From assembly GCF_002097715.1 (NCBI RefSeq), contig NZ_CP020738.1, positions 3,244,660 to 3,308,659 of the forward strand: DNA of 64,000 bases, given 5' to 3'. The notes below the pieces were generated by a model, which was not told the DNA's origin, searched no databases, and was given only the letters and a program-made list of their open reading frames with translations. Positions 1 through 64,000 of this stretch are shown piece by piece (position 1 is the stretch's first letter; each line of letters opens with the position of its first letter). This stretch comes from Burkholderia ubonensis subsp. mesacidophila. GTDB lineage: Bacteria; Pseudomonadota; Gammaproteobacteria; Burkholderiales; Burkholderiaceae. The position numbers were made by a program, and so were the translations under genes.

Positions 1-569
1 GGCGAGTTGGTCAGCGCCTTCACGACGATCAGCGCGAGCACCGCGAGGATGATCACCATGATCAGGAACGCGCCGAACAGCGCGATCACGCCCGGCACCG
101 TGCCGAGCTCCATCTTGACGAGATCGCCGAGCGAGCGGCCGTCGCGGCGCGTCGAGATGAACAGCACCATGAAGTCCTGCACCGCGCCCGCGAACACGAC
201 GCCCGCCAGGATCCACAGCATGCCGGGCGTGTAGCCCATCTGCGCGGCGAGCACCGGCCCGACGAGCGGCCCGGCGCCGGCGATCGCGGCGAAGTGGTGG
301 CCGAACAGCACGTACTTGTTGGTCGGCACGTAGTCGAGGCCGTCGTTGTGCCGGACGGCAGGCGTCATCCTGAGCCCGTCGAGCTGCATGACCTTGCTGG
401 CGATGAAGCGGCTGTAGAAGCGATACGCGATCAGATACACGCAGACTGCGGCGATCACGATCCAGAGGGCGCTGACCCGCTCGCCGTGCGCGAGCGCGAT
501 GGTGCCGAACGCGAACGCGCCCAATAGCGCGACCGCAATCCAGATCAGGGTGCTGGAAGCCCGATTCAT
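1..569 (-). CDS. cstA: Carbon starvation protein CstA, N-terminal part
   Basis: The gene runs off the left edge; about 189 N-terminal residues are present of a family usually near 690. CstA proteins are polytopic inner-membrane transporters linked to peptide or pyruvate uptake. Visible family features are a first membrane segment, the stretch YVLFGHHFAAIAGAGPLVGP and further hydrophobic segments. The start at 569 has a good ribosome site (CAGGAGA, 5 nt before ATG). Because it is cut by the window, the C-terminal half and downstream partner genes cannot be judged. Confidence 0.9.
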   Translation of the reverse strand, partial: MNRASSTLIWIAVALLGAFAFGTIALAHGERVSALWIVIAAVCVYLIAYRFYSRFIASKVMQLDGLRMTPAVRHNDGLDYVPTNKYVLFGHHFAAIAGAGPLVGPVLAAQMGYTPGMLWILAGVVFAGAVQDFMVLFISTRRDGRSLGDLVKMELGTVPGVIALFGAFLIMVIILAVLALIVVKALTNS

Positions 570-695
570 GGTGTCTCCTGTGGTTATCAATATCGCGCGC
601 CCGTTTGTCGGAATGCGCGTCATGCCGACCTCGCAAAGGCCGGCATGGTGGGCTCGTAGTATTCGCGTTCGGGGAGCCACTTACAAGCGGATAAT

Positions 696-725
696 TACGT
701 ATGCAAGGCTACGTAGAATTACGTA
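696..725. promoter_or_regulatory. Three TACGTA hexamers upstream of cstA
   Basis: TACGTA occurs at 696, 710 and 720 in the gap (570-885) between the divergent cstA and the exported protein at 886. Each hexamer is its own reverse complement, so the array could be a regulator-binding site. No promoter hexamers are assigned and the regulator is unknown. Nothing else is seen in this gap. Confidence 0.3.
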
Positions 726-885
726 GATTGAATGCAAGCCTTGGCCGTCAGCATGCATCTTGAAGGGCATTCGCTGAAGCAAAGGCAGTATTTTTGATTG
801 GAATTTCCGCTTTGTCTGCCGTTAAACTTGCCGGGCTTTGATGACCGGTCGAAGACTCGCTTTGCCCTGCCTCTCCGGACCAACT

Positions 886-1269
886 ATGAATACCAAGATT
901 TCGAAAAGCATCCAGGCAGCCGCCCTCTTCGCGCTGTGCGCCAGCATCGCCCCGATGTACGCCCATGCAAAAACCCCGGTGGACTGCCGTCAACTCAACG
1001 AGGCAACCGGCGGCCCCGACGACAACTTCAGGCCGCCGCTTTCCGCGAAGGTCATCGGATCGGGACGCGCCTACTTCCATTCGGCGCCCGACGCCCAGTG
1101 CGTGACCAAACAGATCTTCATCGTTCCCGGCGACAGCGTGACCGTCTTCAAGCCGTACAAGAGCTGGTATCAGATCATGTACGTGAACGGCAAGACGGGG
1201 GAGGATTTCGAAGGATGGGTCGAGGAAGGCCGCCTGAGCTTGGGCGGTCACTTGGGCGGGAATCAATAG
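886..1269 (+). CDS. Small exported SH3-like protein
   Basis: A 127-residue protein starting MNTKISKS, with a clear Sec signal peptide ending near ...YAHA (about residue 28). The mature part has the look of a bacterial SH3-like domain: short beta-rich stretches, a VPGDSVTVF turn and WYQIMYVNG followed by GWV. Such domains often bind cell wall or other periplasmic partners. An in-frame ATG at 838 lies upstream but would bury the signal peptide, so 886 is preferred. Not linked to an operon. Confidence 0.65.
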   Translation: MNTKISKSIQAAALFALCASIAPMYAHAKTPVDCRQLNEATGGPDDNFRPPLSAKVIGSGRAYFHSAPDAQCVTKQIFIVPGDSVTVFKPYKSWYQIMYVNGKTGEDFEGWVEEGRLSLGGHLGGNQ

Positions 1270-1420
1270 TCGAGTGCTTTCGGCAGCCGGCTATCAGGAG
1301 AACAACCGCTCGCCGGCGGCAAGCAGTTCCGCGGAATAGAACCTAGAATTGAACGCAGCGTCGGCCGTCGCTATGCACCCGGCCGGGCGCTTCCCCTTCC
1401 CATCGTCGGAAGCAGCCGCC

Positions 1421-2122
1421 ATGAACCTTCACGATGCGCGCGTCTCCCGCCCCGCGCTGGGCGCACTTTGCGTGGCTTCGCTCGCGGCGCTGTCCGCGTG
1501 CGGCGGCGAAGCCTGCTTCGGCTTCAACGATGGATGTTTCAACGGAAACGGGAACGGCACGCAGACCATCACCGTCTCCGGCACGGCCGCCACCGGCCCG
1601 GCGCTGGCCAGCGCGACGGTCGTCGCCCGCTGCGCGCAGGGTTCGGGCTCCGCCCTGTCGGACGGCGGCGGGAACTACAGCCTGACGTTCAACGCGACGC
1701 TCCCGTGCGTGCTCACCGCGACGTCCGGCGGCACGACCCTGCATTCGCTCGCGTTCGCCGGCGGCACCTTCAATACGACGCCCGAGACCGACCTGATACT
1801 CGTCTACCTCGCATCGCAGCTCGGCACGACCACGGCCGGCCTGATCGCCAACCTGCCGAACAGCACGCATGTCCAGCAGGTGCTGGAAAACCAGTCCGAC
1901 GTGCAGGCCGCGCAGGTGGCGGTCGTCGCGAATCTTCAGCAGCGCTACGCGGTCACGCTGACGACTGCGGCGTTCCTGACAACGCCGTTCGTGGTCGGGC
2001 AGCCCGGCGTCGACAGCGACCTCGTCGCGCTGACGACGGCAGGGGCGATCGACGCCAACGGCATGCCGGACCCGGCCGCCGTGCAGTTGCTGGCGCAGGC
2101 TGGCGCCGCGCATCCGCTATGA
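1421..2122 (+). CDS. Putative outer-membrane lipoprotein
   Basis: A 233-residue protein with an N-terminal lipoprotein signal: hydrophobic stretch then lipobox LSAC at about residues 24-27. A glycine and asparagine-rich linker (NGNGNGTQT) follows. The rest resembles a carboxypeptidase-regulatory or Ig-like fold seen in Burkholderia lipoproteins, without catalytic motifs. Upstream in-frame ATGs at 1349 and 1373 would put extra residues before the signal, so 1421 is chosen. No function is recognised. Confidence 0.6.
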   Translation: MNLHDARVSRPALGALCVASLAALSACGGEACFGFNDGCFNGNGNGTQTITVSGTAATGPALASATVVARCAQGSGSALSDGGGNYSLTFNATLPCVLTATSGGTTLHSLAFAGGTFNTTPETDLILVYLASQLGTTTAGLIANLPNSTHVQQVLENQSDVQAAQVAVVANLQQRYAVTLTTAAFLTTPFVVGQPGVDSDLVALTTAGAIDANGMPDPAAVQLLAQAGAAHPL

Positions 2123-2169
2123 GCGCCGCCGCGGCGGCGGGTTGATGAGGGATGTGAAGCGCGGGATGT

Positions 2170-2186
2170 GAAGCCGAAACGGCTTC
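2170..2186. terminator. Small hairpin between converging genes
   Basis: GAAGCCG-AAA-CGGCTTC forms a 7-bp stem between the plus-strand lipoprotein gene and the minus-strand gene ending at 2190. There is no U-run, so termination is inferred from position. Confidence 0.4.
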
Positions 2187-2189
2187 GCG

Positions 2190-2669
2190 TCAGGCCTGCT
2201 CCGAGACCATGTTGCCCGCGGGATTGCTGGACGACTTGCGCAGCGCTTCCACCAGCTTGGCGACCGCGGATTGCAGCGCGGCGGATATCTCGCCGGCCTG
2301 CGCGCTCAGCGACTGCTGTTCGACCATGGCCGCGGGGTCCTTCTTCGCCCGCTCGGCCGCCTTCGAAATCTGGGCTTCCAGCTGCGCGAGCTGCTTCTGC
2401 AGTTTCTCGATCAACTCCTTCAGCTGCCTGACCACCGGGTCTTCGGCCTTGCTGTTCGCACCGCCCAGCGGCGTGGCGCCATCGGCCGACGCGGGATTCG
2501 CGGCGTTTGCCTTCGCGCTTGCGCTCGTGCCCGACGATGCGGTGGAGCCGGCAGCGGTGGAGCTGGCAGCGGTGGTGGCGGTGGCTTGCTGGTTGCCCGA
2601 TGCGCCGGCCGTCGCGAGGTTCGCCGCGGCTTGTGCCGGGCCTGCGACCAGCGAGGAGTCGATCTTCAT
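2190..2669 (-). CDS. Coiled-coil, FlxA-like hypothetical protein
   Basis: A 159-residue protein. The first 75 residues are low complexity (Ala, Ser, Thr, Gly). Residues about 76-120 form a charged coiled coil (VRQLKELIEKLQKQLAQLEA), and a second helix follows. This layout matches FlxA-like proteins, whose role is unclear. No signal peptide is present. The start at 2669 has AAGGAAG five bases upstream. Transcribed alone. Confidence 0.55.
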   Translation of the reverse strand: MKIDSSLVAGPAQAAANLATAGASGNQQATATTAASSTAAGSTASSGTSASAKANAANPASADGATPLGGANSKAEDPVVRQLKELIEKLQKQLAQLEAQISKAAERAKKDPAAMVEQQSLSAQAGEISAALQSAVAKLVEALRKSSSNPAGNMVSEQA

Positions 2670-2782
2670 GTCGTGCTTCCTTGTGTTTAGTGAACGAATC
2701 GTGACAGCTGAACGTGAGGTTCCATACAGCTTTATTACGGCATTCGTCACACGAAACTTGAGAGAAGCGGCGCGTCTTCTGC

Positions 2783-3547
2783 CTACCCGAGCGACTGACG
2801 GATAGCCTGGGCGAGTCCCGCAGGATTTTCCCAGGCCATCGAATGACCGGCCTCTTCCACGATCTCGACATTCACCCCTTCCGCCGCAAGACGCCCGGTA
2901 TCCGGATCGGGCAGCGAGCGCGCGCCAAACACGACGGTTCTCGGCATGGCCAACGAACAGAGCTGGTCCCGCCAGCTGGGATCGCTGCCTGCAATGAGCG
3001 ACACCGCAGCACGATGCACCGCATAGGGTGCACTGGCCAGCAGCGAAGCAGCCCAGACGTCGCTGCCGTCTCCCGCCGATGCGGAGATCAGTTCCGCATG
3101 CCCCGTCTGCACATAGTCGGTTTCCGTCAGGGCTGCGATCTTTCGGCTGAAGAAGCCGCCGCCCGGCTCCAGATTGGGCTCGCCGAGCACAAGATGCCGC
3201 ACCCGTGGGCCGAGCAAACCCGCAGCGACGATGGCGACCGCACCGCCCATGCTGTGCCCGAACAGATTCAATTCCGGAAAGGACAGGTGGTCGGCAAGCG
3301 CCGCAATCGCTTTCGCATGGTCTTCGACGGTATAGGAGAAATCCGTCGGGCGATCGCTGAACCCGGACCCGAGCAAATCGACCAGCAACATTCGACGCCC
3401 GGACAACGCAGGGGCCGCAGCCACGCCCGGATAGTCGCAAGAGGACGCGCAACCGAGGCCGTGGATGAACAGTGTCGGGATCCCCTGCCCCGGGAGGTCG
3501 TGGTATCTGAGCCCCCATCGGCCCTTTCCAATAGCAAATGTTTTCAT
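2783..3547 (-). CDS. Alpha/beta-fold hydrolase
   Basis: A 254-residue cytoplasmic hydrolase of the usual family length. The nucleophile elbow GHSMGG places Ser at residue 99. The oxyanion HG motif (FIHGLG) is near residue 29, and a C-terminal EAGHSMAWENP supplies the likely catalytic His. The acid residue probably lies in the PDPD stretch near residue 217. The substrate cannot be told; relatives include esterases, haloperoxidase-like enzymes and C-C hydrolases. No neighbour suggests a pathway. Confidence 0.8.
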   Translation of the reverse strand: MKTFAIGKGRWGLRYHDLPGQGIPTLFIHGLGCASSCDYPGVAAAPALSGRRMLLVDLLGSGFSDRPTDFSYTVEDHAKAIAALADHLSFPELNLFGHSMGGAVAIVAAGLLGPRVRHLVLGEPNLEPGGGFFSRKIAALTETDYVQTGHAELISASAGDGSDVWAASLLASAPYAVHRAAVSLIAGSDPSWRDQLCSLAMPRTVVFGARSLPDPDTGRLAAEGVNVEIVEEAGHSMAWENPAGLAQAIRQSLG

Positions 3548-4109
3548 GCTCGATGTTCAACCTTTATTTGCCGATTCCGAGATGTGCAATCGGCTGTTGT
3601 TCGAAACGGACTTCGAGTGAATCAAACGACTCTGCCACATTCCCCGCGCGCTCCGGAATGGGCGATGAACTTTTTTTCGTACCGATATCGCGCGCCACGG
3701 CGGTAAGGTGAGCTGATTCGGGAGCCACCCTTTACAACCTTTTTACTTGTCACCGGATGGCGACTCACTAAAATGTTTCGATAATCCCATCGAGAGCTGG
3801 TGACATGACCATCCGAAGTCCTCGCCCCCCAAGTCGCTTCCCCACCTGACAGGCAGGACGCCTGCTCTTTCCCGAGCCATCGTCTTGCCGAAAGGCGAGC
3901 GGTGCGCATCCGTCGTTACCTCTCCCGAGCGTCCTTGCACGTGCACGGTTTGCCAGGCGCTTCATGCGCGCATGGCAACCGCGAACGCAGCGCTCGCACG
4001 CGACGCAGCCCCTTGCCTTTCGTCCGCCTTCCGAGGCCACGCTTCGTTCGCGCATCGTGAACGACATGACCCGCACGCTGGTCGTGCGCGGTTAAAGAAA
4101 GGATAACTG
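3548..4109. other. Gap without a convincing gene
   Basis: Short open frames exist on both strands but are Arg-rich and lack ribosome sites. A fairly A/T-rich stretch near 3,725-3,780 may hold a promoter. Nothing firmer is seen. Confidence 0.5.
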
Positions 4110-4385
4110 ATGAACGAGCTTCACATGGCTGCAGCGCCGGCCGGCATGCCGCGGCTGAGCGCGCACGAAATGGCGGCGTTGATGCTGCTTGAACAGGCGC
4201 CGGTCGAAGTCGAGCGGGGAACGCTCGACATGACCATGCTCCGTGACGTGGGACTTGCGGAACTCATCGATCGGGACAATGGCGACCCCAAGTTCTCGAT
4301 CACGCGAAAAGGCAAGGTGATGCTGCGGATGCTGAGCGAGTGGATCACGCGGGAGCGTGCGGTGTCGCCTGCCAATCCGGCCTGA
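4110..4385 (+). CDS. Hypothetical protein, 91 residues
   Basis: A short, probably helical soluble protein starting MNELHMAAAP, with AAAGGA upstream of its ATG at a workable distance. The middle (LSAHEMAALMLLEQAP) and the DPKFSITRKGKVML stretch suggest a small winged-helix-like fold, but no family is recognised. Followed 90 bp later by another hypothetical gene in the same direction. Confidence 0.6.
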   Translation: MNELHMAAAPAGMPRLSAHEMAALMLLEQAPVEVERGTLDMTMLRDVGLAELIDRDNGDPKFSITRKGKVMLRMLSEWITRERAVSPANPA

Positions 4386-4474
4386 CTTCCAGCGCGCGTC
4401 GAACGACGCCGACGCTGCGATCCGCGGGGATGCGTGTCCGCATGCCTCGCATTTGACGACCCAGGAGTTTCGAC

Positions 4475-4855
4475 ATGTTTGAGATCAACAAGAACTACAC
4501 CCGCGAATTCATCCACACGGCCTGTGGCGGCAGCAAGCAAGCCTTCCTGCCCACGAAGAACGGCAAGGTCGTGGCCGCCTGCCTGCGCACGGACCTCAAT
4601 CCGCACGCGCCGGACGTCATCATCTGCGACGGCAGCGCGTCCGCGCGAGCCGCCGGCAGGACGCTCGCCAACCAGGGCGGCGCGATTCCGGTGTTCATCA
4701 AGATGGAGACCGACGCGTTTCGTTTCGTCGGCCTGTTCGTCGTCAGCGAATCGTTGACCGTGCCGCTCGACTACCAGCAGCATGTGCGCAACAGCGGATT
4801 CACGACCGGCCAGGTGTCGCGCGTGCTGAAGATGAAACGTTACGACCGCGCGTGA
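4475..4855 (+). CDS. Hypothetical protein, 126 residues
   Basis: A soluble protein with two Cys near the N-terminal third, in TACGGSKQAF and VVAACLR. Composition and codon use are typical of the host. The ATG follows CAGGAG by 9 bases. No family is recognised. It may form a two-gene unit with the gene at 4110. Its end faces the PRC-barrel gene across a strong hairpin. Confidence 0.65.
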   Translation: MFEINKNYTREFIHTACGGSKQAFLPTKNGKVVAACLRTDLNPHAPDVIICDGSASARAAGRTLANQGGAIPVFIKMETDAFRFVGLFVVSESLTVPLDYQQHVRNSGFTTGQVSRVLKMKRYDRA

Positions 4856-4864
4856 GCGAAAGCG

Positions 4865-4906
4865 GCGCGCGGCCCGGTGCATTGCATTGCAAACCGGGCC
4901 GCGCGC
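4865..4906. terminator. 14-bp perfect hairpin between converging genes
   Basis: A 14-bp GC stem (4865-4878 with 4893-4906) encloses a 14-nt loop exactly between two converging genes. No U-run follows on either strand, but the position fits a shared terminator. Confidence 0.7.
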
Positions 4907-4924
4907 GTCATCTGCGAAGCAGGT

Positions 4925-5353
4925 TCAGTGCTTTTCGTCGACCTGCTTCGGCTTCGGCGGCGACGGCACCTTCGCATACTGGAACGCCGGCGTCGCCTTC
5001 AGCGCTTCCTTCGTCGCGCCCGGCAAATAGATGTTGCCGTTGCGCACGTCGAGCGACGCGATCGGCACCGCGACATCGTGCGCCGCGACGCCCAGGAAAC
5101 CGCCCGCCGACACGATCGCCGCGGAAATCGAGCCGTCCGGCGCGACGATCAGGTCGCGAATCGTGCCGACCTTCTGGTTCTGCTCGTTGTACACATGCTT
5201 GCCGAGCACGCTCTTTTTCACGCTCCAGCCTTCGAGCAGCGCCTGCGATTGCTCGACGGTGACGCTGAGCGGCTGCGTGCCCGCGATCTGCGCGTGGGCG
5301 CTGAGGCTCGATGCGAGCACGGTGGCTGCGACGATTGTCTTGTGGAAAGCCAT
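4925..5353 (-). CDS. Exported PRC-barrel domain protein
   Basis: A 142-residue protein with a Sec signal peptide (cut after ...SLSAHA). The PRC-barrel hallmark lies in the middle: a GKHVYNEQNQKVGTIRDLIV strand-turn-strand, then a second conserved half (GGFLGVAAHDVAVP). Such domains are often stress-related or bind RNA or metal; the role here is unknown. The start at 5353 has GGAG about 10 bases upstream and begins directly with the signal peptide, so longer in-frame starts are rejected. Confidence 0.75.
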   Translation of the reverse strand: MAFHKTIVAATVLASSLSAHAQIAGTQPLSVTVEQSQALLEGWSVKKSVLGKHVYNEQNQKVGTIRDLIVAPDGSISAAIVSAGGFLGVAAHDVAVPIASLDVRNGNIYLPGATKEALKATPAFQYAKVPSPPKPKQVDEKH

Positions 5354-5522
5354 GTTGATGGACTCCGGTTCGTTTGTCGTTGGTGTCGGGAGCGTTGCAT
5401 GGCGCAACACTGTCGCCATGTTAGCGCCACTCTCGTGGCGCTGCATCGGACACCATGACGCAGCAACGCCGGAGCGACGAGCGAAGATCAGCGTCGATGC
5501 TCAAGGCTCGCCCGCCCTCGCG

Positions 5523-6653
5523 TCACGCGTTCCGCGAATACACCCTTCGATGCCGCACCGCCTCGGCAAGCACCTCGAGCACCGGCTCGGTCTGCGTCCA
5601 GCTCAGGCATGCATCGGTGATCGACACGCCATACTTCAACGGCACACCGGGCTTCAAATCCTGCCGCCCCGCCTCGAGATGGCTCTCCACCATCACGCCG
5701 ATGATCCGGTGCTCGCCCTGCGCCAGTTGCCGCGCGAGATCCTGCGCCACCTCGATCTGCCGCTCGTGCGACTTGTTCGAGTTCGCGTGCGAGCAATCGA
5801 CCATCACCTGCTCGCGCAGGCCCGCCGCGCGCAGCACCGCGCAGCTCGCCTCGACGTGCGCGCCGTCGTAGTTCGGGCCGTTCTTGCCGCCGCGCAGGAT
5901 CACGTGCGCGTCGTCGTTGCCGCGCGTCTCGAAGATCGCGGCCATGCCCATCTTCGTCATCCCCATGAACGCATGGCTCGCGCGCGCGGCGATGATCGCA
6001 TCCGACGCGACCTGCACGCCGCCGTCGGTGCCGTTCTTGAAGCCGATCGGGCAGCTCAGGCCCGACGCGAGCTGCCGGTGGCTCTGGCTCTCGGTCGTGC
6101 GCGCGCCGATCGCGCCCCACGCGATCAGGTCGGCGATGTACTGCGGGCTCAGCAGGTCGAGGAATTCGGTGGCGGCCGGCAGGCCGAGCGCGTTGACGTC
6201 GAGCAGCAGCTGCCGTGCGGCGCGCAGCCCTTCGTTGATGCGGAAGCTGCCGTCGAGCCGCGGATCGTTGATGTAGCCCTTCCAGCCGACCGTCGTGCGC
6301 GGCTTCTCGAAGTACACGCGCATCGTGATCAGCAGGTCGTCCTTCAGCGCGTCGGCGGCGATCTTCAGGCGGCGCGCGTAGTCGAGCGCCTGGTCGTGGT
6401 CGTGGATCGAGCACGGGCCGACGACGAGCAGCAGCCGGTCGTCGCGGCCGTGCAGGATGTCGCCGATCGCCTTGCGGGTATCTTCCACTAGCGTCTGCGT
6501 GGCGGCCGGCACCGGCAGCTCGTCCTGCAGCAGCGCCGGGGAAATCAGCGGACGCACGGCGCCGATGCGGACGTCGTCGATGCGTGTGGTGTCCTGCGTC
6601 GCGTCGGCGACGCCGACCTCGCGATCGTGCGAAGGATTGTCGAGGTTCTGCAT
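5523..6653 (-). CDS. aroG: 3-deoxy-7-phosphoheptulonate synthase, class I
   Basis: Condenses phosphoenolpyruvate and erythrose 4-phosphate in the first step of the shikimate pathway. The 376 residues fit the AroF/G/H type, slightly long at the N terminus. GPCSIHD lies at residues 79-85. Also visible are the KPRTTVGWKGYINDP segment, IGARTTESQSHRQLASGLS and the metal-binding region with HANSNK and GVMVESH. GGAG precedes the ATG. Feedback specificity (Phe, Tyr or Trp) cannot be assigned from inspection. Confidence 0.95.
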   Translation of the reverse strand: MQNLDNPSHDREVGVADATQDTTRIDDVRIGAVRPLISPALLQDELPVPAATQTLVEDTRKAIGDILHGRDDRLLLVVGPCSIHDHDQALDYARRLKIAADALKDDLLITMRVYFEKPRTTVGWKGYINDPRLDGSFRINEGLRAARQLLLDVNALGLPAATEFLDLLSPQYIADLIAWGAIGARTTESQSHRQLASGLSCPIGFKNGTDGGVQVASDAIIAARASHAFMGMTKMGMAAIFETRGNDDAHVILRGGKNGPNYDGAHVEASCAVLRAAGLREQVMVDCSHANSNKSHERQIEVAQDLARQLAQGEHRIIGVMVESHLEAGRQDLKPGVPLKYGVSITDACLSWTQTEPVLEVLAEAVRHRRVYSRNA

Positions 6654-6780
6654 GGAAATTCTCCGGGGGACGTCTTCTGGAATGGTCAGCAGGCTCGATT
6701 ATGGCACTCGGCCGTAACGGCAGCGATCGCGGGCGGGGCGGCTGAGGGTCGCAGCGGAGAAATGCGCAAGACGGGGGACG

Positions 6781-6806
6781 AAAAAGGCGATCCGCAGAGG
6801 ATCGCC
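6781..6806 (-). terminator. Intrinsic terminator after the lipase gene
   Basis: On the minus strand GGCGATCC pairs with GGATCGCC over a 5-nt loop and is followed by TTTTT. It lies about 75 bp past the lipase stop and before aroG's promoter region. Confidence 0.75.
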
Positions 6807-6879
6807 CGTCCCTTTCGAAAACAAAACAGCACGCGATCAATCATGCGTTGGCGGTCATTCACCGCATCGCGCGTCACGT

Positions 6880-8196
6880 CTAGTGCAGCGTCTCCGGCGC
6901 CAGCGAATTGCTCGGCAGGAGCGCAGTCAGCGCGCAATTGCTCGGTGCGGTTTTCCCGCCGAAGCGGTCGTAGAGCCACGGCAACATCCCGGCCACCCAT
7001 GGCACGATGGCCCCGGCGTGTTCAAGCGGATACTCGGTGTACACGACCGGCACGCCGCTCGAGCAGAACTTCTGTGCAAGGGCGCGCACATCGTAGGCAA
7101 GCATCACGCCGTCGCCCACCTGGTTGCTGAAAGTGCCGTCCAGCACGCCTGCCGTTCCCTGACCGATATACATCGGGATCGTCGGCGACGCGGCAAGCCC
7201 GGCATTCACCTTGTTCGCATACGTCACGTATGCCGGAATGCTGTTGATGTCGTTCGCGTATTGCGGCTTGAACAGCGTTCCCCAATGCAATCCCGTGTAC
7301 TTCGGCAGGATATACGCGAGCGACTGGCTCTGGATATCCTTGAATACGGCGACGCCGGTGTCGCTGAGATAGGGCGTCAGGTCGAAGTCATAGCCTCGCG
7401 ACAGCCCGGCGAGCGCAGCCGCGGCGACGCCACCCCAGACGATGCTGCCGTCGACATAGCGCAGATTGTGGGCGGGGGCGACCAGCAAGCCCCCTTCCGC
7501 CGCGCCGACGAGCTGCTTGTTGATGTCCGGCGCGTAGCTCGGCGCCAGCTGCGCCGCCCAGTTCGTCGCGATCGCGCCGCCGGAATAGCCGATCATCGCA
7601 ACCTTGCTGGACGGAATCAGCCCGGTCGACGGCGTATTGAGCGCCGCGCGGATCGAATCGAGGGTCGTCATGCCGTATTCGGGACCGGCGGCGAAGTTCG
7701 CCGTCTGGCCTTCCGTATCGGGCACGATGATGTTGTATCCCAGCAGCAGCAGTGTCGACAGCGGAATCGATTCCGCGCTGTAGAGCAGGGTCCCCACGTT
7801 GATGACTTTGGTGACGTCCCGGTCTCCGGCGATCACCAGCGAGGGCTCGTCGTAAGGGTTCAACGAATCGTAAGCCGACTGGTACGAGATGGCCTGACCG
7901 TTGCTGACCGGGCTCCGGATGACCGACGTCACGTTGACGACAGGCTGGTTGCGCGCGTTATTCGTGCGATACAGCAATTGCTGGGCGGTCAGCGCCGTCG
8001 GAATGCCGGCCACGTGGTAGTTGACGTTCCGCGTCTTGAGCACCGTGCCCGGTGGAATCGATGCCAATGGCGTCGCGCCGGTATAGGTGTAGAACGGATC
8101 GGACACGGTCGGCGCTCCGGCGCTGGCCGGTGGCGCGGCGATGGCCAGCAGGGCAGACACGGCGGCCGCAACAGTCATGAAACGTTTGGAGGACAT
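6880..8196 (-). CDS. Secretory lipase-family protein
   Basis: A 438-residue exported alpha/beta hydrolase with a signal peptide ending near residue 26 (PPASA). The nucleophile elbow GYSGG gives Ser205. A C-terminal region with PLEHAGAIVPW provides the probable catalytic His, and an Asp in VGDGVMLAYD is a candidate. This is the secretory lipase (LIP) layout known from fungi and actinobacteria and common in Burkholderia. Likely acts on lipids or esters outside the cell. It has its own terminator and no obvious foldase partner. Confidence 0.8.
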   Translation of the reverse strand: MSSKRFMTVAAAVSALLAIAAPPASAGAPTVSDPFYTYTGATPLASIPPGTVLKTRNVNYHVAGIPTALTAQQLLYRTNNARNQPVVNVTSVIRSPVSNGQAISYQSAYDSLNPYDEPSLVIAGDRDVTKVINVGTLLYSAESIPLSTLLLLGYNIIVPDTEGQTANFAAGPEYGMTTLDSIRAALNTPSTGLIPSSKVAMIGYSGGAIATNWAAQLAPSYAPDINKQLVGAAEGGLLVAPAHNLRYVDGSIVWGGVAAAALAGLSRGYDFDLTPYLSDTGVAVFKDIQSQSLAYILPKYTGLHWGTLFKPQYANDINSIPAYVTYANKVNAGLAASPTIPMYIGQGTAGVLDGTFSNQVGDGVMLAYDVRALAQKFCSSGVPVVYTEYPLEHAGAIVPWVAGMLPWLYDRFGGKTAPSNCALTALLPSNSLAPETLH

Positions 8197-8399
8197 CGGC
8201 GGTAGTCCTTATGTGAGCTTGTTCGGAATATTTGCTTTTAGTAGGAGTACAAACCGGATTCATTGAAGCACAACGGGAGCACGACCGAAGGGATTTTCCG
8301 CTGTTTGAAGGTAAACATCTAACTCCCGTCAAGACGATTCCGTCTGACAGGGCGACAAATGGTTTGCCGGCACCAAACGCCTTTTTGAAACGGTCCCGG

Positions 8400-8706
8400 G
8401 TGTCTCGTGCCACGCATTTCGTGGCGGTCACGTTCGATCTCGATACGGCTGCCGTGTCGATCCGCCCGTTCGTGCGGGACTGGGCCACGATCGAAGCCGA
8501 CGGCCTCGACGAACGCGCGGCGATCGGCGCATTCAAGTCGTGGCTTTTAGCGTGGTTCGACGCCGACGACGAGAACGCGCCGGCCGAGGACGGCCTGCAC
8601 GGAATCGTTCACGACCTGTCCGAACCGGTGCGCACGGAACCGGGATGGCCGTCGAGGATCTGCTGTTCCGGCTCGTCGATGCGGGCGAGACGCGGATCGC
8701 CCTCGG
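8400..8706 (+). pseudogene. Broken hypothetical gene
   Basis: From a GTG near 8400 the frame reads a convincing acidic protein (FVAVTFDLDTAAVSIRPFV ... FDADDENAPAEDGLHGIV) up to about 8,630. The coding signal then moves to another frame that starts MAVEDLLFRLVDAGETRIAL and stops at 8706. The two parts look like one gene of about 105-120 residues with a deletion or frameshift between 8,625 and 8,650. Function unknown. Confidence 0.45.
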
Positions 8707-8836
8707 GTGAATCGTCCTTCACCCGTCACCATGCGTGTCGTTCGCGGCGCTGACGCCGATCCTGAGACCGGGTGGGCGCGCCATCTCTCGCCGGGCGTCA
8801 AGTTGCCGTAAGGCCTTACCCGCGCCCGGCACGGCG

Positions 8837-9544
8837 TCAGGAAGCGTCGCCCTGCGCGTCGACTTCGATCCCCAATTCGGCCGCCATCCGCTCGACGAGC
8901 GCCTGCAACCGTGCGACTTCGTCCGCGAGACGCTTCTGCTCGGCCTTCAGCGCCTCGAATTCGGACGGCGGAACGGAATCGGCCCCGCCCGCCTCCTGCC
9001 CCGCGAAATCGCTCACGCTCACTTCGCCGCACATCAGGTGCGTCCAGCGGTTCTCCCGCGCGCCGGCCGCGCGCGGCAGCTTCACGACGAGCGGCGGCTC
9101 GCGCGTCGCCAGCTCTTCAAGGAACGCCTCGACCGACGAGATGTCGGCGAAGCCGTGCAGGCGCGCGGTGTTCAGGCGCAATTCAGCGGCCGTCTGCGGG
9201 CCGCGCAGCAGCAGGATCGTCAGCAGCGCAACCGCCTGGCTCGGGATCCCGAGCACACGGTTCACGTTGTGCTCGAAGCGCGGCACGCGGCTGCTGCTGC
9301 CTTCCATCACGAGGCTCAGGTGCTTCAGCCCGTCGATCGCGGTCGTCACCTCGGCCTCGCTGACGTTCATCACCGGCGAGCGCGCGGTCTTCTGGTTGCA
9401 GCCCGCGGTCAGCGCGTTCAGCGACAGCGGGTACGTATCCGGCACCGTGTGCTGTTTCTCGACCAGCACGCCGAGAATGCGCGCTTCGAGCTGCGTCAGT
9501 TCGCGGAGGGGGCGGGGCGAAGGAGTATCCGGAGTGGTGTTCAT
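8837..9544 (-). CDS. YceH family (DUF480) protein
   Basis: A 235-residue protein of the YceH family, near its usual length. The N-terminal half carries two winged-helix-like repeats (LTQLEARILGVLVEK and LLTILLLRGPQTAAELR). NQKTARSPVM is a family hallmark. The C terminus is a coiled coil (LKAEQKRLADEVARLQALVE). The function of the family is not established; regulatory or nucleic-acid roles have been suggested. Monocistronic by position. Confidence 0.85.
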   Translation of the reverse strand: MNTTPDTPSPRPLRELTQLEARILGVLVEKQHTVPDTYPLSLNALTAGCNQKTARSPVMNVSEAEVTTAIDGLKHLSLVMEGSSSRVPRFEHNVNRVLGIPSQAVALLTILLLRGPQTAAELRLNTARLHGFADISSVEAFLEELATREPPLVVKLPRAAGARENRWTHLMCGEVSVSDFAGQEAGGADSVPPSEFEALKAEQKRLADEVARLQALVERMAAELGIEVDAQGDAS

Positions 9545-9835
9545 GGGTGGCGTCGCTGCGGGCTACGAGTGAAAGGGAAGCGGATCGCGGCCCGGCGGCG
9601 CGCCGGGCGGGCGAGCCATATGATAGCCGGTGCCGCGCTGCCCGGGCGTGCGGTCGCGTGTCGCGGCATTCGTCACATTCATCGCATTCGTTGCACTTGT
9701 TGCATCGATCGCAATCGCCGCCCGCATCGCCGCCTGTCACTGTCAATCCCGCAAAACGGCCAGCTTGGAACCGCTGCGCACGATGGCTACACTCTGGACG
9801 CGGTTCAAACTTTCGTCACCAGACAGGAGAACGTC

Positions 9836-10693
9836 ATGCAAGACAAGCAGTCCGTCGCACCGGAAAGCACCGCATTGCGCGTCGCACTGTGGCGGGCCAT
9901 GCACACGGAGGTCGATGCGCCGCCGTATGTGCTCGAAGACGATATCGGCCTGCAACTGATCGCGCCGGACGAAGACTGGCGCGACCGTCCCGACATGCAC
10001 CCGCAGGGCACGCGCGGCTTTCGGGCGTCGGTCATCGGCCGCGCACGCTTCATCGAGGATCTGCTGGCCGAGTACGCCGAGCGCGGCGTCGCGCAGTACG
10101 TGCTGCTCGGCGCGGGCCTGGATACCTTCGCGCAGCGCCGGCCGGGCCTCGCGTCGCGCCTGCAGGTGTTCGAAGTGGACCAGCCCGGCCCGCAGGCATG
10201 GAAGCGGCAGCGCCTGATCTCGCTCGGTTTCGGCGTGCCGGAATGGCTGCATCTCGTGCCGGTCGATTTCGAGGCCAGCGATTCGTGGTTCGAGAAACTG
10301 GTCGCGGCGGGTTTCGCGACCGATCAGCCGGCAGTCATCGCGTCCACCGGCGTGACGATGTACCTGAGCCTCGACGCGATCAAGGCGACGCTGCGGCAGA
10401 TCGCGTCGCTCGCACGCGGTACGACGCTCGCGATGACGTTCCTGCTGCCGCCCGCGCTTGTCGAGCAGGAAGACCGCGCGATCTACGAGGCGGTGCTGGA
10501 CCGCGCGCGCGACGCCGGCACGCCGTTCGTGAGCTTCTTCAGTCCGGCCGAGATCCTCGCGCTCGCAAGCGAAGCCGGCTTCAGCGAAGCCCGTTGCGTG
10601 TTGCCGGCCGATCTCGTGCAACGCTATTTCAACGGACGGACCGACGGGTTCCGGCCGGTCGACGGCGAAGTGTTCCTCGTCGCGACCGTGTAA
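9836..10693 (+). CDS. Class I SAM-dependent methyltransferase, LCM type
   Basis: A 285-residue enzyme of the group related to leucine carboxyl methyltransferases. Motif I is YVLLGAGLDTFA; the acidic motif follows in LQVFEVDQPG, and ASTGVTMYLS lies in the middle. These enzymes methylate carboxyl groups of small molecules or proteins; the substrate here is unknown. The ATG at 9836 has CAGGAGA upstream; earlier in-frame codons overlap the divergent yceH and are rejected. Confidence 0.8.
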   Translation: MQDKQSVAPESTALRVALWRAMHTEVDAPPYVLEDDIGLQLIAPDEDWRDRPDMHPQGTRGFRASVIGRARFIEDLLAEYAERGVAQYVLLGAGLDTFAQRRPGLASRLQVFEVDQPGPQAWKRQRLISLGFGVPEWLHLVPVDFEASDSWFEKLVAAGFATDQPAVIASTGVTMYLSLDAIKATLRQIASLARGTTLAMTFLLPPALVEQEDRAIYEAVLDRARDAGTPFVSFFSPAEILALASEAGFSEARCVLPADLVQRYFNGRTDGFRPVDGEVFLVATV

Positions 10694-10698
10694 CTTGC

Positions 10699-10737
10699 GC
10701 GCCGGCGTCCGCGTTTGCGCGACGCGGACGCCGGCGC
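10699..10737 (+). terminator. 15-bp hairpin after the methyltransferase gene
   Basis: Perfect GC stem 10699-10713 with 10723-10737 and a 9-nt loop, starting 6 bases after the stop codon. No U-run, but position and strength fit a terminator. Confidence 0.65.
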
Positions 10738-10910
10738 TACGATACGGCTTCGTCAGGCTCGTTACGATGCATCGGGGCAGCCGCTGCCGGCGCCCCGTCG
10801 CCGTGATCGATCGGCCATCGCGTCAGCGCATGGCACGCCCGCCCGGCGGGCTCCATCCCCCTCGCCAGCCGCGCACACCCTCGTTCAACCCCCGTACGCT
10901 TCTCATCGAC

Positions 10911-11678
10911 ATGACCCAGCCGTCCACTCCACTCCCGTCCGTTCGCGCCATCGTCACCGGCCACACGCGCGGCCTCGGCGCCGCACTGGCCGCGCAATTG
11001 CTGGCGCGCGGCATCGCCGTGCTCGGCCTGTCGCGCAGCCGCCATCCGTCGCTCGGCGCGCAAGCCGGCGAGCGCTTCGCCGAAGTCGAGCTCGACCTGT
11101 CGGAACCGACGCGCGTCGAAGCGTGGCTCGCCGGCGGCGCATTGGGCCGCTTCGTCGACGGCGCTTCCGCCGTGCTGCTGTTCAACAACGCCGGCACCGT
11201 CGAGCCGATCGGCCCGCTCGACGCGCAGGACCCGGCGGCGGTCGCGCGCGCGGTCAGCCTGAACGTCGCGACGCCGCTGATGCTGTCGAGCGCGCTCGCG
11301 CGGGCCGGCGCCGACACCGTCGAGCGCCGCATCCTGCACGTGTCGAGCGGCGCCGCGCGCAACGCGTATGCGGGCTGGAGCATCTACTGCGCGACCAAGG
11401 CCGCGCTCGACCATCACGCGCGCGCGGTCGCGCTGGATGCGACGCGCGGGCTGCGCATCTGCAGCGTTGCGCCGGGCGTCGTCGACACCGGCATGCAGGC
11501 GACGATCCGCGCGACCAGCGCCGACCACTTCCCGCAGCGCGAGAAGTTCGACCAACTCAAGGCGAGCGGCGCGCTTGCCACGCCGGAAGCGGCCGCGCGG
11601 CAACTGATCGACTACGCGCTGAGCGACGCATTCGGCACCGTGCCGACGGCAGACGTGCGGGAGCTGGCGGCCGGATAA
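10911..11678 (+). CDS. Short-chain dehydrogenase/reductase
   Basis: A 255-residue SDR. The cofactor motif is TGHTRGLG near residues 15-22, a variant of TGxxxGxG. NNAG follows near residue 95, and the catalytic set is Ser in HVSSGA, then YCATK. Cofactor preference and substrate are unclear. The start at 10911 places the first beta strand about 12 residues in, as is normal. Converges with the MOSC gene; the 232-bp space upstream holds nothing clear. Confidence 0.8.
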   Translation: MTQPSTPLPSVRAIVTGHTRGLGAALAAQLLARGIAVLGLSRSRHPSLGAQAGERFAEVELDLSEPTRVEAWLAGGALGRFVDGASAVLLFNNAGTVEPIGPLDAQDPAAVARAVSLNVATPLMLSSALARAGADTVERRILHVSSGAARNAYAGWSIYCATKAALDHHARAVALDATRGLRICSVAPGVVDTGMQATIRATSADHFPQREKFDQLKASGALATPEAAARQLIDYALSDAFGTVPTADVRELAAG

Positions 11679-11696
11679 GCCGCGCGCCGCCGCCCA

Positions 11697-12401
11697 TCAC
11701 CCTTCCAGCCGCTTCGTCCAGTCTTCGACCGTCCGTTCCGTCCGGCGCCGTTCGAGCATCTTGCGCCAGGCGGGCGGCAGCGTCCCGACGCCGCACAGCG
11801 CGTCGAGCGCCGCCATGTCGAGCGTGCGCCGGTACAGCACGTCGAGCACCGTCGACAGCGGCCATTCCGGATGGGCGCGCGCGTGCAGCGCCAGCACCGC
11901 GCCCGGCTCCACCCAACCCTCCTCCAGCACGCGGTAATACCATCCGGTCCGTCCGCTTTGCTGCACGAGCGCGGCCATCCGCGCATGCTCGAATCGCGCG
12001 TTGAGCTTCCAGCAGGGTTGCCTCGACTGCGACAACTGAAGCACGGCGTCGCCCAACGTGAAGACGTCGCCGATGCAGACGTCACGCTCGGTCATGCCCC
12101 GTGTCGACAGGTTCTCGCCGAATGCCCCCGGTTGCGCGAGCACGTCGCGCGCGCCGATCTGCGTGGACCACCACGCATAATGGTCGAACGCATAGTGATG
12201 GACCGCCTTGTCGGGGCCGCCGTGATGCCGGCGATCCGCCTGCTCGTCGCCCGCAAAGCCGAGCGCGCCCAGCCACAGGCGCGCCGGGACCGGCCGCTTG
12301 GCGATCGCGCTCGCGTGCGGCGTACCGGCCAGCGGCCGGCACACCCCGACGAGCACGGCCCCGATCTCGGCCTCGATCACCGGATGCGCGTCGCGGCTCA
12401 T
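11697..12401 (-). CDS. MOSC domain protein, YiiM-like
   Basis: A 234-residue MOSC protein resembling E. coli YiiM. Visible family features are GDEQADRRHHGGPDKAVH, PGAFGENLSTRG, IGDVFTLGDAVLQLSQSRQPC with the conserved Cys, and a C-terminal helical extension. MOSC proteins handle sulfur or N-hydroxylated substrates with molybdenum cofactor. It begins inside the stop of the DapA-like gene (ATGA overlap), so the two are probably co-translated and may act in one pathway. Confidence 0.8.
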   Translation of the reverse strand: MSRDAHPVIEAEIGAVLVGVCRPLAGTPHASAIAKRPVPARLWLGALGFAGDEQADRRHHGGPDKAVHHYAFDHYAWWSTQIGARDVLAQPGAFGENLSTRGMTERDVCIGDVFTLGDAVLQLSQSRQPCWKLNARFEHARMAALVQQSGRTGWYYRVLEEGWVEPGAVLALHARAHPEWPLSTVLDVLYRRTLDMAALDALCGVGTLPPAWRKMLERRRTERTVEDWTKRLEG

Positions 12402-13294
12402 GCCGGCACGCACTCCGGCAGCGCGGCGAGCAAGCGCGCGAGTTCGCGCGTCCGGTCCTCACCGAGCGGCAGCAGCGGTTTTCTCGATTCGCCGGCGTCG
12501 AAGCCGCGCAGGCGCAATCCGGCCTTGACCGTGACCGGCAGGCCAGCGCTGACGATGAATCGCAACAACGGCAGCTGCGTGTGGAAAACCTCGCGCGCCC
12601 GCGCCAGGTCGCCCGCCTGCACGGCTTCATACAGCGCAAGCGGCAAGCGTGCGTTCAGGTTCGGCGCGGCGGTGCACCATCCGGCCGCGCCCGCGGCCAG
12701 TGCGGCGAGCGCCATCGGATTGCTGCCGTTGTAGAGCGCAATCGCGCCGTCGCTCAATTCCGCGAGACGGTGCATCCGCACGATGTCGCCCGTGCTCTCC
12801 TTGACCATCGTGACGTTGTCGACGGCGCGGCAGATCGTGGCGATCAGCTCGGGCGGCATGTCGACGCCGCTCGTCGCGGGATTGTTGTACAGCATGATCG
12901 GAATGCCGATCGCGTCGCCGATCGCGCGATAGTGGCCGACGATCTCGTCGTTGCCGAGCTTCCAGTACGACACCGGCAGCACCATCACCGCATCGGCGCC
13001 GGCTTGCTCGGCAAAGCGGGCGCGGCGCACCGCACTCGCCGTGGTCAGGTCGGAAATGCCGACGACCGTCGGCACGCGTTTGCGGACCGCGCGAACCGAC
13101 GTGTCGGCGACCGCCTCCCATTCGGCATCGGACAGGTATGCACTCTCGCCCGTGCTGCCGAGCGACGCGATGCCGTGAACGCCATCGCCGATCAGCCGGT
13201 CGATCAACGCTTCAAGCGTTTTAAGGTCGAGGCTGCCGGCGGCGGAAAATGGGGTGACCGGGTACGCAATGACACCTCTCAGCATGACTGACAT
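12398..13294 (-). CDS. DapA/NanA-family lyase
   Basis: A 298-residue member of the dihydrodipicolinate synthase and N-acetylneuraminate lyase superfamily. Seen are YPVTPF near the N terminus, GSTGE for carboxylate binding, LYNNPATSG containing the YNxP motif, and the Schiff-base Lys in MVKESTGD. True DapA is usually encoded elsewhere, so a catabolic aldol or dehydratase reaction is more likely. Overlaps the MOSC gene by 4 bp and lies 50 bp after the class II aldolase, suggesting one catabolic operon. Confidence 0.8.
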   Translation of the reverse strand: MSVMLRGVIAYPVTPFSAAGSLDLKTLEALIDRLIGDGVHGIASLGSTGESAYLSDAEWEAVADTSVRAVRKRVPTVVGISDLTTASAVRRARFAEQAGADAVMVLPVSYWKLGNDEIVGHYRAIGDAIGIPIMLYNNPATSGVDMPPELIATICRAVDNVTMVKESTGDIVRMHRLAELSDGAIALYNGSNPMALAALAAGAAGWCTAAPNLNARLPLALYEAVQAGDLARAREVFHTQLPLLRFIVSAGLPVTVKAGLRLRGFDAGESRKPLLPLGEDRTRELARLLAALPECVPA

Positions 13295-13344
13295 GATTTG
13301 CACTCCACAATTAAAAGTGTATGTCGCTCGATTTCATCGAGGGT

Positions 13345-14127
13345 TCAGGCAACGCAATCGGGATGCGTGCGAAGCGCGCGACGGGCGTAATAGTCGAACG
13401 TCACGGCATCGCGCTTCGGCTTCGAGATCCAGTCGTGCGCTTCCCGCGCCAGCGCCGGCGGAACCGGCCGAATCGTGCCGGCCGACATCGCGAGCAATTG
13501 CAGCTTCGCGGCGCGTTCGATCAGCAACGCAAGCACGCAGGCCTCCTCGATCGTCGTGCCGACCACGAGCTGGCCGTGGTGCGACAGCAGGATCGACCGC
13601 TTGCTGCCGAGCGCCTTCGCAATGATTTCGCCTTCCTCGTTGCCGACGGGCACGCCGGGCCAGTCCTTCAGGAACGCGCAATCGTCGTAGAGCGGGCACG
13701 TATCCATATGCGATACGACGAGCGGCTGCTCGAGCATCGACAACGCCGCGACATGCGTCGGATGCGTATGGATGATGCAGTTCACGTCCGGGCGTTGCCG
13801 ATAGATCCACGTATGGAACCGGTTGGCCGGGTTCGGAATGCCTTCGCCGTCGACCACGTCGAGATCCTCGTTCACCCGCAGCAGGTTCGCGGCCGAAATC
13901 TCGTCGAAACCGAGCCCCAGCCGCTGCGTGTAGTAGGTCCCGGCTTCATCCGCGCGGCACGTGATCTGCCCGGCCAGGCCCGAATCATGTCCCGCGTCGA
14001 ACAGGATCCGGCACGTGAGCGCGAGTTTCTGGCGCGCGGTCCAGCCGCTCTCGCCGACCGCGCTCTCGAGACGCCGCTCGGCAAGCGCAACGAGCGCCGC
14101 TTTCGGCAACTGCAGTGTTTCCGCCAT
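13345..14127 (-). CDS. Class II aldolase/adducin family protein
   Basis: A 260-residue class II aldolase-type enzyme. The divalent metal site is visible in HTHPTH, with a third His in LLSHHGQLVVG. GLAGQITCR and DEISAANLLRV complete the usual N-terminal region. Family members cleave phosphorylated or free sugar acids or act as decarboxylases; no substrate is clear. It is the first gene of the unit with the DapA-like and MOSC genes and faces a regulator gene across a palindromic operator. Confidence 0.8.
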   Translation of the reverse strand: MAETLQLPKAALVALAERRLESAVGESGWTARQKLALTCRILFDAGHDSGLAGQITCRADEAGTYYTQRLGLGFDEISAANLLRVNEDLDVVDGEGIPNPANRFHTWIYRQRPDVNCIIHTHPTHVAALSMLEQPLVVSHMDTCPLYDDCAFLKDWPGVPVGNEEGEIIAKALGSKRSILLSHHGQLVVGTTIEEACVLALLIERAAKLQLLAMSAGTIRPVPPALAREAHDWISKPKRDAVTFDYYARRALRTHPDCVA

Positions 14128-14200
14128 GTAGCCTCCTCAATGGATAGGACGTGCCCCGTCATACGCATCCGTCTGCGCTTTCAGACACGCGGTCGATTAT

Positions 14201-14217
14201 ATGACACATTGTGTCAT
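14201..14217. promoter_or_regulatory. Perfect palindromic operator in a divergent promoter
   Basis: ATGACACA-T-TGTGTCAT, an 8-bp perfect inverted repeat with a 1-nt centre. It lies 39 bp before the XRE-cupin gene and 74 bp before the aldolase gene. It is the natural binding site for the XRE-cupin protein or the GntR protein encoded alongside. Confidence 0.65.
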
Positions 14218-14255
14218 GCGTTACAATCGGTTTTTCGAAGGAAACTTGTCGCCCC

Positions 14256-14798
14256 ATGACGATTCGCCTGAAGCTGCTGAGAAAACAAAAGGGCTGGACG
14301 CTCGATGTGCTGGCCGACGAGACCGGCCTCACCAAGAGTTATCTGTCGAAGGTCGAGCGCGGCTTGAGCGTGCCGTCGATCGCCGTCGCGCTGAAGCTGT
14401 CGAAGGCGTTGAACGTCGACGTCGAGCAACTGTTTTCGGAGCGCCACAATCGCGAGCTGATCACCGTGACGCGCGCGGACGAGCGCACCGCGCCGGGCGA
14501 CAAGTCCGCCGGGCACGCGCATGCGTTCGAGAGCATCGCGGCCGGCGTCGCGCCGAAGAAGATGCTGCCGTTCATCGTCCGTCCGCCGCGCGATTTCGCC
14601 GCGTCGACGTTCCGCGAGCATGACGGCGAGGAATTCCTGTTCGTGCACAAGGGGCGCGTCGAGATCGAGTTCCCGAACGAGACGGTGCAGCTCAAGGTGG
14701 GCGACTCGGTCTACTTCAATGCGCTGATTCCGCACCGCACGCGCAGCCTCGGCGCAACGCAGGCCGAGATTCTGGTCATCGTGAGTCACGAAGACTAG
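14256..14798 (+). CDS. XRE-type regulator with cupin domain
   Basis: A 180-residue two-domain regulator. Residues 1-60 hold the helix-turn-helix (VLADETGLTKSYLSKVERG). Residues about 105-175 form a small cupin (EHDGEEFLFVHKGRVEIEF and DSVYFNALIPHR) that probably senses the pathway ligand. The ATG at 14256 is preferred because the in-frame codon at 14211 lies inside the operator. Divergent from the aldolase operon, so it likely controls that operon and itself. Confidence 0.85.
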   Translation: MTIRLKLLRKQKGWTLDVLADETGLTKSYLSKVERGLSVPSIAVALKLSKALNVDVEQLFSERHNRELITVTRADERTAPGDKSAGHAHAFESIAAGVAPKKMLPFIVRPPRDFAASTFREHDGEEFLFVHKGRVEIEFPNETVQLKVGDSVYFNALIPHRTRSLGATQAEILVIVSHED

Positions 14799-14830
14799 AA
14801 TCGTCGCTTCTTTCCGCCCAAGGATTCCCG

Positions 14831-15568
14831 ATGGTCAAGAAGACCACCGCGCCGTTCCAGCAGATCAAGACGCTCGTGCGCCGGAACATCGAATCCGGCG
14901 ACTGGCATCCCGGGGACCGCATCCCGTCCGAGCTCGATCTCGCCGCGCAGTTCGGCGTCGCGCGCATGACGGTGAACCGCGCGCTGCGCGAGCTGACCGA
15001 GGAAGGCGCGCTGAAGCGCGTGGCGGGCATCGGCACCTTCGTCGCCGAGAGCAAGCCGCAATCGAACCTGCTGATGATCGCGCACATCCGCGACGAGATT
15101 CGCGCGCGCGGCCACGAATACCGCTGCCGCGTGCTCAGTCGCGCAAGCGAGCCGGCATCGTTCGACGTCGCGGCCGCGTTCGGCCTGCCGGTGAACACGC
15201 CGGTGTTTCATGTCGTCTGTGTGCACGAAGAGAACGGCCGGCCGATCCAGCTCGAGGATCGCTACGTGAATCCCGCCGCCGCGCCGGGCTTCATCGACCA
15301 GGATTTCCAGAGCGAGCCGCCGTCCGAGTACCTGTACAACAACGTGTCGCATGACGAACTGGAGATCGAGCACGTCGTCGACGCGTCGCTGCCCACGCAC
15401 GAGCAGGCGCAGCTGCTCGACATGCGCGCCGGCGAGCCGTGCCTGACGCTCACGCGCCGCACCTGGACCAACGGCCTGCCCGTCACGTTCGTGCACTTCC
15501 TGCACCCGGGCAATCGCTACCGGCTCGGCTCGCGCTTCAAGCCGGGCGCGGGGCACAAGCAGACCTGA
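14831..15568 (+). CDS. GntR-family regulator, HutC subfamily
   Basis: A 245-residue HutC-type regulator. The N-terminal winged helix (PSELDLAAQFGVARMTVNRA) is followed by a UTRA ligand domain (EDRYVNPAAAPGFIDQDF, FVHFLHPGNRYRLGSRF). It is highly similar in style to the histidine-utilisation repressor, but no hut enzyme gene lies in the window. It starts 32 bp after the XRE-cupin gene and may be co-transcribed. hutC is possible but not assigned on context. Confidence 0.8.
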   Translation: MVKKTTAPFQQIKTLVRRNIESGDWHPGDRIPSELDLAAQFGVARMTVNRALRELTEEGALKRVAGIGTFVAESKPQSNLLMIAHIRDEIRARGHEYRCRVLSRASEPASFDVAAAFGLPVNTPVFHVVCVHEENGRPIQLEDRYVNPAAAPGFIDQDFQSEPPSEYLYNNVSHDELEIEHVVDASLPTHEQAQLLDMRAGEPCLTLTRRTWTNGLPVTFVHFLHPGNRYRLGSRFKPGAGHKQT

Positions 15569-15577
15569 GCAACGCGC

Positions 15578-16429
15578 TCAGATCGCCGCTGCCTGCCCGC
15601 CCTCCTTCGACCACACGACCGGAAACAGCGGATGCGCCAGCGGTGCGCCGTCCGCCAGCTCGTCCGCCAGCCCCGGGAAATCCGGCGACGTCTTCCAGCG
15701 TCGCGGCGCATGGCGGACGTCGTCGCCGGTGAAGCGGATCGAGAACGCGCGCCGGCGGTTTTGCGTGCCGCCCGACGCATGCAGCGTCAGCATCCGGAAG
15801 CACACCATGTCGCCGGGCTCCAGCGCCCAGTGCCGGATCGGGAACGCGGCGCGGTCCGCTTCGATGTCGGGCAGATCCGCGAGGCTGCCTTCCGGAAACC
15901 ACTTCGCTTCCCGGTCCATGAACGTGCGCGGCATCAGCCACGGGCCACGGTGCGAGCCGGCGATGAACTCGAGCGTCGATTCGAGCGGCACCGGATCGAC
16001 CGGAATCCACATGCTGACGTTGTCGTCGCCTTCGATGTTGTAGTACGGCTGGTCCTGGTGCCACGGCGTGCGCTGCCGCGTGCCAGGCTCCTTGACGAGC
16101 AGGTGGTCGTGATGCAGCCGCACGGTGTCGCCGCCCATCAGCGCCGCCGCGACGGACGGCGCGGGCGAATTGACGATGAACGCGCGGTACGCGGCGTTGT
16201 GCCGCCAGTTGCAGAAATCCTCGAAGAACCAGCCGGGATCGTCGGGCCGGCTCGCGACCTTCGCACGCGTGCTCGGATGCGCGAGGTTGTCGTCGATGCC
16301 GGCCTTGAGCGTCGCAATCTCGTCCGGCGTAAAGATGCCCCGGATGCATGCCGCGCCGTCCGCGCGAAACGCGTCGATCAGTTCGCGGGTTACGGCTTTC
16401 GCGACACGGTCTTTGATGTTCGTGATCAT
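15578..16429 (-). CDS. Phytanoyl-CoA dioxygenase family protein
   Basis: A 283-residue Fe(II)/2-oxoglutarate dioxygenase. The iron ligands are His124 and Asp126 in WHQDQPYY and His217 in LHASGG; an Arg a few residues later would bind 2-oxoglutarate. Members hydroxylate small molecules or CoA esters; the substrate here is unknown. It converges with the GntR gene, leaving 9 bp between stops. GATCACGAAC upstream gives only a weak ribosome site. Confidence 0.8.
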   Translation of the reverse strand: MITNIKDRVAKAVTRELIDAFRADGAACIRGIFTPDEIATLKAGIDDNLAHPSTRAKVASRPDDPGWFFEDFCNWRHNAAYRAFIVNSPAPSVAAALMGGDTVRLHHDHLLVKEPGTRQRTPWHQDQPYYNIEGDDNVSMWIPVDPVPLESTLEFIAGSHRGPWLMPRTFMDREAKWFPEGSLADLPDIEADRAAFPIRHWALEPGDMVCFRMLTLHASGGTQNRRRAFSIRFTGDDVRHAPRRWKTSPDFPGLADELADGAPLAHPLFPVVWSKEGGQAAAI

Positions 16430-16658
16430 GGCTCGCCCGTCGGTTGAATGAATCGCGGCTGCTTAGATGAAGTCGCGATGCAGTCTAGACCGCTAAATTT
16501 TCGAGCGCAAGCGATTGAGAAAGCAGTTCGTCTGGGCGCCTGCGCTCGTGTGCGGACGTAATGACGGTCGGCATCCCGCATCCCCGGCCAATGTCGCTGC
16601 TGGATCGCAGTCTATACAGCAAATCGGGCAACGCGACGCCTGCGTTGCAAACCAATGA

Positions 16659-16676
16659 TGTAGGATATACTTTACA
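16659..16676 (+). promoter_or_regulatory. Imperfect palindrome before the toxin-antitoxin genes
   Basis: TGTA-N3-TATA-N3-TACA, 40 bp before the XRE start and including a TATACT -10-like hexamer. A site for autoregulation by the XRE protein is the simplest reading. Confidence 0.5.
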
Positions 16677-16715
16677 TTTGCGAGCCACCGCAGGATCGGC
16701 GGCCAGGAGGTCATC

Positions 16716-17195
16716 ATGCAGCTTTACGAGATTGGCCAGGCTGTGGCGAAGCGGCGAGCGGAGCTCGATCTCACGCAGGCTCAACTGGCAAAGCTCGCCG
16801 GCCTGTCGCGCTTCACCGTCAATCAGCTCGAGACCGGCAAGGTCAAGGATCTTGGAATCAACAAGCTGATTCCGCTGCTGAGCGTGCTCGGCATCGAGTT
16901 GACGGCCCAGCCGCGTCCGGCGCAGAAAGGCCTCTACAAGGCTGCAGTGAGCGCGAACGTCAGCTACAAGGGTGATCTGACGGAACGCCTGCTGGCCGAT
17001 GCGCTGGCAACGGGGCGGATTCCGGAAGGGTATGAATCGCAGCTTTCCGTGGTGCTCGACGAGGTGCCGGTGCCGGTCGTCGTCAAAGCCGCCGAGGAGG
17101 CCGCCGCACGCTCGGGCACGCCGCTCCGGCAGATCTGGAAGCATCTCGCGACCTGGTCGACAGATCTGCATCTCTATCGGGGCGTCTGGAGATGA
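16716..17195 (+). CDS. XRE-family antitoxin-like protein
   Basis: A 159-residue protein with an N-terminal helix-turn-helix (residues about 10-60, LTQAQLAKLAGLSRFTVNQL) and a C-terminal half of no recognised family. AGGAGG precedes the ATG. It overlaps the next gene by 4 bp (ATGA). In this arrangement an XRE protein is expected to neutralise and repress a nucleotidyltransferase toxin. It replaces the AbiEi-type antitoxin usual for AbiEii toxins. Confidence 0.75.
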   Translation: MQLYEIGQAVAKRRAELDLTQAQLAKLAGLSRFTVNQLETGKVKDLGINKLIPLLSVLGIELTAQPRPAQKGLYKAAVSANVSYKGDLTERLLADALATGRIPEGYESQLSVVLDEVPVPVVVKAAEEAAARSGTPLRQIWKHLATWSTDLHLYRGVWR

Positions 17196-17887
17196 CCGCG
17201 CCGTCGCCGCTGCCCGACGGCCCTTGGCAGGGCCTGTTTCGCCACGCACTGACGCTCATCGACGAAATCCGGACGCATGGCACGGCCAATCCGTTCTGGA
17301 CGTTCGGCGGCGGCACCGTCCTCATGCTGCGGTACGGCCACCGCTTGAGCAAGGACATCGACATCTTCGTTCCCAATCCGCAGTACCTCGGATACGTCAA
17401 TCCGCGCATCAGCGATGCCGCGTCCGACATCACGACGGACTACGAGGAGCACGCGGAATTCGTGAAGCTCGTCTTGCCGGACGGCGAGATCGACTTCGTC
17501 GTGTCCCGGAACCTGACTGCCCCCGGCTTCGACGAGTGGACGCTGATGAATCATCCGGTCAAGGTCGAAACCGCCGCGGAAATCATCGCCAAGAAAATGT
17601 GGCACCGCGGCGATCGCCCGACCGCACGGGACCTGTTCGACTTGAGCCTGGTGATCGAACGGGAGCCGGACAACCTGATGGCAGCCGGCGAATACCTCGT
17701 CCGCCATCGCGATACCTTCCTGCGCATTCTGCGTGAACATCGCGCATTCCTGCTGCCGCGATTCAACGACATCCGGACACTCGGCTACACGCCCTCGTTC
17801 GACTATTGCGTCAAGCTGGCGAACACGTTCCTGCAGCAAATCCCCGACGACGACGCCAATCGCAAATCGCGCTTCCGGCGCAGCTAG
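17192..17887 (+). CDS. Nucleotidyltransferase, AbiEii/toxin type
   Basis: A 231-residue protein of the AbiEii nucleotidyltransferase family. The NTase signature is FGGGT at 38-42 and the metal-binding KDIDIF with Asp55 and Asp57; KMWHRGDRPTARDLFDL follows as in family members. These toxins transfer nucleotides to RNA or other targets and can abort phage infection. Coupled to the upstream XRE gene, so a toxin-antitoxin pair is inferred. Confidence 0.8.
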   Translation: MTAPSPLPDGPWQGLFRHALTLIDEIRTHGTANPFWTFGGGTVLMLRYGHRLSKDIDIFVPNPQYLGYVNPRISDAASDITTDYEEHAEFVKLVLPDGEIDFVVSRNLTAPGFDEWTLMNHPVKVETAAEIIAKKMWHRGDRPTARDLFDLSLVIEREPDNLMAAGEYLVRHRDTFLRILREHRAFLLPRFNDIRTLGYTPSFDYCVKLANTFLQQIPDDDANRKSRFRRS

Positions 17888-17994
17888 CGCGCCGCCCACC
17901 CCGTCAAAACCGCGATTGCCCGCCATGCCGCCGCATGCTAAAACGCGTTGCACGCATTCGAAAACGCAATGCCAGAACCCACGGAAGTGCAGAA

Positions 17995-18858
17995 ATGAAT
18001 AGACCGCTGTTCGACCTCGACCTGCTGCGGGCGCTCGTGATGGTCGCCGATTGCGGCAGCTTCACGACCGCGTCCGCGCGGCTGCATTCGACCCAGTCGA
18101 CCGTCAGCCAGAAAGTGCGGCGCCTGGAGGAAATCGCCGGGCACCGGCTGCTCGATCGCGGCGCACGCGACGTGCGCCCGACCGACGCGGGCGTGACCGT
18201 GCTCAGCTATGCGCGCCGGATGCTCGCGCTCAACGACGAGATGCTCGAGGCGCTGTCGGGCGCGACCGTCGCGGTGACGATCCGGCTCGGCGTGCCCGAC
18301 GATTTCGCGGCGGGCAGCACGACGCACGCGCTCGCAGCGTTCAAGCGCCTGCATCCGCAGGTCAAGCTCGAAGTCACCTGCGGGCTGAGCCGCGACGTCA
18401 GCGCCGCATACGACCGCGGCGACCTCGATCTGGTGCTGATCAAGCAGCGGCGCGACAGCCGCGAAGCGGTCGTGCGCTGGCCGGAGAAACTGAAGTGGAT
18501 CGACAGCGCGGAGCATCCGTCGATCGATCTCGACCCGGTGCCGATCGTCGCGTTTCCACCGCGCGGGCTGTACCGGGACGACATGATCAAGGCGATCGAG
18601 GAACGCGGGCGCCGCTGGCGGATCAGCTTCACGACGTCGAGCCTCAGCGGCATCCAGGCCGCGGTCGCCGACGGGCTCGGCATCAGCGTGCTGCCCGCGC
18701 GCGCGGTCACCGCGGAGCACGTCGTGCTGAGCGCGAAGCAAGGCTTCGCGCCGATCGAGAACATGGATATCGCGATCCTGCACCGGCCCACCGCCGATCC
18801 GATGGTCAAGGAACTGACGAAGACGCTCGCCGCGATGCTGGAGCGCGAGCGGCGGTGA
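17995..18858 (+). CDS. LysR-family transcriptional regulator
   Basis: A 287-residue LysR protein. The winged helix spans residues 4-62 (GSFTTASARLHSTQSTVSQK), followed by the substrate-binding region. Start ATG at 17995. It converges with, and ends 30 bp from, the tandem amidohydrolase genes, which are plausible but unproven targets. Confidence 0.85.
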   Translation: MNRPLFDLDLLRALVMVADCGSFTTASARLHSTQSTVSQKVRRLEEIAGHRLLDRGARDVRPTDAGVTVLSYARRMLALNDEMLEALSGATVAVTIRLGVPDDFAAGSTTHALAAFKRLHPQVKLEVTCGLSRDVSAAYDRGDLDLVLIKQRRDSREAVVRWPEKLKWIDSAEHPSIDLDPVPIVAFPPRGLYRDDMIKAIEERGRRWRISFTTSSLSGIQAAVADGLGISVLPARAVTAEHVVLSAKQGFAPIENMDIAILHRPTADPMVKELTKTLAAMLERERR

Positions 18859-18888
18859 AGCCGCGGCCCGCCGGCGGTGCTCGTGTCT

Positions 18889-20073
18889 TCAGACCAGCAC
18901 GCCGTCGCGCGCGACGATCTTCCCCGACGACACCACCAGCCGGCGCACGGGCCGCGCGACGACCGCCTCGGCGGGCGTCAGCGCGTCGACGAGCACGAGA
19001 TCCGCGCGGCGGCCCGGCTGCAACCCGTAATCCGCGAAGCCGCAGCCGCGCGCGCCGCCGTCGGTCACGCAATCGAGCGCGGTCTCGAGCGCGTCGTCGC
19101 GGCGGTAATCGTTGCGCATGGCGATCAGCATCGCGCGCTCGAGCATGTCGGGCGATCCGTACGGCGTCCACGTATCGCGTATCCCGTCGTTGCCGCCGAT
19201 GACGGTCACGCCCGCCGCGCGGCACGCGGCCAGCGGCGGCACCGCGACCGACGCGGGCGCGGTCGTGACCAGCGCGACGCCGAGCGCGGCCATCCGCGCG
19301 AGCAGCGCGTCGCGCGCGCGCTCGTCGATCTCGCCGAGGCAGAACCCGTGGCTGATCGTCACCTTCCCCTGCATGCCGAGCGCGGCCGTGCGCTGCAGGA
19401 TCAGGTCGAGCGAGAACGCGCCCATCGTCGACGGCTCGTGCAGATGGATGTCGAGCCCGCGCCCATAACGCTCGGCGATGCCGAACAGCACGTCGACGGC
19501 CTCGGCGGGATCGCCTTCGATCGCGCACGGATCGAGCCCGCCGAGCAGGTCGGCGCCCGCGCGCAACGCGTCGGCAAGCAACGCGTCGGTGCCGGGACGC
19601 TTCAGCACACCCGATTGCGGAAACGCGACGATCTGGATGTCCATCTGCCCGCGCAGCGCATCGCGCGTCGCGAGCACGCCGTGCAGATGGCGCAGCCCGG
19701 CATCGGTATCGATGTCGACATGCGTGCGCAGCCGCGTCGTGCCGGCGGCGAGAAACGCACGCGCAAGCGCCAGCGACTGCGCACCGGCGTCGTGGCCGCT
19801 CGTCGCGCGCCAGTGCCGCTCGTTCTCGATGCGGTCGACGAGGCGCGGGCCGACTGCGTTGCGGTACCACGGCATGCCCCAGTGCGTCTTGTCGAGATGC
19901 GTGTGGCCTTCGACGAGGCCCGGCAACACGAGCGCACCCGCGCCGTCCTCGACCGCGCAGCCGTCCGGCGCGTCGAGCGACGGCCCGAGCCGCGCGATGC
20001 GGTCGCCGTCGATCAGGAGGTCGAGCGCGTCGCCGGCGCCCGTGCGGAGATTGCGGATCAACAAGCTGGTCAT
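18889..20073 (-). CDS. Amidohydrolase, cytosine deaminase type (copy 1)
   Basis: A 394-residue metal-dependent deaminase or hydrolase. Metal ligands are visible in EGHTHLDK, DIHLHEPS and ISHGFCLG, with the catalytic Asp in GGNDGIRDTWTPYG. This set matches CodA-like cytosine deaminases and related enzymes acting on cyclic amides. The ATG at 20073 is preferred; one at 20085 is possible. It is a clear paralogue of the gene just upstream, 46 bp away on the same strand, so the two are probably one operon. Confidence 0.8.
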   Translation of the reverse strand: MTSLLIRNLRTGAGDALDLLIDGDRIARLGPSLDAPDGCAVEDGAGALVLPGLVEGHTHLDKTHWGMPWYRNAVGPRLVDRIENERHWRATSGHDAGAQSLALARAFLAAGTTRLRTHVDIDTDAGLRHLHGVLATRDALRGQMDIQIVAFPQSGVLKRPGTDALLADALRAGADLLGGLDPCAIEGDPAEAVDVLFGIAERYGRGLDIHLHEPSTMGAFSLDLILQRTAALGMQGKVTISHGFCLGEIDERARDALLARMAALGVALVTTAPASVAVPPLAACRAAGVTVIGGNDGIRDTWTPYGSPDMLERAMLIAMRNDYRRDDALETALDCVTDGGARGCGFADYGLQPGRRADLVLVDALTPAEAVVARPVRRLVVSSGKIVARDGVLV

Positions 20074-20119
20074 CGGCACACCCATTCGTCTGAACGATTC
20101 GAAGCGATGCGCGGCGGCA

Positions 20120-21319
20120 TCATCGTGCGAACTGCAGTGCCGGCGTGAGCGGCGCGAGCGCGTCGCTTTCGCCGCGCCGCACGACCCAGCGCTCCGCCGG
20201 CACGCCCGCGACCGCCGCCGCCGCATTCGGCGCGCGCACCGCGACGAAGGTCGCGTCGCAGCCGACCGCGAGCCCGTAGTCCGGCAGGCCGATCACGCGC
20301 GCGCCCGCATGCGTCGCCATGTCGAGCGCGATGCCGAGTTCGTCGTCAGTGTAGAAGCCCGAGCGATAGCCGACCAGCATCGCGCGCTGCAGCATGTCGC
20401 CGTTGCCGTACGGCCACCACGCGTCGCGAATGTTGTCGTTGCCCGCGAACACGGTCACGCCCGCCGCGCGCAGCTGCCGCACCGGCGGAAACGCGCAGTC
20501 GCCCGGCGCATTCGTCAGGATCGCGACGCCCGCGTCGGCCAGCGCCGCGGCCGTGCGCGCGACGTCGTCGGCCGGCACCTGGCCGAGCGCATACGCGTGG
20601 CTCACCGCGACGCGTCCGCCGAGCCCCGCCGCGCGCGTGCGGGCCGCGATCCGCAGCAATTGCGCGATGCCGGTCTCGCCCGGCTCGTGCAGGTGGATGT
20701 CGAGCTTCGCGCCGCGCTTCTCGGCAATGCCGAACAGGATGTCGAGCTGCCCGTCCGCGTCGCCGTCGAGCGTCGTCGGGTCGATGCCGCCGACCACGTC
20801 CGCGCCCTCGCGCGCGGCCGCGTCGAGGACGTCGGCGGTGCCGGGGCACGACACCACGCCCGCCTGCGGAAACGCGACCAGCTCGATGTCGACGATGCCG
20901 CGCCATTGCTCGCGCGCGGCCATCACTGCGTGCAGGTTCGCGAGGCCGGTGGTTGCATCGACGTCGACGTGGCTGCGCATCGCGACGGTGCCGAACGCCG
21001 CCGCCTGCGCGATCAGCGCATTCGCGCGCTCGACGATCGGCGGCGCGGTTGCGAGCAGGCGCTTTTCGGCGGCGAGGCGCTCGCGCAGCGTCGCGGCGGG
21101 TTCGTGCGGCACCCAGCGATCGCCGACGAAGCTCTTGTCGAGATGGATGTGGCCGTCGACGAAACCAGGCAGCACGAGCCGGCCGTCGAGATCGACGATG
21201 TCCGCGCCGGGCGGCGGCGCGCAATCGGGGCCGATCGCGACGAAGCGGCCGTCGCTCACGACGAGGTTCACGGGCTGGCCGTTCGGGGCGACGGCGTTGA
21301 TGAAGAGGCGGTCAGTCAT
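20120..21319 (-). CDS. Amidohydrolase, cytosine deaminase type (copy 2)
   Basis: A 399-residue paralogue of the following gene with the same motifs: DGHIHLDKSF, DIHLHEPG, VSHAYALG and AGNDNIRDAWWPYG. The pair arose by duplication and may handle different substrates or form a hetero-oligomer. Both proteins lack signal peptides. The ATG at 21319 gives a typical short N terminus. Confidence 0.8.
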   Translation of the reverse strand: MTDRLFINAVAPNGQPVNLVVSDGRFVAIGPDCAPPPGADIVDLDGRLVLPGFVDGHIHLDKSFVGDRWVPHEPAATLRERLAAEKRLLATAPPIVERANALIAQAAAFGTVAMRSHVDVDATTGLANLHAVMAAREQWRGIVDIELVAFPQAGVVSCPGTADVLDAAAREGADVVGGIDPTTLDGDADGQLDILFGIAEKRGAKLDIHLHEPGETGIAQLLRIAARTRAAGLGGRVAVSHAYALGQVPADDVARTAAALADAGVAILTNAPGDCAFPPVRQLRAAGVTVFAGNDNIRDAWWPYGNGDMLQRAMLVGYRSGFYTDDELGIALDMATHAGARVIGLPDYGLAVGCDATFVAVRAPNAAAAVAGVPAERWVVRRGESDALAPLTPALQFAR

Positions 21320-21655
21320 GGCACGGTGGCTGTGAGGCGATCGCGCCGCCGCGCCGAAGCGGACAGGGGAGGAACCGCGGCGGGCGCCGCGCGACCGTGA
21401 GTGGGGAATCCGGTCACGATATCGGACGCCGGATCGTGGCGCCAATTAAATGTCGCGATGCGGCGCATTCGATTTTGCGATGCGCGGCACACGGGCGGGC
21501 CGCCATATAGTCCCCCCGATTTACGCGGCAACAGACTTTACACGTTGTTACCCGGCCGCTCCGGACGGGCCTGCGGCCATTCCTTATACTCACGCCGAGT
21601 TCGCCCCCCGTCCCTTGATCCCCTCGGCGAACACGTTGCCGATGCAGGAAACATC

Positions 21656-22288
21656 ATGATGCGCATGCCCTCCACGAAGACCATTCTGTTCGCCTCGCTC
21701 GTCGCCGTGGCGGCGCTCCCGCTGACTGCCTGCGTCGCGCCGGGCTATGGCCCGTACGGCGCGCAGGGCTACCCGCAGCAGCAATACGCATCGCCCGGCT
21801 ATGCGCAGCCCGCGTACTCGCAGCCCGGCTACGTGCAGCAGCCGGCGTACCAGCAGCCCGCGTATCCGAACCAGGCGCCGTCTCCGTACGATTCGCAATA
21901 CGGCAACCAGCAGCAGTACGGGAACCAGTATGGCAACCAATACGGCACGCAGTACGGCACGATCGCGAACATCCGCCCGGTCAGCAGCGCCGTGGCGCCT
22001 GCGGGCGTCGCCGGCACCGTGGTCGGCGCGCTGCTCGGCGGCGTGATCGGCAACCAGTTCGGCCGCGGCCACGGCCGCGATGCGGCGACCGTGATCGGCG
22101 CGCTCGGCGGCGCGGTCGCCGGCAACCAGATCGGCCAGCAGATGGGCGCGCAGCAGGCGCCGAGCAGCTACCGGATCGACGTGCAGGTCAGCGACGGCTC
22201 GACGCGCGCGTTCGACGTGCCGACGCCGGGCGACCTGCACCCGGGCGACCGCGTGCGGATCGACGGCAGCCAGCTGTCGCGCTACTGA
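21656..22288 (+). CDS. Glycine-zipper outer-membrane lipoprotein
   Basis: A 210-residue lipoprotein. Lipobox LTAC lies near residue 25. A repetitive Gln/Tyr/Pro/Gly region follows (PGYAQPAYSQPGY, QYGNQYGNQYGTQYG). Then comes a glycine-zipper double helix (VVGALLGGVIGNQFGRG and VIGALGGAVAGNQIG), as in SlyB-like proteins, and a C-terminal beta domain. It probably helps envelope integrity. AGGAA precedes the ATG. The repeat region could vary in length between strains. Confidence 0.8.
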   Translation: MMRMPSTKTILFASLVAVAALPLTACVAPGYGPYGAQGYPQQQYASPGYAQPAYSQPGYVQQPAYQQPAYPNQAPSPYDSQYGNQQQYGNQYGNQYGTQYGTIANIRPVSSAVAPAGVAGTVVGALLGGVIGNQFGRGHGRDAATVIGALGGAVAGNQIGQQMGAQQAPSSYRIDVQVSDGSTRAFDVPTPGDLHPGDRVRIDGSQLSRY

Positions 22289-22704
22289 TTTCGCTTGCAC
22301 GACGTCCTCGGTCGACGTCGTGCCGATGACCGGCGCGACGTCACGCGCCGCGCCGCCCTCTTTGCTTCGTGCACGCCGCCAGTCCGGCCTGGCGCACCGC
22401 TCCTTCCCCATCCTCGGGCACGCGCCCCGGAACCACGCGACACGCGACGCCAGTCGGCCCGATTGCTCGCCTCGCCACACGACCACGGCAAACGACGCAG
22501 CGACATCAACCGGCCGAACCCGCGCTCCGGGAGTCGTATCGTTCAGCCGCACGCCGACCGGCAAGCACAACATGGTCGTGCACAGCATCGCGTCATCGCG
22601 GCGGCGTCGATCGGCCAGGCAGGCGCTGCCGATTCCGATTAGCATGGACGGGCCCTGCGGCGTAACGAGCCGCAGATTCCGACGATCCACCAGACCAACG
22701 ACAC
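22289..22704. other. Gap without a convincing gene
   Basis: Open frames here are Arg-rich shadows with no ribosome sites. No clear repeat, hairpin or operator is seen. Confidence 0.5.
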
Positions 22705-23211
22705 ATGATCACGATCCGCCTGCTCGACGCCGCCGACGCGCCCCTGTTCCAGTCCCTCCGCCTCCTTGCGATCGAGACGTCCCCGACCTCGTTCCTGCCG
22801 ACCCGCGACGAACAGGCCGCGCTCTCCGTCGACGAAGTGGTGTCGCGCATGCGCCCGACGCCGGAGCTCGCGGTATTCGGCGCGTTCGACGGCGACGCGC
22901 TCGTCGGCATCACCGGCGTGCGGCGCGATGCGCGTGCGCAGGTTCGCCACAAGGCAACGGTCTGGGGGGTGTTCGTCGATCCGGCCTACCGTCGGCGCGG
23001 CATCGCCGAATCGCTGCTCGACGCTGCCGTCGCGCATGCGGAACACGCGTGGCAAAGCGCACAGCTGCTGCTGTGCGTGAACGCGATCAACGAGGCGGCC
23101 AGACGGCTCTACCTGTCGAAGGGATTCGTCCGGTTCGGCACCGAACCGCGCTCGCTCGTCGTGAACGGCCAGTTCTACGACGAGGAGCACATGGTGAAGG
23201 TGCTGGCGTAA
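22705..23211 (+). CDS. GNAT-family N-acetyltransferase
   Basis: A 168-residue GNAT. The acetyl-CoA loop is visible in VDPAYRRRGIAESLL (motif R-x-x-G-x-A) near residues 92-106, preceded by the usual VWGVFV strand. Substrate unknown; relatives acetylate amino acids, polyamines or protein N termini. Monocistronic and convergent with the polygalacturonase gene. Confidence 0.85.
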   Translation: MITIRLLDAADAPLFQSLRLLAIETSPTSFLPTRDEQAALSVDEVVSRMRPTPELAVFGAFDGDALVGITGVRRDARAQVRHKATVWGVFVDPAYRRRGIAESLLDAAVAHAEHAWQSAQLLLCVNAINEAARRLYLSKGFVRFGTEPRSLVVNGQFYDEEHMVKVLA

Positions 23212-23241
23212 CGCGCAGCGCCAGCCGAGACGCGCGGCGCG

Positions 23242-25233
23242 CTAGCGCCGGTCCGTGATCGTCGTGTCGATCGCCTGCCCGGCGATCACGACGTTCGCCA
23301 GCGCCATCCCGCTCACGTTGAACGCATACACCGGCCCCGGCGACGTCGCCGTCGGCGCGCCGCATGCGACCGGCGTGCCGAAGTCGCAGTTGCGGATCGT
23401 CACGCCGGAGATCGGCTGCACCGCCGGCGTCGGCGGCGCGCCGTTGTAGTCGAACGCGACCGGCCCCTGCGCGACGATCGCCTGGAAACACGACGCGGTC
23501 ACGCCGTTCAGCGTCACGTTGCCCGCCTTCACGTCCGCGATCGTGATGGCCTGCACGACGGGCGGGCGCGTGCGCACCGCGTCGTTCGCGCTCCGGTAGT
23601 CGCAATCGAACGTGACGATCCCGCCCTGCGCGGCGGACGGGTTGCCGGCCGCCGCCGTCACGACGCCGAGCGGCACGCTCGCGTTGATCGGGCTGCCCGC
23701 GAGCAGCGCGCCGCCGTAGCCGCCGCCCTTCAGGTTCACGCCGTTCGGCAGGCTCACGCCCTTCACGTGGAAGTCCTTCACGTAGCCGCCGCGGTTCATG
23801 TTGGTCTTCACGCGGATCGCGATGTTGAGCGGGTTGGTCTGCCAGTTCGCGTTCAGCATCGACAGGTTCGTCGCATAGACCTGCTCGACGCCGCCACCCA
23901 TCTCGCTGCCGAGCGTGATGCCGCCGTGGCCGCTGTTCATCGTGCAGTTGCGGATCAGGTGGCGCAACGCCGGCCCGTATTCCGTGTCGCGGTCCTTGCC
24001 CGACTTGATCGCGATGCAGTCGTCGCCGGTGTTGAACGTGCAGTCCTCGCACAGCACGTCGGTGCACGCGTCCGGATCGAAGCCGTCGTTGTTCGGGCCG
24101 ATGCTGTTCGTCGTCACGCCGCGGATCACGACGTTGCGGCACGCGCTCGGATGGTGCTGCCAGAACGGCGTGTTCTGCGTCTGGTAATCCTGCATCAGCA
24201 CGTTCGTGCAGCCGATGAATTCGACCAGGCACGGACGCAGGTAATGGCCCAGGCCAAAGATCCGATGCTCGACCGGCACGCCCGCCTCGGACAGCGCGGG
24301 CAGGTAGTTCTGGTCCTGCTGCCACGGCGTGACGGGCGACGTGAGCATCGCGTAGAGCGCGTCGGAAATCCCCGGCGCGACGATGCGCAGGTCGACGTTG
24401 TTCGGATTCGGATACGCCTGGCTCGGCATCGACGCACTCGCGCCGTACGTGCCCGACGAACCCTTGTAGGTCCACCAGCAGACGCTGCCGTTGCCGCCGC
24501 CGGCGAACGGCGTCATCGCCTGCCCGTTCAGCACCGACGTCGGGCCTTCGCCGGTCAGCGCGATGTTCACCGCATTGCGCGCATAGACCGGCGCGCCGTA
24601 GTTCAGGCAGTCGTTCGCCTGCCAGCGGCTGTAGTACAGGCGGCCGTTCGCGCCGCAGTCGACGGGGCCGTCCTTCGCGTAGTCGGCCGGGTTCGGGCTG
24701 AAGTAGATCGTGCAGTTCGCGCTCAGGTGGAAGTTCACGTGGCTCCGCAGCACGATCGGCCCCGCGCAATACCAGGTGCCCGGCGGCACGACCACGCGGC
24801 CGCCGCCTTCGCGATGGCACGCGTCGATCGCCGCGAGAAACGCCGGGCGCGAATCGATCGCGCCCGGCGCGGGCGTCAGTTCCGAGCCGGGGCTCACCGG
24901 CGATTTCATGGTGTTCGTGTAGGGGGAGGTCTGCGGGACCGTCGCGCAGGGGCGCGCGCCGTAGCGCGTCACGTCGAAGTCGCGGCCGTGGAACACGAGC
25001 CGTGACACAGGCGCGAGCGACGCGGCGATGCGCGCCGCCGCACCATGCTCGCCCCAGATCGGATCGACCGCCGACGCATTCGACATGTTGCCTCCGGCAA
25101 AGGCCCGGGTCGCCGCGAGCGGCCCGCCGAGCACCGCGCCGCCGGCCAGCGCGCCGGTCCAGCCGATGCACGCGCGGCGCGACACCCGCTTTGAAGACAG
25201 TAATAGAACAGACGAAGGGCGGATTGCGGGCAT
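23242..25233 (-). CDS. Secreted polygalacturonase, GH28
   Basis: A 663-residue glycoside hydrolase family 28 enzyme, longer than simple pectinases. GH28 hallmarks appear in order: NNDGFDPD, GDDC, GHGGITLGSE and RVKT; the three catalytic Asp are in the first two. The N terminus has RRACIGWTGALAGGAVLGG, compatible with Tat export. It should cleave pectic polysaccharide, which points to plant contact. The ATG at 25233 has GGAGGAG at ideal spacing. Candidate operators lie upstream. Confidence 0.85.
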   Translation of the reverse strand: MPAIRPSSVLLLSSKRVSRRACIGWTGALAGGAVLGGPLAATRAFAGGNMSNASAVDPIWGEHGAAARIAASLAPVSRLVFHGRDFDVTRYGARPCATVPQTSPYTNTMKSPVSPGSELTPAPGAIDSRPAFLAAIDACHREGGGRVVVPPGTWYCAGPIVLRSHVNFHLSANCTIYFSPNPADYAKDGPVDCGANGRLYYSRWQANDCLNYGAPVYARNAVNIALTGEGPTSVLNGQAMTPFAGGGNGSVCWWTYKGSSGTYGASASMPSQAYPNPNNVDLRIVAPGISDALYAMLTSPVTPWQQDQNYLPALSEAGVPVEHRIFGLGHYLRPCLVEFIGCTNVLMQDYQTQNTPFWQHHPSACRNVVIRGVTTNSIGPNNDGFDPDACTDVLCEDCTFNTGDDCIAIKSGKDRDTEYGPALRHLIRNCTMNSGHGGITLGSEMGGGVEQVYATNLSMLNANWQTNPLNIAIRVKTNMNRGGYVKDFHVKGVSLPNGVNLKGGGYGGALLAGSPINASVPLGVVTAAAGNPSAAQGGIVTFDCDYRSANDAVRTRPPVVQAITIADVKAGNVTLNGVTASCFQAIVAQGPVAFDYNGAPPTPAVQPISGVTIRNCDFGTPVACGAPTATSPGPVYAFNVSGMALANVVIAGQAIDTTITDRR

Positions 25234-25292
25234 GGGCGCTCCTCCAGTGTATTGGGCGATCAACGCGCGCGGGTAGCGCATCATTATTCATA

Positions 25293-25433
25293 TGTTGTCG
25301 TACTACATTGAATAGTCTAGATGGGGTAGCCGCCTTGCAAGAATCTGTCACTTATCCTGTTTTAATGAGGATATTTTGAAATACGTGTGCGCGCACTCAC
25401 TTCAAGGATGCGCATCAAACATCTGTTGTCGTA
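25293..25433. promoter_or_regulatory. Repeated TGTTGTCGTA motifs before the polygalacturonase gene
   Basis: TGTTGTCGTA occurs at 25293-25302 and again at 25424-25433. The first copy is part of a near palindrome, TGTTGTCGTACTACA, similar in plan to GntR/FadR-type sites controlling sugar-acid genes. Regulation of the pectinase is inferred. Confidence 0.4.
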
Positions 25434-25554
25434 TGTTTATGCGCAGAAATTTCAAATCAGGCAGATACGCGGCCGAGCCCTGATCGACCGCGCACACGGA
25501 ATATGACAAGCTCGCTCACGCGTCATCCGATCAACCTTGCCGGAGGAGCCCAAC

Positions 25555-26913
25555 TTGCGTTCCCGCCACGGAGTCGACCTCATCCGCGCCCGCGCGCTGT
25601 TCGAGCGCGAGCGCCGCGCGTTCGCCGAAGCGATGCCGAGATCCCGCGCACTGTCCGCGGAAGCCGCCGAGCACCTGCTGTTCGGTGTCCCGCTGCACTG
25701 GATGCAGGACTGGTCGACCCCGTTCTCGCTGTACGTGAAGGAAGCGCGCGGCGCGACCTTCACCGACGTCGACGGCCATCGCTATGTCGATTTCTGTCTC
25801 GGCGACACCGGTGCGATGTTCGGCCATGCGCCCGAACCCGTCGCGCGGGCACTCGCCGAGCAGGCGACGCGCGGCTACACGACGATGCTGCCGAGCGAGG
25901 ATGCGGCATGGGTGTCGCGCGAACTCGCACGCCGCTTCGGGCTGCCGGTCTGGCAGTTCGCGCTGAGCGCGAGCGACGCGAACCGCTTCGTGCTGCGCTG
26001 GGCGCGCGCGGCCACCGGCCGCAACACGATCGTCGTGTTCAACGGCTGCTATCACGGGACGGTCGACGACGTGTTCGTCGATCTGGTCGACGGCCGCCCC
26101 ATGCAGCGCGACAGCCTGCTCGGGCAGGCGTATGACCTGCTCGCGAACACGCGCGTCGTCGAGTTCAACGATCTTGGGGCGCTCGAAGCGGCGCTGAAGG
26201 ATGGCGACGTCGCATGCGTGCTCGCCGAGCCCGCGATGACGAACATCGGGATGGTGCTGCCCGATCCCGGCTTCTGGGATGAAGCCCGCGCGCTGACGCG
26301 CCGCTACGGCACGCTGCTCGTGATCGACGAGACGCACACGATCAGCAGCGGCCCCGGCGGCTACGCGGTGGCGCACGGGCTCGATCCCGACGTGCTGGTG
26401 GTCGGCAAGCCGATTGCCGGCGGCGTGCCGTGCGCCGTCTACGGTTTCAGCGCGGCATTCGCGGAGCGCGCGAAACAGGCGAAGCTGAACGCGCCGCCCG
26501 GACATTCGGGCATCGGCACGACGCTCACCGCGAACATGCTCGCGATGCATGCGATGCGCGCGACGCTGGAGGACGTGGCCACGGAAGCGGCCTACGCGCA
26601 CATGTTCGAACTGGCCGCGCGGCTCGCGTCCGGGCTCGAACAGGCGATCGCGACACACGGGCTGCCGTGGTGCGTGACGCGCATCGGCGCGCGCACCGAG
26701 TTCCAGTTCGCGCCGACGCCGCCGCGCAACGGCACGCTCGCCGGCCGGCAGCTCGACAGCGAGCTCGAGCACATCGTGCACCTGTACCTGCTGAACCGCG
26801 GCGTGCTGATCACGCCGTTCCACAACATGATGCTCGTGTGTCCCGAGACGACCGTGCAGGATGTCGACCTGCTGGTTGCGCTGTTCGATGCGTGTCTCAG
26901 AGAGCTGGTGTGA
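25555..26913 (+). CDS. Class III aminotransferase, glutamate-1-semialdehyde aminomutase-like
   Basis: A 452-residue PLP enzyme. The conserved acidic residue is in LLVIDETHT and the PLP Lys in VVGKPIAGG (about residue 285). The overall plan resembles GSA aminomutase, but it is not expected to serve heme synthesis here. TTG at 25555 is chosen because GGAGGAG lies 7 bases before it; an in-frame TTG at 25537 precedes that ribosome site. Divergent from the polygalacturonase gene. Confidence 0.8.
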   Translation: MRSRHGVDLIRARALFERERRAFAEAMPRSRALSAEAAEHLLFGVPLHWMQDWSTPFSLYVKEARGATFTDVDGHRYVDFCLGDTGAMFGHAPEPVARALAEQATRGYTTMLPSEDAAWVSRELARRFGLPVWQFALSASDANRFVLRWARAATGRNTIVVFNGCYHGTVDDVFVDLVDGRPMQRDSLLGQAYDLLANTRVVEFNDLGALEAALKDGDVACVLAEPAMTNIGMVLPDPGFWDEARALTRRYGTLLVIDETHTISSGPGGYAVAHGLDPDVLVVGKPIAGGVPCAVYGFSAAFAERAKQAKLNAPPGHSGIGTTLTANMLAMHAMRATLEDVATEAAYAHMFELAARLASGLEQAIATHGLPWCVTRIGARTEFQFAPTPPRNGTLAGRQLDSELEHIVHLYLLNRGVLITPFHNMMLVCPETTVQDVDLLVALFDACLRELV

Positions 26914-26941
26914 TGGCGTGACGCAGCAGGCGGACGCGCGC

Positions 26942-27180
26942 CTACTGCTCGATCTGCTTGTCGTCGCCTGACGCGGCGGTGGTCTCGAACAGCAACACGA
27001 GATCGCCGCCATAGCTGCCGTTGGCGAGGGCAGTGCCGTTCCGGGCCGGCGCGTCGCCGCTGATCTTCAGGTTGTGGATTTCGTTGAAGCCGCCGTCGCC
27101 CTGCTCGACTCGTTGGCGACCGCGAATTCCGACCAACCTCGGTCAGGCGCACGGATTTTGATCTTGCTCCATACGCGCGC
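26942..27180 (-). pseudogene. Remnant of an unknown gene
   Basis: Two adjoining minus-strand frames look coding: IKIRAPDRGWSEFAVANES above about 27,110, then GGFNEIHNLKISGDAPARNG to the stop at 26942. They join by one missing base near 27,105-27,111. No start codon exists upstream before an in-frame stop, so the 5' end is lost. Family not recognised. Confidence 0.35.
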
Positions 27181-27403
27181 AGTGTTTATACATACGATTC
27201 AGCATTGACGTATCACCGGCCCCGGCGCCATCGCGTCAAATGCGCCGCCTGCGTCATTCACAAGCGAGGTTCTTGAAGCAAGTCTCACTGATGCTGCATG
27301 ACGCCACTCGGCATCTTATCCATCCCAGTGTTTTGCTTTTTGAAATTGTCTGTAGCGAACAATAAGTACATCTAATGCAATAAAAACCAACAAGGATCTT
27401 ATT

Positions 27404-29242
27404 ATGTTCCAGCGACACCAGCTCGGATGTGCATGCTGCGGCACCCATTTGTTGGCAACCCCCTTTAGCCAGCGCGAGAGCGAATGGCAGGATCTGCTCA
27501 AGGAATTGAGCCGGCTGGAAGCGCACCGAGCGCCGGAGGCCGTGATCTTCTACGGCGGACACATCTATCCGGACCCGGAAGACACCGGCAGGCAAGTCGA
27601 CGCGCTGGGTATCGGCAACCACAAGGTCATCGCCGCAGGTACGCTCGACGAGGTCCGTCAACGCATGCGGGAGACATTCCCGGAAGTTCGCGAGCAGGCG
27701 CTCAAGGGCGGCCAGACCTTGCTTCCCGGCCTGATTGATCCGCACATGCATCTGCTGCCCACCGCGCTGTTCCGTACCAAGCCCTGGATAGACCTGTCAC
27801 CTTTCGACGACCAAAAACTGAATCCCGATTACAGCGAGGACTCCATCCGCAGGCTGCTTGAGCCAGCCGTCCGCGACGCGCAGAAAGCCGGAGAAAAGTG
27901 GGTTTGTGGAAGTGGCGTCGACCCATCGCTGATGCGCAAATGGGTGGATATCGACCGTGCATGGTTGGACCGGATCAGCAAAGACACGTGCCTGTTCCTG
28001 GTCAATGCGTCCGGGCATATCGGCTATGCCAACAGCAGCGCACTGCAAGCCGCCGGTCTCCAAGACGATTACCCCGACGGCGTGCTGACCGAATCGCAAC
28101 TCGCCCTGCTGATGGGCGCCATGCCGCCGCCGAAACCGGCTGATCTGTTTCACCAAGTGCGGGAAGTGCTGCTGAACGCGAACAAGCGTGGCATTACCAC
28201 CCTGTTCGATGCCGGCCTGGGGGCGGGAAAAGGATTTTATGAAGTCATCCTGATGCAGGCGTTGGCGAGAACGCCGTGGATGACGGTTCGCATGGGCGCG
28301 GCCCTGTTCGGCAATGACGACCTCTGGCCGGTGTGGATCAAGCAATTCAAGCCTCAACTGGATAGCAAGCCTGAGGAATTGTTTACCATCCGGGCGATGA
28401 AGCTGATCGCCGACGGCTCCAACCAAGGATTGACCGGCCTGCAAAGCAAGCCATACAAGTGCTGCGACGAACACAGTGTTCCCGGCGTGGGCCCCAATGG
28501 CCTGTTCAACTTCAATCCCGTCGAAACACTGGCTCAAGTCATGCAGAAGGTCGTCGAGGCGAAATGGCCGATCATGACCCATGCCAATGGCGATGAAGCC
28601 ATCGCCAACGTATTGGCCGCATACCAGCTGGTGCTGAGCAAGGTTCCTGAGGCAGCGTCCGCCTCGCCCCAACCATCCGGCACACCGGTCGAGTTGCGCC
28701 ATCGGATCGAGCATGCGTCGCTCCTCAGCGACGACGATCTTCGCACCATGAAGCGACTGTCGATCTCGCCCAGTTTTCTGATCGGCCATGTCGGCTACTG
28801 GGGGCACGTGTTCCAGAAGACCATTCTTGGCGACGAACGCGCGCAGAAGCTCGATCGATGCAAATCGGCGCTACGCGCGGGCCTTCGCATCAGTCTGCAC
28901 AGCGATCGCTTTGTCTCTCCGCTGGGGCCATTGCGCTATATGGAGCAAGCAATGTGGCGGGTGATGGAAGCCGACCCGGAGCATTCGGTGCTCAATGAGA
29001 CGGAGTGCCTGAGCGCGTCCGAAGCGCTGCGTGCGGTTACCATCGACGCGGCCTGGCAATGCCACCTGGACGATCAGATCGGCTCGTTGAAAGAAGGGAA
29101 ACAGGCTGACCTCGTGATCCTGGAAAAGGATCCGCTGCAAGCCAAACCGGGGGATCCTTGTCCACTGCGCGAAATCCGGGCGCTGGAGACATGGGTCAGC
29201 GGGCGCAAGGTTTATTCGGCTTCCAAGTCGGAAGCCCGATAG
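27404..29242 (+). CDS. Amidohydrolase, YtcJ-like
   Basis: A 612-residue metal-dependent hydrolase of the YtcJ or N-substituted formamide deformylase group. The first metal pair is in LIDPHMHLL; later ligands are in IMTHANGDEA and RHRIEHASLL, with the catalytic Asp in LHSDRFVSPLGP. No signal peptide; an unusual Cys-rich start (LGCACCGTH). Surrounding DNA is visibly more A/T-rich than the chromosome around it, suggesting acquisition. AAGGA precedes the ATG. Confidence 0.8.
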   Translation: MFQRHQLGCACCGTHLLATPFSQRESEWQDLLKELSRLEAHRAPEAVIFYGGHIYPDPEDTGRQVDALGIGNHKVIAAGTLDEVRQRMRETFPEVREQALKGGQTLLPGLIDPHMHLLPTALFRTKPWIDLSPFDDQKLNPDYSEDSIRRLLEPAVRDAQKAGEKWVCGSGVDPSLMRKWVDIDRAWLDRISKDTCLFLVNASGHIGYANSSALQAAGLQDDYPDGVLTESQLALLMGAMPPPKPADLFHQVREVLLNANKRGITTLFDAGLGAGKGFYEVILMQALARTPWMTVRMGAALFGNDDLWPVWIKQFKPQLDSKPEELFTIRAMKLIADGSNQGLTGLQSKPYKCCDEHSVPGVGPNGLFNFNPVETLAQVMQKVVEAKWPIMTHANGDEAIANVLAAYQLVLSKVPEAASASPQPSGTPVELRHRIEHASLLSDDDLRTMKRLSISPSFLIGHVGYWGHVFQKTILGDERAQKLDRCKSALRAGLRISLHSDRFVSPLGPLRYMEQAMWRVMEADPEHSVLNETECLSASEALRAVTIDAAWQCHLDDQIGSLKEGKQADLVILEKDPLQAKPGDPCPLREIRALETWVSGRKVYSASKSEAR

Positions 29243-29359
29243 GTCCCAGTGGTTCGGATCGCTGATCACCTGTTTCGGAAGCCGGCGATCAGCGGTCACC
29301 ATTCACCGCGCACAGCGCGGCTCATACCATGCTCACGTGCGCCCTGACGAAGCCGGCTC

Positions 29360-30523
29360 TCACGCGACCGGCAACGCGAGCCGCGCAATCTCCGCGAAAT
29401 ACCGCGCGCCGATCGACAGGATCTCGTCGTTGAAGTCGTAGGTCGCGTTGTGCAGCGGCACGCCGCCGTTGCCCGCCGCGTCCCCGTTGCCGATGAAGAT
29501 GAAGTTGCCCGGCACCGCCTGAAGAAACGCGCCGAAGTCCTCCGAGATCATCATCGGCTGGACGTTCGGCTCCACGCCCTCCGCCCCGGCGACGTTCGTG
29601 GCGGCCCTCACCGCCGTCTCGACGCACTCCGGCGAATTCACCGTCGGCGCGAACTCGTGCGTGTATTCGAACGTGCAGTCCGCGCCGTGGGTCCGGCAGA
29701 TGCCTTCGCTGATCTCCCGCATCCGCGTTTCCAGCAGCGCCTGCACGTCGCGCGAATAACTGCGCGTGTCCCCCTTGATCGTCACCGTCGACGGGATCAC
29801 GTTCCGCAAGCCGTCGGTGATGAATTCGGTGCACGAGATCACCGCCTGCTGGCCCGGATCGAGATTGCGCGACACGATCGTCTGCAGCGCGAGCACGACC
29901 TGCGACGCGATGACGATCGGATCGATGCCCATGTGCGGCCGCGCCGCATGCGTGCCGCGTCCTTTGATCCGGATGACGAAATTGTCCTCGCTCGCCATGA
30001 TGCCGCCCGCGCGCGTCGCGAACGTGCCGGCGCGCAGGCCCGGCATGTTGTGCGCGCCGAAGATCGCGTCGACCGGAAAGCGCTCGAACAGCCCGTCGGC
30101 CATCATCGCCTTCGCGCCGCGGCCGTGCTCCTCGGCCGGCTGGAAGATGAAGCGCACGGTGCCGTCGAAGTCCTTGCGCTCGGCAAGCAGCCGTGCCGCG
30201 CCGAGGATCATCGACATGTGCCCGTCGTGGCCGCATGCGTGCATCTTGCCGGGCGTCAGCGACGCATGCGCGCGGCCGGGCGCGCTTTCCGCGATGTTCA
30301 GCGCATCCATGTCGGCGCGCAGGCCGATCGCGCGCTTGCCGGCGCCGACCGTCAGGTTCGCGACGAGCCCCGTCCCGCCGATTCCACGATGCACGTCGAG
30401 CCCGAGCGTCGTCAGGATCGTCGCGACGAAGTCGGACGTCTTCACCTCCTCGAAGCCGGTCTCCGGATATCGATGCAGGTGTTGTCGCCAGGTCTTCAGT
30501 TGTCCTTGCAGCGTGCTTTCCAT
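29360..30523 (-). CDS. M20-family amidohydrolase/aminoacylase
   Basis: A 387-residue zinc hydrolase like hippurate hydrolase or N-acyl-amino acid amidohydrolases. HACGHDGH begins at residue 95; PAEEHGRGA, GRGTHAARPHMG and the C-terminal LHNATYDFND complete the metal and substrate site. The ATG at 30523 has GAGGAG upstream. It follows dpaL by about 35 bp on the same strand. The pair probably degrades an acylated diamino acid or related compound. Confidence 0.85.
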   Translation of the reverse strand: MESTLQGQLKTWRQHLHRYPETGFEEVKTSDFVATILTTLGLDVHRGIGGTGLVANLTVGAGKRAIGLRADMDALNIAESAPGRAHASLTPGKMHACGHDGHMSMILGAARLLAERKDFDGTVRFIFQPAEEHGRGAKAMMADGLFERFPVDAIFGAHNMPGLRAGTFATRAGGIMASEDNFVIRIKGRGTHAARPHMGIDPIVIASQVVLALQTIVSRNLDPGQQAVISCTEFITDGLRNVIPSTVTIKGDTRSYSRDVQALLETRMREISEGICRTHGADCTFEYTHEFAPTVNSPECVETAVRAATNVAGAEGVEPNVQPMMISEDFGAFLQAVPGNFIFIGNGDAAGNGGVPLHNATYDFNDEILSIGARYFAEIARLALPVA

Positions 30524-30558
30524 GCCGAACTCCTCGTCGATGTCGATGTCGATGTCCG

Positions 30559-31800
30559 TCACACGGCGACGGCCGCTGCCGTGCGATCCAGCCAGTCGCG
30601 CCGGCGCGCCAGCACCGCTTCGGCCGGCTCGCCGACGCATTGCCGGTAGACCGACGGCGCCGTCGCCCCTTCGGTACTGATCGCGAGCACGCGCGACGTC
30701 GCGTCGAGCCCCGCCGCGCGCGCAAGTTCGGGGGCGCGCATCAGCACAGCGAGCCCCGCGAGACCGGCCGCCCCCGATTCGCCGATCACGAGCGGCGCGT
30801 CGCGGCCGCTGCCCGTCGCGAAGTCACGCATCGTGCGCACCGCATCGTCGTCGTCGATCAGCATGAAGTGATCGATGCACGGCTCGAGGAAATCCCACGC
30901 GAGCGGCGACGCTTCGCCGCACGCGAGCCCGGCCATCACCGAATCGACGGCGCCGGTCGCCTTCGTCGCGCGGCCCGCGAGCGCGCTTTGGTACAGGCAG
31001 TCGGCTTGCCGCGGCTCGACGACGATGAAGTGCGGCCGCCGCGCGCCATGACGCTCCCACAGATAGCTTGCGACCCCGGCGGCCAGTCCGCCCACGCCGC
31101 CTTGCAGGAACACGTGCGTGAACGCGGGCGCGCCGGCCGTGTCCGCCGACTGGCCGACGAGTTCGGCCGCGATCACGCCGTAGCCCTGCATCACGTCGCG
31201 CGGAATCGCCTCGTAGCCATCGTATGACGTATCCGACACGACATGCCAGCCGTTTGCATGCGCAAGCTGGGCGGCGCGCACGACCGATTCGTCGTAGTTG
31301 CCGTCGATCCGCACGATCTGCGCGCCGTGCGCGGCGATCGCGCGTTCGCGTTCGACGTCGACGTGCGCATGCAGCACGATCACGCAGCGGCAGCCGATCG
31401 TGCGCGCCGCCGCGGCCAGCGCGTTGCCGTGATTGCCGTCCGTCGCGCTGATCACGGTCAGGCCCGCGAGCAGCGACGCGTGGCGGCCTGCGATCAGGTC
31501 CTTCGGGTCGAGGTCGTGCGTGCGCCACAGGCGCTTCGCCAGACGCATCAGCGCGACCGGCGCGCCCAGCGCCTTGAAGCTGCCGAGCGGCGAGCGGAAC
31601 GACTCGTCCTTGACCGCGAGCCGCGCGACGCCGAGTTGCGCGGCGGCGTCGGGCAGGTCCCACAACGGCGTCGGCGCGGCGCCGAGGAGGCGCCAGTTCG
31701 ACAGCCACGCGCCGCTTTCGTCGGCGGTCGCGATGTTCAGCACGCGCCGCAGCGCGTCGGGATAAGGGGCGCGTGACGACCGGGGATTGGCGATCAGCAT
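30559..31800 (-). CDS. dpaL: Diaminopropionate ammonia-lyase
   Basis: A 413-residue fold-type II PLP enzyme converting 2,3-diaminopropionate to pyruvate and ammonia. The PLP Lys is Lys76 in LGSFKALG; ATDGNHGNALA and QGGVGGLAAG bind the phosphate and substrate. Length and the SYDGYEAIPRDVMQGY segment match DpaL. First gene of an operon with the M20 hydrolase, divergent from an Lrp-type regulator that likely controls it. Confidence 0.85.
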   Translation of the reverse strand: MLIANPRSSRAPYPDALRRVLNIATADESGAWLSNWRLLGAAPTPLWDLPDAAAQLGVARLAVKDESFRSPLGSFKALGAPVALMRLAKRLWRTHDLDPKDLIAGRHASLLAGLTVISATDGNHGNALAAAARTIGCRCVIVLHAHVDVERERAIAAHGAQIVRIDGNYDESVVRAAQLAHANGWHVVSDTSYDGYEAIPRDVMQGYGVIAAELVGQSADTAGAPAFTHVFLQGGVGGLAAGVASYLWERHGARRPHFIVVEPRQADCLYQSALAGRATKATGAVDSVMAGLACGEASPLAWDFLEPCIDHFMLIDDDDAVRTMRDFATGSGRDAPLVIGESGAAGLAGLAVLMRAPELARAAGLDATSRVLAISTEGATAPSVYRQCVGEPAEAVLARRRDWLDRTAAAVAV

Positions 31801-31899
31801 GGCAGGCTTGCTCCGGAGGGACGGCCTCGGCAGAGGTCCGTCGGTTGAGTCGCATCGGGAAAGCGCCGGTTGCGCCCGCCCTCGATGAGCAAAATAATA

Positions 31900-31947
31900 T
31901 TGCGCAGGCTGGTCAATAAATTCCCCAATTGAGCTGGCTTTGCGCAA
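31900..31947. promoter_or_regulatory. Two TTGCGCA sites in the dpaL/lrp divergent promoter
   Basis: TTGCGCA at 31900-31906 and the palindrome TTGCGCAA at 31940-31947, 40 bp apart, lie between the divergent genes. Paired, phased sites suit an Lrp-family octamer. Confidence 0.5.
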
Positions 31948-31982
31948 CAATTTCTCACTTTGGCGAGGCTTCACGCGAAATC

Positions 31983-32459
31983 ATGACCACCCCTCTCGAT
32001 GCGTTCGATCGCAAGCTGCTGATGGAAGTCCAGCGGGACGCGCAGACGCCCCAGAACGAACTGGGCGCGCGCGTGAACCTGTCGACCGCCGCGGTGAACC
32101 GGCGGCTGCGCCGCCTCGCGGAAGACGGCGTGATCGAGCGCTACACGGCGGTCGTCTCGCCGGAGAAGGTCGGATATGCGCTGACGATCGTCGTCAACGT
32201 CGAGATGGAGAGCGAGCAGCTCGACCAGATCGATGCGATGAAGCGGACTTTCGAACAGTGTCCGCAGGTGCAGCAGTGCTATTACGTGACGGGTGAGTGG
32301 GATTTCGTGCTGATTCTCACCGTACGCGACATGGACCAGTACAACGCGCTCACGCGGCAGTTGTTCTTTTCGAATAACAACGTGAAGCGGTTCAAGACGC
32401 TGGTGAGCATGGGGCGGGTGAAGGTGGGGTTGGGGGTGGCGGTCGACATGGAGGAGTGA
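31983..32459 (+). CDS. Lrp/AsnC-family regulator
   Basis: A 158-residue Lrp-type protein. The helix-turn-helix is at residues about 18-42 (ELGARVNLSTAAVNRRLRRL), followed by the RAM ligand domain (CYYVTGEWDFVLILTVRDMD). Divergent from dpaL and the M20 gene, so it probably responds to a diamino acid. Last clearly chromosomal gene before the mobile element. Confidence 0.9.
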   Translation: MTTPLDAFDRKLLMEVQRDAQTPQNELGARVNLSTAAVNRRLRRLAEDGVIERYTAVVSPEKVGYALTIVVNVEMESEQLDQIDAMKRTFEQCPQVQQCYYVTGEWDFVLILTVRDMDQYNALTRQLFFSNNNVKRFKTLVSMGRVKVGLGVAVDMEE

Positions 32460-32791
32460 AATCCGGTGAACGGCGCCTCCGGAAGGTTGTCCGCGAGGCG
32501 GGTGAAGACCCGGATTTCGAGGTTGAATCGCGCTTGTTTAAAGCGGCAACGATATTGCCTGTGCCCTCTCAATTACTCGGCGATATTGGTCGTCGATTAC
32601 CCGGCGATATAGGTTGTCGAATGGGATTCCGCTCGGCGGTCAGTCAAAAGCACCTTATGCAGCGTATACTCAATAACAATACGTAAAGGGCAAGCACAGC
32701 GCGATCTGAGCGAATTGACTTCGCAATCCGCAAAACGATTGCTCTATAGTTCAAACCACGCCGGTTAACCGGCGCATCGCAGGAGCAAAAA
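32460..32791. other. Candidate left junction of the element
   Basis: No gene is seen. The 3' part is A/T-rich and holds an imperfect copy of the element palindrome at 32663-32683 (CGTAT-N11-ATACG), showing that element DNA begins before it. AAATCCGG and CCGGATTT just after the lrp stop may form a long-loop hairpin. Confidence 0.4.
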
Positions 32792-33049
32792 ATGGACGGA
32801 GCGATTCTCGGGCGAGCAACAGCGGCGGAGCAAAACGCAGCAGAATGGAGAGCGTACGCAGCAGAGCTCGAGCACTCACTCCTGATCAGCCGAGCCAACA
32901 AGGCTGGCATGGAAGCACTTAAGAATGCACTCATCACGGAACTCTCAAAGGTCGATCCGAAGAACTACCTCTTCGTGCAGCAGAACCGTCAACGAATCTT
33001 CGATGGCGCGTTCGACTCGGTAGTAAAAAAGGGCTTGCACGGTGCGTAA
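32792..33049 (+). CDS. Small hypothetical element protein
   Basis: An 85-residue, mostly helical soluble protein starting MDGAILGRAT, with AGGAG nine bases upstream. Lys/Asn-rich C-terminal half (KVDPKNYLFVQQNRQRIF). No family recognised. It ends against a strong terminator facing the traY gene. Codon use is less GC-biased than the chromosome. Confidence 0.6.
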   Translation: MDGAILGRATAAEQNAAEWRAYAAELEHSLLISRANKAGMEALKNALITELSKVDPKNYLFVQQNRQRIFDGAFDSVVKKGLHGA

Positions 33050-33072
33050 GCAGGCAACGCCCGAAACAAAAA

Positions 33073-33094
33073 AAAGCCCGCGAAAGCGGGCTTT
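33073..33094. terminator. Bidirectional intrinsic terminator
   Basis: AAAGCCCGC-GAAA-GCGGGCTTT with an A-run on the left and T-rich sequence on the right. It serves the plus-strand small gene and the minus-strand traY operon end. Confidence 0.9.
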
Positions 33095-33115
33095 GTCTTT
33101 GGAGACGATCCGAAA

Positions 33116-35329
33116 TTACACGGCATCCTTGCCTTCAGATGCCCCCTTCGGTCTCCCTGGTTTAGGATCTCTCGGTTTGCCGATCCCCGCGCCGCGCGCA
33201 TTTTGGCTACCGTGACCGAGGCCAGCGCCAAACGCGCGATTCACGCGCTCCTCCATATCAGACATACGCGACGACATCTGACCACCTACCCACGCGAACA
33301 CCTGGTCGGGCACGATGTGAATCAGGCTGAACGCGCTGTTGCAGAGCGTCTGGCATAGCCCGACATACAGGCAAATGAAGCCGATGATGCTCACGAGGCC
33401 GGTCATCGAATCGTACTGCGCGTTCTGCATCGCGACGCCGAACATGGTGTTCAGAAGCGTGCCGAGCACCACGATGCCCGCGCCGGCCAATACGAACCCA
33501 ATGACCATGAACGTCGGGCGGAACATCACATTAAGCAGGAAGATGTAGCCGTGCGTCGGGCGTTGCCCCATTCCGTCACCGTCGCCGTCGAGGTGAGTCA
33601 CGGCCCAGAGCGGCGATGCCACCATGGATTCTCCGACGACCGCGTACCACGATACGACGCCGCTGAACCAGATGATGAACGGCAGCATCGGGATGTAGAT
33701 CGAGAGCGTCGCGCCAAAGAAGAACAGCGTGATGACCATGAGCACAACGAACGGGGCAACTGCAGCCAGTATGCCCTTCGCGGCACCGGTAGCCATGCCA
33801 CGCAGCCCGCCCGTCGCGATGTCGCTAACCACCCCCACCACCGCACCGGCGTTCGACTCCGATGCGCCCTCGATGCCCTTCAGAGCAGCGTACGCAGCGA
33901 GCGCCACCCAACCCGCATCCAGGATGTAGTCGCCGAGATTCTTCATTCCGATCAGCGGGTTCGTCGTGCCGGCAGGCCCTTGCCCCGAATTCACATTGAT
34001 CGCCATCTTCACCAGTTCTTTCCCGGAGAAGATCTTGGACAGCACATTCTTCGGATCCATCGATCCTGTCGACAGGTTGTCGACCATGCTCGGCGTTGTC
34101 GCAGTCGAAGCGGCACGCTGGCTTTGCCGCTCATACGCGGCCATCACCTTGCGGTAGACCTGCGGGTAAGGCATTTCGTCCGGATTCGTGCCAGCGACCG
34201 CGGAGGCCGTCGAATTCGCCAGCGCCGTCACCTGGGAGTTCGCCTGCGCGAACGTTTGGTACCAGGCGCCCATCATGATCCAGCCGTCTCGTTTCAAGTT
34301 CGATTCGATGGCATCCGAAAGCCCGCTGATGGCATTCGACGAATTCGCGATCGCTTCCGAGATCGTCGCCTGGTACTGCAGGGCCGCCTGATTGATCGTG
34401 TTCTGGGGATCCGCGGGCGGCGTCTGCCCGTTGATGGCCGATACGTATGCTTTCGCATCCGACTCGAGTGTCTTCTGCAGCGCGCCGAGCGCCTTTTGAT
34501 GCGCACTGAGCATCTTCGAGTAGATCGCACCTGATTCTGGCCCGTAAGCGGCCATGCCATCCGTCGAGTGCGCGCCCGGCGGCGCGGCAATGCTGATTTC
34601 CGCCCCCCCGCAAGACAGGCCGCGCCGGTTCATGAGCACCACCTTATTGCTCGCCGCGCCCGAGCTGATGACATTGAATTGCTCGTCCGCATCGACGGAC
34701 ACCCCGCTGTCGCGCGGCATGTTGTCGATCGCCTTGTTTGCCGACTGCGCACACAGGTTCGCTTCGAACAGCGCTTTTGCAACGGTCGTGGCCTGCGGAG
34801 ACGCCGGCGCGGCGATCATCGATCCCCCGCTCTTGAGCACGCCGAGGGCAGAGTCGAGCGACAAATTGGCGATGCCGACCCCGAGCATCGTTCCCCAGAG
34901 CATGATCATCTGCGCCCCGCAGTAGCCGCCGAAAATCGGCACCAGGCCCGTGAAGCCGACGCTCATGCGAATGATGAACCACGGGGACGACTTCTTCTGC
35001 CCCATGAACTCGCCATCCTGCCCGGTCGCAATCATGGCCGAACCGAAATGATAGAGCGCCCATATCACGCCGACCGCGAGAATGCAGGAGTTCAGCACCA
35101 TGAACAGCTGGGCGATCATCCCCCCCGATCCGCCGCCGGCTGCAAGAGGATTGTGGACCACTGCGCCGTAGACCAGCTCGAGCAGCGACATCGACTTGTC
35201 GCCGCCCCGATTCGCGGCCGCCTGGATGTCGCCGATCGATACCGACGATTGCGCCGACGCCGCGAGCGGCACCGCCCAGCCTGCAAGCCCGATCAGCCGC
35301 GCACTCCACTCGTTTCGCTTAGATTTCAT
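33116..35329 (-). CDS. traY: DotA/TraY-family inner-membrane protein
   Basis: A 737-residue polytopic protein of the TraY (R64) and DotA (Legionella) family, a channel or plug component of type IVB secretion. It has a Sec signal, several membrane segments and long periplasmic loops. The C-terminal portion has four or more hydrophobic helices (VAPFVVLMVITLFFFGATLS, VMFRPTFMVIGFVLAGAGIV). Last gene of the minus-strand tra unit. An operator-like palindrome 16 bp upstream suggests its own promoter. Confidence 0.85.
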   Translation of the reverse strand: MKSKRNEWSARLIGLAGWAVPLAASAQSSVSIGDIQAAANRGGDKSMSLLELVYGAVVHNPLAAGGGSGGMIAQLFMVLNSCILAVGVIWALYHFGSAMIATGQDGEFMGQKKSSPWFIIRMSVGFTGLVPIFGGYCGAQMIMLWGTMLGVGIANLSLDSALGVLKSGGSMIAAPASPQATTVAKALFEANLCAQSANKAIDNMPRDSGVSVDADEQFNVISSGAASNKVVLMNRRGLSCGGAEISIAAPPGAHSTDGMAAYGPESGAIYSKMLSAHQKALGALQKTLESDAKAYVSAINGQTPPADPQNTINQAALQYQATISEAIANSSNAISGLSDAIESNLKRDGWIMMGAWYQTFAQANSQVTALANSTASAVAGTNPDEMPYPQVYRKVMAAYERQSQRAASTATTPSMVDNLSTGSMDPKNVLSKIFSGKELVKMAINVNSGQGPAGTTNPLIGMKNLGDYILDAGWVALAAYAALKGIEGASESNAGAVVGVVSDIATGGLRGMATGAAKGILAAVAPFVVLMVITLFFFGATLSIYIPMLPFIIWFSGVVSWYAVVGESMVASPLWAVTHLDGDGDGMGQRPTHGYIFLLNVMFRPTFMVIGFVLAGAGIVVLGTLLNTMFGVAMQNAQYDSMTGLVSIIGFICLYVGLCQTLCNSAFSLIHIVPDQVFAWVGGQMSSRMSDMEERVNRAFGAGLGHGSQNARGAGIGKPRDPKPGRPKGASEGKDAV

Positions 35330-35344
35330 GATTTGCCGCCGATG

Positions 35345-35364
35345 TGTATCGATTTAATGATACG
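35345..35364 (-). promoter_or_regulatory. Element palindrome before traY
   Basis: On the minus strand CGTATCATTAAATCGATACA, one mismatch from CGTAT-N10-ATACG. It ends 16 bp before the traY start, and TATCAT may act as the -10 hexamer. Confidence 0.6.
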
Positions 35365-35383
35365 GAATAGATCGGGTATGCGA

Positions 35384-35899
35384 TCAGAGGTGAAGATCGA
35401 GCACCCGGCGAATGGCCCCGGGGGTCGAGAAGAACTGCCGGAAGCTTCCAAGCGGCTCGTCCGGTGCGGCCCGCCCGGTTTCCATCTGCCACAAGCGGTG
35501 CTCATACTTCAACGCGAACATCACGCACAGCATTGAAAACAGGAAGCCGATCAACGCGCCGAAGTAGTTTTCCCCGAAGAGACTCCCGAGCACGAAGGCG
35601 ATCGACACGCAGGTCATCGTCATGAAGAACTGCTTGTGCCGCGCGCACAACCGCTCGATCGCTTCGAGCGGCATCGAATCTTCCGTGCGCTTCGCCATGG
35701 CTTCGCTGTAGGTCGCAACCCGCGAGTCTCGCCGCTGCGCGGCCAGATCCTCGGTTCGATCCGAGAGCGTCTGGGCGCCCGTGCGAACCGTCTGCTTCAA
35801 CGATTGAAGCGCCCTGTAGATCGGATAGCCCGGAATGAACGACAGCAGGCCGGCCCGGACAACCCGGCCGGCACGACTCGGACGATTGCTGTCGCTCAT
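35384..35899 (-). CDS. Membrane protein in the TraX position
   Basis: A 171-residue protein between the traU and traY homologues, where R64 has traV, traW and traX. A basic N terminus and amphipathic helices are followed by two membrane segments (FFMTMTCVSIAFVLGSLF and FGALIGFLFSMLCVMFAL). A TraX-like role is inferred from position; sequence likeness is not certain. It overlaps traU by 4 bp (ATGA). Confidence 0.55.
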   Translation of the reverse strand: MSDSNRPSRAGRVVRAGLLSFIPGYPIYRALQSLKQTVRTGAQTLSDRTEDLAAQRRDSRVATYSEAMAKRTEDSMPLEAIERLCARHKQFFMTMTCVSIAFVLGSLFGENYFGALIGFLFSMLCVMFALKYEHRLWQMETGRAAPDEPLGSFRQFFSTPGAIRRVLDLHL

Positions 35900-38800
35900 G
35901 CCGCACGCTCCTGGACGACTTCGCCGTGGTACTTCACGACGAGTTCTTTTGCGATGACGTCGATGATGTTTTCATCGTCCTTGGCGCCCTGCTCCGCCTG
36001 GCGAGCCTCCATGTACGGCACGGCGGTGCCGCTCGGAAATTCCTTCGCGAGGATCCTGCGCGCGAGCGCGGGCGTCATGCGCTTGTATAGCCTTCGGCGC
36101 AGCGCGGTGTCCTTCCCTGTCGTCGAGAACGCCCACAATTCGATTGCCCCCGGCGGGTTGTGAAGAATTTGGGTGACCACGCCGGTCTTCGTCTGATGCC
36201 ATACGAGGAATTTCCCCGCGCCGCGCACGTCCCGCTGCAACGCTGCAATCGCCGAGTTCGACAGCCCGAAGATGTCCTGTGCTTCCTTTCTCGACTTCTG
36301 GCTGCCGGCATTCATGATGTAGACGGAGAACGCCGATTCCGTGATCGATTCACCGTCGGTTTCGAAATCCTTCATGAACTGCGACGCCAGCGATACCCGA
36401 ATGCCGTGCTTTCGGCCTTCGCGACGATCGAGCGACAACAGCTTCCGGATGGACTTCTTCCCGGCCGTGCGATGCAGCTCGTCGAAGCAGATTGCCTTCA
36501 TCTCGTCCTTGATGTCCTCGTACTTCACCCGATGCGACTCGTGGTAGATCGACGGCGCGAGGTCGGCGATGTTTTCGGGCAAGTAGTATTGCCGCGCCGC
36601 AATCTGGCGCGCGAAGACATACATGATCTCGGCCTGCCGTTCGCCCACTTCACCGGACCCGCGCGTGACTTCCTCGAGATCCAGCGCGACCACGCGCGAC
36701 TGGTCATTCAGCTCGAAGCGGGTGTGAGAAGCGATGATCGGAAAGTCGCTCAGCGCGTTCGTGATGACCATGCGCATCGCGTCGAGCAGCGTCATCCCGT
36801 TGTCGACACGCGCCTGGGACGTTTCCGACGGCGCGAAAACGGAACGCACCCGCTCCGAGCCGATCGCCTCGATCAGGTCATGGAGGACGGGAACCGCGAA
36901 GCGCTGCGCGAGACGTGCTTCGCGAATCTTGCCGGCGATGGTCAGGCGATCCGTCGCGTCCCACCACGTCGTATATTCGTCGTGCACGAACCCGAGTTCC
37001 GCGAGCGCACGGTCCACGTCGGGGTCGATCGTCGGTTCGTAGCGCTTCTCCGACCCGCGAGTCGAATACTTGGCGTACACCTCGTCGATCAGCATGCCGG
37101 CCAGTTCGGGGGCGTTCGCGTACGGCTCCTTCTTGCCGACCGGCGTCGCCAGCGCGGTCAGGATGGAGATGAGGAACTCGCGATCGAACGCAGTCGGGAA
37201 ACGGCAGCCCGGTAGCGTGTCGAGCGGGTTGATCGCGAAGTCCGGGCTGTTCTTGAGGCGGATGTAGATCGCCTCGTTCCTCCGCTCGTTCGGAAGCGCG
37301 TTCTGCAGGAGATCGATGAGGCCGCTCGAACTCACGCCCACGTCGATGATCGTGATCAACGGCAGCCGCCGCAGGCCGGGAGAGAGAATCGCCCCCAGAT
37401 TCAGCGTGTTCAGCCATACCGACTTGCCCGAGCCCATGATTGCCCAGATCAGGTCGATCCACGCCGTCTGCAGCGACGAATTCGGCTGGAACGGATACAC
37501 CTTGCCGTCCAGCGTTCTCAGCAGGATCGAGCCGCCGGCATACCACGGGGACGCGGCACGCTGAATCGGCAGCAGGCATACGATATCGGAGAGCGGCGGG
37601 ATCATCTTCGGCGCGACCGACTTGTCCGTGAATCCCGGAATGGTCGATGCGAGCCCCTGAATGGGGTCGCCGGTATCCGTGCTGATCTGGGCGACGCCCC
37701 AACCCTGCATGGCGCTCACGAGCGCCGACAGCCGGTCCTCGCACGTACGCTTGTCGGGCCCCCACGTCGACGCGGTGATGCGAACCGAGACGATGCACTC
37801 GTTGTTTTGCCGCGCATGTTCGATTGCATCGAACGAACGCTTGATCGCGCGATTCGTGCTGCTCATGAACCCGATGATGCTCACCATCAGGTTCTTGAAC
37901 TTGACCGACTCGAGGCCGCCGGGCTCGATGGAGAACTTGATGCGCCACGGTATGTCCTTGCCGACCCGGTTGAAGAGCATCATGAAATCGTGCACTTCCT
38001 GCGGCCCGACTTCCATGTAGGCGGCCCCGTGATACTCGCCGTTGATGGACACGAAATCGCCGTCGGCATAGACCTTTCCGGAGCACATCTGCTCCTGGAG
38101 GCGCTGGAGATACAGCCCGTCGACCGCGCCATTGCGGGTCTTGCGCGGCGTGTACCGGTCACCGGGAAGAACGGGCTTCCACTTGGGATCGGTGCGCTTG
38201 CGGTCGTACGATTGCCGGATGGCCCGCGCGCCGTCGTGCGTCGAAAGGCGTTCGATATGCAGCTTCGCGTGGAGGAAATCGCGTTCCATCGCATCGACGA
38301 ACGTTTCATGTCGATGCAGCAACCCCTTCAGAATCGCGGTGACCGATTGGGCCTCCAGCAGCGGCTGAACCTTGTTCTCCTTCATGCGCAGCTTGTGCGT
38401 CTCCATCTCGCGCTTCAGCTCGTCAGGCGCCATCGAAGACAGATGCGTGTACAGCATGACGTAACACGATTCGTGCGAGCAGAGCGACGCGACGCGATCG
38501 CAACGATCGTCGAGCATGTCCTTGAGGTCGAGTCCGATGCGTTCGCAGGTGTCGTATGCGGGCTGCATCAGGTTTTTCACCTTTTCGCGGATCATGTCCG
38601 GATCCCGCTCGAACGAGAATTCGATCGAGTGACCGGCCTTTTGAAAGTAGGACGTCATCGCACGCCGAAGGTCGTCCGTGATCTGCTCGAACTCCTGCTC
38701 GCCGACGATATCCATCGAGCCGGTCAGCTCGAAGATCGTGAGCATCGCGCACTGCCGCGTGATCAGGATATAGGGGCGCGCCCCCTTCGGGTCGATCGCC

Positions 38801-38949
38801 GCCATCTGCTTCGCACGCGGATCTTCCGGATCGAGTCCGATCGCGGTTTCAAGCTGGCAGTAGGACGGCAGGTCTGCGCCGAGCGCGTGGCTGGATATCC
38901 ACGCGATGAGCGATTCGACGTTGTCGAGGATGTTGCTGACGATAGTCAT
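35896..38949 (-). CDS. traU: TraU/DotO/IcmB-family secretion ATPase
   Basis: A 1017-residue VirB4-like ATPase that powers assembly of the type IVB system at the inner membrane. The P-loop WAIMGSGKSVWLN lies near residue 505, and a Walker B-like MKAICFDELHR near residue 820. Length matches TraU of R64. It starts within the stop of a small upstream ORF and overlaps the following membrane protein gene by 4 bp, so the block is translationally coupled. Confidence 0.85.
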   Translation of the reverse strand: MTIVSNILDNVESLIAWISSHALGADLPSYCQLETAIGLDPEDPRAKQMAAIDPKGARPYILITRQCAMLTIFELTGSMDIVGEQEFEQITDDLRRAMTSYFQKAGHSIEFSFERDPDMIREKVKNLMQPAYDTCERIGLDLKDMLDDRCDRVASLCSHESCYVMLYTHLSSMAPDELKREMETHKLRMKENKVQPLLEAQSVTAILKGLLHRHETFVDAMERDFLHAKLHIERLSTHDGARAIRQSYDRKRTDPKWKPVLPGDRYTPRKTRNGAVDGLYLQRLQEQMCSGKVYADGDFVSINGEYHGAAYMEVGPQEVHDFMMLFNRVGKDIPWRIKFSIEPGGLESVKFKNLMVSIIGFMSSTNRAIKRSFDAIEHARQNNECIVSVRITASTWGPDKRTCEDRLSALVSAMQGWGVAQISTDTGDPIQGLASTIPGFTDKSVAPKMIPPLSDIVCLLPIQRAASPWYAGGSILLRTLDGKVYPFQPNSSLQTAWIDLIWAIMGSGKSVWLNTLNLGAILSPGLRRLPLITIIDVGVSSSGLIDLLQNALPNERRNEAIYIRLKNSPDFAINPLDTLPGCRFPTAFDREFLISILTALATPVGKKEPYANAPELAGMLIDEVYAKYSTRGSEKRYEPTIDPDVDRALAELGFVHDEYTTWWDATDRLTIAGKIREARLAQRFAVPVLHDLIEAIGSERVRSVFAPSETSQARVDNGMTLLDAMRMVITNALSDFPIIASHTRFELNDQSRVVALDLEEVTRGSGEVGERQAEIMYVFARQIAARQYYLPENIADLAPSIYHESHRVKYEDIKDEMKAICFDELHRTAGKKSIRKLLSLDRREGRKHGIRVSLASQFMKDFETDGESITESAFSVYIMNAGSQKSRKEAQDIFGLSNSAIAALQRDVRGAGKFLVWHQTKTGVVTQILHNPPGAIELWAFSTTGKDTALRRRLYKRMTPALARRILAKEFPSGTAVPYMEARQAEQGAKDDENIIDVIAKELVVKYHGEVVQERAA

Positions 38950-39146
38950 GGATGTGTTCTCCGGCGCAAGATTGTGCTGCGCATCATGTGCACCGCTTTC
39001 GAGTCGTGCGGATCCTTCGCGATGTCCGGATCGGCAATGGCGGCGTTGGCGAGCATGGGCGCCGTCCTCCTGGAACGGCGTCCGAGCGATTCCTTTCGAG
39101 CGTCCGGGAATGCTTGAGCGCTAGCGGGCTGCTCGTGCGCGCTCAT
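38946..39146 (-). CDS. Small basic ORF coupled to traU
   Basis: A 66-residue ORF from ATG 39146, starting inside the end of the traT homologue. Its TGA overlaps the traU ATG (ATGA). The N-terminal half follows traT out of frame, then 42 residues lie in DNA with no other gene. No family is recognised. It may be a real small protein or simply a coupling ORF. Confidence 0.4.
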   Translation of the reverse strand: MSAHEQPASAQAFPDARKESLGRRSRRTAPMLANAAIADPDIAKDPHDSKAVHMMRSTILRRRTHP

Positions 39147-39906
39147 GGATTTGGCCCCAGGTCTTGAGTGGAAGGGATTGGTAGATTTCTTCGATCCACT
39201 TTCCGATGTACTCCTTGAATCGCACGGGGCGGTACAGCAGCGCCATGCCGGCGAACACGCCGATTCGCTTGTCCATGTCGTCGTCGTGCAGTTGAAGCAG
39301 TGCATTGGCGAAGTCCGAAGGATTCGCGCTTCCCCATTCCGACGCCACCAGCTCGGCACGGCTCGCGAGATGCTGCAGCAACGCGCGCGCGTCGGCCTTC
39401 TCTTGCTCGCTGCCCATTTCCAGGACGACAGCGATGGTGCGCTGAAGGTGGTTCACCTCAGCCTGCGGGATGCCGTCGAGATGGATGAACACGCCCTGCC
39501 GCTGACTGCCCACCTGGCCGATATGCTGCGTGCCGTGGCAAAGCGGGTCGGCAATCGCGAGGTTCTCGTCGCGATGATCCGCGTGGTTGTCGTTGAGGTG
39601 GTGGACCTCCGTGTACTTCGAGCGGAAGCCGCAGAAGGCGCACCGGTTGCCGCCCTTCACGAGAACGGCCGGCCGCTTCTGGCGATATGCCGCGTTCGCC
39701 GATTCCATCCCTTCGTCGTCTTGCCGCCAGATCTTCCGTTTTACGGAGAAGACGATATCGCGGTAGCGACGGGTGGCGAAATTCGCGCCGAGGCTCGCAT
39801 CGGGCGAGGCCATGCCTTGCGTCGCCTCATCCCACGAGACCCCGGCATTGCGCACCGCATCTTCATCGAGCGTGGCGTACGTACGCGAGTCGGTTTGCGT
39901 GCTCAT
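39121..39906 (-). CDS. traT: TraT/DotN/IcmJ-family protein
   Basis: A 261-residue protein with the zinc or HNH-like arrangement of IcmJ/DotN: CAFCGF, then HHLNDNHADHRDENL, then CHGTQHIG. IcmJ/DotN joins the coupling-protein complex that delivers substrates. The start at 39906 is chosen because it begins MSTQTDSR just after the traR stop; a longer frame runs into that gene. Position between traR and traU homologues fits R64. Confidence 0.8.
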   Translation of the reverse strand: MSTQTDSRTYATLDEDAVRNAGVSWDEATQGMASPDASLGANFATRRYRDIVFSVKRKIWRQDDEGMESANAAYRQKRPAVLVKGGNRCAFCGFRSKYTEVHHLNDNHADHRDENLAIADPLCHGTQHIGQVGSQRQGVFIHLDGIPQAEVNHLQRTIAVVLEMGSEQEKADARALLQHLASRAELVASEWGSANPSDFANALLQLHDDDMDKRIGVFAGMALLYRPVRFKEYIGKWIEEIYQSLPLKTWGQIHERARAAR

Positions 39907-39935
39907 GCCGGGGTCCCGTTCGGTGGCGTGTGCGG

Positions 39936-40481
39936 TTACAGGCCGCCGGGCAGCTTGTTCATGCTGCTTGCGCCGCCGCCCATGGATTCTCCGGCGGAAT
40001 CCATGATGTAGCCGATCATGCCGAGGCACGGGCCGCCGAGGCCGTAGCCGAAGATGGAGCCCGTCGTGACCTGCTGATCACCCTTCGACTTCTTGATGCC
40101 GTTGTTGATGCCCACCGCGGTTGTCGTAATGCCGCCGCCGTAGCACGCGTACACGATCGCATCGTAAATGCTGCCCATGTCGTTCTTGAGCGAGCGCGCG
40201 ATGCCGCCCAGCGAAATCGCCTCGGCGGGCGACGCGAACAGCAGGCTCGTGGCGAACAGGGTCAACAACGCGGTCACTGCCAGCCGGGTGTTCGAAAGCC
40301 TTTTGTCCTGCGGCAGAAATTCGTGCCACGTGATCGCCAGAAGGAGCGCGCCAACCGCGAGCGCGAACGCCGGATTCGTATGCGCGAGCCGGCCGAGGAA
40401 GATCGTCGCGATCACGAACGCGACGCAGGTATTGGGATGCGCGAGCGCATGGAGATGAATGCGCGCGAAAGTCTGTTTCAT
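39936..40481 (-). CDS. traR: TraR/DotP/IcmD-like membrane protein
   Basis: A 181-residue small membrane protein. Two N-terminal hydrophobic segments (TCVAFVIATIFLGRL, ALAVGALLLAITW) and a third ending SPAEA precede a Gly-rich C-terminal half (YACYGGGITTTAVGINNG, GYGLGGPCLGMIGYIMD). Assignment rests on order in the tra unit and this hydrophobic plan. Confidence 0.65.
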   Translation of the reverse strand: MKQTFARIHLHALAHPNTCVAFVIATIFLGRLAHTNPAFALAVGALLLAITWHEFLPQDKRLSNTRLAVTALLTLFATSLLFASPAEAISLGGIARSLKNDMGSIYDAIVYACYGGGITTTAVGINNGIKKSKGDQQVTTGSIFGYGLGGPCLGMIGYIMDSAGESMGGGASSMNKLPGGL

Positions 40482-40499
40482 TGGTGTGCTCCGTTGAAG

Positions 40500-41024
40500 T
40501 TAAGAGGCCATGCCGATGGTTGCCTTGAAGGCGTCGAGCGTCGTCGTGATGTTCACCAGCGACGCTCCGCCGAGAATGTGGATGAATCCTTTCCACGCGT
40601 GGTCTTCGTACCCTCCCCCTCCACCGCCACTGGAGGCTTTGCGCAACATCGTCCAACCCTTCAGTCCGTACCACCACCCGAAGGTCGAAATGATTGTCAA
40701 AATTGCGTTGATGGCGGGCGCGAACACGCCCGCGCCCGACGCGCCCGAATAGGAGACGAGCCCGTAGGTGGCCTCGCCCTCGCCCATGGATGCAAGCGTG
40801 CTGTTCATCGCGCCGGAGAACCGGACGATCAGCGCGCCGATAAAGAAGGCGGCGAAGACGCTTTGCCCGGAGATGTCGGCTCCGGGCGAGCCGGTCTTCT
40901 TCACCGCATCGGATATCGCTTTGGCACAATAAAAAATGCCGACGCCGGCAGCGACCGTCTGCGCGAGCGCCTGGAATTCAATGATGTCGCGCGCGATATT
41001 GACGACGATCGTTGTCAGATCCAT
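40500..41024 (-). CDS. traQ: TraQ/DotE/IcmC-like membrane protein
   Basis: A 174-residue integral membrane protein with three or four hydrophobic helices (LAQTVAAGVGIFYCAKAI, SVFAAFFIGALIVRF, PAINAILTIISTFGWWYGL) and a Gly-rich loop (RKASSGGGGGGYEDH). Placement between traP and traR homologues supports TraQ. Start and the traP stop share one base (TAATG), indicating coupling. Confidence 0.7.
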   Translation of the reverse strand: MDLTTIVVNIARDIIEFQALAQTVAAGVGIFYCAKAISDAVKKTGSPGADISGQSVFAAFFIGALIVRFSGAMNSTLASMGEGEATYGLVSYSGASGAGVFAPAINAILTIISTFGWWYGLKGWTMLRKASSGGGGGGYEDHAWKGFIHILGGASLVNITTTLDAFKATIGMAS

Positions 41025-42046
41025 TACTGAATGACCCCTGCCGTGGTGTAGATCTTGTAGTTGTCGGCGTCGATGCGCGTCACCTCCGCGGTGCCGATCT
41101 TGTCGCCGACGGCGACGACGCGCTGCTTGCCGGTTTCCTCTTCCTCGATCCAGCCTTGCCCCGGAATCACTTGCTTGATGTGGTAGCCGAGCTGCACTTC
41201 GACGCGCTCGCGCTTGTGCTTCCCGTTCCGATGCGCGTGAGTCGACTTCTTTTTCGCAGGCGCAGCGGGCGCGGATGCCGCGCTGTCGCCGCCGTCGGCG
41301 TCGACATCCGCGTGCGCCACGGTCTCCTTGCTGGCGTGATGGCCGGGGCGACGCTGCGCGAGCGCGTGCTTGGCTCGCTTCAGTTCCTGGCGGAGCTTGC
41401 GGATTTCGGCATCCTTACCGTCGTTCGCAGGGGCGCCGGCGGTTGCCGGCGTGCTGGCGATGAGCGCCGTGTTCGGCGCGTCCGGCGTGGACGCGGCCTC
41501 GACGGGTGCGGCCGGCGGCGTGGCAGCCGACGCCATCGGAGGCGAGCTTGCCGACACGCTCGCGGCCGCCGCGCTCGCCGGTTGCAGCGCGCCACCGGAC
41601 GAGGCAAGGGCGTCGAGACTGGCTGGCCGCATCGTGGCAACGGTCGGCACCGGTCCGGCGGGCGCGCTGGCGGGATCCTGGGCGGGCAACGGCACGACCG
41701 CTTTCGGCGCCATGTCGCCGGCCATGCCTTGCGCCGGCAACGGCCCGGGTTGTGTCGGCGCAGAAGGGATCATGCCGCCGCCATCCGCTGAAAGCGACGA
41801 TACGGACGCGCTCGCGGCCTGTTGATCCGGCGAAGCCTTGACGAAGTGCTTGTAGCCGAACAGCGCGGCGACCACGAGCACGGTGCCGCCACCCAACAGG
41901 AGCGGCGTCGGCAGGGATTTCTTCTTTGCCGGCTGCCCGTCGTCGAGATCCGAAACATCGGCATCGACGATGTTGTCCGGCGGCTGATGGCCATGTTCGA
42001 CGGAGTCACCATCGACGTGACTCGCGAAATGATCACTCTCGCTCAT
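41024..42046 (-). CDS. traP: TraP/DotF/IcmG-like protein
   Basis: A 340-residue bitopic inner-membrane protein: cytoplasmic N terminus, one membrane segment near residues 50-66 (LLLGGGTVLVVAALFGY), a long Ala/Pro-rich periplasmic linker and a compact C-terminal domain (EVQLGYHIKQVIPGQGWIEE). This is the plan of TraP and DotF. The linker is low complexity and may vary. An element palindrome lies 21 bp upstream. Confidence 0.75.
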   Translation of the reverse strand: MSESDHFASHVDGDSVEHGHQPPDNIVDADVSDLDDGQPAKKKSLPTPLLLGGGTVLVVAALFGYKHFVKASPDQQAASASVSSLSADGGGMIPSAPTQPGPLPAQGMAGDMAPKAVVPLPAQDPASAPAGPVPTVATMRPASLDALASSGGALQPASAAAASVSASSPPMASAATPPAAPVEAASTPDAPNTALIASTPATAGAPANDGKDAEIRKLRQELKRAKHALAQRRPGHHASKETVAHADVDADGGDSAASAPAAPAKKKSTHAHRNGKHKRERVEVQLGYHIKQVIPGQGWIEEEETGKQRVVAVGDKIGTAEVTRIDADNYKIYTTAGVIQ

Positions 42047-42066
42047 GTCGTAATCACCTAAAAATT

Positions 42067-42086
42067 CGTATCGCTTGAATTATACG
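42067..42086 (-). promoter_or_regulatory. Element palindrome before traP
   Basis: CGTAT-N10-ATACG, perfect in both arms. On the minus strand it reads CGTATAATTCAAGCGATACG and so includes TATAAT. It lies between traO and traP, 21 bp before the traP start, implying an internal promoter. Confidence 0.65.
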
Positions 42087-42112
42087 TAAACTTCCCGGCG
42101 CGTAAATACCTG

Positions 42113-43252
42113 CTACTTGCCGACGACGTCGCCCTTGAAAAGCACCACGATGGGCGTGTTCATGGAGACGCGCCCGGTGATGGCCGGAATGGCGGAAATT
42201 TGCTGCTGGATCATGGCTTGAGCACCTTGAATGCCACCCGATACCCCTGCGCCGGCGAGTTGCTTGACGGAGGGATTGGGGTTGTTGATCTGCGTCGTAC
42301 CGCCCAGTGCGTTCTGGTTCACGGTGGAACCGGCGTTGCTGTAGACGCTGCCGGCCGCGCCAAGTGCGCCGAGCAGCGCCGGGACGAGAATCCGCTCGGG
42401 GACGTGGTGGTCGATATCCGCGGGCAGCGCATTGCTGAGCGTCTGGTCGTTCAGCGCAACCGCGTCGATGCTGTATGACCTGCCGTTGCAGACCATGTTC
42501 GTAAACGTTGCCGACACCGACTCGTTCGTGAGCTTGCCGGTGCCGCGCAGTTGCGCCCCCTTGCAGGGACCTTGATCGAGGAATGCGAGGACATCCGACG
42601 GCGCCCCGGTGTCGATGCCGTTTTCCAGGTGGCCGTAGTAGCGCTCGCCATCCCTGATGACGGCCGCTTTCGCCTGAGCGGGTTGCGGCGACGCACTGCT
42701 GGCGACCTGCGGCGCCGGGGCGGCCGCCTGCGTATCCAGCTTCTGAAGCCCGAGGATCTCCTGCGATTGCGGCGGGTTGTCCCATTGCGTCGCGAGGATC
42801 GTGATCTGCTGGCCCACGCCGGCAGACGGCGCCGGCAAAGGCGGCAATGGCTGCTGCTGTTGCTGTGCTTGCGGCGCCGCGCCCGCGTGCTGATAATCGA
42901 TGCGCTCCAGCTTCCCGCCGTCAGCCCGCTGTTGAAGCTGCCGCTCCAGATCGGCGTTCCCTTCCCGGTCGGAGAGCGCGGGAACGAACGTGCCGCCGGT
43001 TTTCTGCGCGTTGGCGAGACCTTCCTGGTTCTGGCGATCGAGCGCCTGCGTATAGTGCGGCGATTCCTGCGACGGCATGCCGCCTTGCGCATTGACCGTC
43101 GGAATGTCGATTTCCGGGGCTTTGTCTTTCCGGTGCTTCATCGCCATGATCGCCACGATCGCACATACCGCGCCCACGACAACGACGGCGCCGATGACCT
43201 TTGCATTGCGCAGGAAGCCGGGATGCAATTTTCTGGATCCGTTGCCGGCCAT
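42113..43252 (-). CDS. traO: TraO/DotG/IcmE-family core protein
   Basis: A 379-residue VirB10-like protein that spans the envelope in the secretion core. A membrane segment at residues 18-38 (AKVIGAVVVVGAVCAIVAIM) is followed by a Gln/Pro-rich linker and the C-terminal TraO domain (RILVPALLGALGAAGSVYSN). Starts 2 bp after the traN stop. Confidence 0.8.
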   Translation of the reverse strand: MAGNGSRKLHPGFLRNAKVIGAVVVVGAVCAIVAIMAMKHRKDKAPEIDIPTVNAQGGMPSQESPHYTQALDRQNQEGLANAQKTGGTFVPALSDREGNADLERQLQQRADGGKLERIDYQHAGAAPQAQQQQQPLPPLPAPSAGVGQQITILATQWDNPPQSQEILGLQKLDTQAAAPAPQVASSASPQPAQAKAAVIRDGERYYGHLENGIDTGAPSDVLAFLDQGPCKGAQLRGTGKLTNESVSATFTNMVCNGRSYSIDAVALNDQTLSNALPADIDHHVPERILVPALLGALGAAGSVYSNAGSTVNQNALGGTTQINNPNPSVKQLAGAGVSGGIQGAQAMIQQQISAIPAITGRVSMNTPIVVLFKGDVVGK

Positions 43253-43254
43253 CT

Positions 43255-44205
43255 TTACTCCAGCTCAAGAATGATGTTCCGCGAGGCGCCGTTCGCACTC
43301 ACGGTGACGACCGGCGTCTCGGGAATTTCGTACACGTGTGTTCCGTCGGCTGCGGTGAGCATGCCGTAATAGGCAGGATTGCTGAGTGTCAGGCCTGTCC
43401 GCAGAACGATTCGATCGCCAACCGACCACGCCCGCATGTCGGACGGGCCGTTCTGGATGCGCACCGGCTTCGCTCCGGCGGCTTCGACGCCGTCGAGCAG
43501 AGACTGCATATACCCTTTCGGCAGGTCGATTGCCGCCACGCCCTGCGCCGGGGGAATGGAATTCGGGCCGCGTCGCGGCACGCGGACGTCCAGGCGGTAG
43601 TCGGTCTCCTTCTGTCCGGCCACCATCTTGATGACGATCGGGAACGTGAGCTCCTTGAGGTAGACGGCGACATTGCCCTCGACGTAGTCGCCGTTCGCGG
43701 TAATCGTCATCGACGGAATGGCGCGCACCGGCACCTGGACGTCGAACCGCCCCTTTGCGAGGTTGTTCACTTCCAGGATATCCCACGGCGCACCCGTGTT
43801 GTCGATGAAGTTCACGGTCGCGCCGAGGCTGCTCACGCGCACGATCGGCGGGGGCGCGCCTGGAGAGAGATCGACGGTGAGCGTCGACGAAACGGGCTTG
43901 GCCGGCGTCCTCGGGCTGGTTGCCGCCGCTCGCTTGGCCTGGTCGATGCGCTTTCGAAGCGCGCGGATCTGGTTTGCCGTAAGCGGCGACAACTGGTTGA
44001 CGGCTGCATCGTAATTGACGCTAGCCTGGTCAACCAGCGGCGGAAGCGGTCTCGGCGCATTGGGATTCGAATAGACGCCGGCGTCCGCGCTCGGCGGCGC
44101 CCCCGCCGCGCCGGCGCCATTCGATTGCGTCAATTGCGCGCTTGCGCATTTTGCTGCGCCGAGCATGACGAGCACGCACATGGACGTCGAGAGTTTCCTG
44201 CCCAT
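43255..44205 (-). CDS. traN: TraN/DotH/IcmK-family outer-membrane protein
   Basis: A 316-residue exported protein with a signal peptide ending SAQ near residue 24. The C-terminal beta-rich half (GDRIVLRTGLTLSNPAYYGM, VYEIPETPVVTVSANG) fits DotH/TraN, a VirB9-like ring component. Lies between a small unknown gene and traO, as expected for the core operon. Confidence 0.8.
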   Translation of the reverse strand: MGRKLSTSMCVLVMLGAAKCASAQLTQSNGAGAAGAPPSADAGVYSNPNAPRPLPPLVDQASVNYDAAVNQLSPLTANQIRALRKRIDQAKRAAATSPRTPAKPVSSTLTVDLSPGAPPPIVRVSSLGATVNFIDNTGAPWDILEVNNLAKGRFDVQVPVRAIPSMTITANGDYVEGNVAVYLKELTFPIVIKMVAGQKETDYRLDVRVPRRGPNSIPPAQGVAAIDLPKGYMQSLLDGVEAAGAKPVRIQNGPSDMRAWSVGDRIVLRTGLTLSNPAYYGMLTAADGTHVYEIPETPVVTVSANGASRNIILELE

Positions 44206-44215
44206 CGGTCTCGCC

Positions 44216-44476
44216 TCAGAACGGGTTGCCAGTCACGATGGCGTACATTTTCCGCGTATCGATGATGCCGGTAAGCCAGTCCTGCGCGCGCCGGTTCGGC
44301 GCGCTGCTCCGCAGCTCTTCCAGCTCATCGCGGCTGGCGATGAACGGATCGAGCAGGTCGAACACGCGATGCCACTCGGTTCCCTCGACGCTTGAGAGCG
44401 GGTGGATGCCATCCATCGACTGCGATTCGTCGGCGATTTCGATTGCCGACGGGAGGGGTTTGAAGCCGTCTATCAT
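44216..44476 (-). CDS. Small protein between traM and traN
   Basis: An 86-residue acidic soluble protein starting MIDGFKPLPS, 8 bp after traM and 10 bp before traN. No family recognised. Tight spacing on both sides argues that it is real and co-expressed with the secretion core. Confidence 0.65.
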   Translation of the reverse strand: MIDGFKPLPSAIEIADESQSMDGIHPLSSVEGTEWHRVFDLLDPFIASRDELEELRSSAPNRRAQDWLTGIIDTRKMYAIVTGNPF

Positions 44477-44484
44477 GCCGTCAC

Positions 44485-45177
44485 CTAGTTGTTTTGCCCG
44501 TTGCCGATAAAGCGGAGTGCACTCGTGGATATGCCGTCCGGACTGTCGACTGTGGGCACTCTCTCAATGTTTGTTTCGATAACGAAGGAGTACGACCGCT
44601 TTTCGGTTTGACTGACCAGCGTGATCGAAATGGGCTGTTGTACCGTCCATCGGTATACCGGGTCGCCACGCCTCGATGTTGCTGCAATCACGCCGGCGCC
44701 CGTCGACACAACGGACGAAACCTGATGGCGATCACGGATCTTGGAAATCAGATCCGAAAATCCGGAGTTGGCCATCAACGCCTCGTAGCCCTGGTCGGTA
44801 TAGCAACCCCTGGTGCCGTGCAGTGAATTCAGATGCTCGCGAAGATCCTTGTCGACGAAAGTCAGCGTGAACGTGCGCGTAATGCAGTCCTGCGCGAACT
44901 GGACGACTTTCTCCGGTGACGCAAGCGGCTCGCTCAGCGGCATCAGCCGAACCATCCGGCCGTCCGGCGTAATGGCGAAATACACCGGCGGCGCCGTGCG
45001 AAGCGTGAGCACCGTGTTGATGCCGAGGGAAACCAGGAGGCAGATCCCCAGAATCAGGTTGCTGCCCAGGAGCTTCGGCCAACTGAATTTATAGAGAAAC
45101 GTCTCCGCCAGGAGTCGAACGGCCGGATGCACGCCAAGCCAGCTTTTCGGTGCGGAATTCTGGTTAGGTGTTGCCAT
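44485..45177 (-). CDS. traM: TraM/DotI/IcmL-family protein
   Basis: A 230-residue bitopic protein. The membrane segment is at residues about 38-57 (SNLILGICLLVSLGINTVL). The periplasmic domain (CITRTFTLTFVDKDLREHL and VQQPISITLVSQTEKRSYSF) has the VirB8/NTF2-like fold of DotI. Its start overlaps the HTH gene by 14 bp. First structural gene of the tra unit. Confidence 0.8.
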   Translation of the reverse strand: MATPNQNSAPKSWLGVHPAVRLLAETFLYKFSWPKLLGSNLILGICLLVSLGINTVLTLRTAPPVYFAITPDGRMVRLMPLSEPLASPEKVVQFAQDCITRTFTLTFVDKDLREHLNSLHGTRGCYTDQGYEALMANSGFSDLISKIRDRHQVSSVVSTGAGVIAATSRRGDPVYRWTVQQPISITLVSQTEKRSYSFVIETNIERVPTVDSPDGISTSALRFIGNGQNN

Positions 45178-45529
45178 GATCAGCGGTTCCTACCTGATAG
45201 CGGGCGGGATACAGCAAATGTATTTCCCGGATGCCATCCAGCGCGAAATCGGGATGTTTCGCGGTGGTGGCGTCGATGAGTCGGCGAGCGCTTTGCAGCA
45301 ACTCGATCTTTGCGGGTTGGGCCGACGGTTGCGATGCCCTCGCGCAATCGTGATCCTGAAGCACCGAGACAAGACGTTCCGCGATTTCCGGACTCGGAAT
45401 CGCACCCTGTTCCAGCCTGGTCAGGTACGGGCGCGAGATGTCGGCCTTCGTGCAAATCTTGTTCGTGTCGAGGTTGTTGATTAGCCGATACGCCTTCAAG
45501 AGCGTAAGAGGCTTTGAATCCGTGGCCAT
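45164..45529 (-). CDS. HTH regulator at the head of the tra unit
   Basis: A 121-residue protein with an N-terminal XRE-like helix-turn-helix (TKADISRPYLTRLEQGAIPS, residues about 28-47) and a helical C-terminal half. It is the first gene of the minus-strand tra operon and sits 19 bp below a degenerate copy of the element palindrome. It is the best candidate in the window for the protein that binds that palindrome; this is inference. Confidence 0.7.
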   Translation of the reverse strand: MATDSKPLTLLKAYRLINNLDTNKICTKADISRPYLTRLEQGAIPSPEIAERLVSVLQDHDCARASQPSAQPAKIELLQSARRLIDATTAKHPDFALDGIREIHLLYPARYQVGTADHGNT

Positions 45530-45547
45530 TGGTCTAATTCAGCATTC

Positions 45548-45567
45548 TATATCGTTATAACGGTACG
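45548..45567 (-). promoter_or_regulatory. Degenerate element palindrome before the HTH gene
   Basis: TATATCGTTATAACGGTACG has a perfect inner palindrome, CGTTATAACG, with weaker outer arms. It lies 19 bp before the HTH start, as expected for self-control. Confidence 0.5.
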
Positions 45568-45778
45568 CAAATTATTCTCGGGGGCATATTGCTTGTCAAG
45601 CAATTTCCGGTCGAGTCAAGGCTGGTTGCAATTCGTTACCCGAACACGTGCGGCACCGCACGATAAATCGGAAGGGTGCATGCCCGGGGTGCGCTAAGTG
45701 GTGCGACAAGCGATGCAACGTTTGCGTGCATTACTTGTCACCGGCGCCGAAATGCATTGTTTCCGGGTCACTACCGCG

Positions 45779-46239
45779 TCATTGCCTTGCCGCGAAGGAA
45801 ACGAGTGTGCGCGCGAATTCGTCCGCAGGCTGCCGGACATCGAACCGGGCGTTCTTATAGGCGTTTCGCCGAACCGCTCGAAGAAAACGACGAATGCTGT
45901 CATTGAGGTGGATCGCACGCTCGGCGTGCGTGGCATCAACGCACTGCAGATTCAGTTCTCCTCCCCGTACCTTATCGGCAGCCGTCGGAATTTCTTTATC
46001 GTTGGTTAACTCGAAATGACCACCGGTCAGAAAGACCTGGCCGAATTCGAGGTCTTTCACGCCGCACTCCATTGTGAAGGCGGCCCCGTTTTCGAGCGTT
46101 TTCGAAATCGTGTGCGCGCCATGCATGGATTCATTTCGGTGCCGCCATTGGCATGGACACTTACCCGGCGAGCGCTCGAACCGTTTACATTTGCCGGCTC
46201 GCCAGCCTGCGTCGATACGCGATTCGCTTCCGAATTCAT
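45779..46239 (-). pseudogene. Element gene with an apparent frameshift
   Basis: An ATG at 46239 with AAGGGG six bases upstream opens a coding-like frame (MNSEANRVSTQAGEPANVNG). Near 46,120 the coding signal moves to another frame, beginning MHGAHTISKTLENGAAFTM and continuing to a stop at 45779 (end FDVRQPADEFARTLVSF). One base is missing between them. Together they would make about 152 residues. If no frameshift exists, the gene may start at 46126. No family recognised. An element palindrome lies 17 bp upstream of 46239. Confidence 0.5.
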
Positions 46240-46256
46240 GCGACCCCTTATAATTT

Positions 46257-46276
46257 CGTATCGCATGCATGATACG
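46257..46276 (-). promoter_or_regulatory. Element palindrome (46.26 kb)
   Basis: CGTATCGCATGCATGATACG, both arms perfect. It ends 17 bp before the ATG at 46239; on the minus strand TATCAT may serve as -10. Confidence 0.65.
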
Positions 46277-46279
46277 TGC

Positions 46280-46860
46280 AATTGCGAACACCATCAATCG
46301 ATCTGCGGGGCGCCGACATCGGATCGCCGGACGCAGTCGCGCCTCGAAATGTCCTCCCGCCTTCCAGATGATGCGCACTCGAGCTCGCGCAAACGTTTGC
46401 AATCTCCGCAATGCAGGGATTGGACCTGCTTCGCGGTCTATTCGAACGAGGCGTCGACTTCCGGGCACATGCGACGCAATGCATTCGTCACCAAGCCTCA
46501 ACATTCACGCCAATGAATCCTCGCGTCGCTCGAAGACGGCCTGGATACGTGGCTGCGTTGTGTGTTCGCATGTTCGCGCCGCGACTTCGTCGTTGCGTAT
46601 CAGTACACATATACGCAAGTAAGATTTACATCTCCCGCACTTGAGTCGGCGTCTTCGGCACCCAACCGACGCAATGGCGCGTCGGACGACATTCGCAATT
46701 CCGGGGATGACATGGCAACGAACGACGCAAAAATCGGCGTATTTCTGCATTTTTCCCACGTCGCGGCTTGCTTCAGCGTGTTGTGCGCAAGCACGTCGAA
46801 GCCAGGCCGAACATGAGAATAGTGGGTCGCCGAACAACAAGACGTTGATCGCACGTTTTA
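46280..46860. other. Gap between the divergent tra and pil units
   Basis: Short frames on both strands are broken and contradict one another; no gene is called. A possible origin of transfer or control region could lie here, but no convincing nick-site repeat is seen. Confidence 0.4.
46596..46615. promoter_or_regulatory. Element palindrome (46.60 kb)
   Basis: CGTATCAGTACACATATACG, both arms perfect, inside the gene-poor gap. Neither strand shows a clear gene directly after it. Confidence 0.55.
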
Positions 46861-46880
46861 CGTATGCTAGTCTTGATACG
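46861..46880 (+). promoter_or_regulatory. Element palindrome before dotD
   Basis: CGTATGCTAGTCTTGATACG, both arms perfect, ending 45 bp before the dotD start. It is the likely control point of the long dot-pil operon. Confidence 0.65.
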
Positions 46881-46925
46881 GAATTTAAGACCGATCAGGG
46901 TCAAGCTTTGGATAAGCGTAAAACT

Positions 46926-47369
46926 ATGCAATTGACGCGCGTGACACTTGTGATACTGCTCGGCGGCATCGCTGGCTGTGCTCAGCCGCCTGTTGCGGTG
47001 GATACGACGGGGCGAATGCTCGACGCACAGCTCAACGAATCCGCTCAAAAAATCGATCGTCTGCTCGGTGACATCTCGCGCGCCGGCGGCTTGTCCGCGC
47101 TCGCGCCGAGATCGGGCAGCGTGACCATCAACGGCGACCTTGTAACGGTTCAGTGGCAAGGGGATGCCCCCGAAGTATTGCGCAAGCTCGCCGATGCAAA
47201 GGGCTTGAAATTTGCCGTGATGGGGCGCGCGGTGCCGATCCCCGTCTCCATCGACACGACGAACTCGAACTTCGTGCAGGTTCTCGAAAACATCGGCACG
47301 CAACTGGGTGCTCGTGCCGACGTCGTGTTGCGGACCGACACCCTCGAGATCCACTACCGTGCAATTTGA
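46926..47369 (+). CDS. dotD: DotD/TraH-family lipoprotein
   Basis: A 147-residue lipoprotein with lipobox GIAGC (Cys18). The mature domain (SVTINGDLVTVQWQGDAPEV, FVQVLENIGTQLG) is secretin N0-like, as in DotD, which helps place the outer-membrane ring. First gene of the plus-strand unit, and dotC starts within its last codons. Confidence 0.85.
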   Translation: MQLTRVTLVILLGGIAGCAQPPVAVDTTGRMLDAQLNESAQKIDRLLGDISRAGGLSALAPRSGSVTINGDLVTVQWQGDAPEVLRKLADAKGLKFAVMGRAVPIPVSIDTTNSNFVQVLENIGTQLGARADVVLRTDTLEIHYRAI

Positions 47370-48183
47370 GCGTGTCGCGGTCGCTTGCGCGTGTGTGGCC
47401 GGCTGCCTGATGGCGGGACACGTGCACGCGGAAATGTCGCTGGACGACCTCGCGAATCTCTCTGTCGACTCGATGCCCGCGGCCGCCGCGATATCGCCGG
47501 CGCGCGCGAACATGTTGAGCGAAGCGGCGCTGCCGCTCGGCAGTCACAGGGGGCTCGCCGATCGATCCGCCGTCCTCGTCGCCGAACTGGAGGCGCGCGC
47601 GTCGCGCCTGGATACGATCTACCGCTTCAATGCGCTCGTGATGACCAACGGTGTGCTGCCGCCCGTCATCTCGGAGGCGCGTGACGCGATCGAAGCGACG
47701 AACGATCAGATTCGCGTTGCCGATCGCATGTACAAGATCATCGCGCCCGCACGATTCATCACCATCGCGCCGTCATGGCGTGACTACCTGTTGGTCGGCT
47801 TGCGCATCAAACCTGTGCAGGAGCTGCCGTTTGCGGCGGTTCTGCCGAAGACCGGCGCCGAGCGCGCCTACTGGAAAGAACAAATCATGCTCGGATACGC
47901 GCAAGGGCAAAAGCTCGCCGATCAGATCCTGGAAACCAACCGCGCACGCCTCGATCGCGACTACATCGGCATGCTTCGCTACTCGGAGCTGCTCAACAAG
48001 GGCATGGTGTCCGAGCCGTCCGTCGCGGTCGCGCCCAGCATCGTGTCGGGCGACCGAAATCAGCTCAATGTCGGGGATACGCTTTATCGGGTCACCGATC
48101 ACGGCGGCTTCGTCACCGATCCCGGCAAGTGGCAGGCGACGGTCGGCCCGGCGACGGGCACCTCACGCGAGGGCGCGAAGTGA
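47359..48183 (+). CDS. dotC: DotC/TraI-family lipoprotein
   Basis: A 274-residue exported protein of the DotC family. GTG at 47359 is preferred since it begins a signal sequence with possible lipobox VAGC and overlaps the dotD end by 11 bp. ITIAPSWRDYLLVGL and WKEQIMLGYAQGQKLADQI are family-typical. Forms the outer-membrane subcomplex with DotD and DotH. Confidence 0.85.
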   Translation: MQFERVAVACACVAGCLMAGHVHAEMSLDDLANLSVDSMPAAAAISPARANMLSEAALPLGSHRGLADRSAVLVAELEARASRLDTIYRFNALVMTNGVLPPVISEARDAIEATNDQIRVADRMYKIIAPARFITIAPSWRDYLLVGLRIKPVQELPFAAVLPKTGAERAYWKEQIMLGYAQGQKLADQILETNRARLDRDYIGMLRYSELLNKGMVSEPSVAVAPSIVSGDRNQLNVGDTLYRVTDHGGFVTDPGKWQATVGPATGTSREGAK

Positions 48184-49295
48184 TGCTGCGGCCCGAGCCA
48201 TTCAACCTCCAGCCCAACTTCGGCGTGGACGCGCTGCAGTCGTTTCTGAACTATGCGGACACCAACGGGGCGTCCGACATCCTGTTTCAGACGGGTGACG
48301 TCGTATGGGGCGAAATCAAGGGGCGTCAGGTTCCGTTGACGCAGCGCACGATCAAGGACGGGGAAATCAAGACCCTCCTGTCGATCGCATTCGGTAGCGA
48401 GGTCATCGGCGTGATCAAGGGCGGAACCGATGCCGACCGCCCTTACCGCTTCGTGGTCGAGCGCGACTCGCGCCGCTACCGCGTCAACATTTCCGGCGCG
48501 CAGATCGGCGACACGGAGGATGGCCTGTCCATCACCATGCGAACCATTCCCGAGCTGCCGCCGCCCCTCGATGCGCTGAATCTTCCTTCGGGCATCCGGG
48601 AGAACCTGTTTCAGCCGCGCGGCCTCGTGCTCGTGTGCGGGCCGACCGGCTCCGGCAAGACGACGCTGATGTCGTCGTTCTATGCGGACACGTCGGAGAC
48701 GAACGGGGACGCGAAGATCCTGCTGTACGAGGATCCGATCGAGTTCCTGTTCACGAAAGTGAAGAACGCCGGGCCGAAGATTCGCCAGATGCAGATCGGC
48801 CGGCATATTCCGAACTTCGCCCGCGGCATTCGCAACGCCATGCGATGCAAGCCGATGCTGATCGGCATCGGCGAAGCGCGGGACGCGGAGACGATCGGGT
48901 CGCTGGTCGAGGCGTCGCTCACCGGCCACGGGGCATACGGCACGATGCACACCGAGAGCGTGCCGGAGACGATCAGTCGCGCCATTCAGGTGTTTCCGGC
49001 CGATCAGCATTCGGCGATCGCATCGAAGATGCTCGGCGCGCTGCGTCTCATCGTCGTGCAGATCCTTGTCCCGACACTCGACGGCAATCGTGCGGCTGTC
49101 CGCGAGTGGCTGTATTTCGATCGCGACGTCAAACGCGAGTTGAGCGAAATGCCCTACACCGCGTGGGGCGCCTACCTGCGCGGCGTGGTGGCGACGCACA
49201 AGCAGGACATGGCGACCGGACTGCGCGAATTGCTCGATCAGGGGCTCATCGACGCCAAGTCGTTTCGCAGGTATGCCGGGGAGTCGAACGCATGA
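48183..49295 (+). CDS. dotB: DotB/TraJ-family ATPase
   Basis: A 370-residue PilT-like ATPase that energises the type IVB system. P-loop CGPTGSGKTTLMSSF near residue 155; Asp box LLYEDPIEFLF; then a Walker B-type IGIGEARDAETI and SLTGHGAYGTMH. ATG at 48183 shares a base with the dotC stop (TGATG). Confidence 0.9.
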   Translation: MLRPEPFNLQPNFGVDALQSFLNYADTNGASDILFQTGDVVWGEIKGRQVPLTQRTIKDGEIKTLLSIAFGSEVIGVIKGGTDADRPYRFVVERDSRRYRVNISGAQIGDTEDGLSITMRTIPELPPPLDALNLPSGIRENLFQPRGLVLVCGPTGSGKTTLMSSFYADTSETNGDAKILLYEDPIEFLFTKVKNAGPKIRQMQIGRHIPNFARGIRNAMRCKPMLIGIGEARDAETIGSLVEASLTGHGAYGTMHTESVPETISRAIQVFPADQHSAIASKMLGALRLIVVQILVPTLDGNRAAVREWLYFDRDVKRELSEMPYTAWGAYLRGVVATHKQDMATGLRELLDQGLIDAKSFRRYAGESNA

Positions 49296-49561
49296 AGATG
49301 CGGCGGTCAATCTGGCGCGACGCCGCACTCGATCCTCGCATCGTAGGTATCGACGCCCGCGCGTACTTCCCGATCCTGATTGCGCTTTACTACCCCCGCA
49401 AGTGGACGTTCGGGGTAGCGGCGCTTGCCATCATCGGGTTCTTCATCATGGAAAAGCGGGGGTACACGTTGCCGGTGCTCCTGCGCGCAATTCGCCACAA
49501 ATTGCGCGGGGCGGTGGTCCATGCGCGCGCCTGGTGGCATCACCGGAGAAATCACGAATGA
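49292..49561 (+). CDS. icmT: IcmT/TraK-family protein
   Basis: An 89-residue protein with two hydrophobic segments (FPILIALYYPRKWTFGV, ALAIIGFFIMEKRGY). The N-terminal WRDAALDPRIVGIDARA is the IcmT signature. It overlaps dotB and the next gene by 4 bp each (ATGA), so translation is coupled from dotB through to the pilus genes. Confidence 0.85.
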   Translation: MKMRRSIWRDAALDPRIVGIDARAYFPILIALYYPRKWTFGVAALAIIGFFIMEKRGYTLPVLLRAIRHKLRGAVVHARAWWHHRRNHE

Positions 49562-50340
49562 AAAGGTGCGAAATGCACAAGACCACGATCTACGCCGCGT
49601 TGACGGCGATCGGGATCGGCATGGCGTCGATTCCGATCGCCCACGCCGGGTTCGTCAACGAGGCCGCGCCGCAGCAGGCTCAACTTGCCGCGGCCACCGA
49701 CAACACCCCGGATCTGACCGCGAGCTCGGCTGTCAGCCAGGAAGCACGCGCGAAGTGGATCCAGCGCGGCATGCGGCCGTCCGACGTGGCCGTGCCGCGC
49801 GGCAAAGGGCGCGACATTGCGCTTGCCGACATGGCGCCCGTCGTGGTGCCGCGCGATTTCCGCATCGACATGGGAACCGTGGACGGCAGCCAGCTCGTGT
49901 CATGGGCCGGCGGAAAACCGTGGGATGCGGTCCTGAAGGATGCCATCGACCCGATCCCCAACGTCGAAGCGACCCTCGACTGGAGCAAGCGTGTCGTCAC
50001 GTTCCGGCGAGCCGCGGCCGGCCGCAACGGCGTTTCCGGCATGGCGCCGGTGGCGGCTCCCGCGGTCGCGATGCGATGGCAGGTGCTCGCGAGCGACGTC
50101 ACGCTGCGCCAAACCCTCATTCGATGGGCGAAGGACGCCGGCTGGCAAGTGTCGTGGGAGATCGGCTACGACTATCCGGTTCAGCTCGAGGGGTCGTTCG
50201 CGGGCACGTTCGAGGAAGCGGTGGGGCAATACATGGCGTCGCTGCGCTACAGCGACTACCCCGCGCTCGCGTGCATGTACGAGGCGAATCACGTGGTGCG
50301 CGTGCTTCACTACGGGGACAAGAAAGAATGCGAAAAATGA
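49558..50340 (+). CDS. TcpQ-domain pilus assembly protein
   Basis: A 260-residue exported protein with a signal peptide ending AHA. The C-terminal domain (residues about 165-250, WQVLASDVTLRQTLIRWAKD and WEIGYDYPVQLEGSF) is TcpQ-like and should support the secretin. Two starts fit: 49558 with GGAGA, and 49573 with AAGG. It occupies the PilL/PilM place before pilN. The ATGA overlap joins the secretion and pilus gene sets into one transcription unit. Confidence 0.7.
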   Translation: MKRCEMHKTTIYAALTAIGIGMASIPIAHAGFVNEAAPQQAQLAAATDNTPDLTASSAVSQEARAKWIQRGMRPSDVAVPRGKGRDIALADMAPVVVPRDFRIDMGTVDGSQLVSWAGGKPWDAVLKDAIDPIPNVEATLDWSKRVVTFRRAAAGRNGVSGMAPVAAPAVAMRWQVLASDVTLRQTLIRWAKDAGWQVSWEIGYDYPVQLEGSFAGTFEEAVGQYMASLRYSDYPALACMYEANHVVRVLHYGDKKECEK

Positions 50341-52085
50341 AGAAAGGGTCGACCGCCATTGCGCTGTCGGCGCTTGCACTGAGCGCGTGCAACACGATGC
50401 AGCGTGACGTCGACCGCGGCTCGGATGCCGCGCGCGATCAGATCGGCAACTACAGCCGTATGACGACGATCCAGACGGCGTCGTCGAACGTTCGCGTCGT
50501 GCAACGCGTGACCGGCGCGTGGCTCGGCGGCCGGGCGGTGCCGATGACGTCGGACGCGACCTTGCCGGAGATCTTCAGGCGCAACGATTTCCAGTTCCAG
50601 TTCAAGGACGGTCCGGGGGACCTGATGCTGCTCGCGGAGCGGCTGACGAAGCTCACGGGGATTCCGGTGCGGGTGCAACCCGACGCATTGATGCCGCTGT
50701 CGGCGTTCATGGGCGATAAAGGCAGCAGCGGCGCGGGCGGCACGCCAGCCGCGGCGTCAGGCGCGCCGGCCGGCGCCGCGCTGCCGCCGCTGCCGAGCCC
50801 GGCGGCCGGCGGCGCCCTTGCGGCGGGTCTCTCGGCAACGACGTCCGGCGGTCGACCGGACGACACCAAATACGGCATGAACTACGTCGGGACGCTGCAA
50901 GGGTTCCTCGAGCTGACGTGCGCACACGGTGGACTCTCGTGGGACTACCACGATGGCGTCATCACGGTCCGGCGCTTCGTGACCAAGGTGCTTTCGCTGA
51001 AGGCGCTGCCCGGCTCGTCCGGCTTTGACGCGTCGCTCGGCCGCGACGGGCAGACGCAGACCGGCACGCAAAGCAGCGGCGGGACGCAGACCGCGCAGAA
51101 CACCGGCGGATACTCGTCGAACACGAAGATCAAGATGGATTCCACCTACAGCGTGTGGACCTCGGTCGAAGGCCAGATCAAGGCGGTCAAGACCCCGCCG
51201 GGACGCTACTGGATCTCGGAAGCGACGGGCACGATCACGGTGACGGATACCAAGGCCGCGGTCGACGAGATGTCGCGCATCATCGACCATGAAAACGCGC
51301 TGCTCACGCGCCAGATCGCCATGCGCGTCGAGGTGCTGTCCGTGAAGCTGACCGGCGGCCAGCAGTACGGAATCGACTGGAGCGTCGTTTTCAACAAAGT
51401 CACGAACATGGTGCCCTGGGCGCTCACCTTCTCGTCGCCGCAATCGCTGGTTGCGTCGGCCGCGGGCAGCCTGGGCGTGTCCGTGCTCGCACCGACGAAC
51501 GGCGGCACGGCGTCGACATGGTCCGGATCGCAGGCCATGTTCAATGCCCTTCAGGAATACGGCCGGGTGAAGGTCGTGACGACGGCCAACGCGATGACGG
51601 TGAACCGTCAGCCGGTGCCGGTGGCCATCACGCAGCAGACCGGCTACCTGGCGCAGATTTCCCCCGCGCCGGCCGGCGCGAGCGGCAATACCGGCGGTAC
51701 GCCCGGCCTGTTGCCCGGAACGGTGACCACCGGCTTCATGCTGAACCTGCTGCCGACGATTCTCGACAGCAACAGCATCCTGCTGCAGTTTTCCATGGGG
51801 ATCTCGACGCTCGATCGCCTCGACAAGCAGTCCTCGGGTTCCGGCAACAACATCCAGAGCATCCAGACGCCGACGATATCGAGCACCGATTTCCTGCAGA
51901 AGGTTGCGTTGCGCCCCGGCGATACGCTGGTGCTGTCCGGCTACGAGCGCGAGCAAGGGCAATACGACAAGCGGACGCTGGCGGACGGCGCGCCGGTCGG
52001 CTTCGGTGGTTCGTTCAACGGCTCGACCGCGCGCGAGGCTGTCGTCATTCTGGTGACGCCCGTCGTGACCGAAGGCGCAATCTGA
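50337..52085 (+). CDS. pilN: PilN-family type IVb pilus secretin
   Basis: A 582-residue outer-membrane lipoprotein secretin (lipobox LSAC, Cys18). An Ala/Gly-rich linker lies near residues 125-175. The C-terminal secretin core includes VKVVTTANAMTVNRQPVPVA and PGDTLVLSGYEREQG. It forms the pore for the thin pilus. Confidence 0.85.
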   Translation: MKKGSTAIALSALALSACNTMQRDVDRGSDAARDQIGNYSRMTTIQTASSNVRVVQRVTGAWLGGRAVPMTSDATLPEIFRRNDFQFQFKDGPGDLMLLAERLTKLTGIPVRVQPDALMPLSAFMGDKGSSGAGGTPAAASGAPAGAALPPLPSPAAGGALAAGLSATTSGGRPDDTKYGMNYVGTLQGFLELTCAHGGLSWDYHDGVITVRRFVTKVLSLKALPGSSGFDASLGRDGQTQTGTQSSGGTQTAQNTGGYSSNTKIKMDSTYSVWTSVEGQIKAVKTPPGRYWISEATGTITVTDTKAAVDEMSRIIDHENALLTRQIAMRVEVLSVKLTGGQQYGIDWSVVFNKVTNMVPWALTFSSPQSLVASAAGSLGVSVLAPTNGGTASTWSGSQAMFNALQEYGRVKVVTTANAMTVNRQPVPVAITQQTGYLAQISPAPAGASGNTGGTPGLLPGTVTTGFMLNLLPTILDSNSILLQFSMGISTLDRLDKQSSGSGNNIQSIQTPTISSTDFLQKVALRPGDTLVLSGYEREQGQYDKRTLADGAPVGFGGSFNGSTAREAVVILVTPVVTEGAI

Positions 52086-52098
52086 GGCCGGGGGAAAT

Positions 52099-53349
52099 AT
52101 GTCGGCTTCAATCGTAGCCGTCGACGGCCAGCACGTCGTGTTCGGGCTGGACTGGGTCCCGCTGGCGGGCGATACGTCCGAGAAAAAGGAGGTGCGCACG
52201 CTCGTCGCGGATCTGGATGCGGCGTTCGAGGTCCGCTACGCCAACGAGCACGCGATCATGTTCGGCTTTCTTGCCGACAACGATGTGCCGGACGGGCTTT
52301 CGAAGGCGGCGAAATCGAAGCTGCTTTCCGCGTCCGTCCTGTTGGCGACCTTCCCGCAGATCACGTCGAACGCGATCTGGATCGAGGTGGACGGGCAAAC
52401 CGCGCGCATGGCCGTTCTCAAGGACGGCTTGCCGTTGCCGTCCGGCGACTTCTGCGGCGACATCGCGGACGCGGAAGACCGGATCCGGCAGATCGAGGCG
52501 GATAGCGGCGTGTCGTTCACGTATTACGGCAACTTCGCGTCGGTGTACGGCGGCAGCATTCCCATCACGCTCGACGAGCTCGTGCGGGAAGCCAACGCCA
52601 CGACCGCGACGCTGAAGCGCGCGAGCAAGGGCGTCAATCTCAAGCAGATCGGCCTGCTCGTGCTGCTGGTCGGGATTGGCGCTTATCTCGTTCTTCCCGA
52701 CATGATGAAGCCGCGCAAGCCCGTCGCACCCAAGCAAGAGGACCCGAACGTCACGTATCAGCGAACGATCGGCGAAAGGCTGGCGGCCGAGGGAGCGCCG
52801 GTGAGCGCGGCGATGCCGGCGCTGCTCGGCGACTGGAACATCGAGATCCTTCAAGGCGGGTGGGTGCTGTCGAAGGTCCTGTGCCAGGTGTCGTCGTGCG
52901 TCTATACGTGGGAGGTCGTCGGCGGGAACTTTCAATCGCTCGTGGCGGCGCTTGGCCGCAAGCCCTACAACTTCGCGCTGGACGGAAAGACGGCGTCATA
53001 CGAAGTGCCGAATCCGGCCGTCAGGGAAACACGCGTCGACCAGCGTTCGCTGTCGTCCTTCGACGACTTCAAGTTCCGGGAAGGCGCACTGAGGCAGGAT
53101 CTCGCGCTCGTGGGCGCGACGCTGTCGTTCGACGAGCCGTCGGTGTTCGGCGCGGACCCGAGGCTGAATCTCTCGGCGCTGCACGACGTCGTGCGTTCCG
53201 GTGCGGTTCACGGCATCGGTCCCGCGGCGCTCCTCCAGAACATCCTGTCCAGATTGCCCGACTCGATCGTGATCGATCGCGTCGAAGTCGCCACGAACGG
53301 GGGCGACCCGAAGTTTTCGTTTGAGGGGAAATACTATGTCAGGAACTAA
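52099..53349 (+). CDS. pilO: PilO-family type IVb pilus protein
   Basis: A 416-residue bitopic protein. A cytoplasmic domain of about 190 residues, a membrane segment (QIGLLVLLVGIGAYLVL) and a periplasmic domain of about 200 residues match PilO2 of R64. It links the cytoplasmic motor to the periplasmic alignment complex. Confidence 0.8.
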   Translation: MSASIVAVDGQHVVFGLDWVPLAGDTSEKKEVRTLVADLDAAFEVRYANEHAIMFGFLADNDVPDGLSKAAKSKLLSASVLLATFPQITSNAIWIEVDGQTARMAVLKDGLPLPSGDFCGDIADAEDRIRQIEADSGVSFTYYGNFASVYGGSIPITLDELVREANATTATLKRASKGVNLKQIGLLVLLVGIGAYLVLPDMMKPRKPVAPKQEDPNVTYQRTIGERLAAEGAPVSAAMPALLGDWNIEILQGGWVLSKVLCQVSSCVYTWEVVGGNFQSLVAALGRKPYNFALDGKTASYEVPNPAVRETRVDQRSLSSFDDFKFREGALRQDLALVGATLSFDEPSVFGADPRLNLSALHDVVRSGAVHGIGPAALLQNILSRLPDSIVIDRVEVATNGGDPKFSFEGKYYVRN

Positions 53350-53899
53350 GGCCATCGCGCTCGCGCTCGCCCTCGCCTCCTTGAGCCACGCGGCAGCCGC
53401 GGACACGCTTTCGTCGCTCGTGGACAAGCAGCGTCAGGTCATGGGCCGCGAGCTCGACAAGAAGCTTCAGGACGATGGCCCGGGTTCGAAGACCGCGCCG
53501 CCGCCGCCACCTGCGGCAGCCGCGCCGGCCCCTGCCAGCGTCGCGACGGAAGCATCCGCGAAGAAGGCGCCGCATTCGGTCGCGGACGACCTCAGGGTGA
53601 ATGCGATCTACGGCGTCAACGGCGTCACGACCGTCGACGTCTCGATCGGCGACGGTCCCTCCTATCCGATTACGAAGGACAGGTCGATCAAGGGTTGGTC
53701 GATCGCCAAGGTGTCGCCGTCGTCGGTCACGTTCGTCAATGCGAAGACGCGCGCGCGCAAGACCATCTACCTGGCGGAGCCGACGGCCGCGCCTGCGCCC
53801 GCGCCCGCCGCGCAGGCGCCCGCTTCGTCCTTCGGCTTTTCGCCATCGATGCCCATGCAGATGGGCGTGCCGCCGCTCCCGAGAACGAGCGCTCAGTAA
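53336..53899 (+). CDS. pilP: PilP-family pilus protein
   Basis: A 187-residue exported protein with a signal peptide (ALASLSHAAAA). A Pro/Ala-rich linker precedes a small beta domain (VNAIYGVNGVTTVDVSIGDG, KGWSIAKVSPSSVTF) typical of type IV pilus PilP. Starts 14 bp inside pilO. Confidence 0.8.
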   Translation: MSGTKAIALALALASLSHAAAADTLSSLVDKQRQVMGRELDKKLQDDGPGSKTAPPPPPAAAAPAPASVATEASAKKAPHSVADDLRVNAIYGVNGVTTVDVSIGDGPSYPITKDRSIKGWSIAKVSPSSVTFVNAKTRARKTIYLAEPTAAPAPAPAAQAPASSFGFSPSMPMQMGVPPLPRTSAQ

Positions 53900-53920
53900 C
53901 CTGCCCTAGGAACGGGAATC

Positions 53921-55669
53921 ATGGCAACGTCGTATCTCGGAAAGTGGATTGGACGCTTCGTCGAAAGCTCCCATGGTGCTCAGACGCAGAAGCCGGTCGC
54001 GCGTCCTGCGACGTCCAAGCCGGCGTCGGGGCGCGGGCACGCTCAAGCACCGCACAAGCCGCTGCCGAGCTTGCCGACCGTGACGTCGGTTGCCGAGCTT
54101 CCGTCGATCCAGCACATTTACACGGCCGCCAAGGCCGAGTTCGAGATTCCGGATTCGCTGAAGCTGGCGCTCGTTGCGACGGGGCATGAAGGCGGCACGG
54201 CAAGCATGCTCGTCGATCCTGCCGCCTTCCGGCAAGCGTCGATCCACGTCGACAGCCTGCGCGAGCGTCTGCGGAAGTCACAGATACGCGTCACGAAGCT
54301 GGCGTTCGCGGATCGCGACCTGATTGCCGCGATCTACAAGACCGAGCGACGCGGCGAGTCGATCGAGGATGCCGCGCCGAGCGTATCGGAAGAAAGCCGC
54401 CTGTTCGAAACGTTCATCCGATACGGCATCGACAACCATGCGACGGACATTCACGTCGTCGTGAAGGGGCAGCATGGTGTCGTGAAGTTTCGAATCGACG
54501 GCATCATGGAGGTGATGCGGGGGCCGACCAACGGCATCTATACGCGCGAACAGGTCGTCGGCGCGTTCGGCTACGCGTACAACAAGCTCATCGGCGACCG
54601 GACCGGCTCGCATTCCTCGTTCACGAGCGACGACTTCCAGTCCGGGATGATTCCGTATCGTGTCGGCGACCGGGCGATGAACCTGCGCTGGCAATCGGCG
54701 CGAGGATTCGAGGGGTTCACGGTCTACATCCGGTATCTGCTGAAGGACAAGACGTTCAAGGCGGAGCGGTTTCAGGACTTCGGCTACGAGGACGACCAGG
54801 CCGAGATGTTCACCCGCGTCGGGCGCACGCGCAAGGGGATGATCCTCATTTGCGGCGAGACGAACTCGGGCAAATCCACCGCGCTCACCCACTACATCGA
54901 GACGCTGCCGGACCGCGACCTGCTCAACATCATCATGGTCGAGGATCCCGTGGAAAAGGAAGTGGCGGGAACATCGCTGCAAATTTCGCTGCAGCGCACG
55001 CTGTCGGTCGATTCCGAGAAGACGCCGTTCACCGAGGTGCAGGGCGTGCTGATGCGAAGCGATCCCTGCATCATCGCGCAGGGGGAAATTCGGGACCTCG
55101 ATTCCGGAACATGCGCCAAGACGCTCCTGGAATCGGGCCACCAGGTGCTTGCCACGACGCACGCCCCCGGCATCATGGACGTGTTCGTTCGGCTGACCAG
55201 CAGCGAAATCGGCTTCTCGATGGAATCCCTGACGCGTCCGCGCTTCTGGTCGCTGGTCGCCTGTCAGGCGCTGGTCCCGAAGCTTTGCTGGTGTTCGCAC
55301 GATCAGTACGCGGATGAAACGATTCCGCACATCACGGAGTTCATCCGCGCTCGCTTCGATATCGACACGTCCAGGATGCGCACGAAACGCGACGGCGGAT
55401 GCGACTCGTGCGGCGGGCGCGGCACGAAGGGGCAAACCGTGGTGGCGGAGATCTATCAGCCGACGCGCACCTTCCTGCAGGAATTGCGCGACGGGCACGA
55501 CTTCGAGGCCGAGCGAATCTGGCGCTCCGATAGCGACAAGCGCTTCGACTCGCCGAACATGCGCGGGAAGACGATGTTCGAGCACGCGCTTTACAAGGCC
55601 TATATCGGGCTTATCGATCCGAGACAGGTCGAGACGTTCGACCTTTTCGACCAGTACGAGATCGTTTGA
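53921..55669 (+). CDS. pilQ: PilQ-family pilus assembly ATPase
   Basis: A 582-residue GspE-type ATPase, the assembly motor of R64-type pili. P-loop ICGETNSGKSTALTHY is near residue 315; Asp box MVEDPVEKE; Walker B-like AQGEIRDLDSGT. A C-terminal Cys pair (GCDSCGGRGTKG) resembles the zinc motif region of GspE. Length fits assembly ATPases rather than the shorter retraction type. Confidence 0.85.
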   Translation: MATSYLGKWIGRFVESSHGAQTQKPVARPATSKPASGRGHAQAPHKPLPSLPTVTSVAELPSIQHIYTAAKAEFEIPDSLKLALVATGHEGGTASMLVDPAAFRQASIHVDSLRERLRKSQIRVTKLAFADRDLIAAIYKTERRGESIEDAAPSVSEESRLFETFIRYGIDNHATDIHVVVKGQHGVVKFRIDGIMEVMRGPTNGIYTREQVVGAFGYAYNKLIGDRTGSHSSFTSDDFQSGMIPYRVGDRAMNLRWQSARGFEGFTVYIRYLLKDKTFKAERFQDFGYEDDQAEMFTRVGRTRKGMILICGETNSGKSTALTHYIETLPDRDLLNIIMVEDPVEKEVAGTSLQISLQRTLSVDSEKTPFTEVQGVLMRSDPCIIAQGEIRDLDSGTCAKTLLESGHQVLATTHAPGIMDVFVRLTSSEIGFSMESLTRPRFWSLVACQALVPKLCWCSHDQYADETIPHITEFIRARFDIDTSRMRTKRDGGCDSCGGRGTKGQTVVAEIYQPTRTFLQELRDGHDFEAERIWRSDSDKRFDSPNMRGKTMFEHALYKAYIGLIDPRQVETFDLFDQYEIV

Positions 55670-55678
55670 GAGGCATGG

Positions 55679-56805
55679 ATGGGAGCAGAACTCAGCAGAT
55701 TGAAGGCGGCGGCGTCCGATACCCTGGGACGCCTGAGCGAGAAGAACGCGATTCGGCGATTCCGCAGCACGCGGGAAGACTTCTATGTCGACCTCGCCGA
55801 AGCGATCAAGGACAAGGAGCCGGTGGCAAAGTTTCTTTCCATCCGCCGCACGCGCGCCATCGAACAGAAGGATGCGTTTGCGCGGCTGTACCAGATTTTC
55901 TAGACCGTCTCGAGCAGAAGGGGGGTTCCCTTTCGCACATGCTGAGCGACGTGGTGCCCGACGGCGACCTGATGGTGATCGCGTCCGTCGAGCAGCGCGG
56001 TGACGTCCACGAAGGCCTGCTCTTCCTGGCCCAGACCATCAAGAGTCAGCGCGCGATGGCGGGCGAGATGGCGGCGGCGCTGGCTGTGCCGGTGCTCGTG
56101 ACCGCCGTGTGCGTCGGCTTCATCATCATGCTGTCGTTCTTCGTGATCCCGGTGTACGAGTCGATCGTGCCGCCGTCGAAGTGGAACGCGATGGGGAGGT
56201 CGATCTACATGGTCTCGTATGTGACGCGGCATTACGGGCTGCTCATCGTCGCGGGGTTCGTTGCCGCGATGTGGTGGTTCGTCTGGTCGATTCCAAACTG
56301 GCGCGGCCGTCGGCGCGTCAAGTTCGACGACTACATTCCCTATCGCGTCTTTCGCGACTATCACGGGGCCATCTTCATGGTCGCGCTCGCGTCGCTCATG
56401 GTTTCCGGCGAAACGCTGGTGCGGTCCCTTGAAAAGCTGAAGCGCCGTGGCAAGCCCTGGCTGCGATGGCACATCAACGCGATTCTCGGCCGACTGCTGA
56501 CGAAGAGTCGAAATTATGGCGAAGCTTTCGCGACGGGCATCTTCAGCCAGCAATTGTCGAATCGGCTGATCGATCAGGCTCGCCGCAGTTCGGATTTCAA
56601 CGAAGTCATCAGGAAGATGGGGATCGAGGGGATCGAGAAGACCAAGGAGGAGGTTCGCAAGTCCGCGAAGCGCCTCAACCTTGCGTTGATCTTCGTGCTT
56701 GGCGGGGTGGTCGCGTATTTGCTGATGGGGACGCTCTATACCGCCCAAGGCCTGAGCGCCGGCATCCGCGAAACGGTTCGTCACCACAACGTTTCGAAGC
56801 ATTAG
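55679..56805 (+). pseudogene. pilR: PilR-family inner-membrane platform, frameshifted
   Basis: Frame 1 starts at 55679 and reads MGAELSRLKAAASDTL to ...AFARLYQIF, then stops at 55901-55903. A frame shifted by one base continues FLDRLEQKGGSLSHM to 56805, with the GspF-type membrane segments (VLVTAVCVGFIIMLSFFVIP, HYGLLIVAGFVAAMWW). One more T in the run at 55896-55899 would restore a normal 375-residue PilR. Either a sequence error, a slippage or phase switch, or true inactivation. The neighbours pilQ and pilS are intact. Confidence 0.75.
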
Positions 56806-56850
56806 CCGAGCGGGGCCGGCAACGTCGCGCGCATCGTCGCGCATCTAATG

Positions 56851-56870
56851 CGTATAATTGTATTGATACG
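56851..56870 (+). promoter_or_regulatory. Element palindrome before pilS
   Basis: CGTATAATTGTATTGATACG, both arms perfect, containing TATAAT, 33 bp before the pilS start. It suggests a separate, regulated promoter for the major pilin, pilT-like and pilV genes. Confidence 0.7.
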
Positions 56871-56903
56871 CAAAAACCACTCACTACTGCTATGGGGGAA
56901 ATC

Positions 56904-57449
56904 ATGATCACAATGTCGAAACGTCTGCGTCAGCAAAGGGGCTATTCGTTGGTGGAGTTGTCGATCGTCGTGGCGATCATCGCCCTGCTGATCTACGGGG
57001 TCGTGAAACTGGTCAACGGCATTCTCGCGGACCACCGGGCAAATGCCGAGCTGTCGGAAATGCCCACGATCATCACAAAGATCCAGAAGATCTACGCGAA
57101 CCGTCCGAACTTCTCCGGCGCGACGCAAGCGATCCTGGTGAACAACAACGCATTCCCGGCCGATTGGGTCGTCACCGGCAGCACCAACCTCGTGAACCGC
57201 TGGAGCGGGACGGTCACGCTCGCGGTTGCAACGATCGGGGCGATTTCGAACAACGCCATCACGCTCACGACGACCGGCGTGCCGGACTCCGAATGCAAAT
57301 CGATCGTGCCCGGCATGGACGACTCGGTCCGGACGACGGCGGTGAACGGCACGGTGGTCAAGCAAGATGGCAAGCCGAGCGACCCCGCACTGACGGGTAC
57401 GTCCTGCGCCAACGGGACCAACACGATCATCTATACGTTCAGCAAGTGA
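56904..57449 (+). CDS. pilS: PilS type IVb major prepilin
   Basis: A 181-residue prepilin. A 13-residue basic leader ends in Gly and is followed by YSLVELSIVVAIIALLIYGV, with Glu at +5, the prepilin peptidase signature. A C-terminal Cys pair (SECKS and GTSCANG) can form the usual disulfide. ATG at 56904 follows GGGGGAA; 56892 and 56913 are alternatives. Confidence 0.85.
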   Translation: MITMSKRLRQQRGYSLVELSIVVAIIALLIYGVVKLVNGILADHRANAELSEMPTIITKIQKIYANRPNFSGATQAILVNNNAFPADWVVTGSTNLVNRWSGTVTLAVATIGAISNNAITLTTTGVPDSECKSIVPGMDDSVRTTAVNGTVVKQDGKPSDPALTGTSCANGTNTIIYTFSK

Positions 57450-57461
57450 CGGGGTGCGAAC

Positions 57462-58472
57462 ATGGACGCGCTAGAGATAGATGACATGCTGCTCCTGGAG
57501 GCGGCGACGTATTCCGACTGGCACGTGGATATCGCGCGTCCTGAAACGTCGGTGGTGTTTCGGGAAGTGAACGAAGCAGGTGACGCGCTGGCGGAGGCGA
57601 AGCCGTCGCGCGTGCCGGCGTCGATGATGCCGGTGCTTCACCTGATGCTCAAATGGCTGCGGGCGCACCGCGACGCAGGCAATCAGCATTCGTTTGCCAT
57701 GAACGTCGGCAACCTGCGGTTTCGGGGCGAAGTGATCCGCGCCGATCGCTATGCCCTTCGCCGGACGCGCCAGGAGGTCGAGACCCTTGAATCCCTGAAA
57801 CTCGGGCGGGCCGCGGAAGAGCTGCTGCTGGATCCGGAGTTTCGGTCGGGTGGCCTGATGCTCGTGACGGGCGATACCGGTGCGGGCAAATCGACCACCA
57901 TTCGCTCGGCGGTCAAGGCGCGTCTCGAAAAGTACGGCGGGTACGCGCTCGCGGTGGAATCGCCGATCGAGGTTGAATTCGAAGGCTTTCACGGGGACGG
58001 CTATCTCGAGCAGGTCGACGCGACCAACATGGGGTACCGGTACGAAGTCGAGACGGCCATGCGCAAGTTCCCCGCCGCGACGCGCAGCATGTTCATGTTC
58101 GGCGAGGTGCTTGGGCAAGACGCGGCGGCCGAGCTGGTGCGCCTTTCGCCGAGAGGGCATTTCGTGATGACGACGATTCACGGCGAGTCGCCGGAGGCGG
58201 CCATCAAGATGCTCATCACGCTGGCGGAGCGCGGCGGTGAATCGTATGCACGCCAGCTGCTCGGGACGTCGCTGCGAGGGGTGCTTCATCAGCGCCTCGT
58301 GCGCGGCAAGCCGGTCGTGCAGTGCTTCAAGGTCAGCGACATGATCCGCAACGTCATCGGAAACTCGGATGCGCCGCTCTCCAATCTGACGAACGCCATC
58401 GACCAGGCCCGTCGCGAACTCGCATCGCAGGCGCTCCGCGGCGCGCCGTCCCAGCCGCGCATGCACTTGTAA
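57462..58472 (+). CDS. Second PilT/GspE-family ATPase
   Basis: A 336-residue ATPase: P-loop VTGDTGAGKSTTIRS near residue 140, Asp box AVESPIEVEFEG, Walker B-like MFMFGEVLGQD, then VMTTIHGESPEAA. Its size fits retraction-type motors. In R64 the genes between pilS and pilV encode a lytic transglycosylase and the prepilin peptidase; neither is here. A pilus retraction role is inferred, not shown. Confidence 0.75.
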   Translation: MDALEIDDMLLLEAATYSDWHVDIARPETSVVFREVNEAGDALAEAKPSRVPASMMPVLHLMLKWLRAHRDAGNQHSFAMNVGNLRFRGEVIRADRYALRRTRQEVETLESLKLGRAAEELLLDPEFRSGGLMLVTGDTGAGKSTTIRSAVKARLEKYGGYALAVESPIEVEFEGFHGDGYLEQVDATNMGYRYEVETAMRKFPAATRSMFMFGEVLGQDAAAELVRLSPRGHFVMTTIHGESPEAAIKMLITLAERGGESYARQLLGTSLRGVLHQRLVRGKPVVQCFKVSDMIRNVIGNSDAPLSNLTNAIDQARRELASQALRGAPSQPRMHL

Positions 58473-58481
58473 AGGCGGCTT

Positions 58482-59846
58482 ATGGCACTCCACATTCGGC
58501 GAATGCTGATCGGCTCGCGCACCCGCCAGCGAGGGATGTACGACCTGCTGTCGATCGGCATCGGCGCGACTATCGCGATCGCGGGAGCGACTGTCGGTCT
58601 CTGGCAGAAACGGCAGGACATGCTGGCGGAGCAGATGGCCGCGCAGGGCGACATCGTCCGGGATATCGGCAACAGCATCAACGGCCAGTATCTGTCGAAA
58701 TACTATTCCAATCTCGTGAACGGCACGGGGGTTCCGGGTGTGGCGAATGCTTATGCGCCGACGATGGCGGAGCTGCAGGCCATCAACGTGCTGCCGGCCG
58801 GCCTCGCGACGACGAGCGCCTACGGCACGCCGTATGTCGTCTCGCTCGCGAAAATCCCTGCCGCCTGCGTCGCGCCGAACTGCGATGTCGGAGGCGTGGT
58901 GTATATCGCCGGCGCCATCACCGATCCGTCGACGGGGAACCCCATGCCGCTCGGCGATGGGGCCGGGTCGATCGGCGGAGATGGCGGGTATTCGGACCTC
59001 GCGTCGCCCGGCACGATCACGGGCATGAACGGCGGCTGGTCGCTGGCGAATCCGATGGGGGGCGTCGCCGGCGTCCTGGCGATGCGTGTCGGGTACGGCT
59101 CGAGCGGTTGGTCGGCATATGTGCGTCGTGACGGCTCGCTGCCGATGGAAGGGGATCTCAACTTCCTGGGTACGACGGGTGCGCGGCACAACATTGCGAA
59201 TGCGCAGACGGTGAATGCGCAGCAGTTGGTCACGCCTGCCGGCAACGGTGTGCAAATCGGTGGATCGCTGCTCTACGGAGACGGGAGCAATTCGGCAATT
59301 CGGCAGAACGGCGCGCTGTACGTTCAAAACGCGGCGGGCAACGCGGCGGCGGATATCAATGTCGGCAATGCGAATGCGTCGGGTAGCGTGAACGCGTCGG
59401 GTAACGTGAATGCGGCCGGCAACGCGAATGCATCGCTGGATCTCGTCGCCGGACGGAACGTGTGGGCCTCCAACGGCGCAGTGACGGCATCGTGGCTGCA
59501 TTCGACAGGAAGCGTGCAGATTGACAGCAGTGCGCAGGTCAACGGCTCGGCGAACGTCAACGGCACGATTTCGTCGGGAAGCCGGCTGTATTCGAACGAA
59601 TACGTGCAGGTCAATGGCTGGGCAGCGCAGGGCGCAAGCTGCTCTCCCAACGGGTTGATCGCCAACTCCGGTAGCGGCCCACTGTTTTGCCAATCCGGTG
59701 TGTGGACAGCGGCGGGCGGCGGTCAAGCGTGGCGGTGCATTCAGCACGATTCGTATTGGGCGTCAGGCATCATGCAGGACCACTACTTCAGCATTTTCAA
59801 CTCTCCACGGACGTGTCGTCCGGTTCATCGGGTAATGGGCGAGTGA
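58482..59846 (+). CDS. pilV: PilV minor pilin/adhesin with shufflon-encoded end
   Basis: A 454-residue tip adhesin. The prepilin-like start has cleavage RQRG before MYDLLSIGIGATIAIAGA. The constant region runs to about residue 402, and the C terminus switches at CQSGVW inside sfx1. A repetitive Asn/Ala/Gly stretch (NVGNANASGSVNASGNVNAA) precedes the end. The current C-terminal cassette stops at 59846, but one added base near 59817 would give TCPSGSSGNGRVTVCRWS, stopping at 59866, closer to the pattern of other cassettes. The present end is probably a frameshifted one. Confidence 0.85.
   Translation: MALHIRRMLIGSRTRQRGMYDLLSIGIGATIAIAGATVGLWQKRQDMLAEQMAAQGDIVRDIGNSINGQYLSKYYSNLVNGTGVPGVANAYAPTMAELQAINVLPAGLATTSAYGTPYVVSLAKIPAACVAPNCDVGGVVYIAGAITDPSTGNPMPLGDGAGSIGGDGGYSDLASPGTITGMNGGWSLANPMGGVAGVLAMRVGYGSSGWSAYVRRDGSLPMEGDLNFLGTTGARHNIANAQTVNAQQLVTPAGNGVQIGGSLLYGDGSNSAIRQNGALYVQNAAGNAAADINVGNANASGSVNASGNVNAAGNANASLDLVAGRNVWASNGAVTASWLHSTGSVQIDSSAQVNGSANVNGTISSGSRLYSNEYVQVNGWAAQGASCSPNGLIANSGSGPLFCQSGVWTAAGGGQAWRCIQHDSYWASGIMQDHYFSIFNSPRTCRPVHRVMGE
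59687..59705 (+). repeat. sfx repeat 1
   Basis: TTGCCAATCCGGTGTGTGG, inside pilV at the constant-variable border, encoding CQSGVW. Matches the R64-type core TGCCAATCCGGT-N3-TGG (recalled from the literature). Confidence 0.9.
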
Positions 59847-59879
59847 CGGTTTGCAGGTGGAGCTGACGTGTCGCTTCGC

Positions 59880-59898
59880 CTGCCAATCCGGTGTTTGG
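59880..59898 (+). repeat. sfx repeat 2
   Basis: CTGCCAATCCGGTGTTTGG, same direction as repeat 1, differing from the other copies in the N3 spacer (GTT) and first base. Confidence 0.9.
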
Positions 59899-60126
59899 GT
59901 GCCACCAGGCGGATTCACCCGATGGTACAACATGGGGCCGTACTACAACACGAATTGGACGAACGTTGGGCTGGGTTGGTTCAAGTTCTGCTGGGCTTTT
60001 GGTGTCAACGGTCCCAACAACAACTCCGGCGTTGTCCCACTCGCCCAAAACGGTGTCGAATGGTACTGGGGCGTCGAAAACAATTCGCCAGATTCATCTG
60101 GCATTCAAGTTTCCTGCATGGACTGA
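59881..60126 (+). CDS. Silent pilV C-terminal cassette 2
   Basis: From the sfx codons an 80-residue frame runs CQSGVWVPPGGFTRWYNMG to GIQVSCMD and a stop at 60126, rich in Trp, Asn and Gly. It has no start of its own; it would be expressed only when Rci joins it to pilV. It appears intact. Confidence 0.75.
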   Translation, partial: CQSGVWVPPGGFTRWYNMGPYYNTNWTNVGLGWFKFCWAFGVNGPNNNSGVVPLAQNGVEWYWGVENNSPDSSGIQVSCMD

Positions 60127-60201
60127 GAGGTCCGAGGTACGTATGCCTTACCGCTGTCGCCAGCGTACAATTCCGCACTCAGATTGCTTGAGGGGACTAC
60201 C

Positions 60202-60897
60202 TTGTTGATCACCGACCTTATTCGGAAAGTTGTACCGCGGCGAATGCTGGTGACTGCTCGACTGCAGAAGATATTCTTCGGCGAGCACGGCCACACGCGG
60301 CGAATTGACGGCATGCCTATAGATGGCAATGGGAATTTCCAGCCGTGGCTTACGTATCCTCTTATTGAGTACCTCAACGGTCTAGATTTCGCTGAGAAAG
60401 ACGTTTTCGAGTTCGGGGCAGGTGCATCAACCATGTTTTGGGCAGCTCGTGCCCGCAAAGTCGTAAGCGTTGAGTTCGATGCAGGGTGGTACGAGTCCTT
60501 GAAGGGACGTGTGCCAGAAAATGTGACCCTTTTTCACGAGGCCGACGGCCATCGATACTCGCAAACCCCCAAAATATTGGCGCCGCGTCGATTTGACGTT
60601 GTTGTCGTCGACGGCGCCGAACGGTATCGGTCGGCACGTACTGCGATCGACATCATTGCTCCCGGTGGAATGATCATTTTGGACAACGCCGAATGGTATC
60701 CACGCACCGCAGACTTGCTGGCCGACGCTGGATTTATCGAGATTCGATTCAGTGGGTTCTCGCCCATCAACGCATTCGCATCCACCTCGAGCGTCTTTCT
60801 CAGCCGGGACTTTTCTTTTCCGCGCGCATGCGCTGCGCGGACTCCCCCGCGCGGCGGCAAAGCGCTGCCTAACGGGGCACTCGACGACGGAAATTGA
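60202..60897 (+). CDS. SAM-dependent methyltransferase inside the shufflon
   Basis: A 231-residue class I methyltransferase. Motif I FEFGAGASTMFW, acidic loop VVSVEFDAGW, motif IV RFDVVVVDGAER and IIAPGGMIILDNAEWYP. It lacks NPPY-type motifs, so it is not an adenine DNA methylase by inspection; a sugar, lipid or protein substrate is more likely. TTG at 60202 is chosen because GAGGGGA lies 5 bases upstream. The DNA is more A/T-rich than its flanks until the last 25 codons, suggesting a recent insert with an altered 3' end. Confidence 0.75.
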   Translation: MLITDLIRKVVPRRMLVTARLQKIFFGEHGHTRRIDGMPIDGNGNFQPWLTYPLIEYLNGLDFAEKDVFEFGAGASTMFWAARARKVVSVEFDAGWYESLKGRVPENVTLFHEADGHRYSQTPKILAPRRFDVVVVDGAERYRSARTAIDIIAPGGMIILDNAEWYPRTADLLADAGFIEIRFSGFSPINAFASTSSVFLSRDFSFPRACAARTPPRGGKALPNGALDDGN

Positions 60898-60902
60898 AGC
60901 GT

Positions 60903-60928
60903 GCTCGGGGCTTTTGATGGTCCCGAGC
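60903..60928 (+). terminator. Hairpin after the shufflon methyltransferase
   Basis: GCTCGGG pairs with CCCGAGC over a 12-nt loop just past the stop codon. There is no U-run; function is inferred from position. Confidence 0.35.
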
Positions 60929-60933
60929 GTAGT

Positions 60934-60952
60934 TTGCCAATCCGGTGTGTGG
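60934..60952 (+). repeat. sfx repeat 3
   Basis: TTGCCAATCCGGTGTGTGG, identical to repeat 1 and in the same direction. Left border of the invertible end segment. Confidence 0.9.
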
Positions 60953-61400
60953 AAATCCCCCGGGAATTTCCTTGGTCAATACGTTGTGCGCTTCTATAAC
61001 GGAAGCAATCTCGTCCCGACGGAACGGGTGTCAGCCCAATCCGTACACCGGATCATGCAGTTGTCCCACAGCCGCACGGGATTACGGATACATGACCGGC
61101 CAGTCCTATTACCGCGAAGCATGGGACGGGGCTGGTGTCCGTTTGTTGGCGCCGTACACGATTCCGCCAGCGCGCTGGGATGGACAGCGAATCGTTACCG
61201 CCCACACCGAAACCAGCCCCGTCCCAGGTGGCGTAGTGGTAGTCATGCCGACCATTTCGCTGGTGTACCCCGGCGGGCATGTGCAGGAACCAGTTGCAGG
61301 ATTCCCTTTCCAGCACCAGTTCGGATGCCCCAGCCTCCGGATTGTTGACCCACTGCACCTCGAAAGTACCGCCAAACTTCAACGCCGATGAGCCCGTTTG

Positions 61401-61419
61401 CCACACACCGGATTGGCAA
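61401..61419 (-). repeat. sfx repeat 4 (inverted)
   Basis: Reverse complement of repeats 1 and 3. It is the only copy in the opposite direction and thus the obligatory partner for inversion in the present arrangement. Confidence 0.9.
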
Positions 61420-61516
61420 GGCGATGCTCGGCACATCCTGAAGCGTCGTTGCTGAATCAACGAAGTCGTTTGGAAGGGATCGTTCCTGCGTGAATCGGCT
61501 GACCGGACAGGCGGAC

Positions 61517-62668
61517 TTACAGCGGATCGATCAGCACTGCGTGGCCATTCTCTTCGTATTCGAACAGCGGCGTCGGAGTGGGTGGTTTCCTGGAGTCGCG
61601 GACCATGCTGACCAGTTCGCGCAGCAGCACATCCCGGGCTCGGGCTGCGACTTCATCCGCGTCCGTGCCCTCGAGCCGGAGGTGCGCAAAGTCCATGAAC
61701 TGCAACGTCACGCGTTGCTCGTCCCTTTCGATCATGGCCGGATACGGCACGATGGCTTGCGAGATGACACGCTTGCCGCGGTGAAGCATCTTCCTCCCGT
61801 CCAGCTTGGCGACCATGTTGGACGCTTTCAGGTGCGTGTACCGCTTCAGCATCTGCATCGACTTGTGGCCGCTGATGGTCGCGATCTCCATCATGTCGAG
61901 CGTACCGAGCTCAAACAGTCGCGACACTGCCTCGTGTCGAAGGTCATGGAAATGCAAGTCATCGATTTCAAGACGCTGAACAAGCGTTCTCCAGGCGCTC
62001 TTGAAACCGTCGGACGTGTATTTGAAAATGCGGCCCTCCGGTTTCGTTCCGAGGCGCGTCAGCACATCCATGGCTCTCATCGAAAGCGGCACGTCGCGTT
62101 TCGATCCATTCTTGGTCAGCGGCAAATGGGCGATTCGCGTGCGCAAGTTGATGTTTTCCCATTGGAGATTGAGCAACTCGCCTTGCCGCATCGCGGTCTC
62201 GATCGCCAGCACGATCAATGCATGGATTTCGATGTTCCGATGCGCGGCGGCAGCACGAAGCAGTCGACGTTCTTCACCGAAGCTGACCCGCCGGTCCCGT
62301 CCGGGCGGGAGCTTGGGCTTGCGCACGCGCGATACGGGATTGTCCTTGCAGATGCCCCACTCGATGATGGCAATGTTGAACAAGTCCCTGAGCAACGCCA
62401 GTTCGAGTCGCACCGTGTTGGGTGCGATGGGGCGGTTCGTGTTGCGGGAGGGCGACGAGAGGCGAATATCCCGGTAATTCGCGATATCCACCGTCGTCAA
62501 TTCGGAAAGCACCTTCTCCCCGACGAAGCTCTTTGCAATCGTCGACGCGCGATACATTTCCTGCTTGTATCCCCGCTTCTCGATGGAGACGCTCTTTGTG
62601 TATTGGGCCAGCGCATCGCGTACGGTAATCGACGGAGAAGGCTTGAAGATGAGGCGACTTTCAATCAA
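61517..62668 (-). CDS. rci: Shufflon-specific tyrosine recombinase Rci
   Basis: A 383-residue tyrosine recombinase, about the length of R64 Rci. Catalytic residues visible: Arg161 (ETAMRQGE), His241 and Arg244 (HDLRHEA), His268 (SGHKS) and Tyr277 (LKRYTHL). The long C-terminal extension beyond Tyr277 is characteristic of Rci. The start is TTG at 62668, 24 bp after the XRE gene, with a weak ribosome site, which may keep expression low. It catalyses inversion at sfx sites. Confidence 0.9.
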   Translation of the reverse strand: MIESRLIFKPSPSITVRDALAQYTKSVSIEKRGYKQEMYRASTIAKSFVGEKVLSELTTVDIANYRDIRLSSPSRNTNRPIAPNTVRLELALLRDLFNIAIIEWGICKDNPVSRVRKPKLPPGRDRRVSFGEERRLLRAAAAHRNIEIHALIVLAIETAMRQGELLNLQWENINLRTRIAHLPLTKNGSKRDVPLSMRAMDVLTRLGTKPEGRIFKYTSDGFKSAWRTLVQRLEIDDLHFHDLRHEAVSRLFELGTLDMMEIATISGHKSMQMLKRYTHLKASNMVAKLDGRKMLHRGKRVISQAIVPYPAMIERDEQRVTLQFMDFAHLRLEGTDADEVAARARDVLLRELVSMVRDSRKPPTPTPLFEYEENGHAVLIDPL

Positions 62669-62692
62669 TTTTCGATCTCTAACTGCGCGCGA

Positions 62693-62953
62693 TTATTCAT
62701 GGGAGGCTTGTGCCTGGTGATTTGCCTCGAGAGTCAGTTCGACTGGGGCAATCAAATCGACCAATGGAACATCCAGGCTCCGCGCCAGTGCGAGCAAGGT
62801 GTCGAGAGTCGGGGAGCGAAGCCCGCGTTCAAGCAGCGAAATGTAGGTGCGGTCCAGATCCGTCGCCTTCGCGAGGGCGTACTGAGACAGGCCGCGGTCG
62901 TTGCGCAGCTTGCGCAGCGTCGCGGCAAATGCAATGTTGGCTTGGCTTTTCAA
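62693..62953 (-). CDS. XRE-family regulator upstream of rci
   Basis: An 86-residue repressor-like protein: helix-turn-helix at residues about 20-60 (LSQYALAKATDLDRTYISLL) and a short tail. It directly precedes rci on the same strand and probably shares its transcript. Two operator-like palindromes lie just upstream. Confidence 0.8.
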   Translation of the reverse strand: MKSQANIAFAATLRKLRNDRGLSQYALAKATDLDRTYISLLERGLRSPTLDTLLALARSLDVPLVDLIAPVELTLEANHQAQASHE

Positions 62954-62994
62954 GATTCCGGCCCCTCGATCAGGGCCAAAATTCTCGACATGTA

Positions 62995-63021
62995 GACAAT
63001 AGTCATCAGCAGACTATAGTC
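62995..63021 (-). promoter_or_regulatory. Tandem palindromes before the XRE-rci unit
   Basis: GACAATAGTC (62995-63004) and the perfect palindrome GACTATAGTC (63012-63021), 17 bp apart, 42-68 bp before the XRE start. Spacing and position suit a dimeric XRE repressor controlling itself and rci. Confidence 0.6.
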
Positions 63022-63195
63022 CGAATTTTGTAACCGGTGCGGCGGCCGCGGTGCATTGAACTATCGCACCCGATGCCCTCGCAGCCGTGCCGAAACCGCG
63101 TCTCGCCGACGTCGAGCGCCGCGACAGGCGCGCTCCAATCCTGCTAGCGCGGCTGCGCTCGGAGATGGCAACATTCTTCCGCCTGTGCTAAATTT

Positions 63196-63215
63196 CGTAT
63201 CATTGTAACGATACA
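63196..63215 (+). promoter_or_regulatory. Element palindrome before the 63.2 kb gene
   Basis: CGTATCATTGTAACGATACA, one mismatch in the right arm, 16 bp before the ATG at 63232; TATCAT may be the -10 hexamer. Confidence 0.65.
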
Positions 63216-63231
63216 CATATCGGAGCTCACC

Positions 63232-63474
63232 ATGTCGCTTGCTGCATCAGCTTATCGAGAGCGTGCAAAGCGCCTGATCCCGCGCCTCGACGCATGTTAC
63301 GGCCGGATCGACGAAGGGAGTGTGATCCGGTCGCACGCCATGGTCTACGCCGCCTTCCTGTCGGATTTCGTGGCCGGCCGTCTCGACGCCGACCATCCCG
63401 AGACCGTTGGCATGCTCGGATTGGCGGGTGAATTCTGCGAGCTGGTCGAGCAGGAATATCCGGCGGTGAACTAA
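63232..63474 (+). CDS. Small hypothetical element protein
   Basis: An 80-residue soluble helical protein starting MSLAASAYRERAKRLIPRLD, with GGAG seven bases upstream. No family recognised. First gene after an element palindrome and 10 bp before the next ORF, so probably the head of another element operon. Confidence 0.65.
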   Translation: MSLAASAYRERAKRLIPRLDACYGRIDEGSVIRSHAMVYAAFLSDFVAGRLDADHPETVGMLGLAGEFCELVEQEYPAVN

Positions 63475-63484
63475 AGGGGCGGCG

Positions 63485-64000
63485 ATGACCGATTTTGAGC
63501 GAAAGGCACAGGGCATTTTTGGCCCGATTCACGGAAAAACTCGCCAAGGTCGACCTTCGGGCGGCTGTCGCGACGCCCACGGTCGTTGGCGCGGTGACGG
63601 CGACGGCGGACACGAATGTGAAGGAAGGCGAGCTCGCGCCGCCTCCGGCCTCAGCCGGAAACATGCAAGCCCGGGGCGCGCGACAGATGTTCGCGGCGTC
63701 ACTCCTGAGCGCAGCGTCGATCACGCTCGCACGAGGATTCGAGCGAATCAAAGCGGCCTTTCACGAAAAGGGCGAGCAACAGCGCGTCGAGGCGACGAAG
63801 GAATTGATCGCCGATGCGCCGGTGCACGAGGACGGCCACTATGCGTGGGCACGCGAGCGTACGGCGGGTCGCGCCAACGAACAGGATTGGCGGAGCCGGT
63901 TCGATACGCAGATGCGCGAGCCCCCGGCACCGTCGAAATGTTGCGCCGAGTTGCGTTGGCACATCAAGTCAACGTGCGCGACCTCGAAATTCGGGGCAAC
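63485..64000 (+). pseudogene. Unknown element gene with frameshifts, cut by the window
   Basis: AGGGG precedes an ATG at 63485 (MTDFERKAQGIF). Codon use then moves one frame at the GG of 63521-63522, giving ARFTEKLAKVDLRAAVATP to MFAASLLSAASITLARGFER, and returns at the C-run 63921-63925 to VEMLRRVALAHQVNVRDLE. One extra G and one missing C would explain both. The protein would exceed 170 residues with a possible hydrophobic segment. Not recognised; it continues past the window. Confidence 0.5.

What the first reader, a model, noticed from the sequence alone, without database searches (positions are those of the whole stretch)
59880..60952. Methyltransferase gene carried inside a shufflon segment: possible phase-variable enzyme
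The sfx2-sfx3 segment is about 1 kb, far larger than a pilV cassette, because it holds a full SAM-dependent methyltransferase with its own TTG start and ribosome site. Inversion using sfx4 would flip it relative to the pil promoter, so its expression could switch together with the pilus tip. It might modify the pilus, its glycan or the cell surface. I know of no described shufflon with enzyme cargo, though I cannot search.
Basis: partly seen in the sequence, partly recalled or inferred. Interest (0 to 1): 0.9.

Follow-up and report, generated by a model that had tools for sequence, protein, structure and literature searches.

The report
Pilus-tip shufflon carrying sugar-modifying enzyme genes
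A DNA-flipping cassette that swaps the tip of a DNA-transfer pilus also carries, behind one tip, a gene for an enzyme of a surface-sugar methylating family, and related cassettes carry other sugar-modifying enzymes, so the bacterium may switch its "hand" and its own "coat" together.

Summary
Between two exact sfx sites (59881, 60935) lies a 1,054-bp segment with an in-frame pilV tip cassette (59881-60126) and, 75 bp behind it, an intact 231-aa class I SAM methyltransferase (60202-60897). Inversion is shown at DNA level: the last 21 kb of the window recur at the other end of the same contig (0 mismatches, 6 gaps over 19,267 bp outside the shufflon); there this segment is identical from core to core but inverted, with hybrid sfx junctions. 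It is not unique. A P. fungorum-like shufflon carries a 77% identical methyltransferase plus an AT3-SGNH acyltransferase, another Burkholderiaceae shufflon an AT3-SGNH, and Citrobacter/Enterobacter/Salmonella/Klebsiella plasmids a sugar O-acetyltransferase (sense in 5, antisense in 4 of 9 loci read). Methyltransferase relatives lie in O-antigen/exopolysaccharide-type clusters and behind phage tail genes. Best reading: an ordinary Rci shufflon whose segments link a glycan-binding pilus tip to a glycan-modifying enzyme. Simulation gives 12 states, the gene sense in 6, always when tip B is displayed. Strict ON/OFF expression is not shown: a -10-like element in 4 of 6 loci suggests an own promoter. 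No paper on enzyme cargo turned up in ten library searches.

The parts
58482..59687 (+). PilV constant region (tip adhesin gene up to sfx1)
   Evidence: Pfam Shufflon_N 9e-5, 22.5 bits against a gathering score of 27.5, over residues 281-406; PilVs at the same place in L058 and L059 pass it
59688..59700 (+). sfx1 core (constant region | segment A)
   Evidence: exact 13-mer; 17 of 18 fixed positions of the published IncI2 repeat
59688..59846 (+). segment A tip cassette, short (52 aa); absent from the other contig-end copy
   Evidence: translation; found once in the genome
59881..59893 (+). sfx2 core (A | B)
   Evidence: exact 13-mer; 15 of 18
59881..60126 (+). segment B tip cassette, in frame CQSGVWVPPGG...VSCMD (81 aa)
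   Evidence: a tip that I read as the same type stands directly before the MTase in L058 and L059
60166..60171 (+). TACAAT, candidate -10 element of an own MTase promoter
   Evidence: similar element in L051, L058, L059; not in L052, L088; no clear -35
60190..60195 (+). GAGGGG, probable ribosome-binding site
   Evidence: sequence
60202..60897 (+). class I SAM methyltransferase, 231 aa, TTG start
   Evidence: 71 proteins listed, own entry included; model pLDDT 95, pTM 0.90; purifying selection
60935..60947 (+). sfx3 core (B | C)
   Evidence: exact 13-mer; 17 of 18
60935..61418 (.). segment C, two opposed tip cassettes; sequence looks like a consensus of mixed orientations
61406..61418 (-). sfx4 core (C | rci), inverted
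   Evidence: exact 13-mer; 16 of 18
61517..62668 (-). Rci-type tyrosine recombinase (shufflon invertase), 383 aa
   Evidence: PF00589 5e-26 over residues 132-282, ~100 residues beyond it at the C-terminus; 68-70% to plasmid recombinases of Paraburkholderia and Burkholderia
62693..62953 (-). XRE/HTH_3 regulator next to rci
   Evidence: PF01381 1.9e-16
48129..58472 (+). type IVb pilus operon: three T2SSE-type ATPases, secretin, PilR/GspF-like protein; a pilin-like ORF by my reading; 52099-53349 has no Pfam match
   Evidence: pilin-like N-terminus seen
43255..45177 (-). I-type (Dot/Icm-like) transfer genes DotH/IcmK and DotI/IcmL
   Evidence: PF12293 3e-62, PF11393 6e-28

Best explanation
A working R64-type Rci shufflon, next to I-type transfer genes on a 3.3-Mb replicon, has one segment (B) that joins a PilV tip cassette to a polysaccharide methyltransferase gene. 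Shown: the segment exists in both orientations in one assembly; the gene is intact and under purifying selection; other shufflons pair tips with other sugar-modifying enzymes. Derived from the site polarity: 12 states, the gene sense to the pil operon in 6; always sense and 75 bp behind pilV when tip B is displayed; always antisense when tip C or C' is displayed; either way with tip A. Inferred: the enzyme methylates a sugar of the cell's own O-antigen or exopolysaccharide, and linkage to the tip matters because PilV tips bind LPS, so that a cell displaying tip B alters that receptor on itself (self-avoidance or surface exclusion).
For: Inverted copy with hybrid sfx junctions at the other contig end. 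A second junction for the MTase segment in the G398 assembly. A tip of the same type before the MTase in G398 and, without an sfx site within one mismatch on its 7-kb contig, in G113. AT3-SGNH in two shufflons, 72% identical to each other. Sugar O-acetyltransferase segment, 100% identical in 6 plasmids, three in each orientation. MTase homologues beside Wzt-, Wzx-, Gmd-, Ugd- and glycosyltransferase-like genes (names other than Wzt are my reading). State enumeration. PilV tips bind LPS, and a PAPI-1 carrier has less of the receptor LPS (PMC10654706 abstract; PMC5297154 passages and one section). A Burkholderia invertase, SI-B. ubonensis, shuffles a reporter at a mean of 74% in E. coli (PMC11852207 section 4 part 1).
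Against: No expression or activity data. Candidate own promoter. In G398 a second tip of the same type has no enzyme, and in G076 the acyltransferase follows a different tip type, so tip-enzyme pairing is not strict. Most shufflons examined have no cargo (10 of 13 kept). The window protein misses Pfam Methyltransf_24's cut-off (23.5 against 26.3). No solved structure found gives a substrate.
Confidence: 0.55

Rival explanations
1. Serotype-converting cargo with its own constant promoter: the enzyme modifies the surface glycan all the time and its place in the shufflon is incidental.
For: TACAAT/TAAAAT 29-41 nt upstream in window, L051, L058, L059; homologues in two phage or prophage contigs; no terminator that would isolate it stands out.
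Against: Four shufflon groups (window, G398, G076, enteric) hold sugar-modifying enzymes, each in the direction of and behind a tip: 54 bp in L105, 75 bp in the window, about 70 bp in L058, about 320 bp in L072; no clear -35; -10-like matches are common in shuffles (0.10-0.37 per locus).
Confidence: 0.27
2. Chance capture: genes inserted in segments are tolerated because segments have non-coding room; no link to tip or pilus.
For: Most shufflons examined have none: 10 of the 13 kept. One segment (L072) holds a lytic transglycosylase instead of a sugar-transfer enzyme.
Against: Cargo of three unrelated enzyme families converges on sugar chemistry; the MTase is under purifying selection; tip plus MTase persist together in G113 without a visible shufflon on its short contig.
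Confidence: 0.1
3. The enzyme modifies the pilus, PilV or its glycan.
For: Position in the pil operon.
Against: Other homologues whose context I read sit in polysaccharide-type clusters and phage contigs, not with pilus genes.
Confidence: 0.05
4. The inverted copy is an assembly artefact, not inversion in cells.
For: Segment C is garbled in both copies and segment A is missing from one; assemblers mis-handle shufflons (PMC5430464 passages).
Against: Junctions are exact hybrids at the sfx core; segment B is identical in 1,070 of 1,071 bp compared, the one difference lying in the exchanged sfx arm; the enteric segments show the same in records labelled complete.
Confidence: 0.03

Closest known systems
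R64/IncI shufflon (Rci, sfx, PilV)
   Same: Rci-type recombinase, asymmetric sfx, in-frame alternative pilV C-termini, observed rearrangement
   Different: One segment also carries a complete enzyme gene. The R64, ColIb-P9 and R721 segments are described as holding two partial pilV ORFs or one (PMC5430464 passages)
Citrobacter/Enterobacter/Salmonella/Klebsiella plasmid shufflons with 'sugar O-acetyltransferase' (e.g. NZ_CP038468)
   Same: Enzyme gene behind a tip cassette inside an invertible segment
   Different: Hexapeptide acetyltransferase instead of methyltransferase; annotated in records, no paper found describing it
PAPI-1 surface exclusion
   Same: Type IVb PilV2 tip binds LPS; carriers have altered LPS, bind the tip less and exclude a second copy (PMC5297154 passages and section 19)
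   Different: No shufflon mentioned for it in what I read; the change is less of one LPS form and its genetic cause was not identified in what I read
Phage serotype conversion and phase-variable OafB O-acetylation
   Same: Phage-borne or phase-variable AT3(-SGNH) acyltransferases change O-antigen (PMC9558356 passages)
   Different: Not physically tied to the adhesin or switched by its recombinase
O-antigen/EPS-cluster methyltransferases (L088, L089, L091)
   Same: Homologous enzymes, 60%, 37% and 36% identity to the window protein
   Different: Fixed in biosynthetic clusters

Membership tests
Rci shufflon | Adjacent tyrosine recombinase of Rci type with C-terminal extension | tested here: met
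   PF00589 5e-26 over residues 132-282 of 383; matches in 2,491 plasmid records, 1,905 of them Escherichia or Salmonella. That the extension is the one of Rci is inferred from length
Rci shufflon | Asymmetric sfx repeats, some inverted | tested here: met
   3 direct + 1 inverted exact cores; 15-17 of 18 fixed positions of the IncI2 repeat
Rci shufflon | Alternative in-frame pilV 3' ends at the sites | tested here: met
   4 of 4 sites open in frame as CQSGVW; A is short and C garbled
Rci shufflon | Segments rearrange by inversion | tested here: met
   B inverted at the other contig end with hybrid sites
Rci shufflon | No loss of segments (inversion only) | tested here: inconclusive
   A is absent from the second copy; deletion or assembly loss cannot be told apart
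Pfam PF13578 Methyltransf_24 | Score above the curated cut-off | tested here: not met
   23.5 against 26.3 bits; L058 23.0 also misses, L059 28.6 passes
Class I SAM methyltransferase (fold) | Class I fold with conserved SAM motif | tested here: met
Surface-polysaccharide methyltransferase | Homologues in O-antigen/EPS clusters | tested here: met
   L088, L089, L091 clearly, L092, L093 and L094 probably, of 8 order-level loci opened (my reading of translations); Wzt-like neighbour of L088 3.9e-80, below that model's cut-off
Surface-polysaccharide methyltransferase | Methylates a sugar of LPS/EPS | not testable with these tools
   needs an enzyme assay
Surface/entry exclusion system | Carriers become poor recipients | not testable with these tools
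   needs matings

The most novel reading that the evidence does not exclude
Shufflons of conjugative elements are not only adhesin switches: some segments are adhesin-plus-receptor-editor modules. The invertase chooses the pilus tip and at the same time whether the matching glycan-editing enzyme is read with it, so the donor's coat follows its tip. Subpopulations would then recognise foreign coats and avoid or exclude cells with the same module. The same logic recurs with methyl, AT3-SGNH and hexapeptide acetyl transferases across beta- and gammaproteobacteria.
Probability: 0.33. Interest if true: 0.93.

Novelty: new variant of a known kind. Interest (0 to 1): 0.8.

Why it matters
What restricts self-mating among cells with type IVb conjugative pili, and what selects shufflon tip variants, are open questions as far as I know. 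An invertible module that ties a tip to an enzyme editing the likely receptor gives a direct hypothesis and a natural test set: 100% identical enteric segments in both orientations. It would also mean that conjugative elements can phase-vary the host's surface chemistry, with consequences for phage sensitivity and serotype.

Tried and rejected
Expression switching from promoter/terminator scans: 1 promoter-like and 2 terminator-like sites, no more than in shuffles, so uninformative. Phage records: tblastn of the MTase found nothing in 50,697 records, although two IMG/VR contigs carry it at 81% and 60% (two more matches there are 27-29%). Plasmid records: 4 weak MTase matches, none above 55% identity. 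The segment-B tip alone finds no plasmid. PHROGs: no family for the window MTase. The second Rci-like gene of the genome (C1, 47%) has one single sfx-like site with one mismatch on the 20 kb fetched and no cluster, both strands and up to 2 mismatches (one search had looked at one strand only): not a second shufflon of this type. Segment A is not a scramble of C or B (local scores 16-22). A DNA/RNA methyltransferase role was considered; the Erm match is far below its cut-off (17.3 against 212 bits) and neighbourhoods point to sugars. AT3 relatives on Caballeronia and Pandoraea replicons: no sfx site within one mismatch around either; the Pandoraea one lies beside an A24 peptidase gene, not pursued. 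Foldseek and VIA-align gave no sugar methyltransferase that stands out.

Literature: ten searches of the held library (seven of them contain 'shufflon', two more 'pilV') gave no paper that I could see to describe a non-pilV enzyme gene inside a PilV shufflon. I saw the listings, and passages, one or more sections or the abstract of nine papers; the other listed papers were not opened; subscription journals and preprints are not held. PMC11868660, PMC2647930 and PMC5903667 (passages) held nothing on it; PMC6158609 (passages) describes a Pseudomonas koreensis shufflon, whose locus L100 had no enzyme cargo.

Full report
OBSERVATION. The window is the end of contig C2 (3,308,659 bp) of a 7.84-Mb, 4-contig genome. 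The pil operon runs on the + strand into PilV (58482-59846). Four exact sfx cores follow at 59688(+), 59881(+), 60935(+) and 61406-61418(-), then an Rci-type recombinase on the - strand (61517-62668; PF00589 5e-26). They agree with the IncI2 repeat at 17, 15, 17 and 16 of 18 fixed positions (consensus from PMC5430464 passages). In the whole genome the 13-mer occurs 7 times, all here and at the other contig end; the reversed control has none. Segments: A (193 bp, short tip), B (1,054 bp, 81-aa tip plus methyltransferase), C (two opposed tips).

THE GENE. 60202-60897 encodes 231 aa. The protein search listed 71 proteins, its own entry included; 46 of the 71 are 225-236 aa long, so the ORF is complete. 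Against the phage-contig homologue L051, pN is 0.11 and pS 0.72; for the other four loci compared, synonymous sites are saturated. The model is confident (pLDDT 95.0, pTM 0.90) with a class I methyltransferase fold. Best viral match: A0A6J7X2Y8, TM 0.79/0.77. Pfam Methyltransf_24 is missed narrowly. GC: MTase 0.557, tip B 0.538, constant pilV 0.644, window 0.642, which fits acquisition by transfer.

INVERSION. Window 43003-64000 aligns with C2:1-20786 in the same orientation. Outside the shufflon the overlap has 0 mismatches and 6 gaps over 16,685 + 2,582 bp, so this is most simply one locus at the uncollapsed ends of a circular replicon (inference; a true terminal duplication is not excluded). 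At the contig start the order is constant-C-B(inverted)-rci; B agrees in 1,070 of 1,071 bp compared, the one difference lying outside the core in the exchanged left arm of its sfx. The outer arm of sfx4 is joined to the inner arm of sfx2, as expected for recombination at the core. C differs strongly between copies and resembles both orientations in part; I read it as consensus of mixed molecules. A is missing there and occurs once in the genome; a segment lost in assembly is as likely as a deletion, since PacBio assemblies of IncI2 shufflons dropped a segment (PMC5430464 passages).

STATES. With inversion allowed only between opposed sites, simulation gives 12 states: MTase sense in 6, antisense in 6; tip B (4 states) always sense; tips C and C' (4 states) always antisense; tip A (4 states) two of each. 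In the inverted state seen, the gene lies 419 bp downstream of rci on rci's strand, so rci read-through is possible.

OWN PROMOTER? TACAAT or TAAAAT ends 30, 29, 35 and 41 nt before the start in the window, L051, L059 and L058 (the L058 start is my estimate); L052 and L088 lack it. A comparable hexamer match occurs by chance in 10-37% of shuffles per locus. This counts against a pure ON/OFF switch.

OTHER SHUFFLONS. MTase matches, own genome included: 2 of 65 genus genomes (the second weak) and 5 of 398 family genomes (two of the five weak, E 3e-10 and 1.5e-4). L058 (G398; contig length equals that of the P. fungorum protein P0006) has 10 sfx sites; one 3.17-kb segment holds a tip that I read as the same type as B, the MTase (77%) and an AT3-SGNH acyltransferase (PF01757 1.4e-35, PF19040 1.8e-37). 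The start of the same G398 contig joins that tip to the rci side, a second junction for the same segment. L059 (G113, a 7-kb contig) has PilV with such a tip and an MTase (63%) 64 bp behind it, with no sfx site within one mismatch. Rci matches at E<=1e-60: 9 of 398 family genomes, own included; among them G076 (L072) has an AT3-SGNH (72% to L058's) in one segment, about 320 bp behind a tip, and a lytic transglycosylase in another. I ran an sfx scan on 51 loci: 17 had clusters of at least 3 sites; I set aside L055, L056, L071 and L106 because their sites straddle rci or lie away from pilV (L056 and L106 have two-site shufflons without cargo). Of the 13 kept, one of them cut by its contig end (L073), 3 carry enzyme cargo (L058, L072, L105). 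The sample is not unbiased.

ENTERIC CASE. Citrobacter tructae NZ_CP038468 (L105) has an annotated sugar O-acetyltransferase 54 bp behind pilV inside a 1.2-kb segment (hexapeptide repeats). 76 of 72,556 plasmid records match the segment, 17 over at least 80%, the query's own record included. Of nine loci read (L105, L109-L116) the enzyme is sense to pilV in L105, L112, L113, L115, L116 and antisense in L109, L110, L111, L114. The segment is 100% identical in six of them, three in each orientation. So an enzyme-bearing segment occurs in both orientations in natural plasmids.

FUNCTION. An order-level search with the family profile matched 10 of 399 genomes at E<=1e-30, own included; I opened 8 of the other 9. 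L088: MTase next to a Wzt-type ABC ATPase (NF050108 3.9e-80, below its cut-off), with ManC- and UDP-sugar-dehydrogenase-like genes. L089 and L091: within Wzx-, FkbM- and AsnB-like genes; L089 also with Gmd-, Fcl- and Ugd-like genes. L092, L093 and L094: glycosyltransferase- or aminotransferase-like neighbours. L090 and L095 stayed unclear. Names in this paragraph except Wzt are my reading of the translations. In two IMG/VR contigs the gene lies behind tail genes; in L052 directly behind tail fibre and tail fibre assembly. AT3-SGNH proteins acylate O-antigen, among other glycans (PMC9558356 passages). PilV tips use LPS as receptor (PMC10654706 abstract), and PAPI-1 carriers show less CPA LPS, weaker PilV2 binding and exclusion (PMC5297154 section 19 and passages). 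Hence the preferred reading: receptor-binding tip and receptor-editing enzyme in one invertible module. My confidence: inversion 0.95, surface-sugar target 0.75, orientation-dependent expression 0.5, exclusion or self-avoidance 0.3.

VERDICT. A real Rci shufflon with a kind of content I have not found described; a new variant of a known kind, recurrent with at least three enzyme types.

Noticed in passing
L072:5716-6474: A lytic transglycosylase (SLT) ORF lies between an inverted pair of sfx sites in the G076 shufflon, so a pilus/transfer accessory gene may also be switched.
   Followed up: partly
window 43003-64000: Uncollapsed 21-kb overlap of contig ends (C2:1-20786), an assembly flaw that preserved two shufflon states.
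   Followed up: yes
L051:5992-6687, L052:5992-6690: Homologues of the MTase in two phage or prophage contigs, in L052 directly behind tail fibre and tail fibre assembly genes and before a DNA methyltransferase: possible lysogenic conversion genes.
   Followed up: partly
L104:6590-6952, L105:7522-7890 and L116:4759-5127: Some enteric shufflon tips resemble phage tail-fibre/collar domains (the one in L116 is annotated 'tail fiber protein').
   Followed up: no
L097:7022-8989: Pandoraea apista plasmid pPA35 has an AT3-type acyltransferase beside an A24 prepilin-peptidase-like gene.
   Followed up: no
L059:2364-3113 and L074:2781-3449: Proteins that look related and outer-membrane-like are encoded near pilV-MTase in G113 and near rci in G398.
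   Followed up: no
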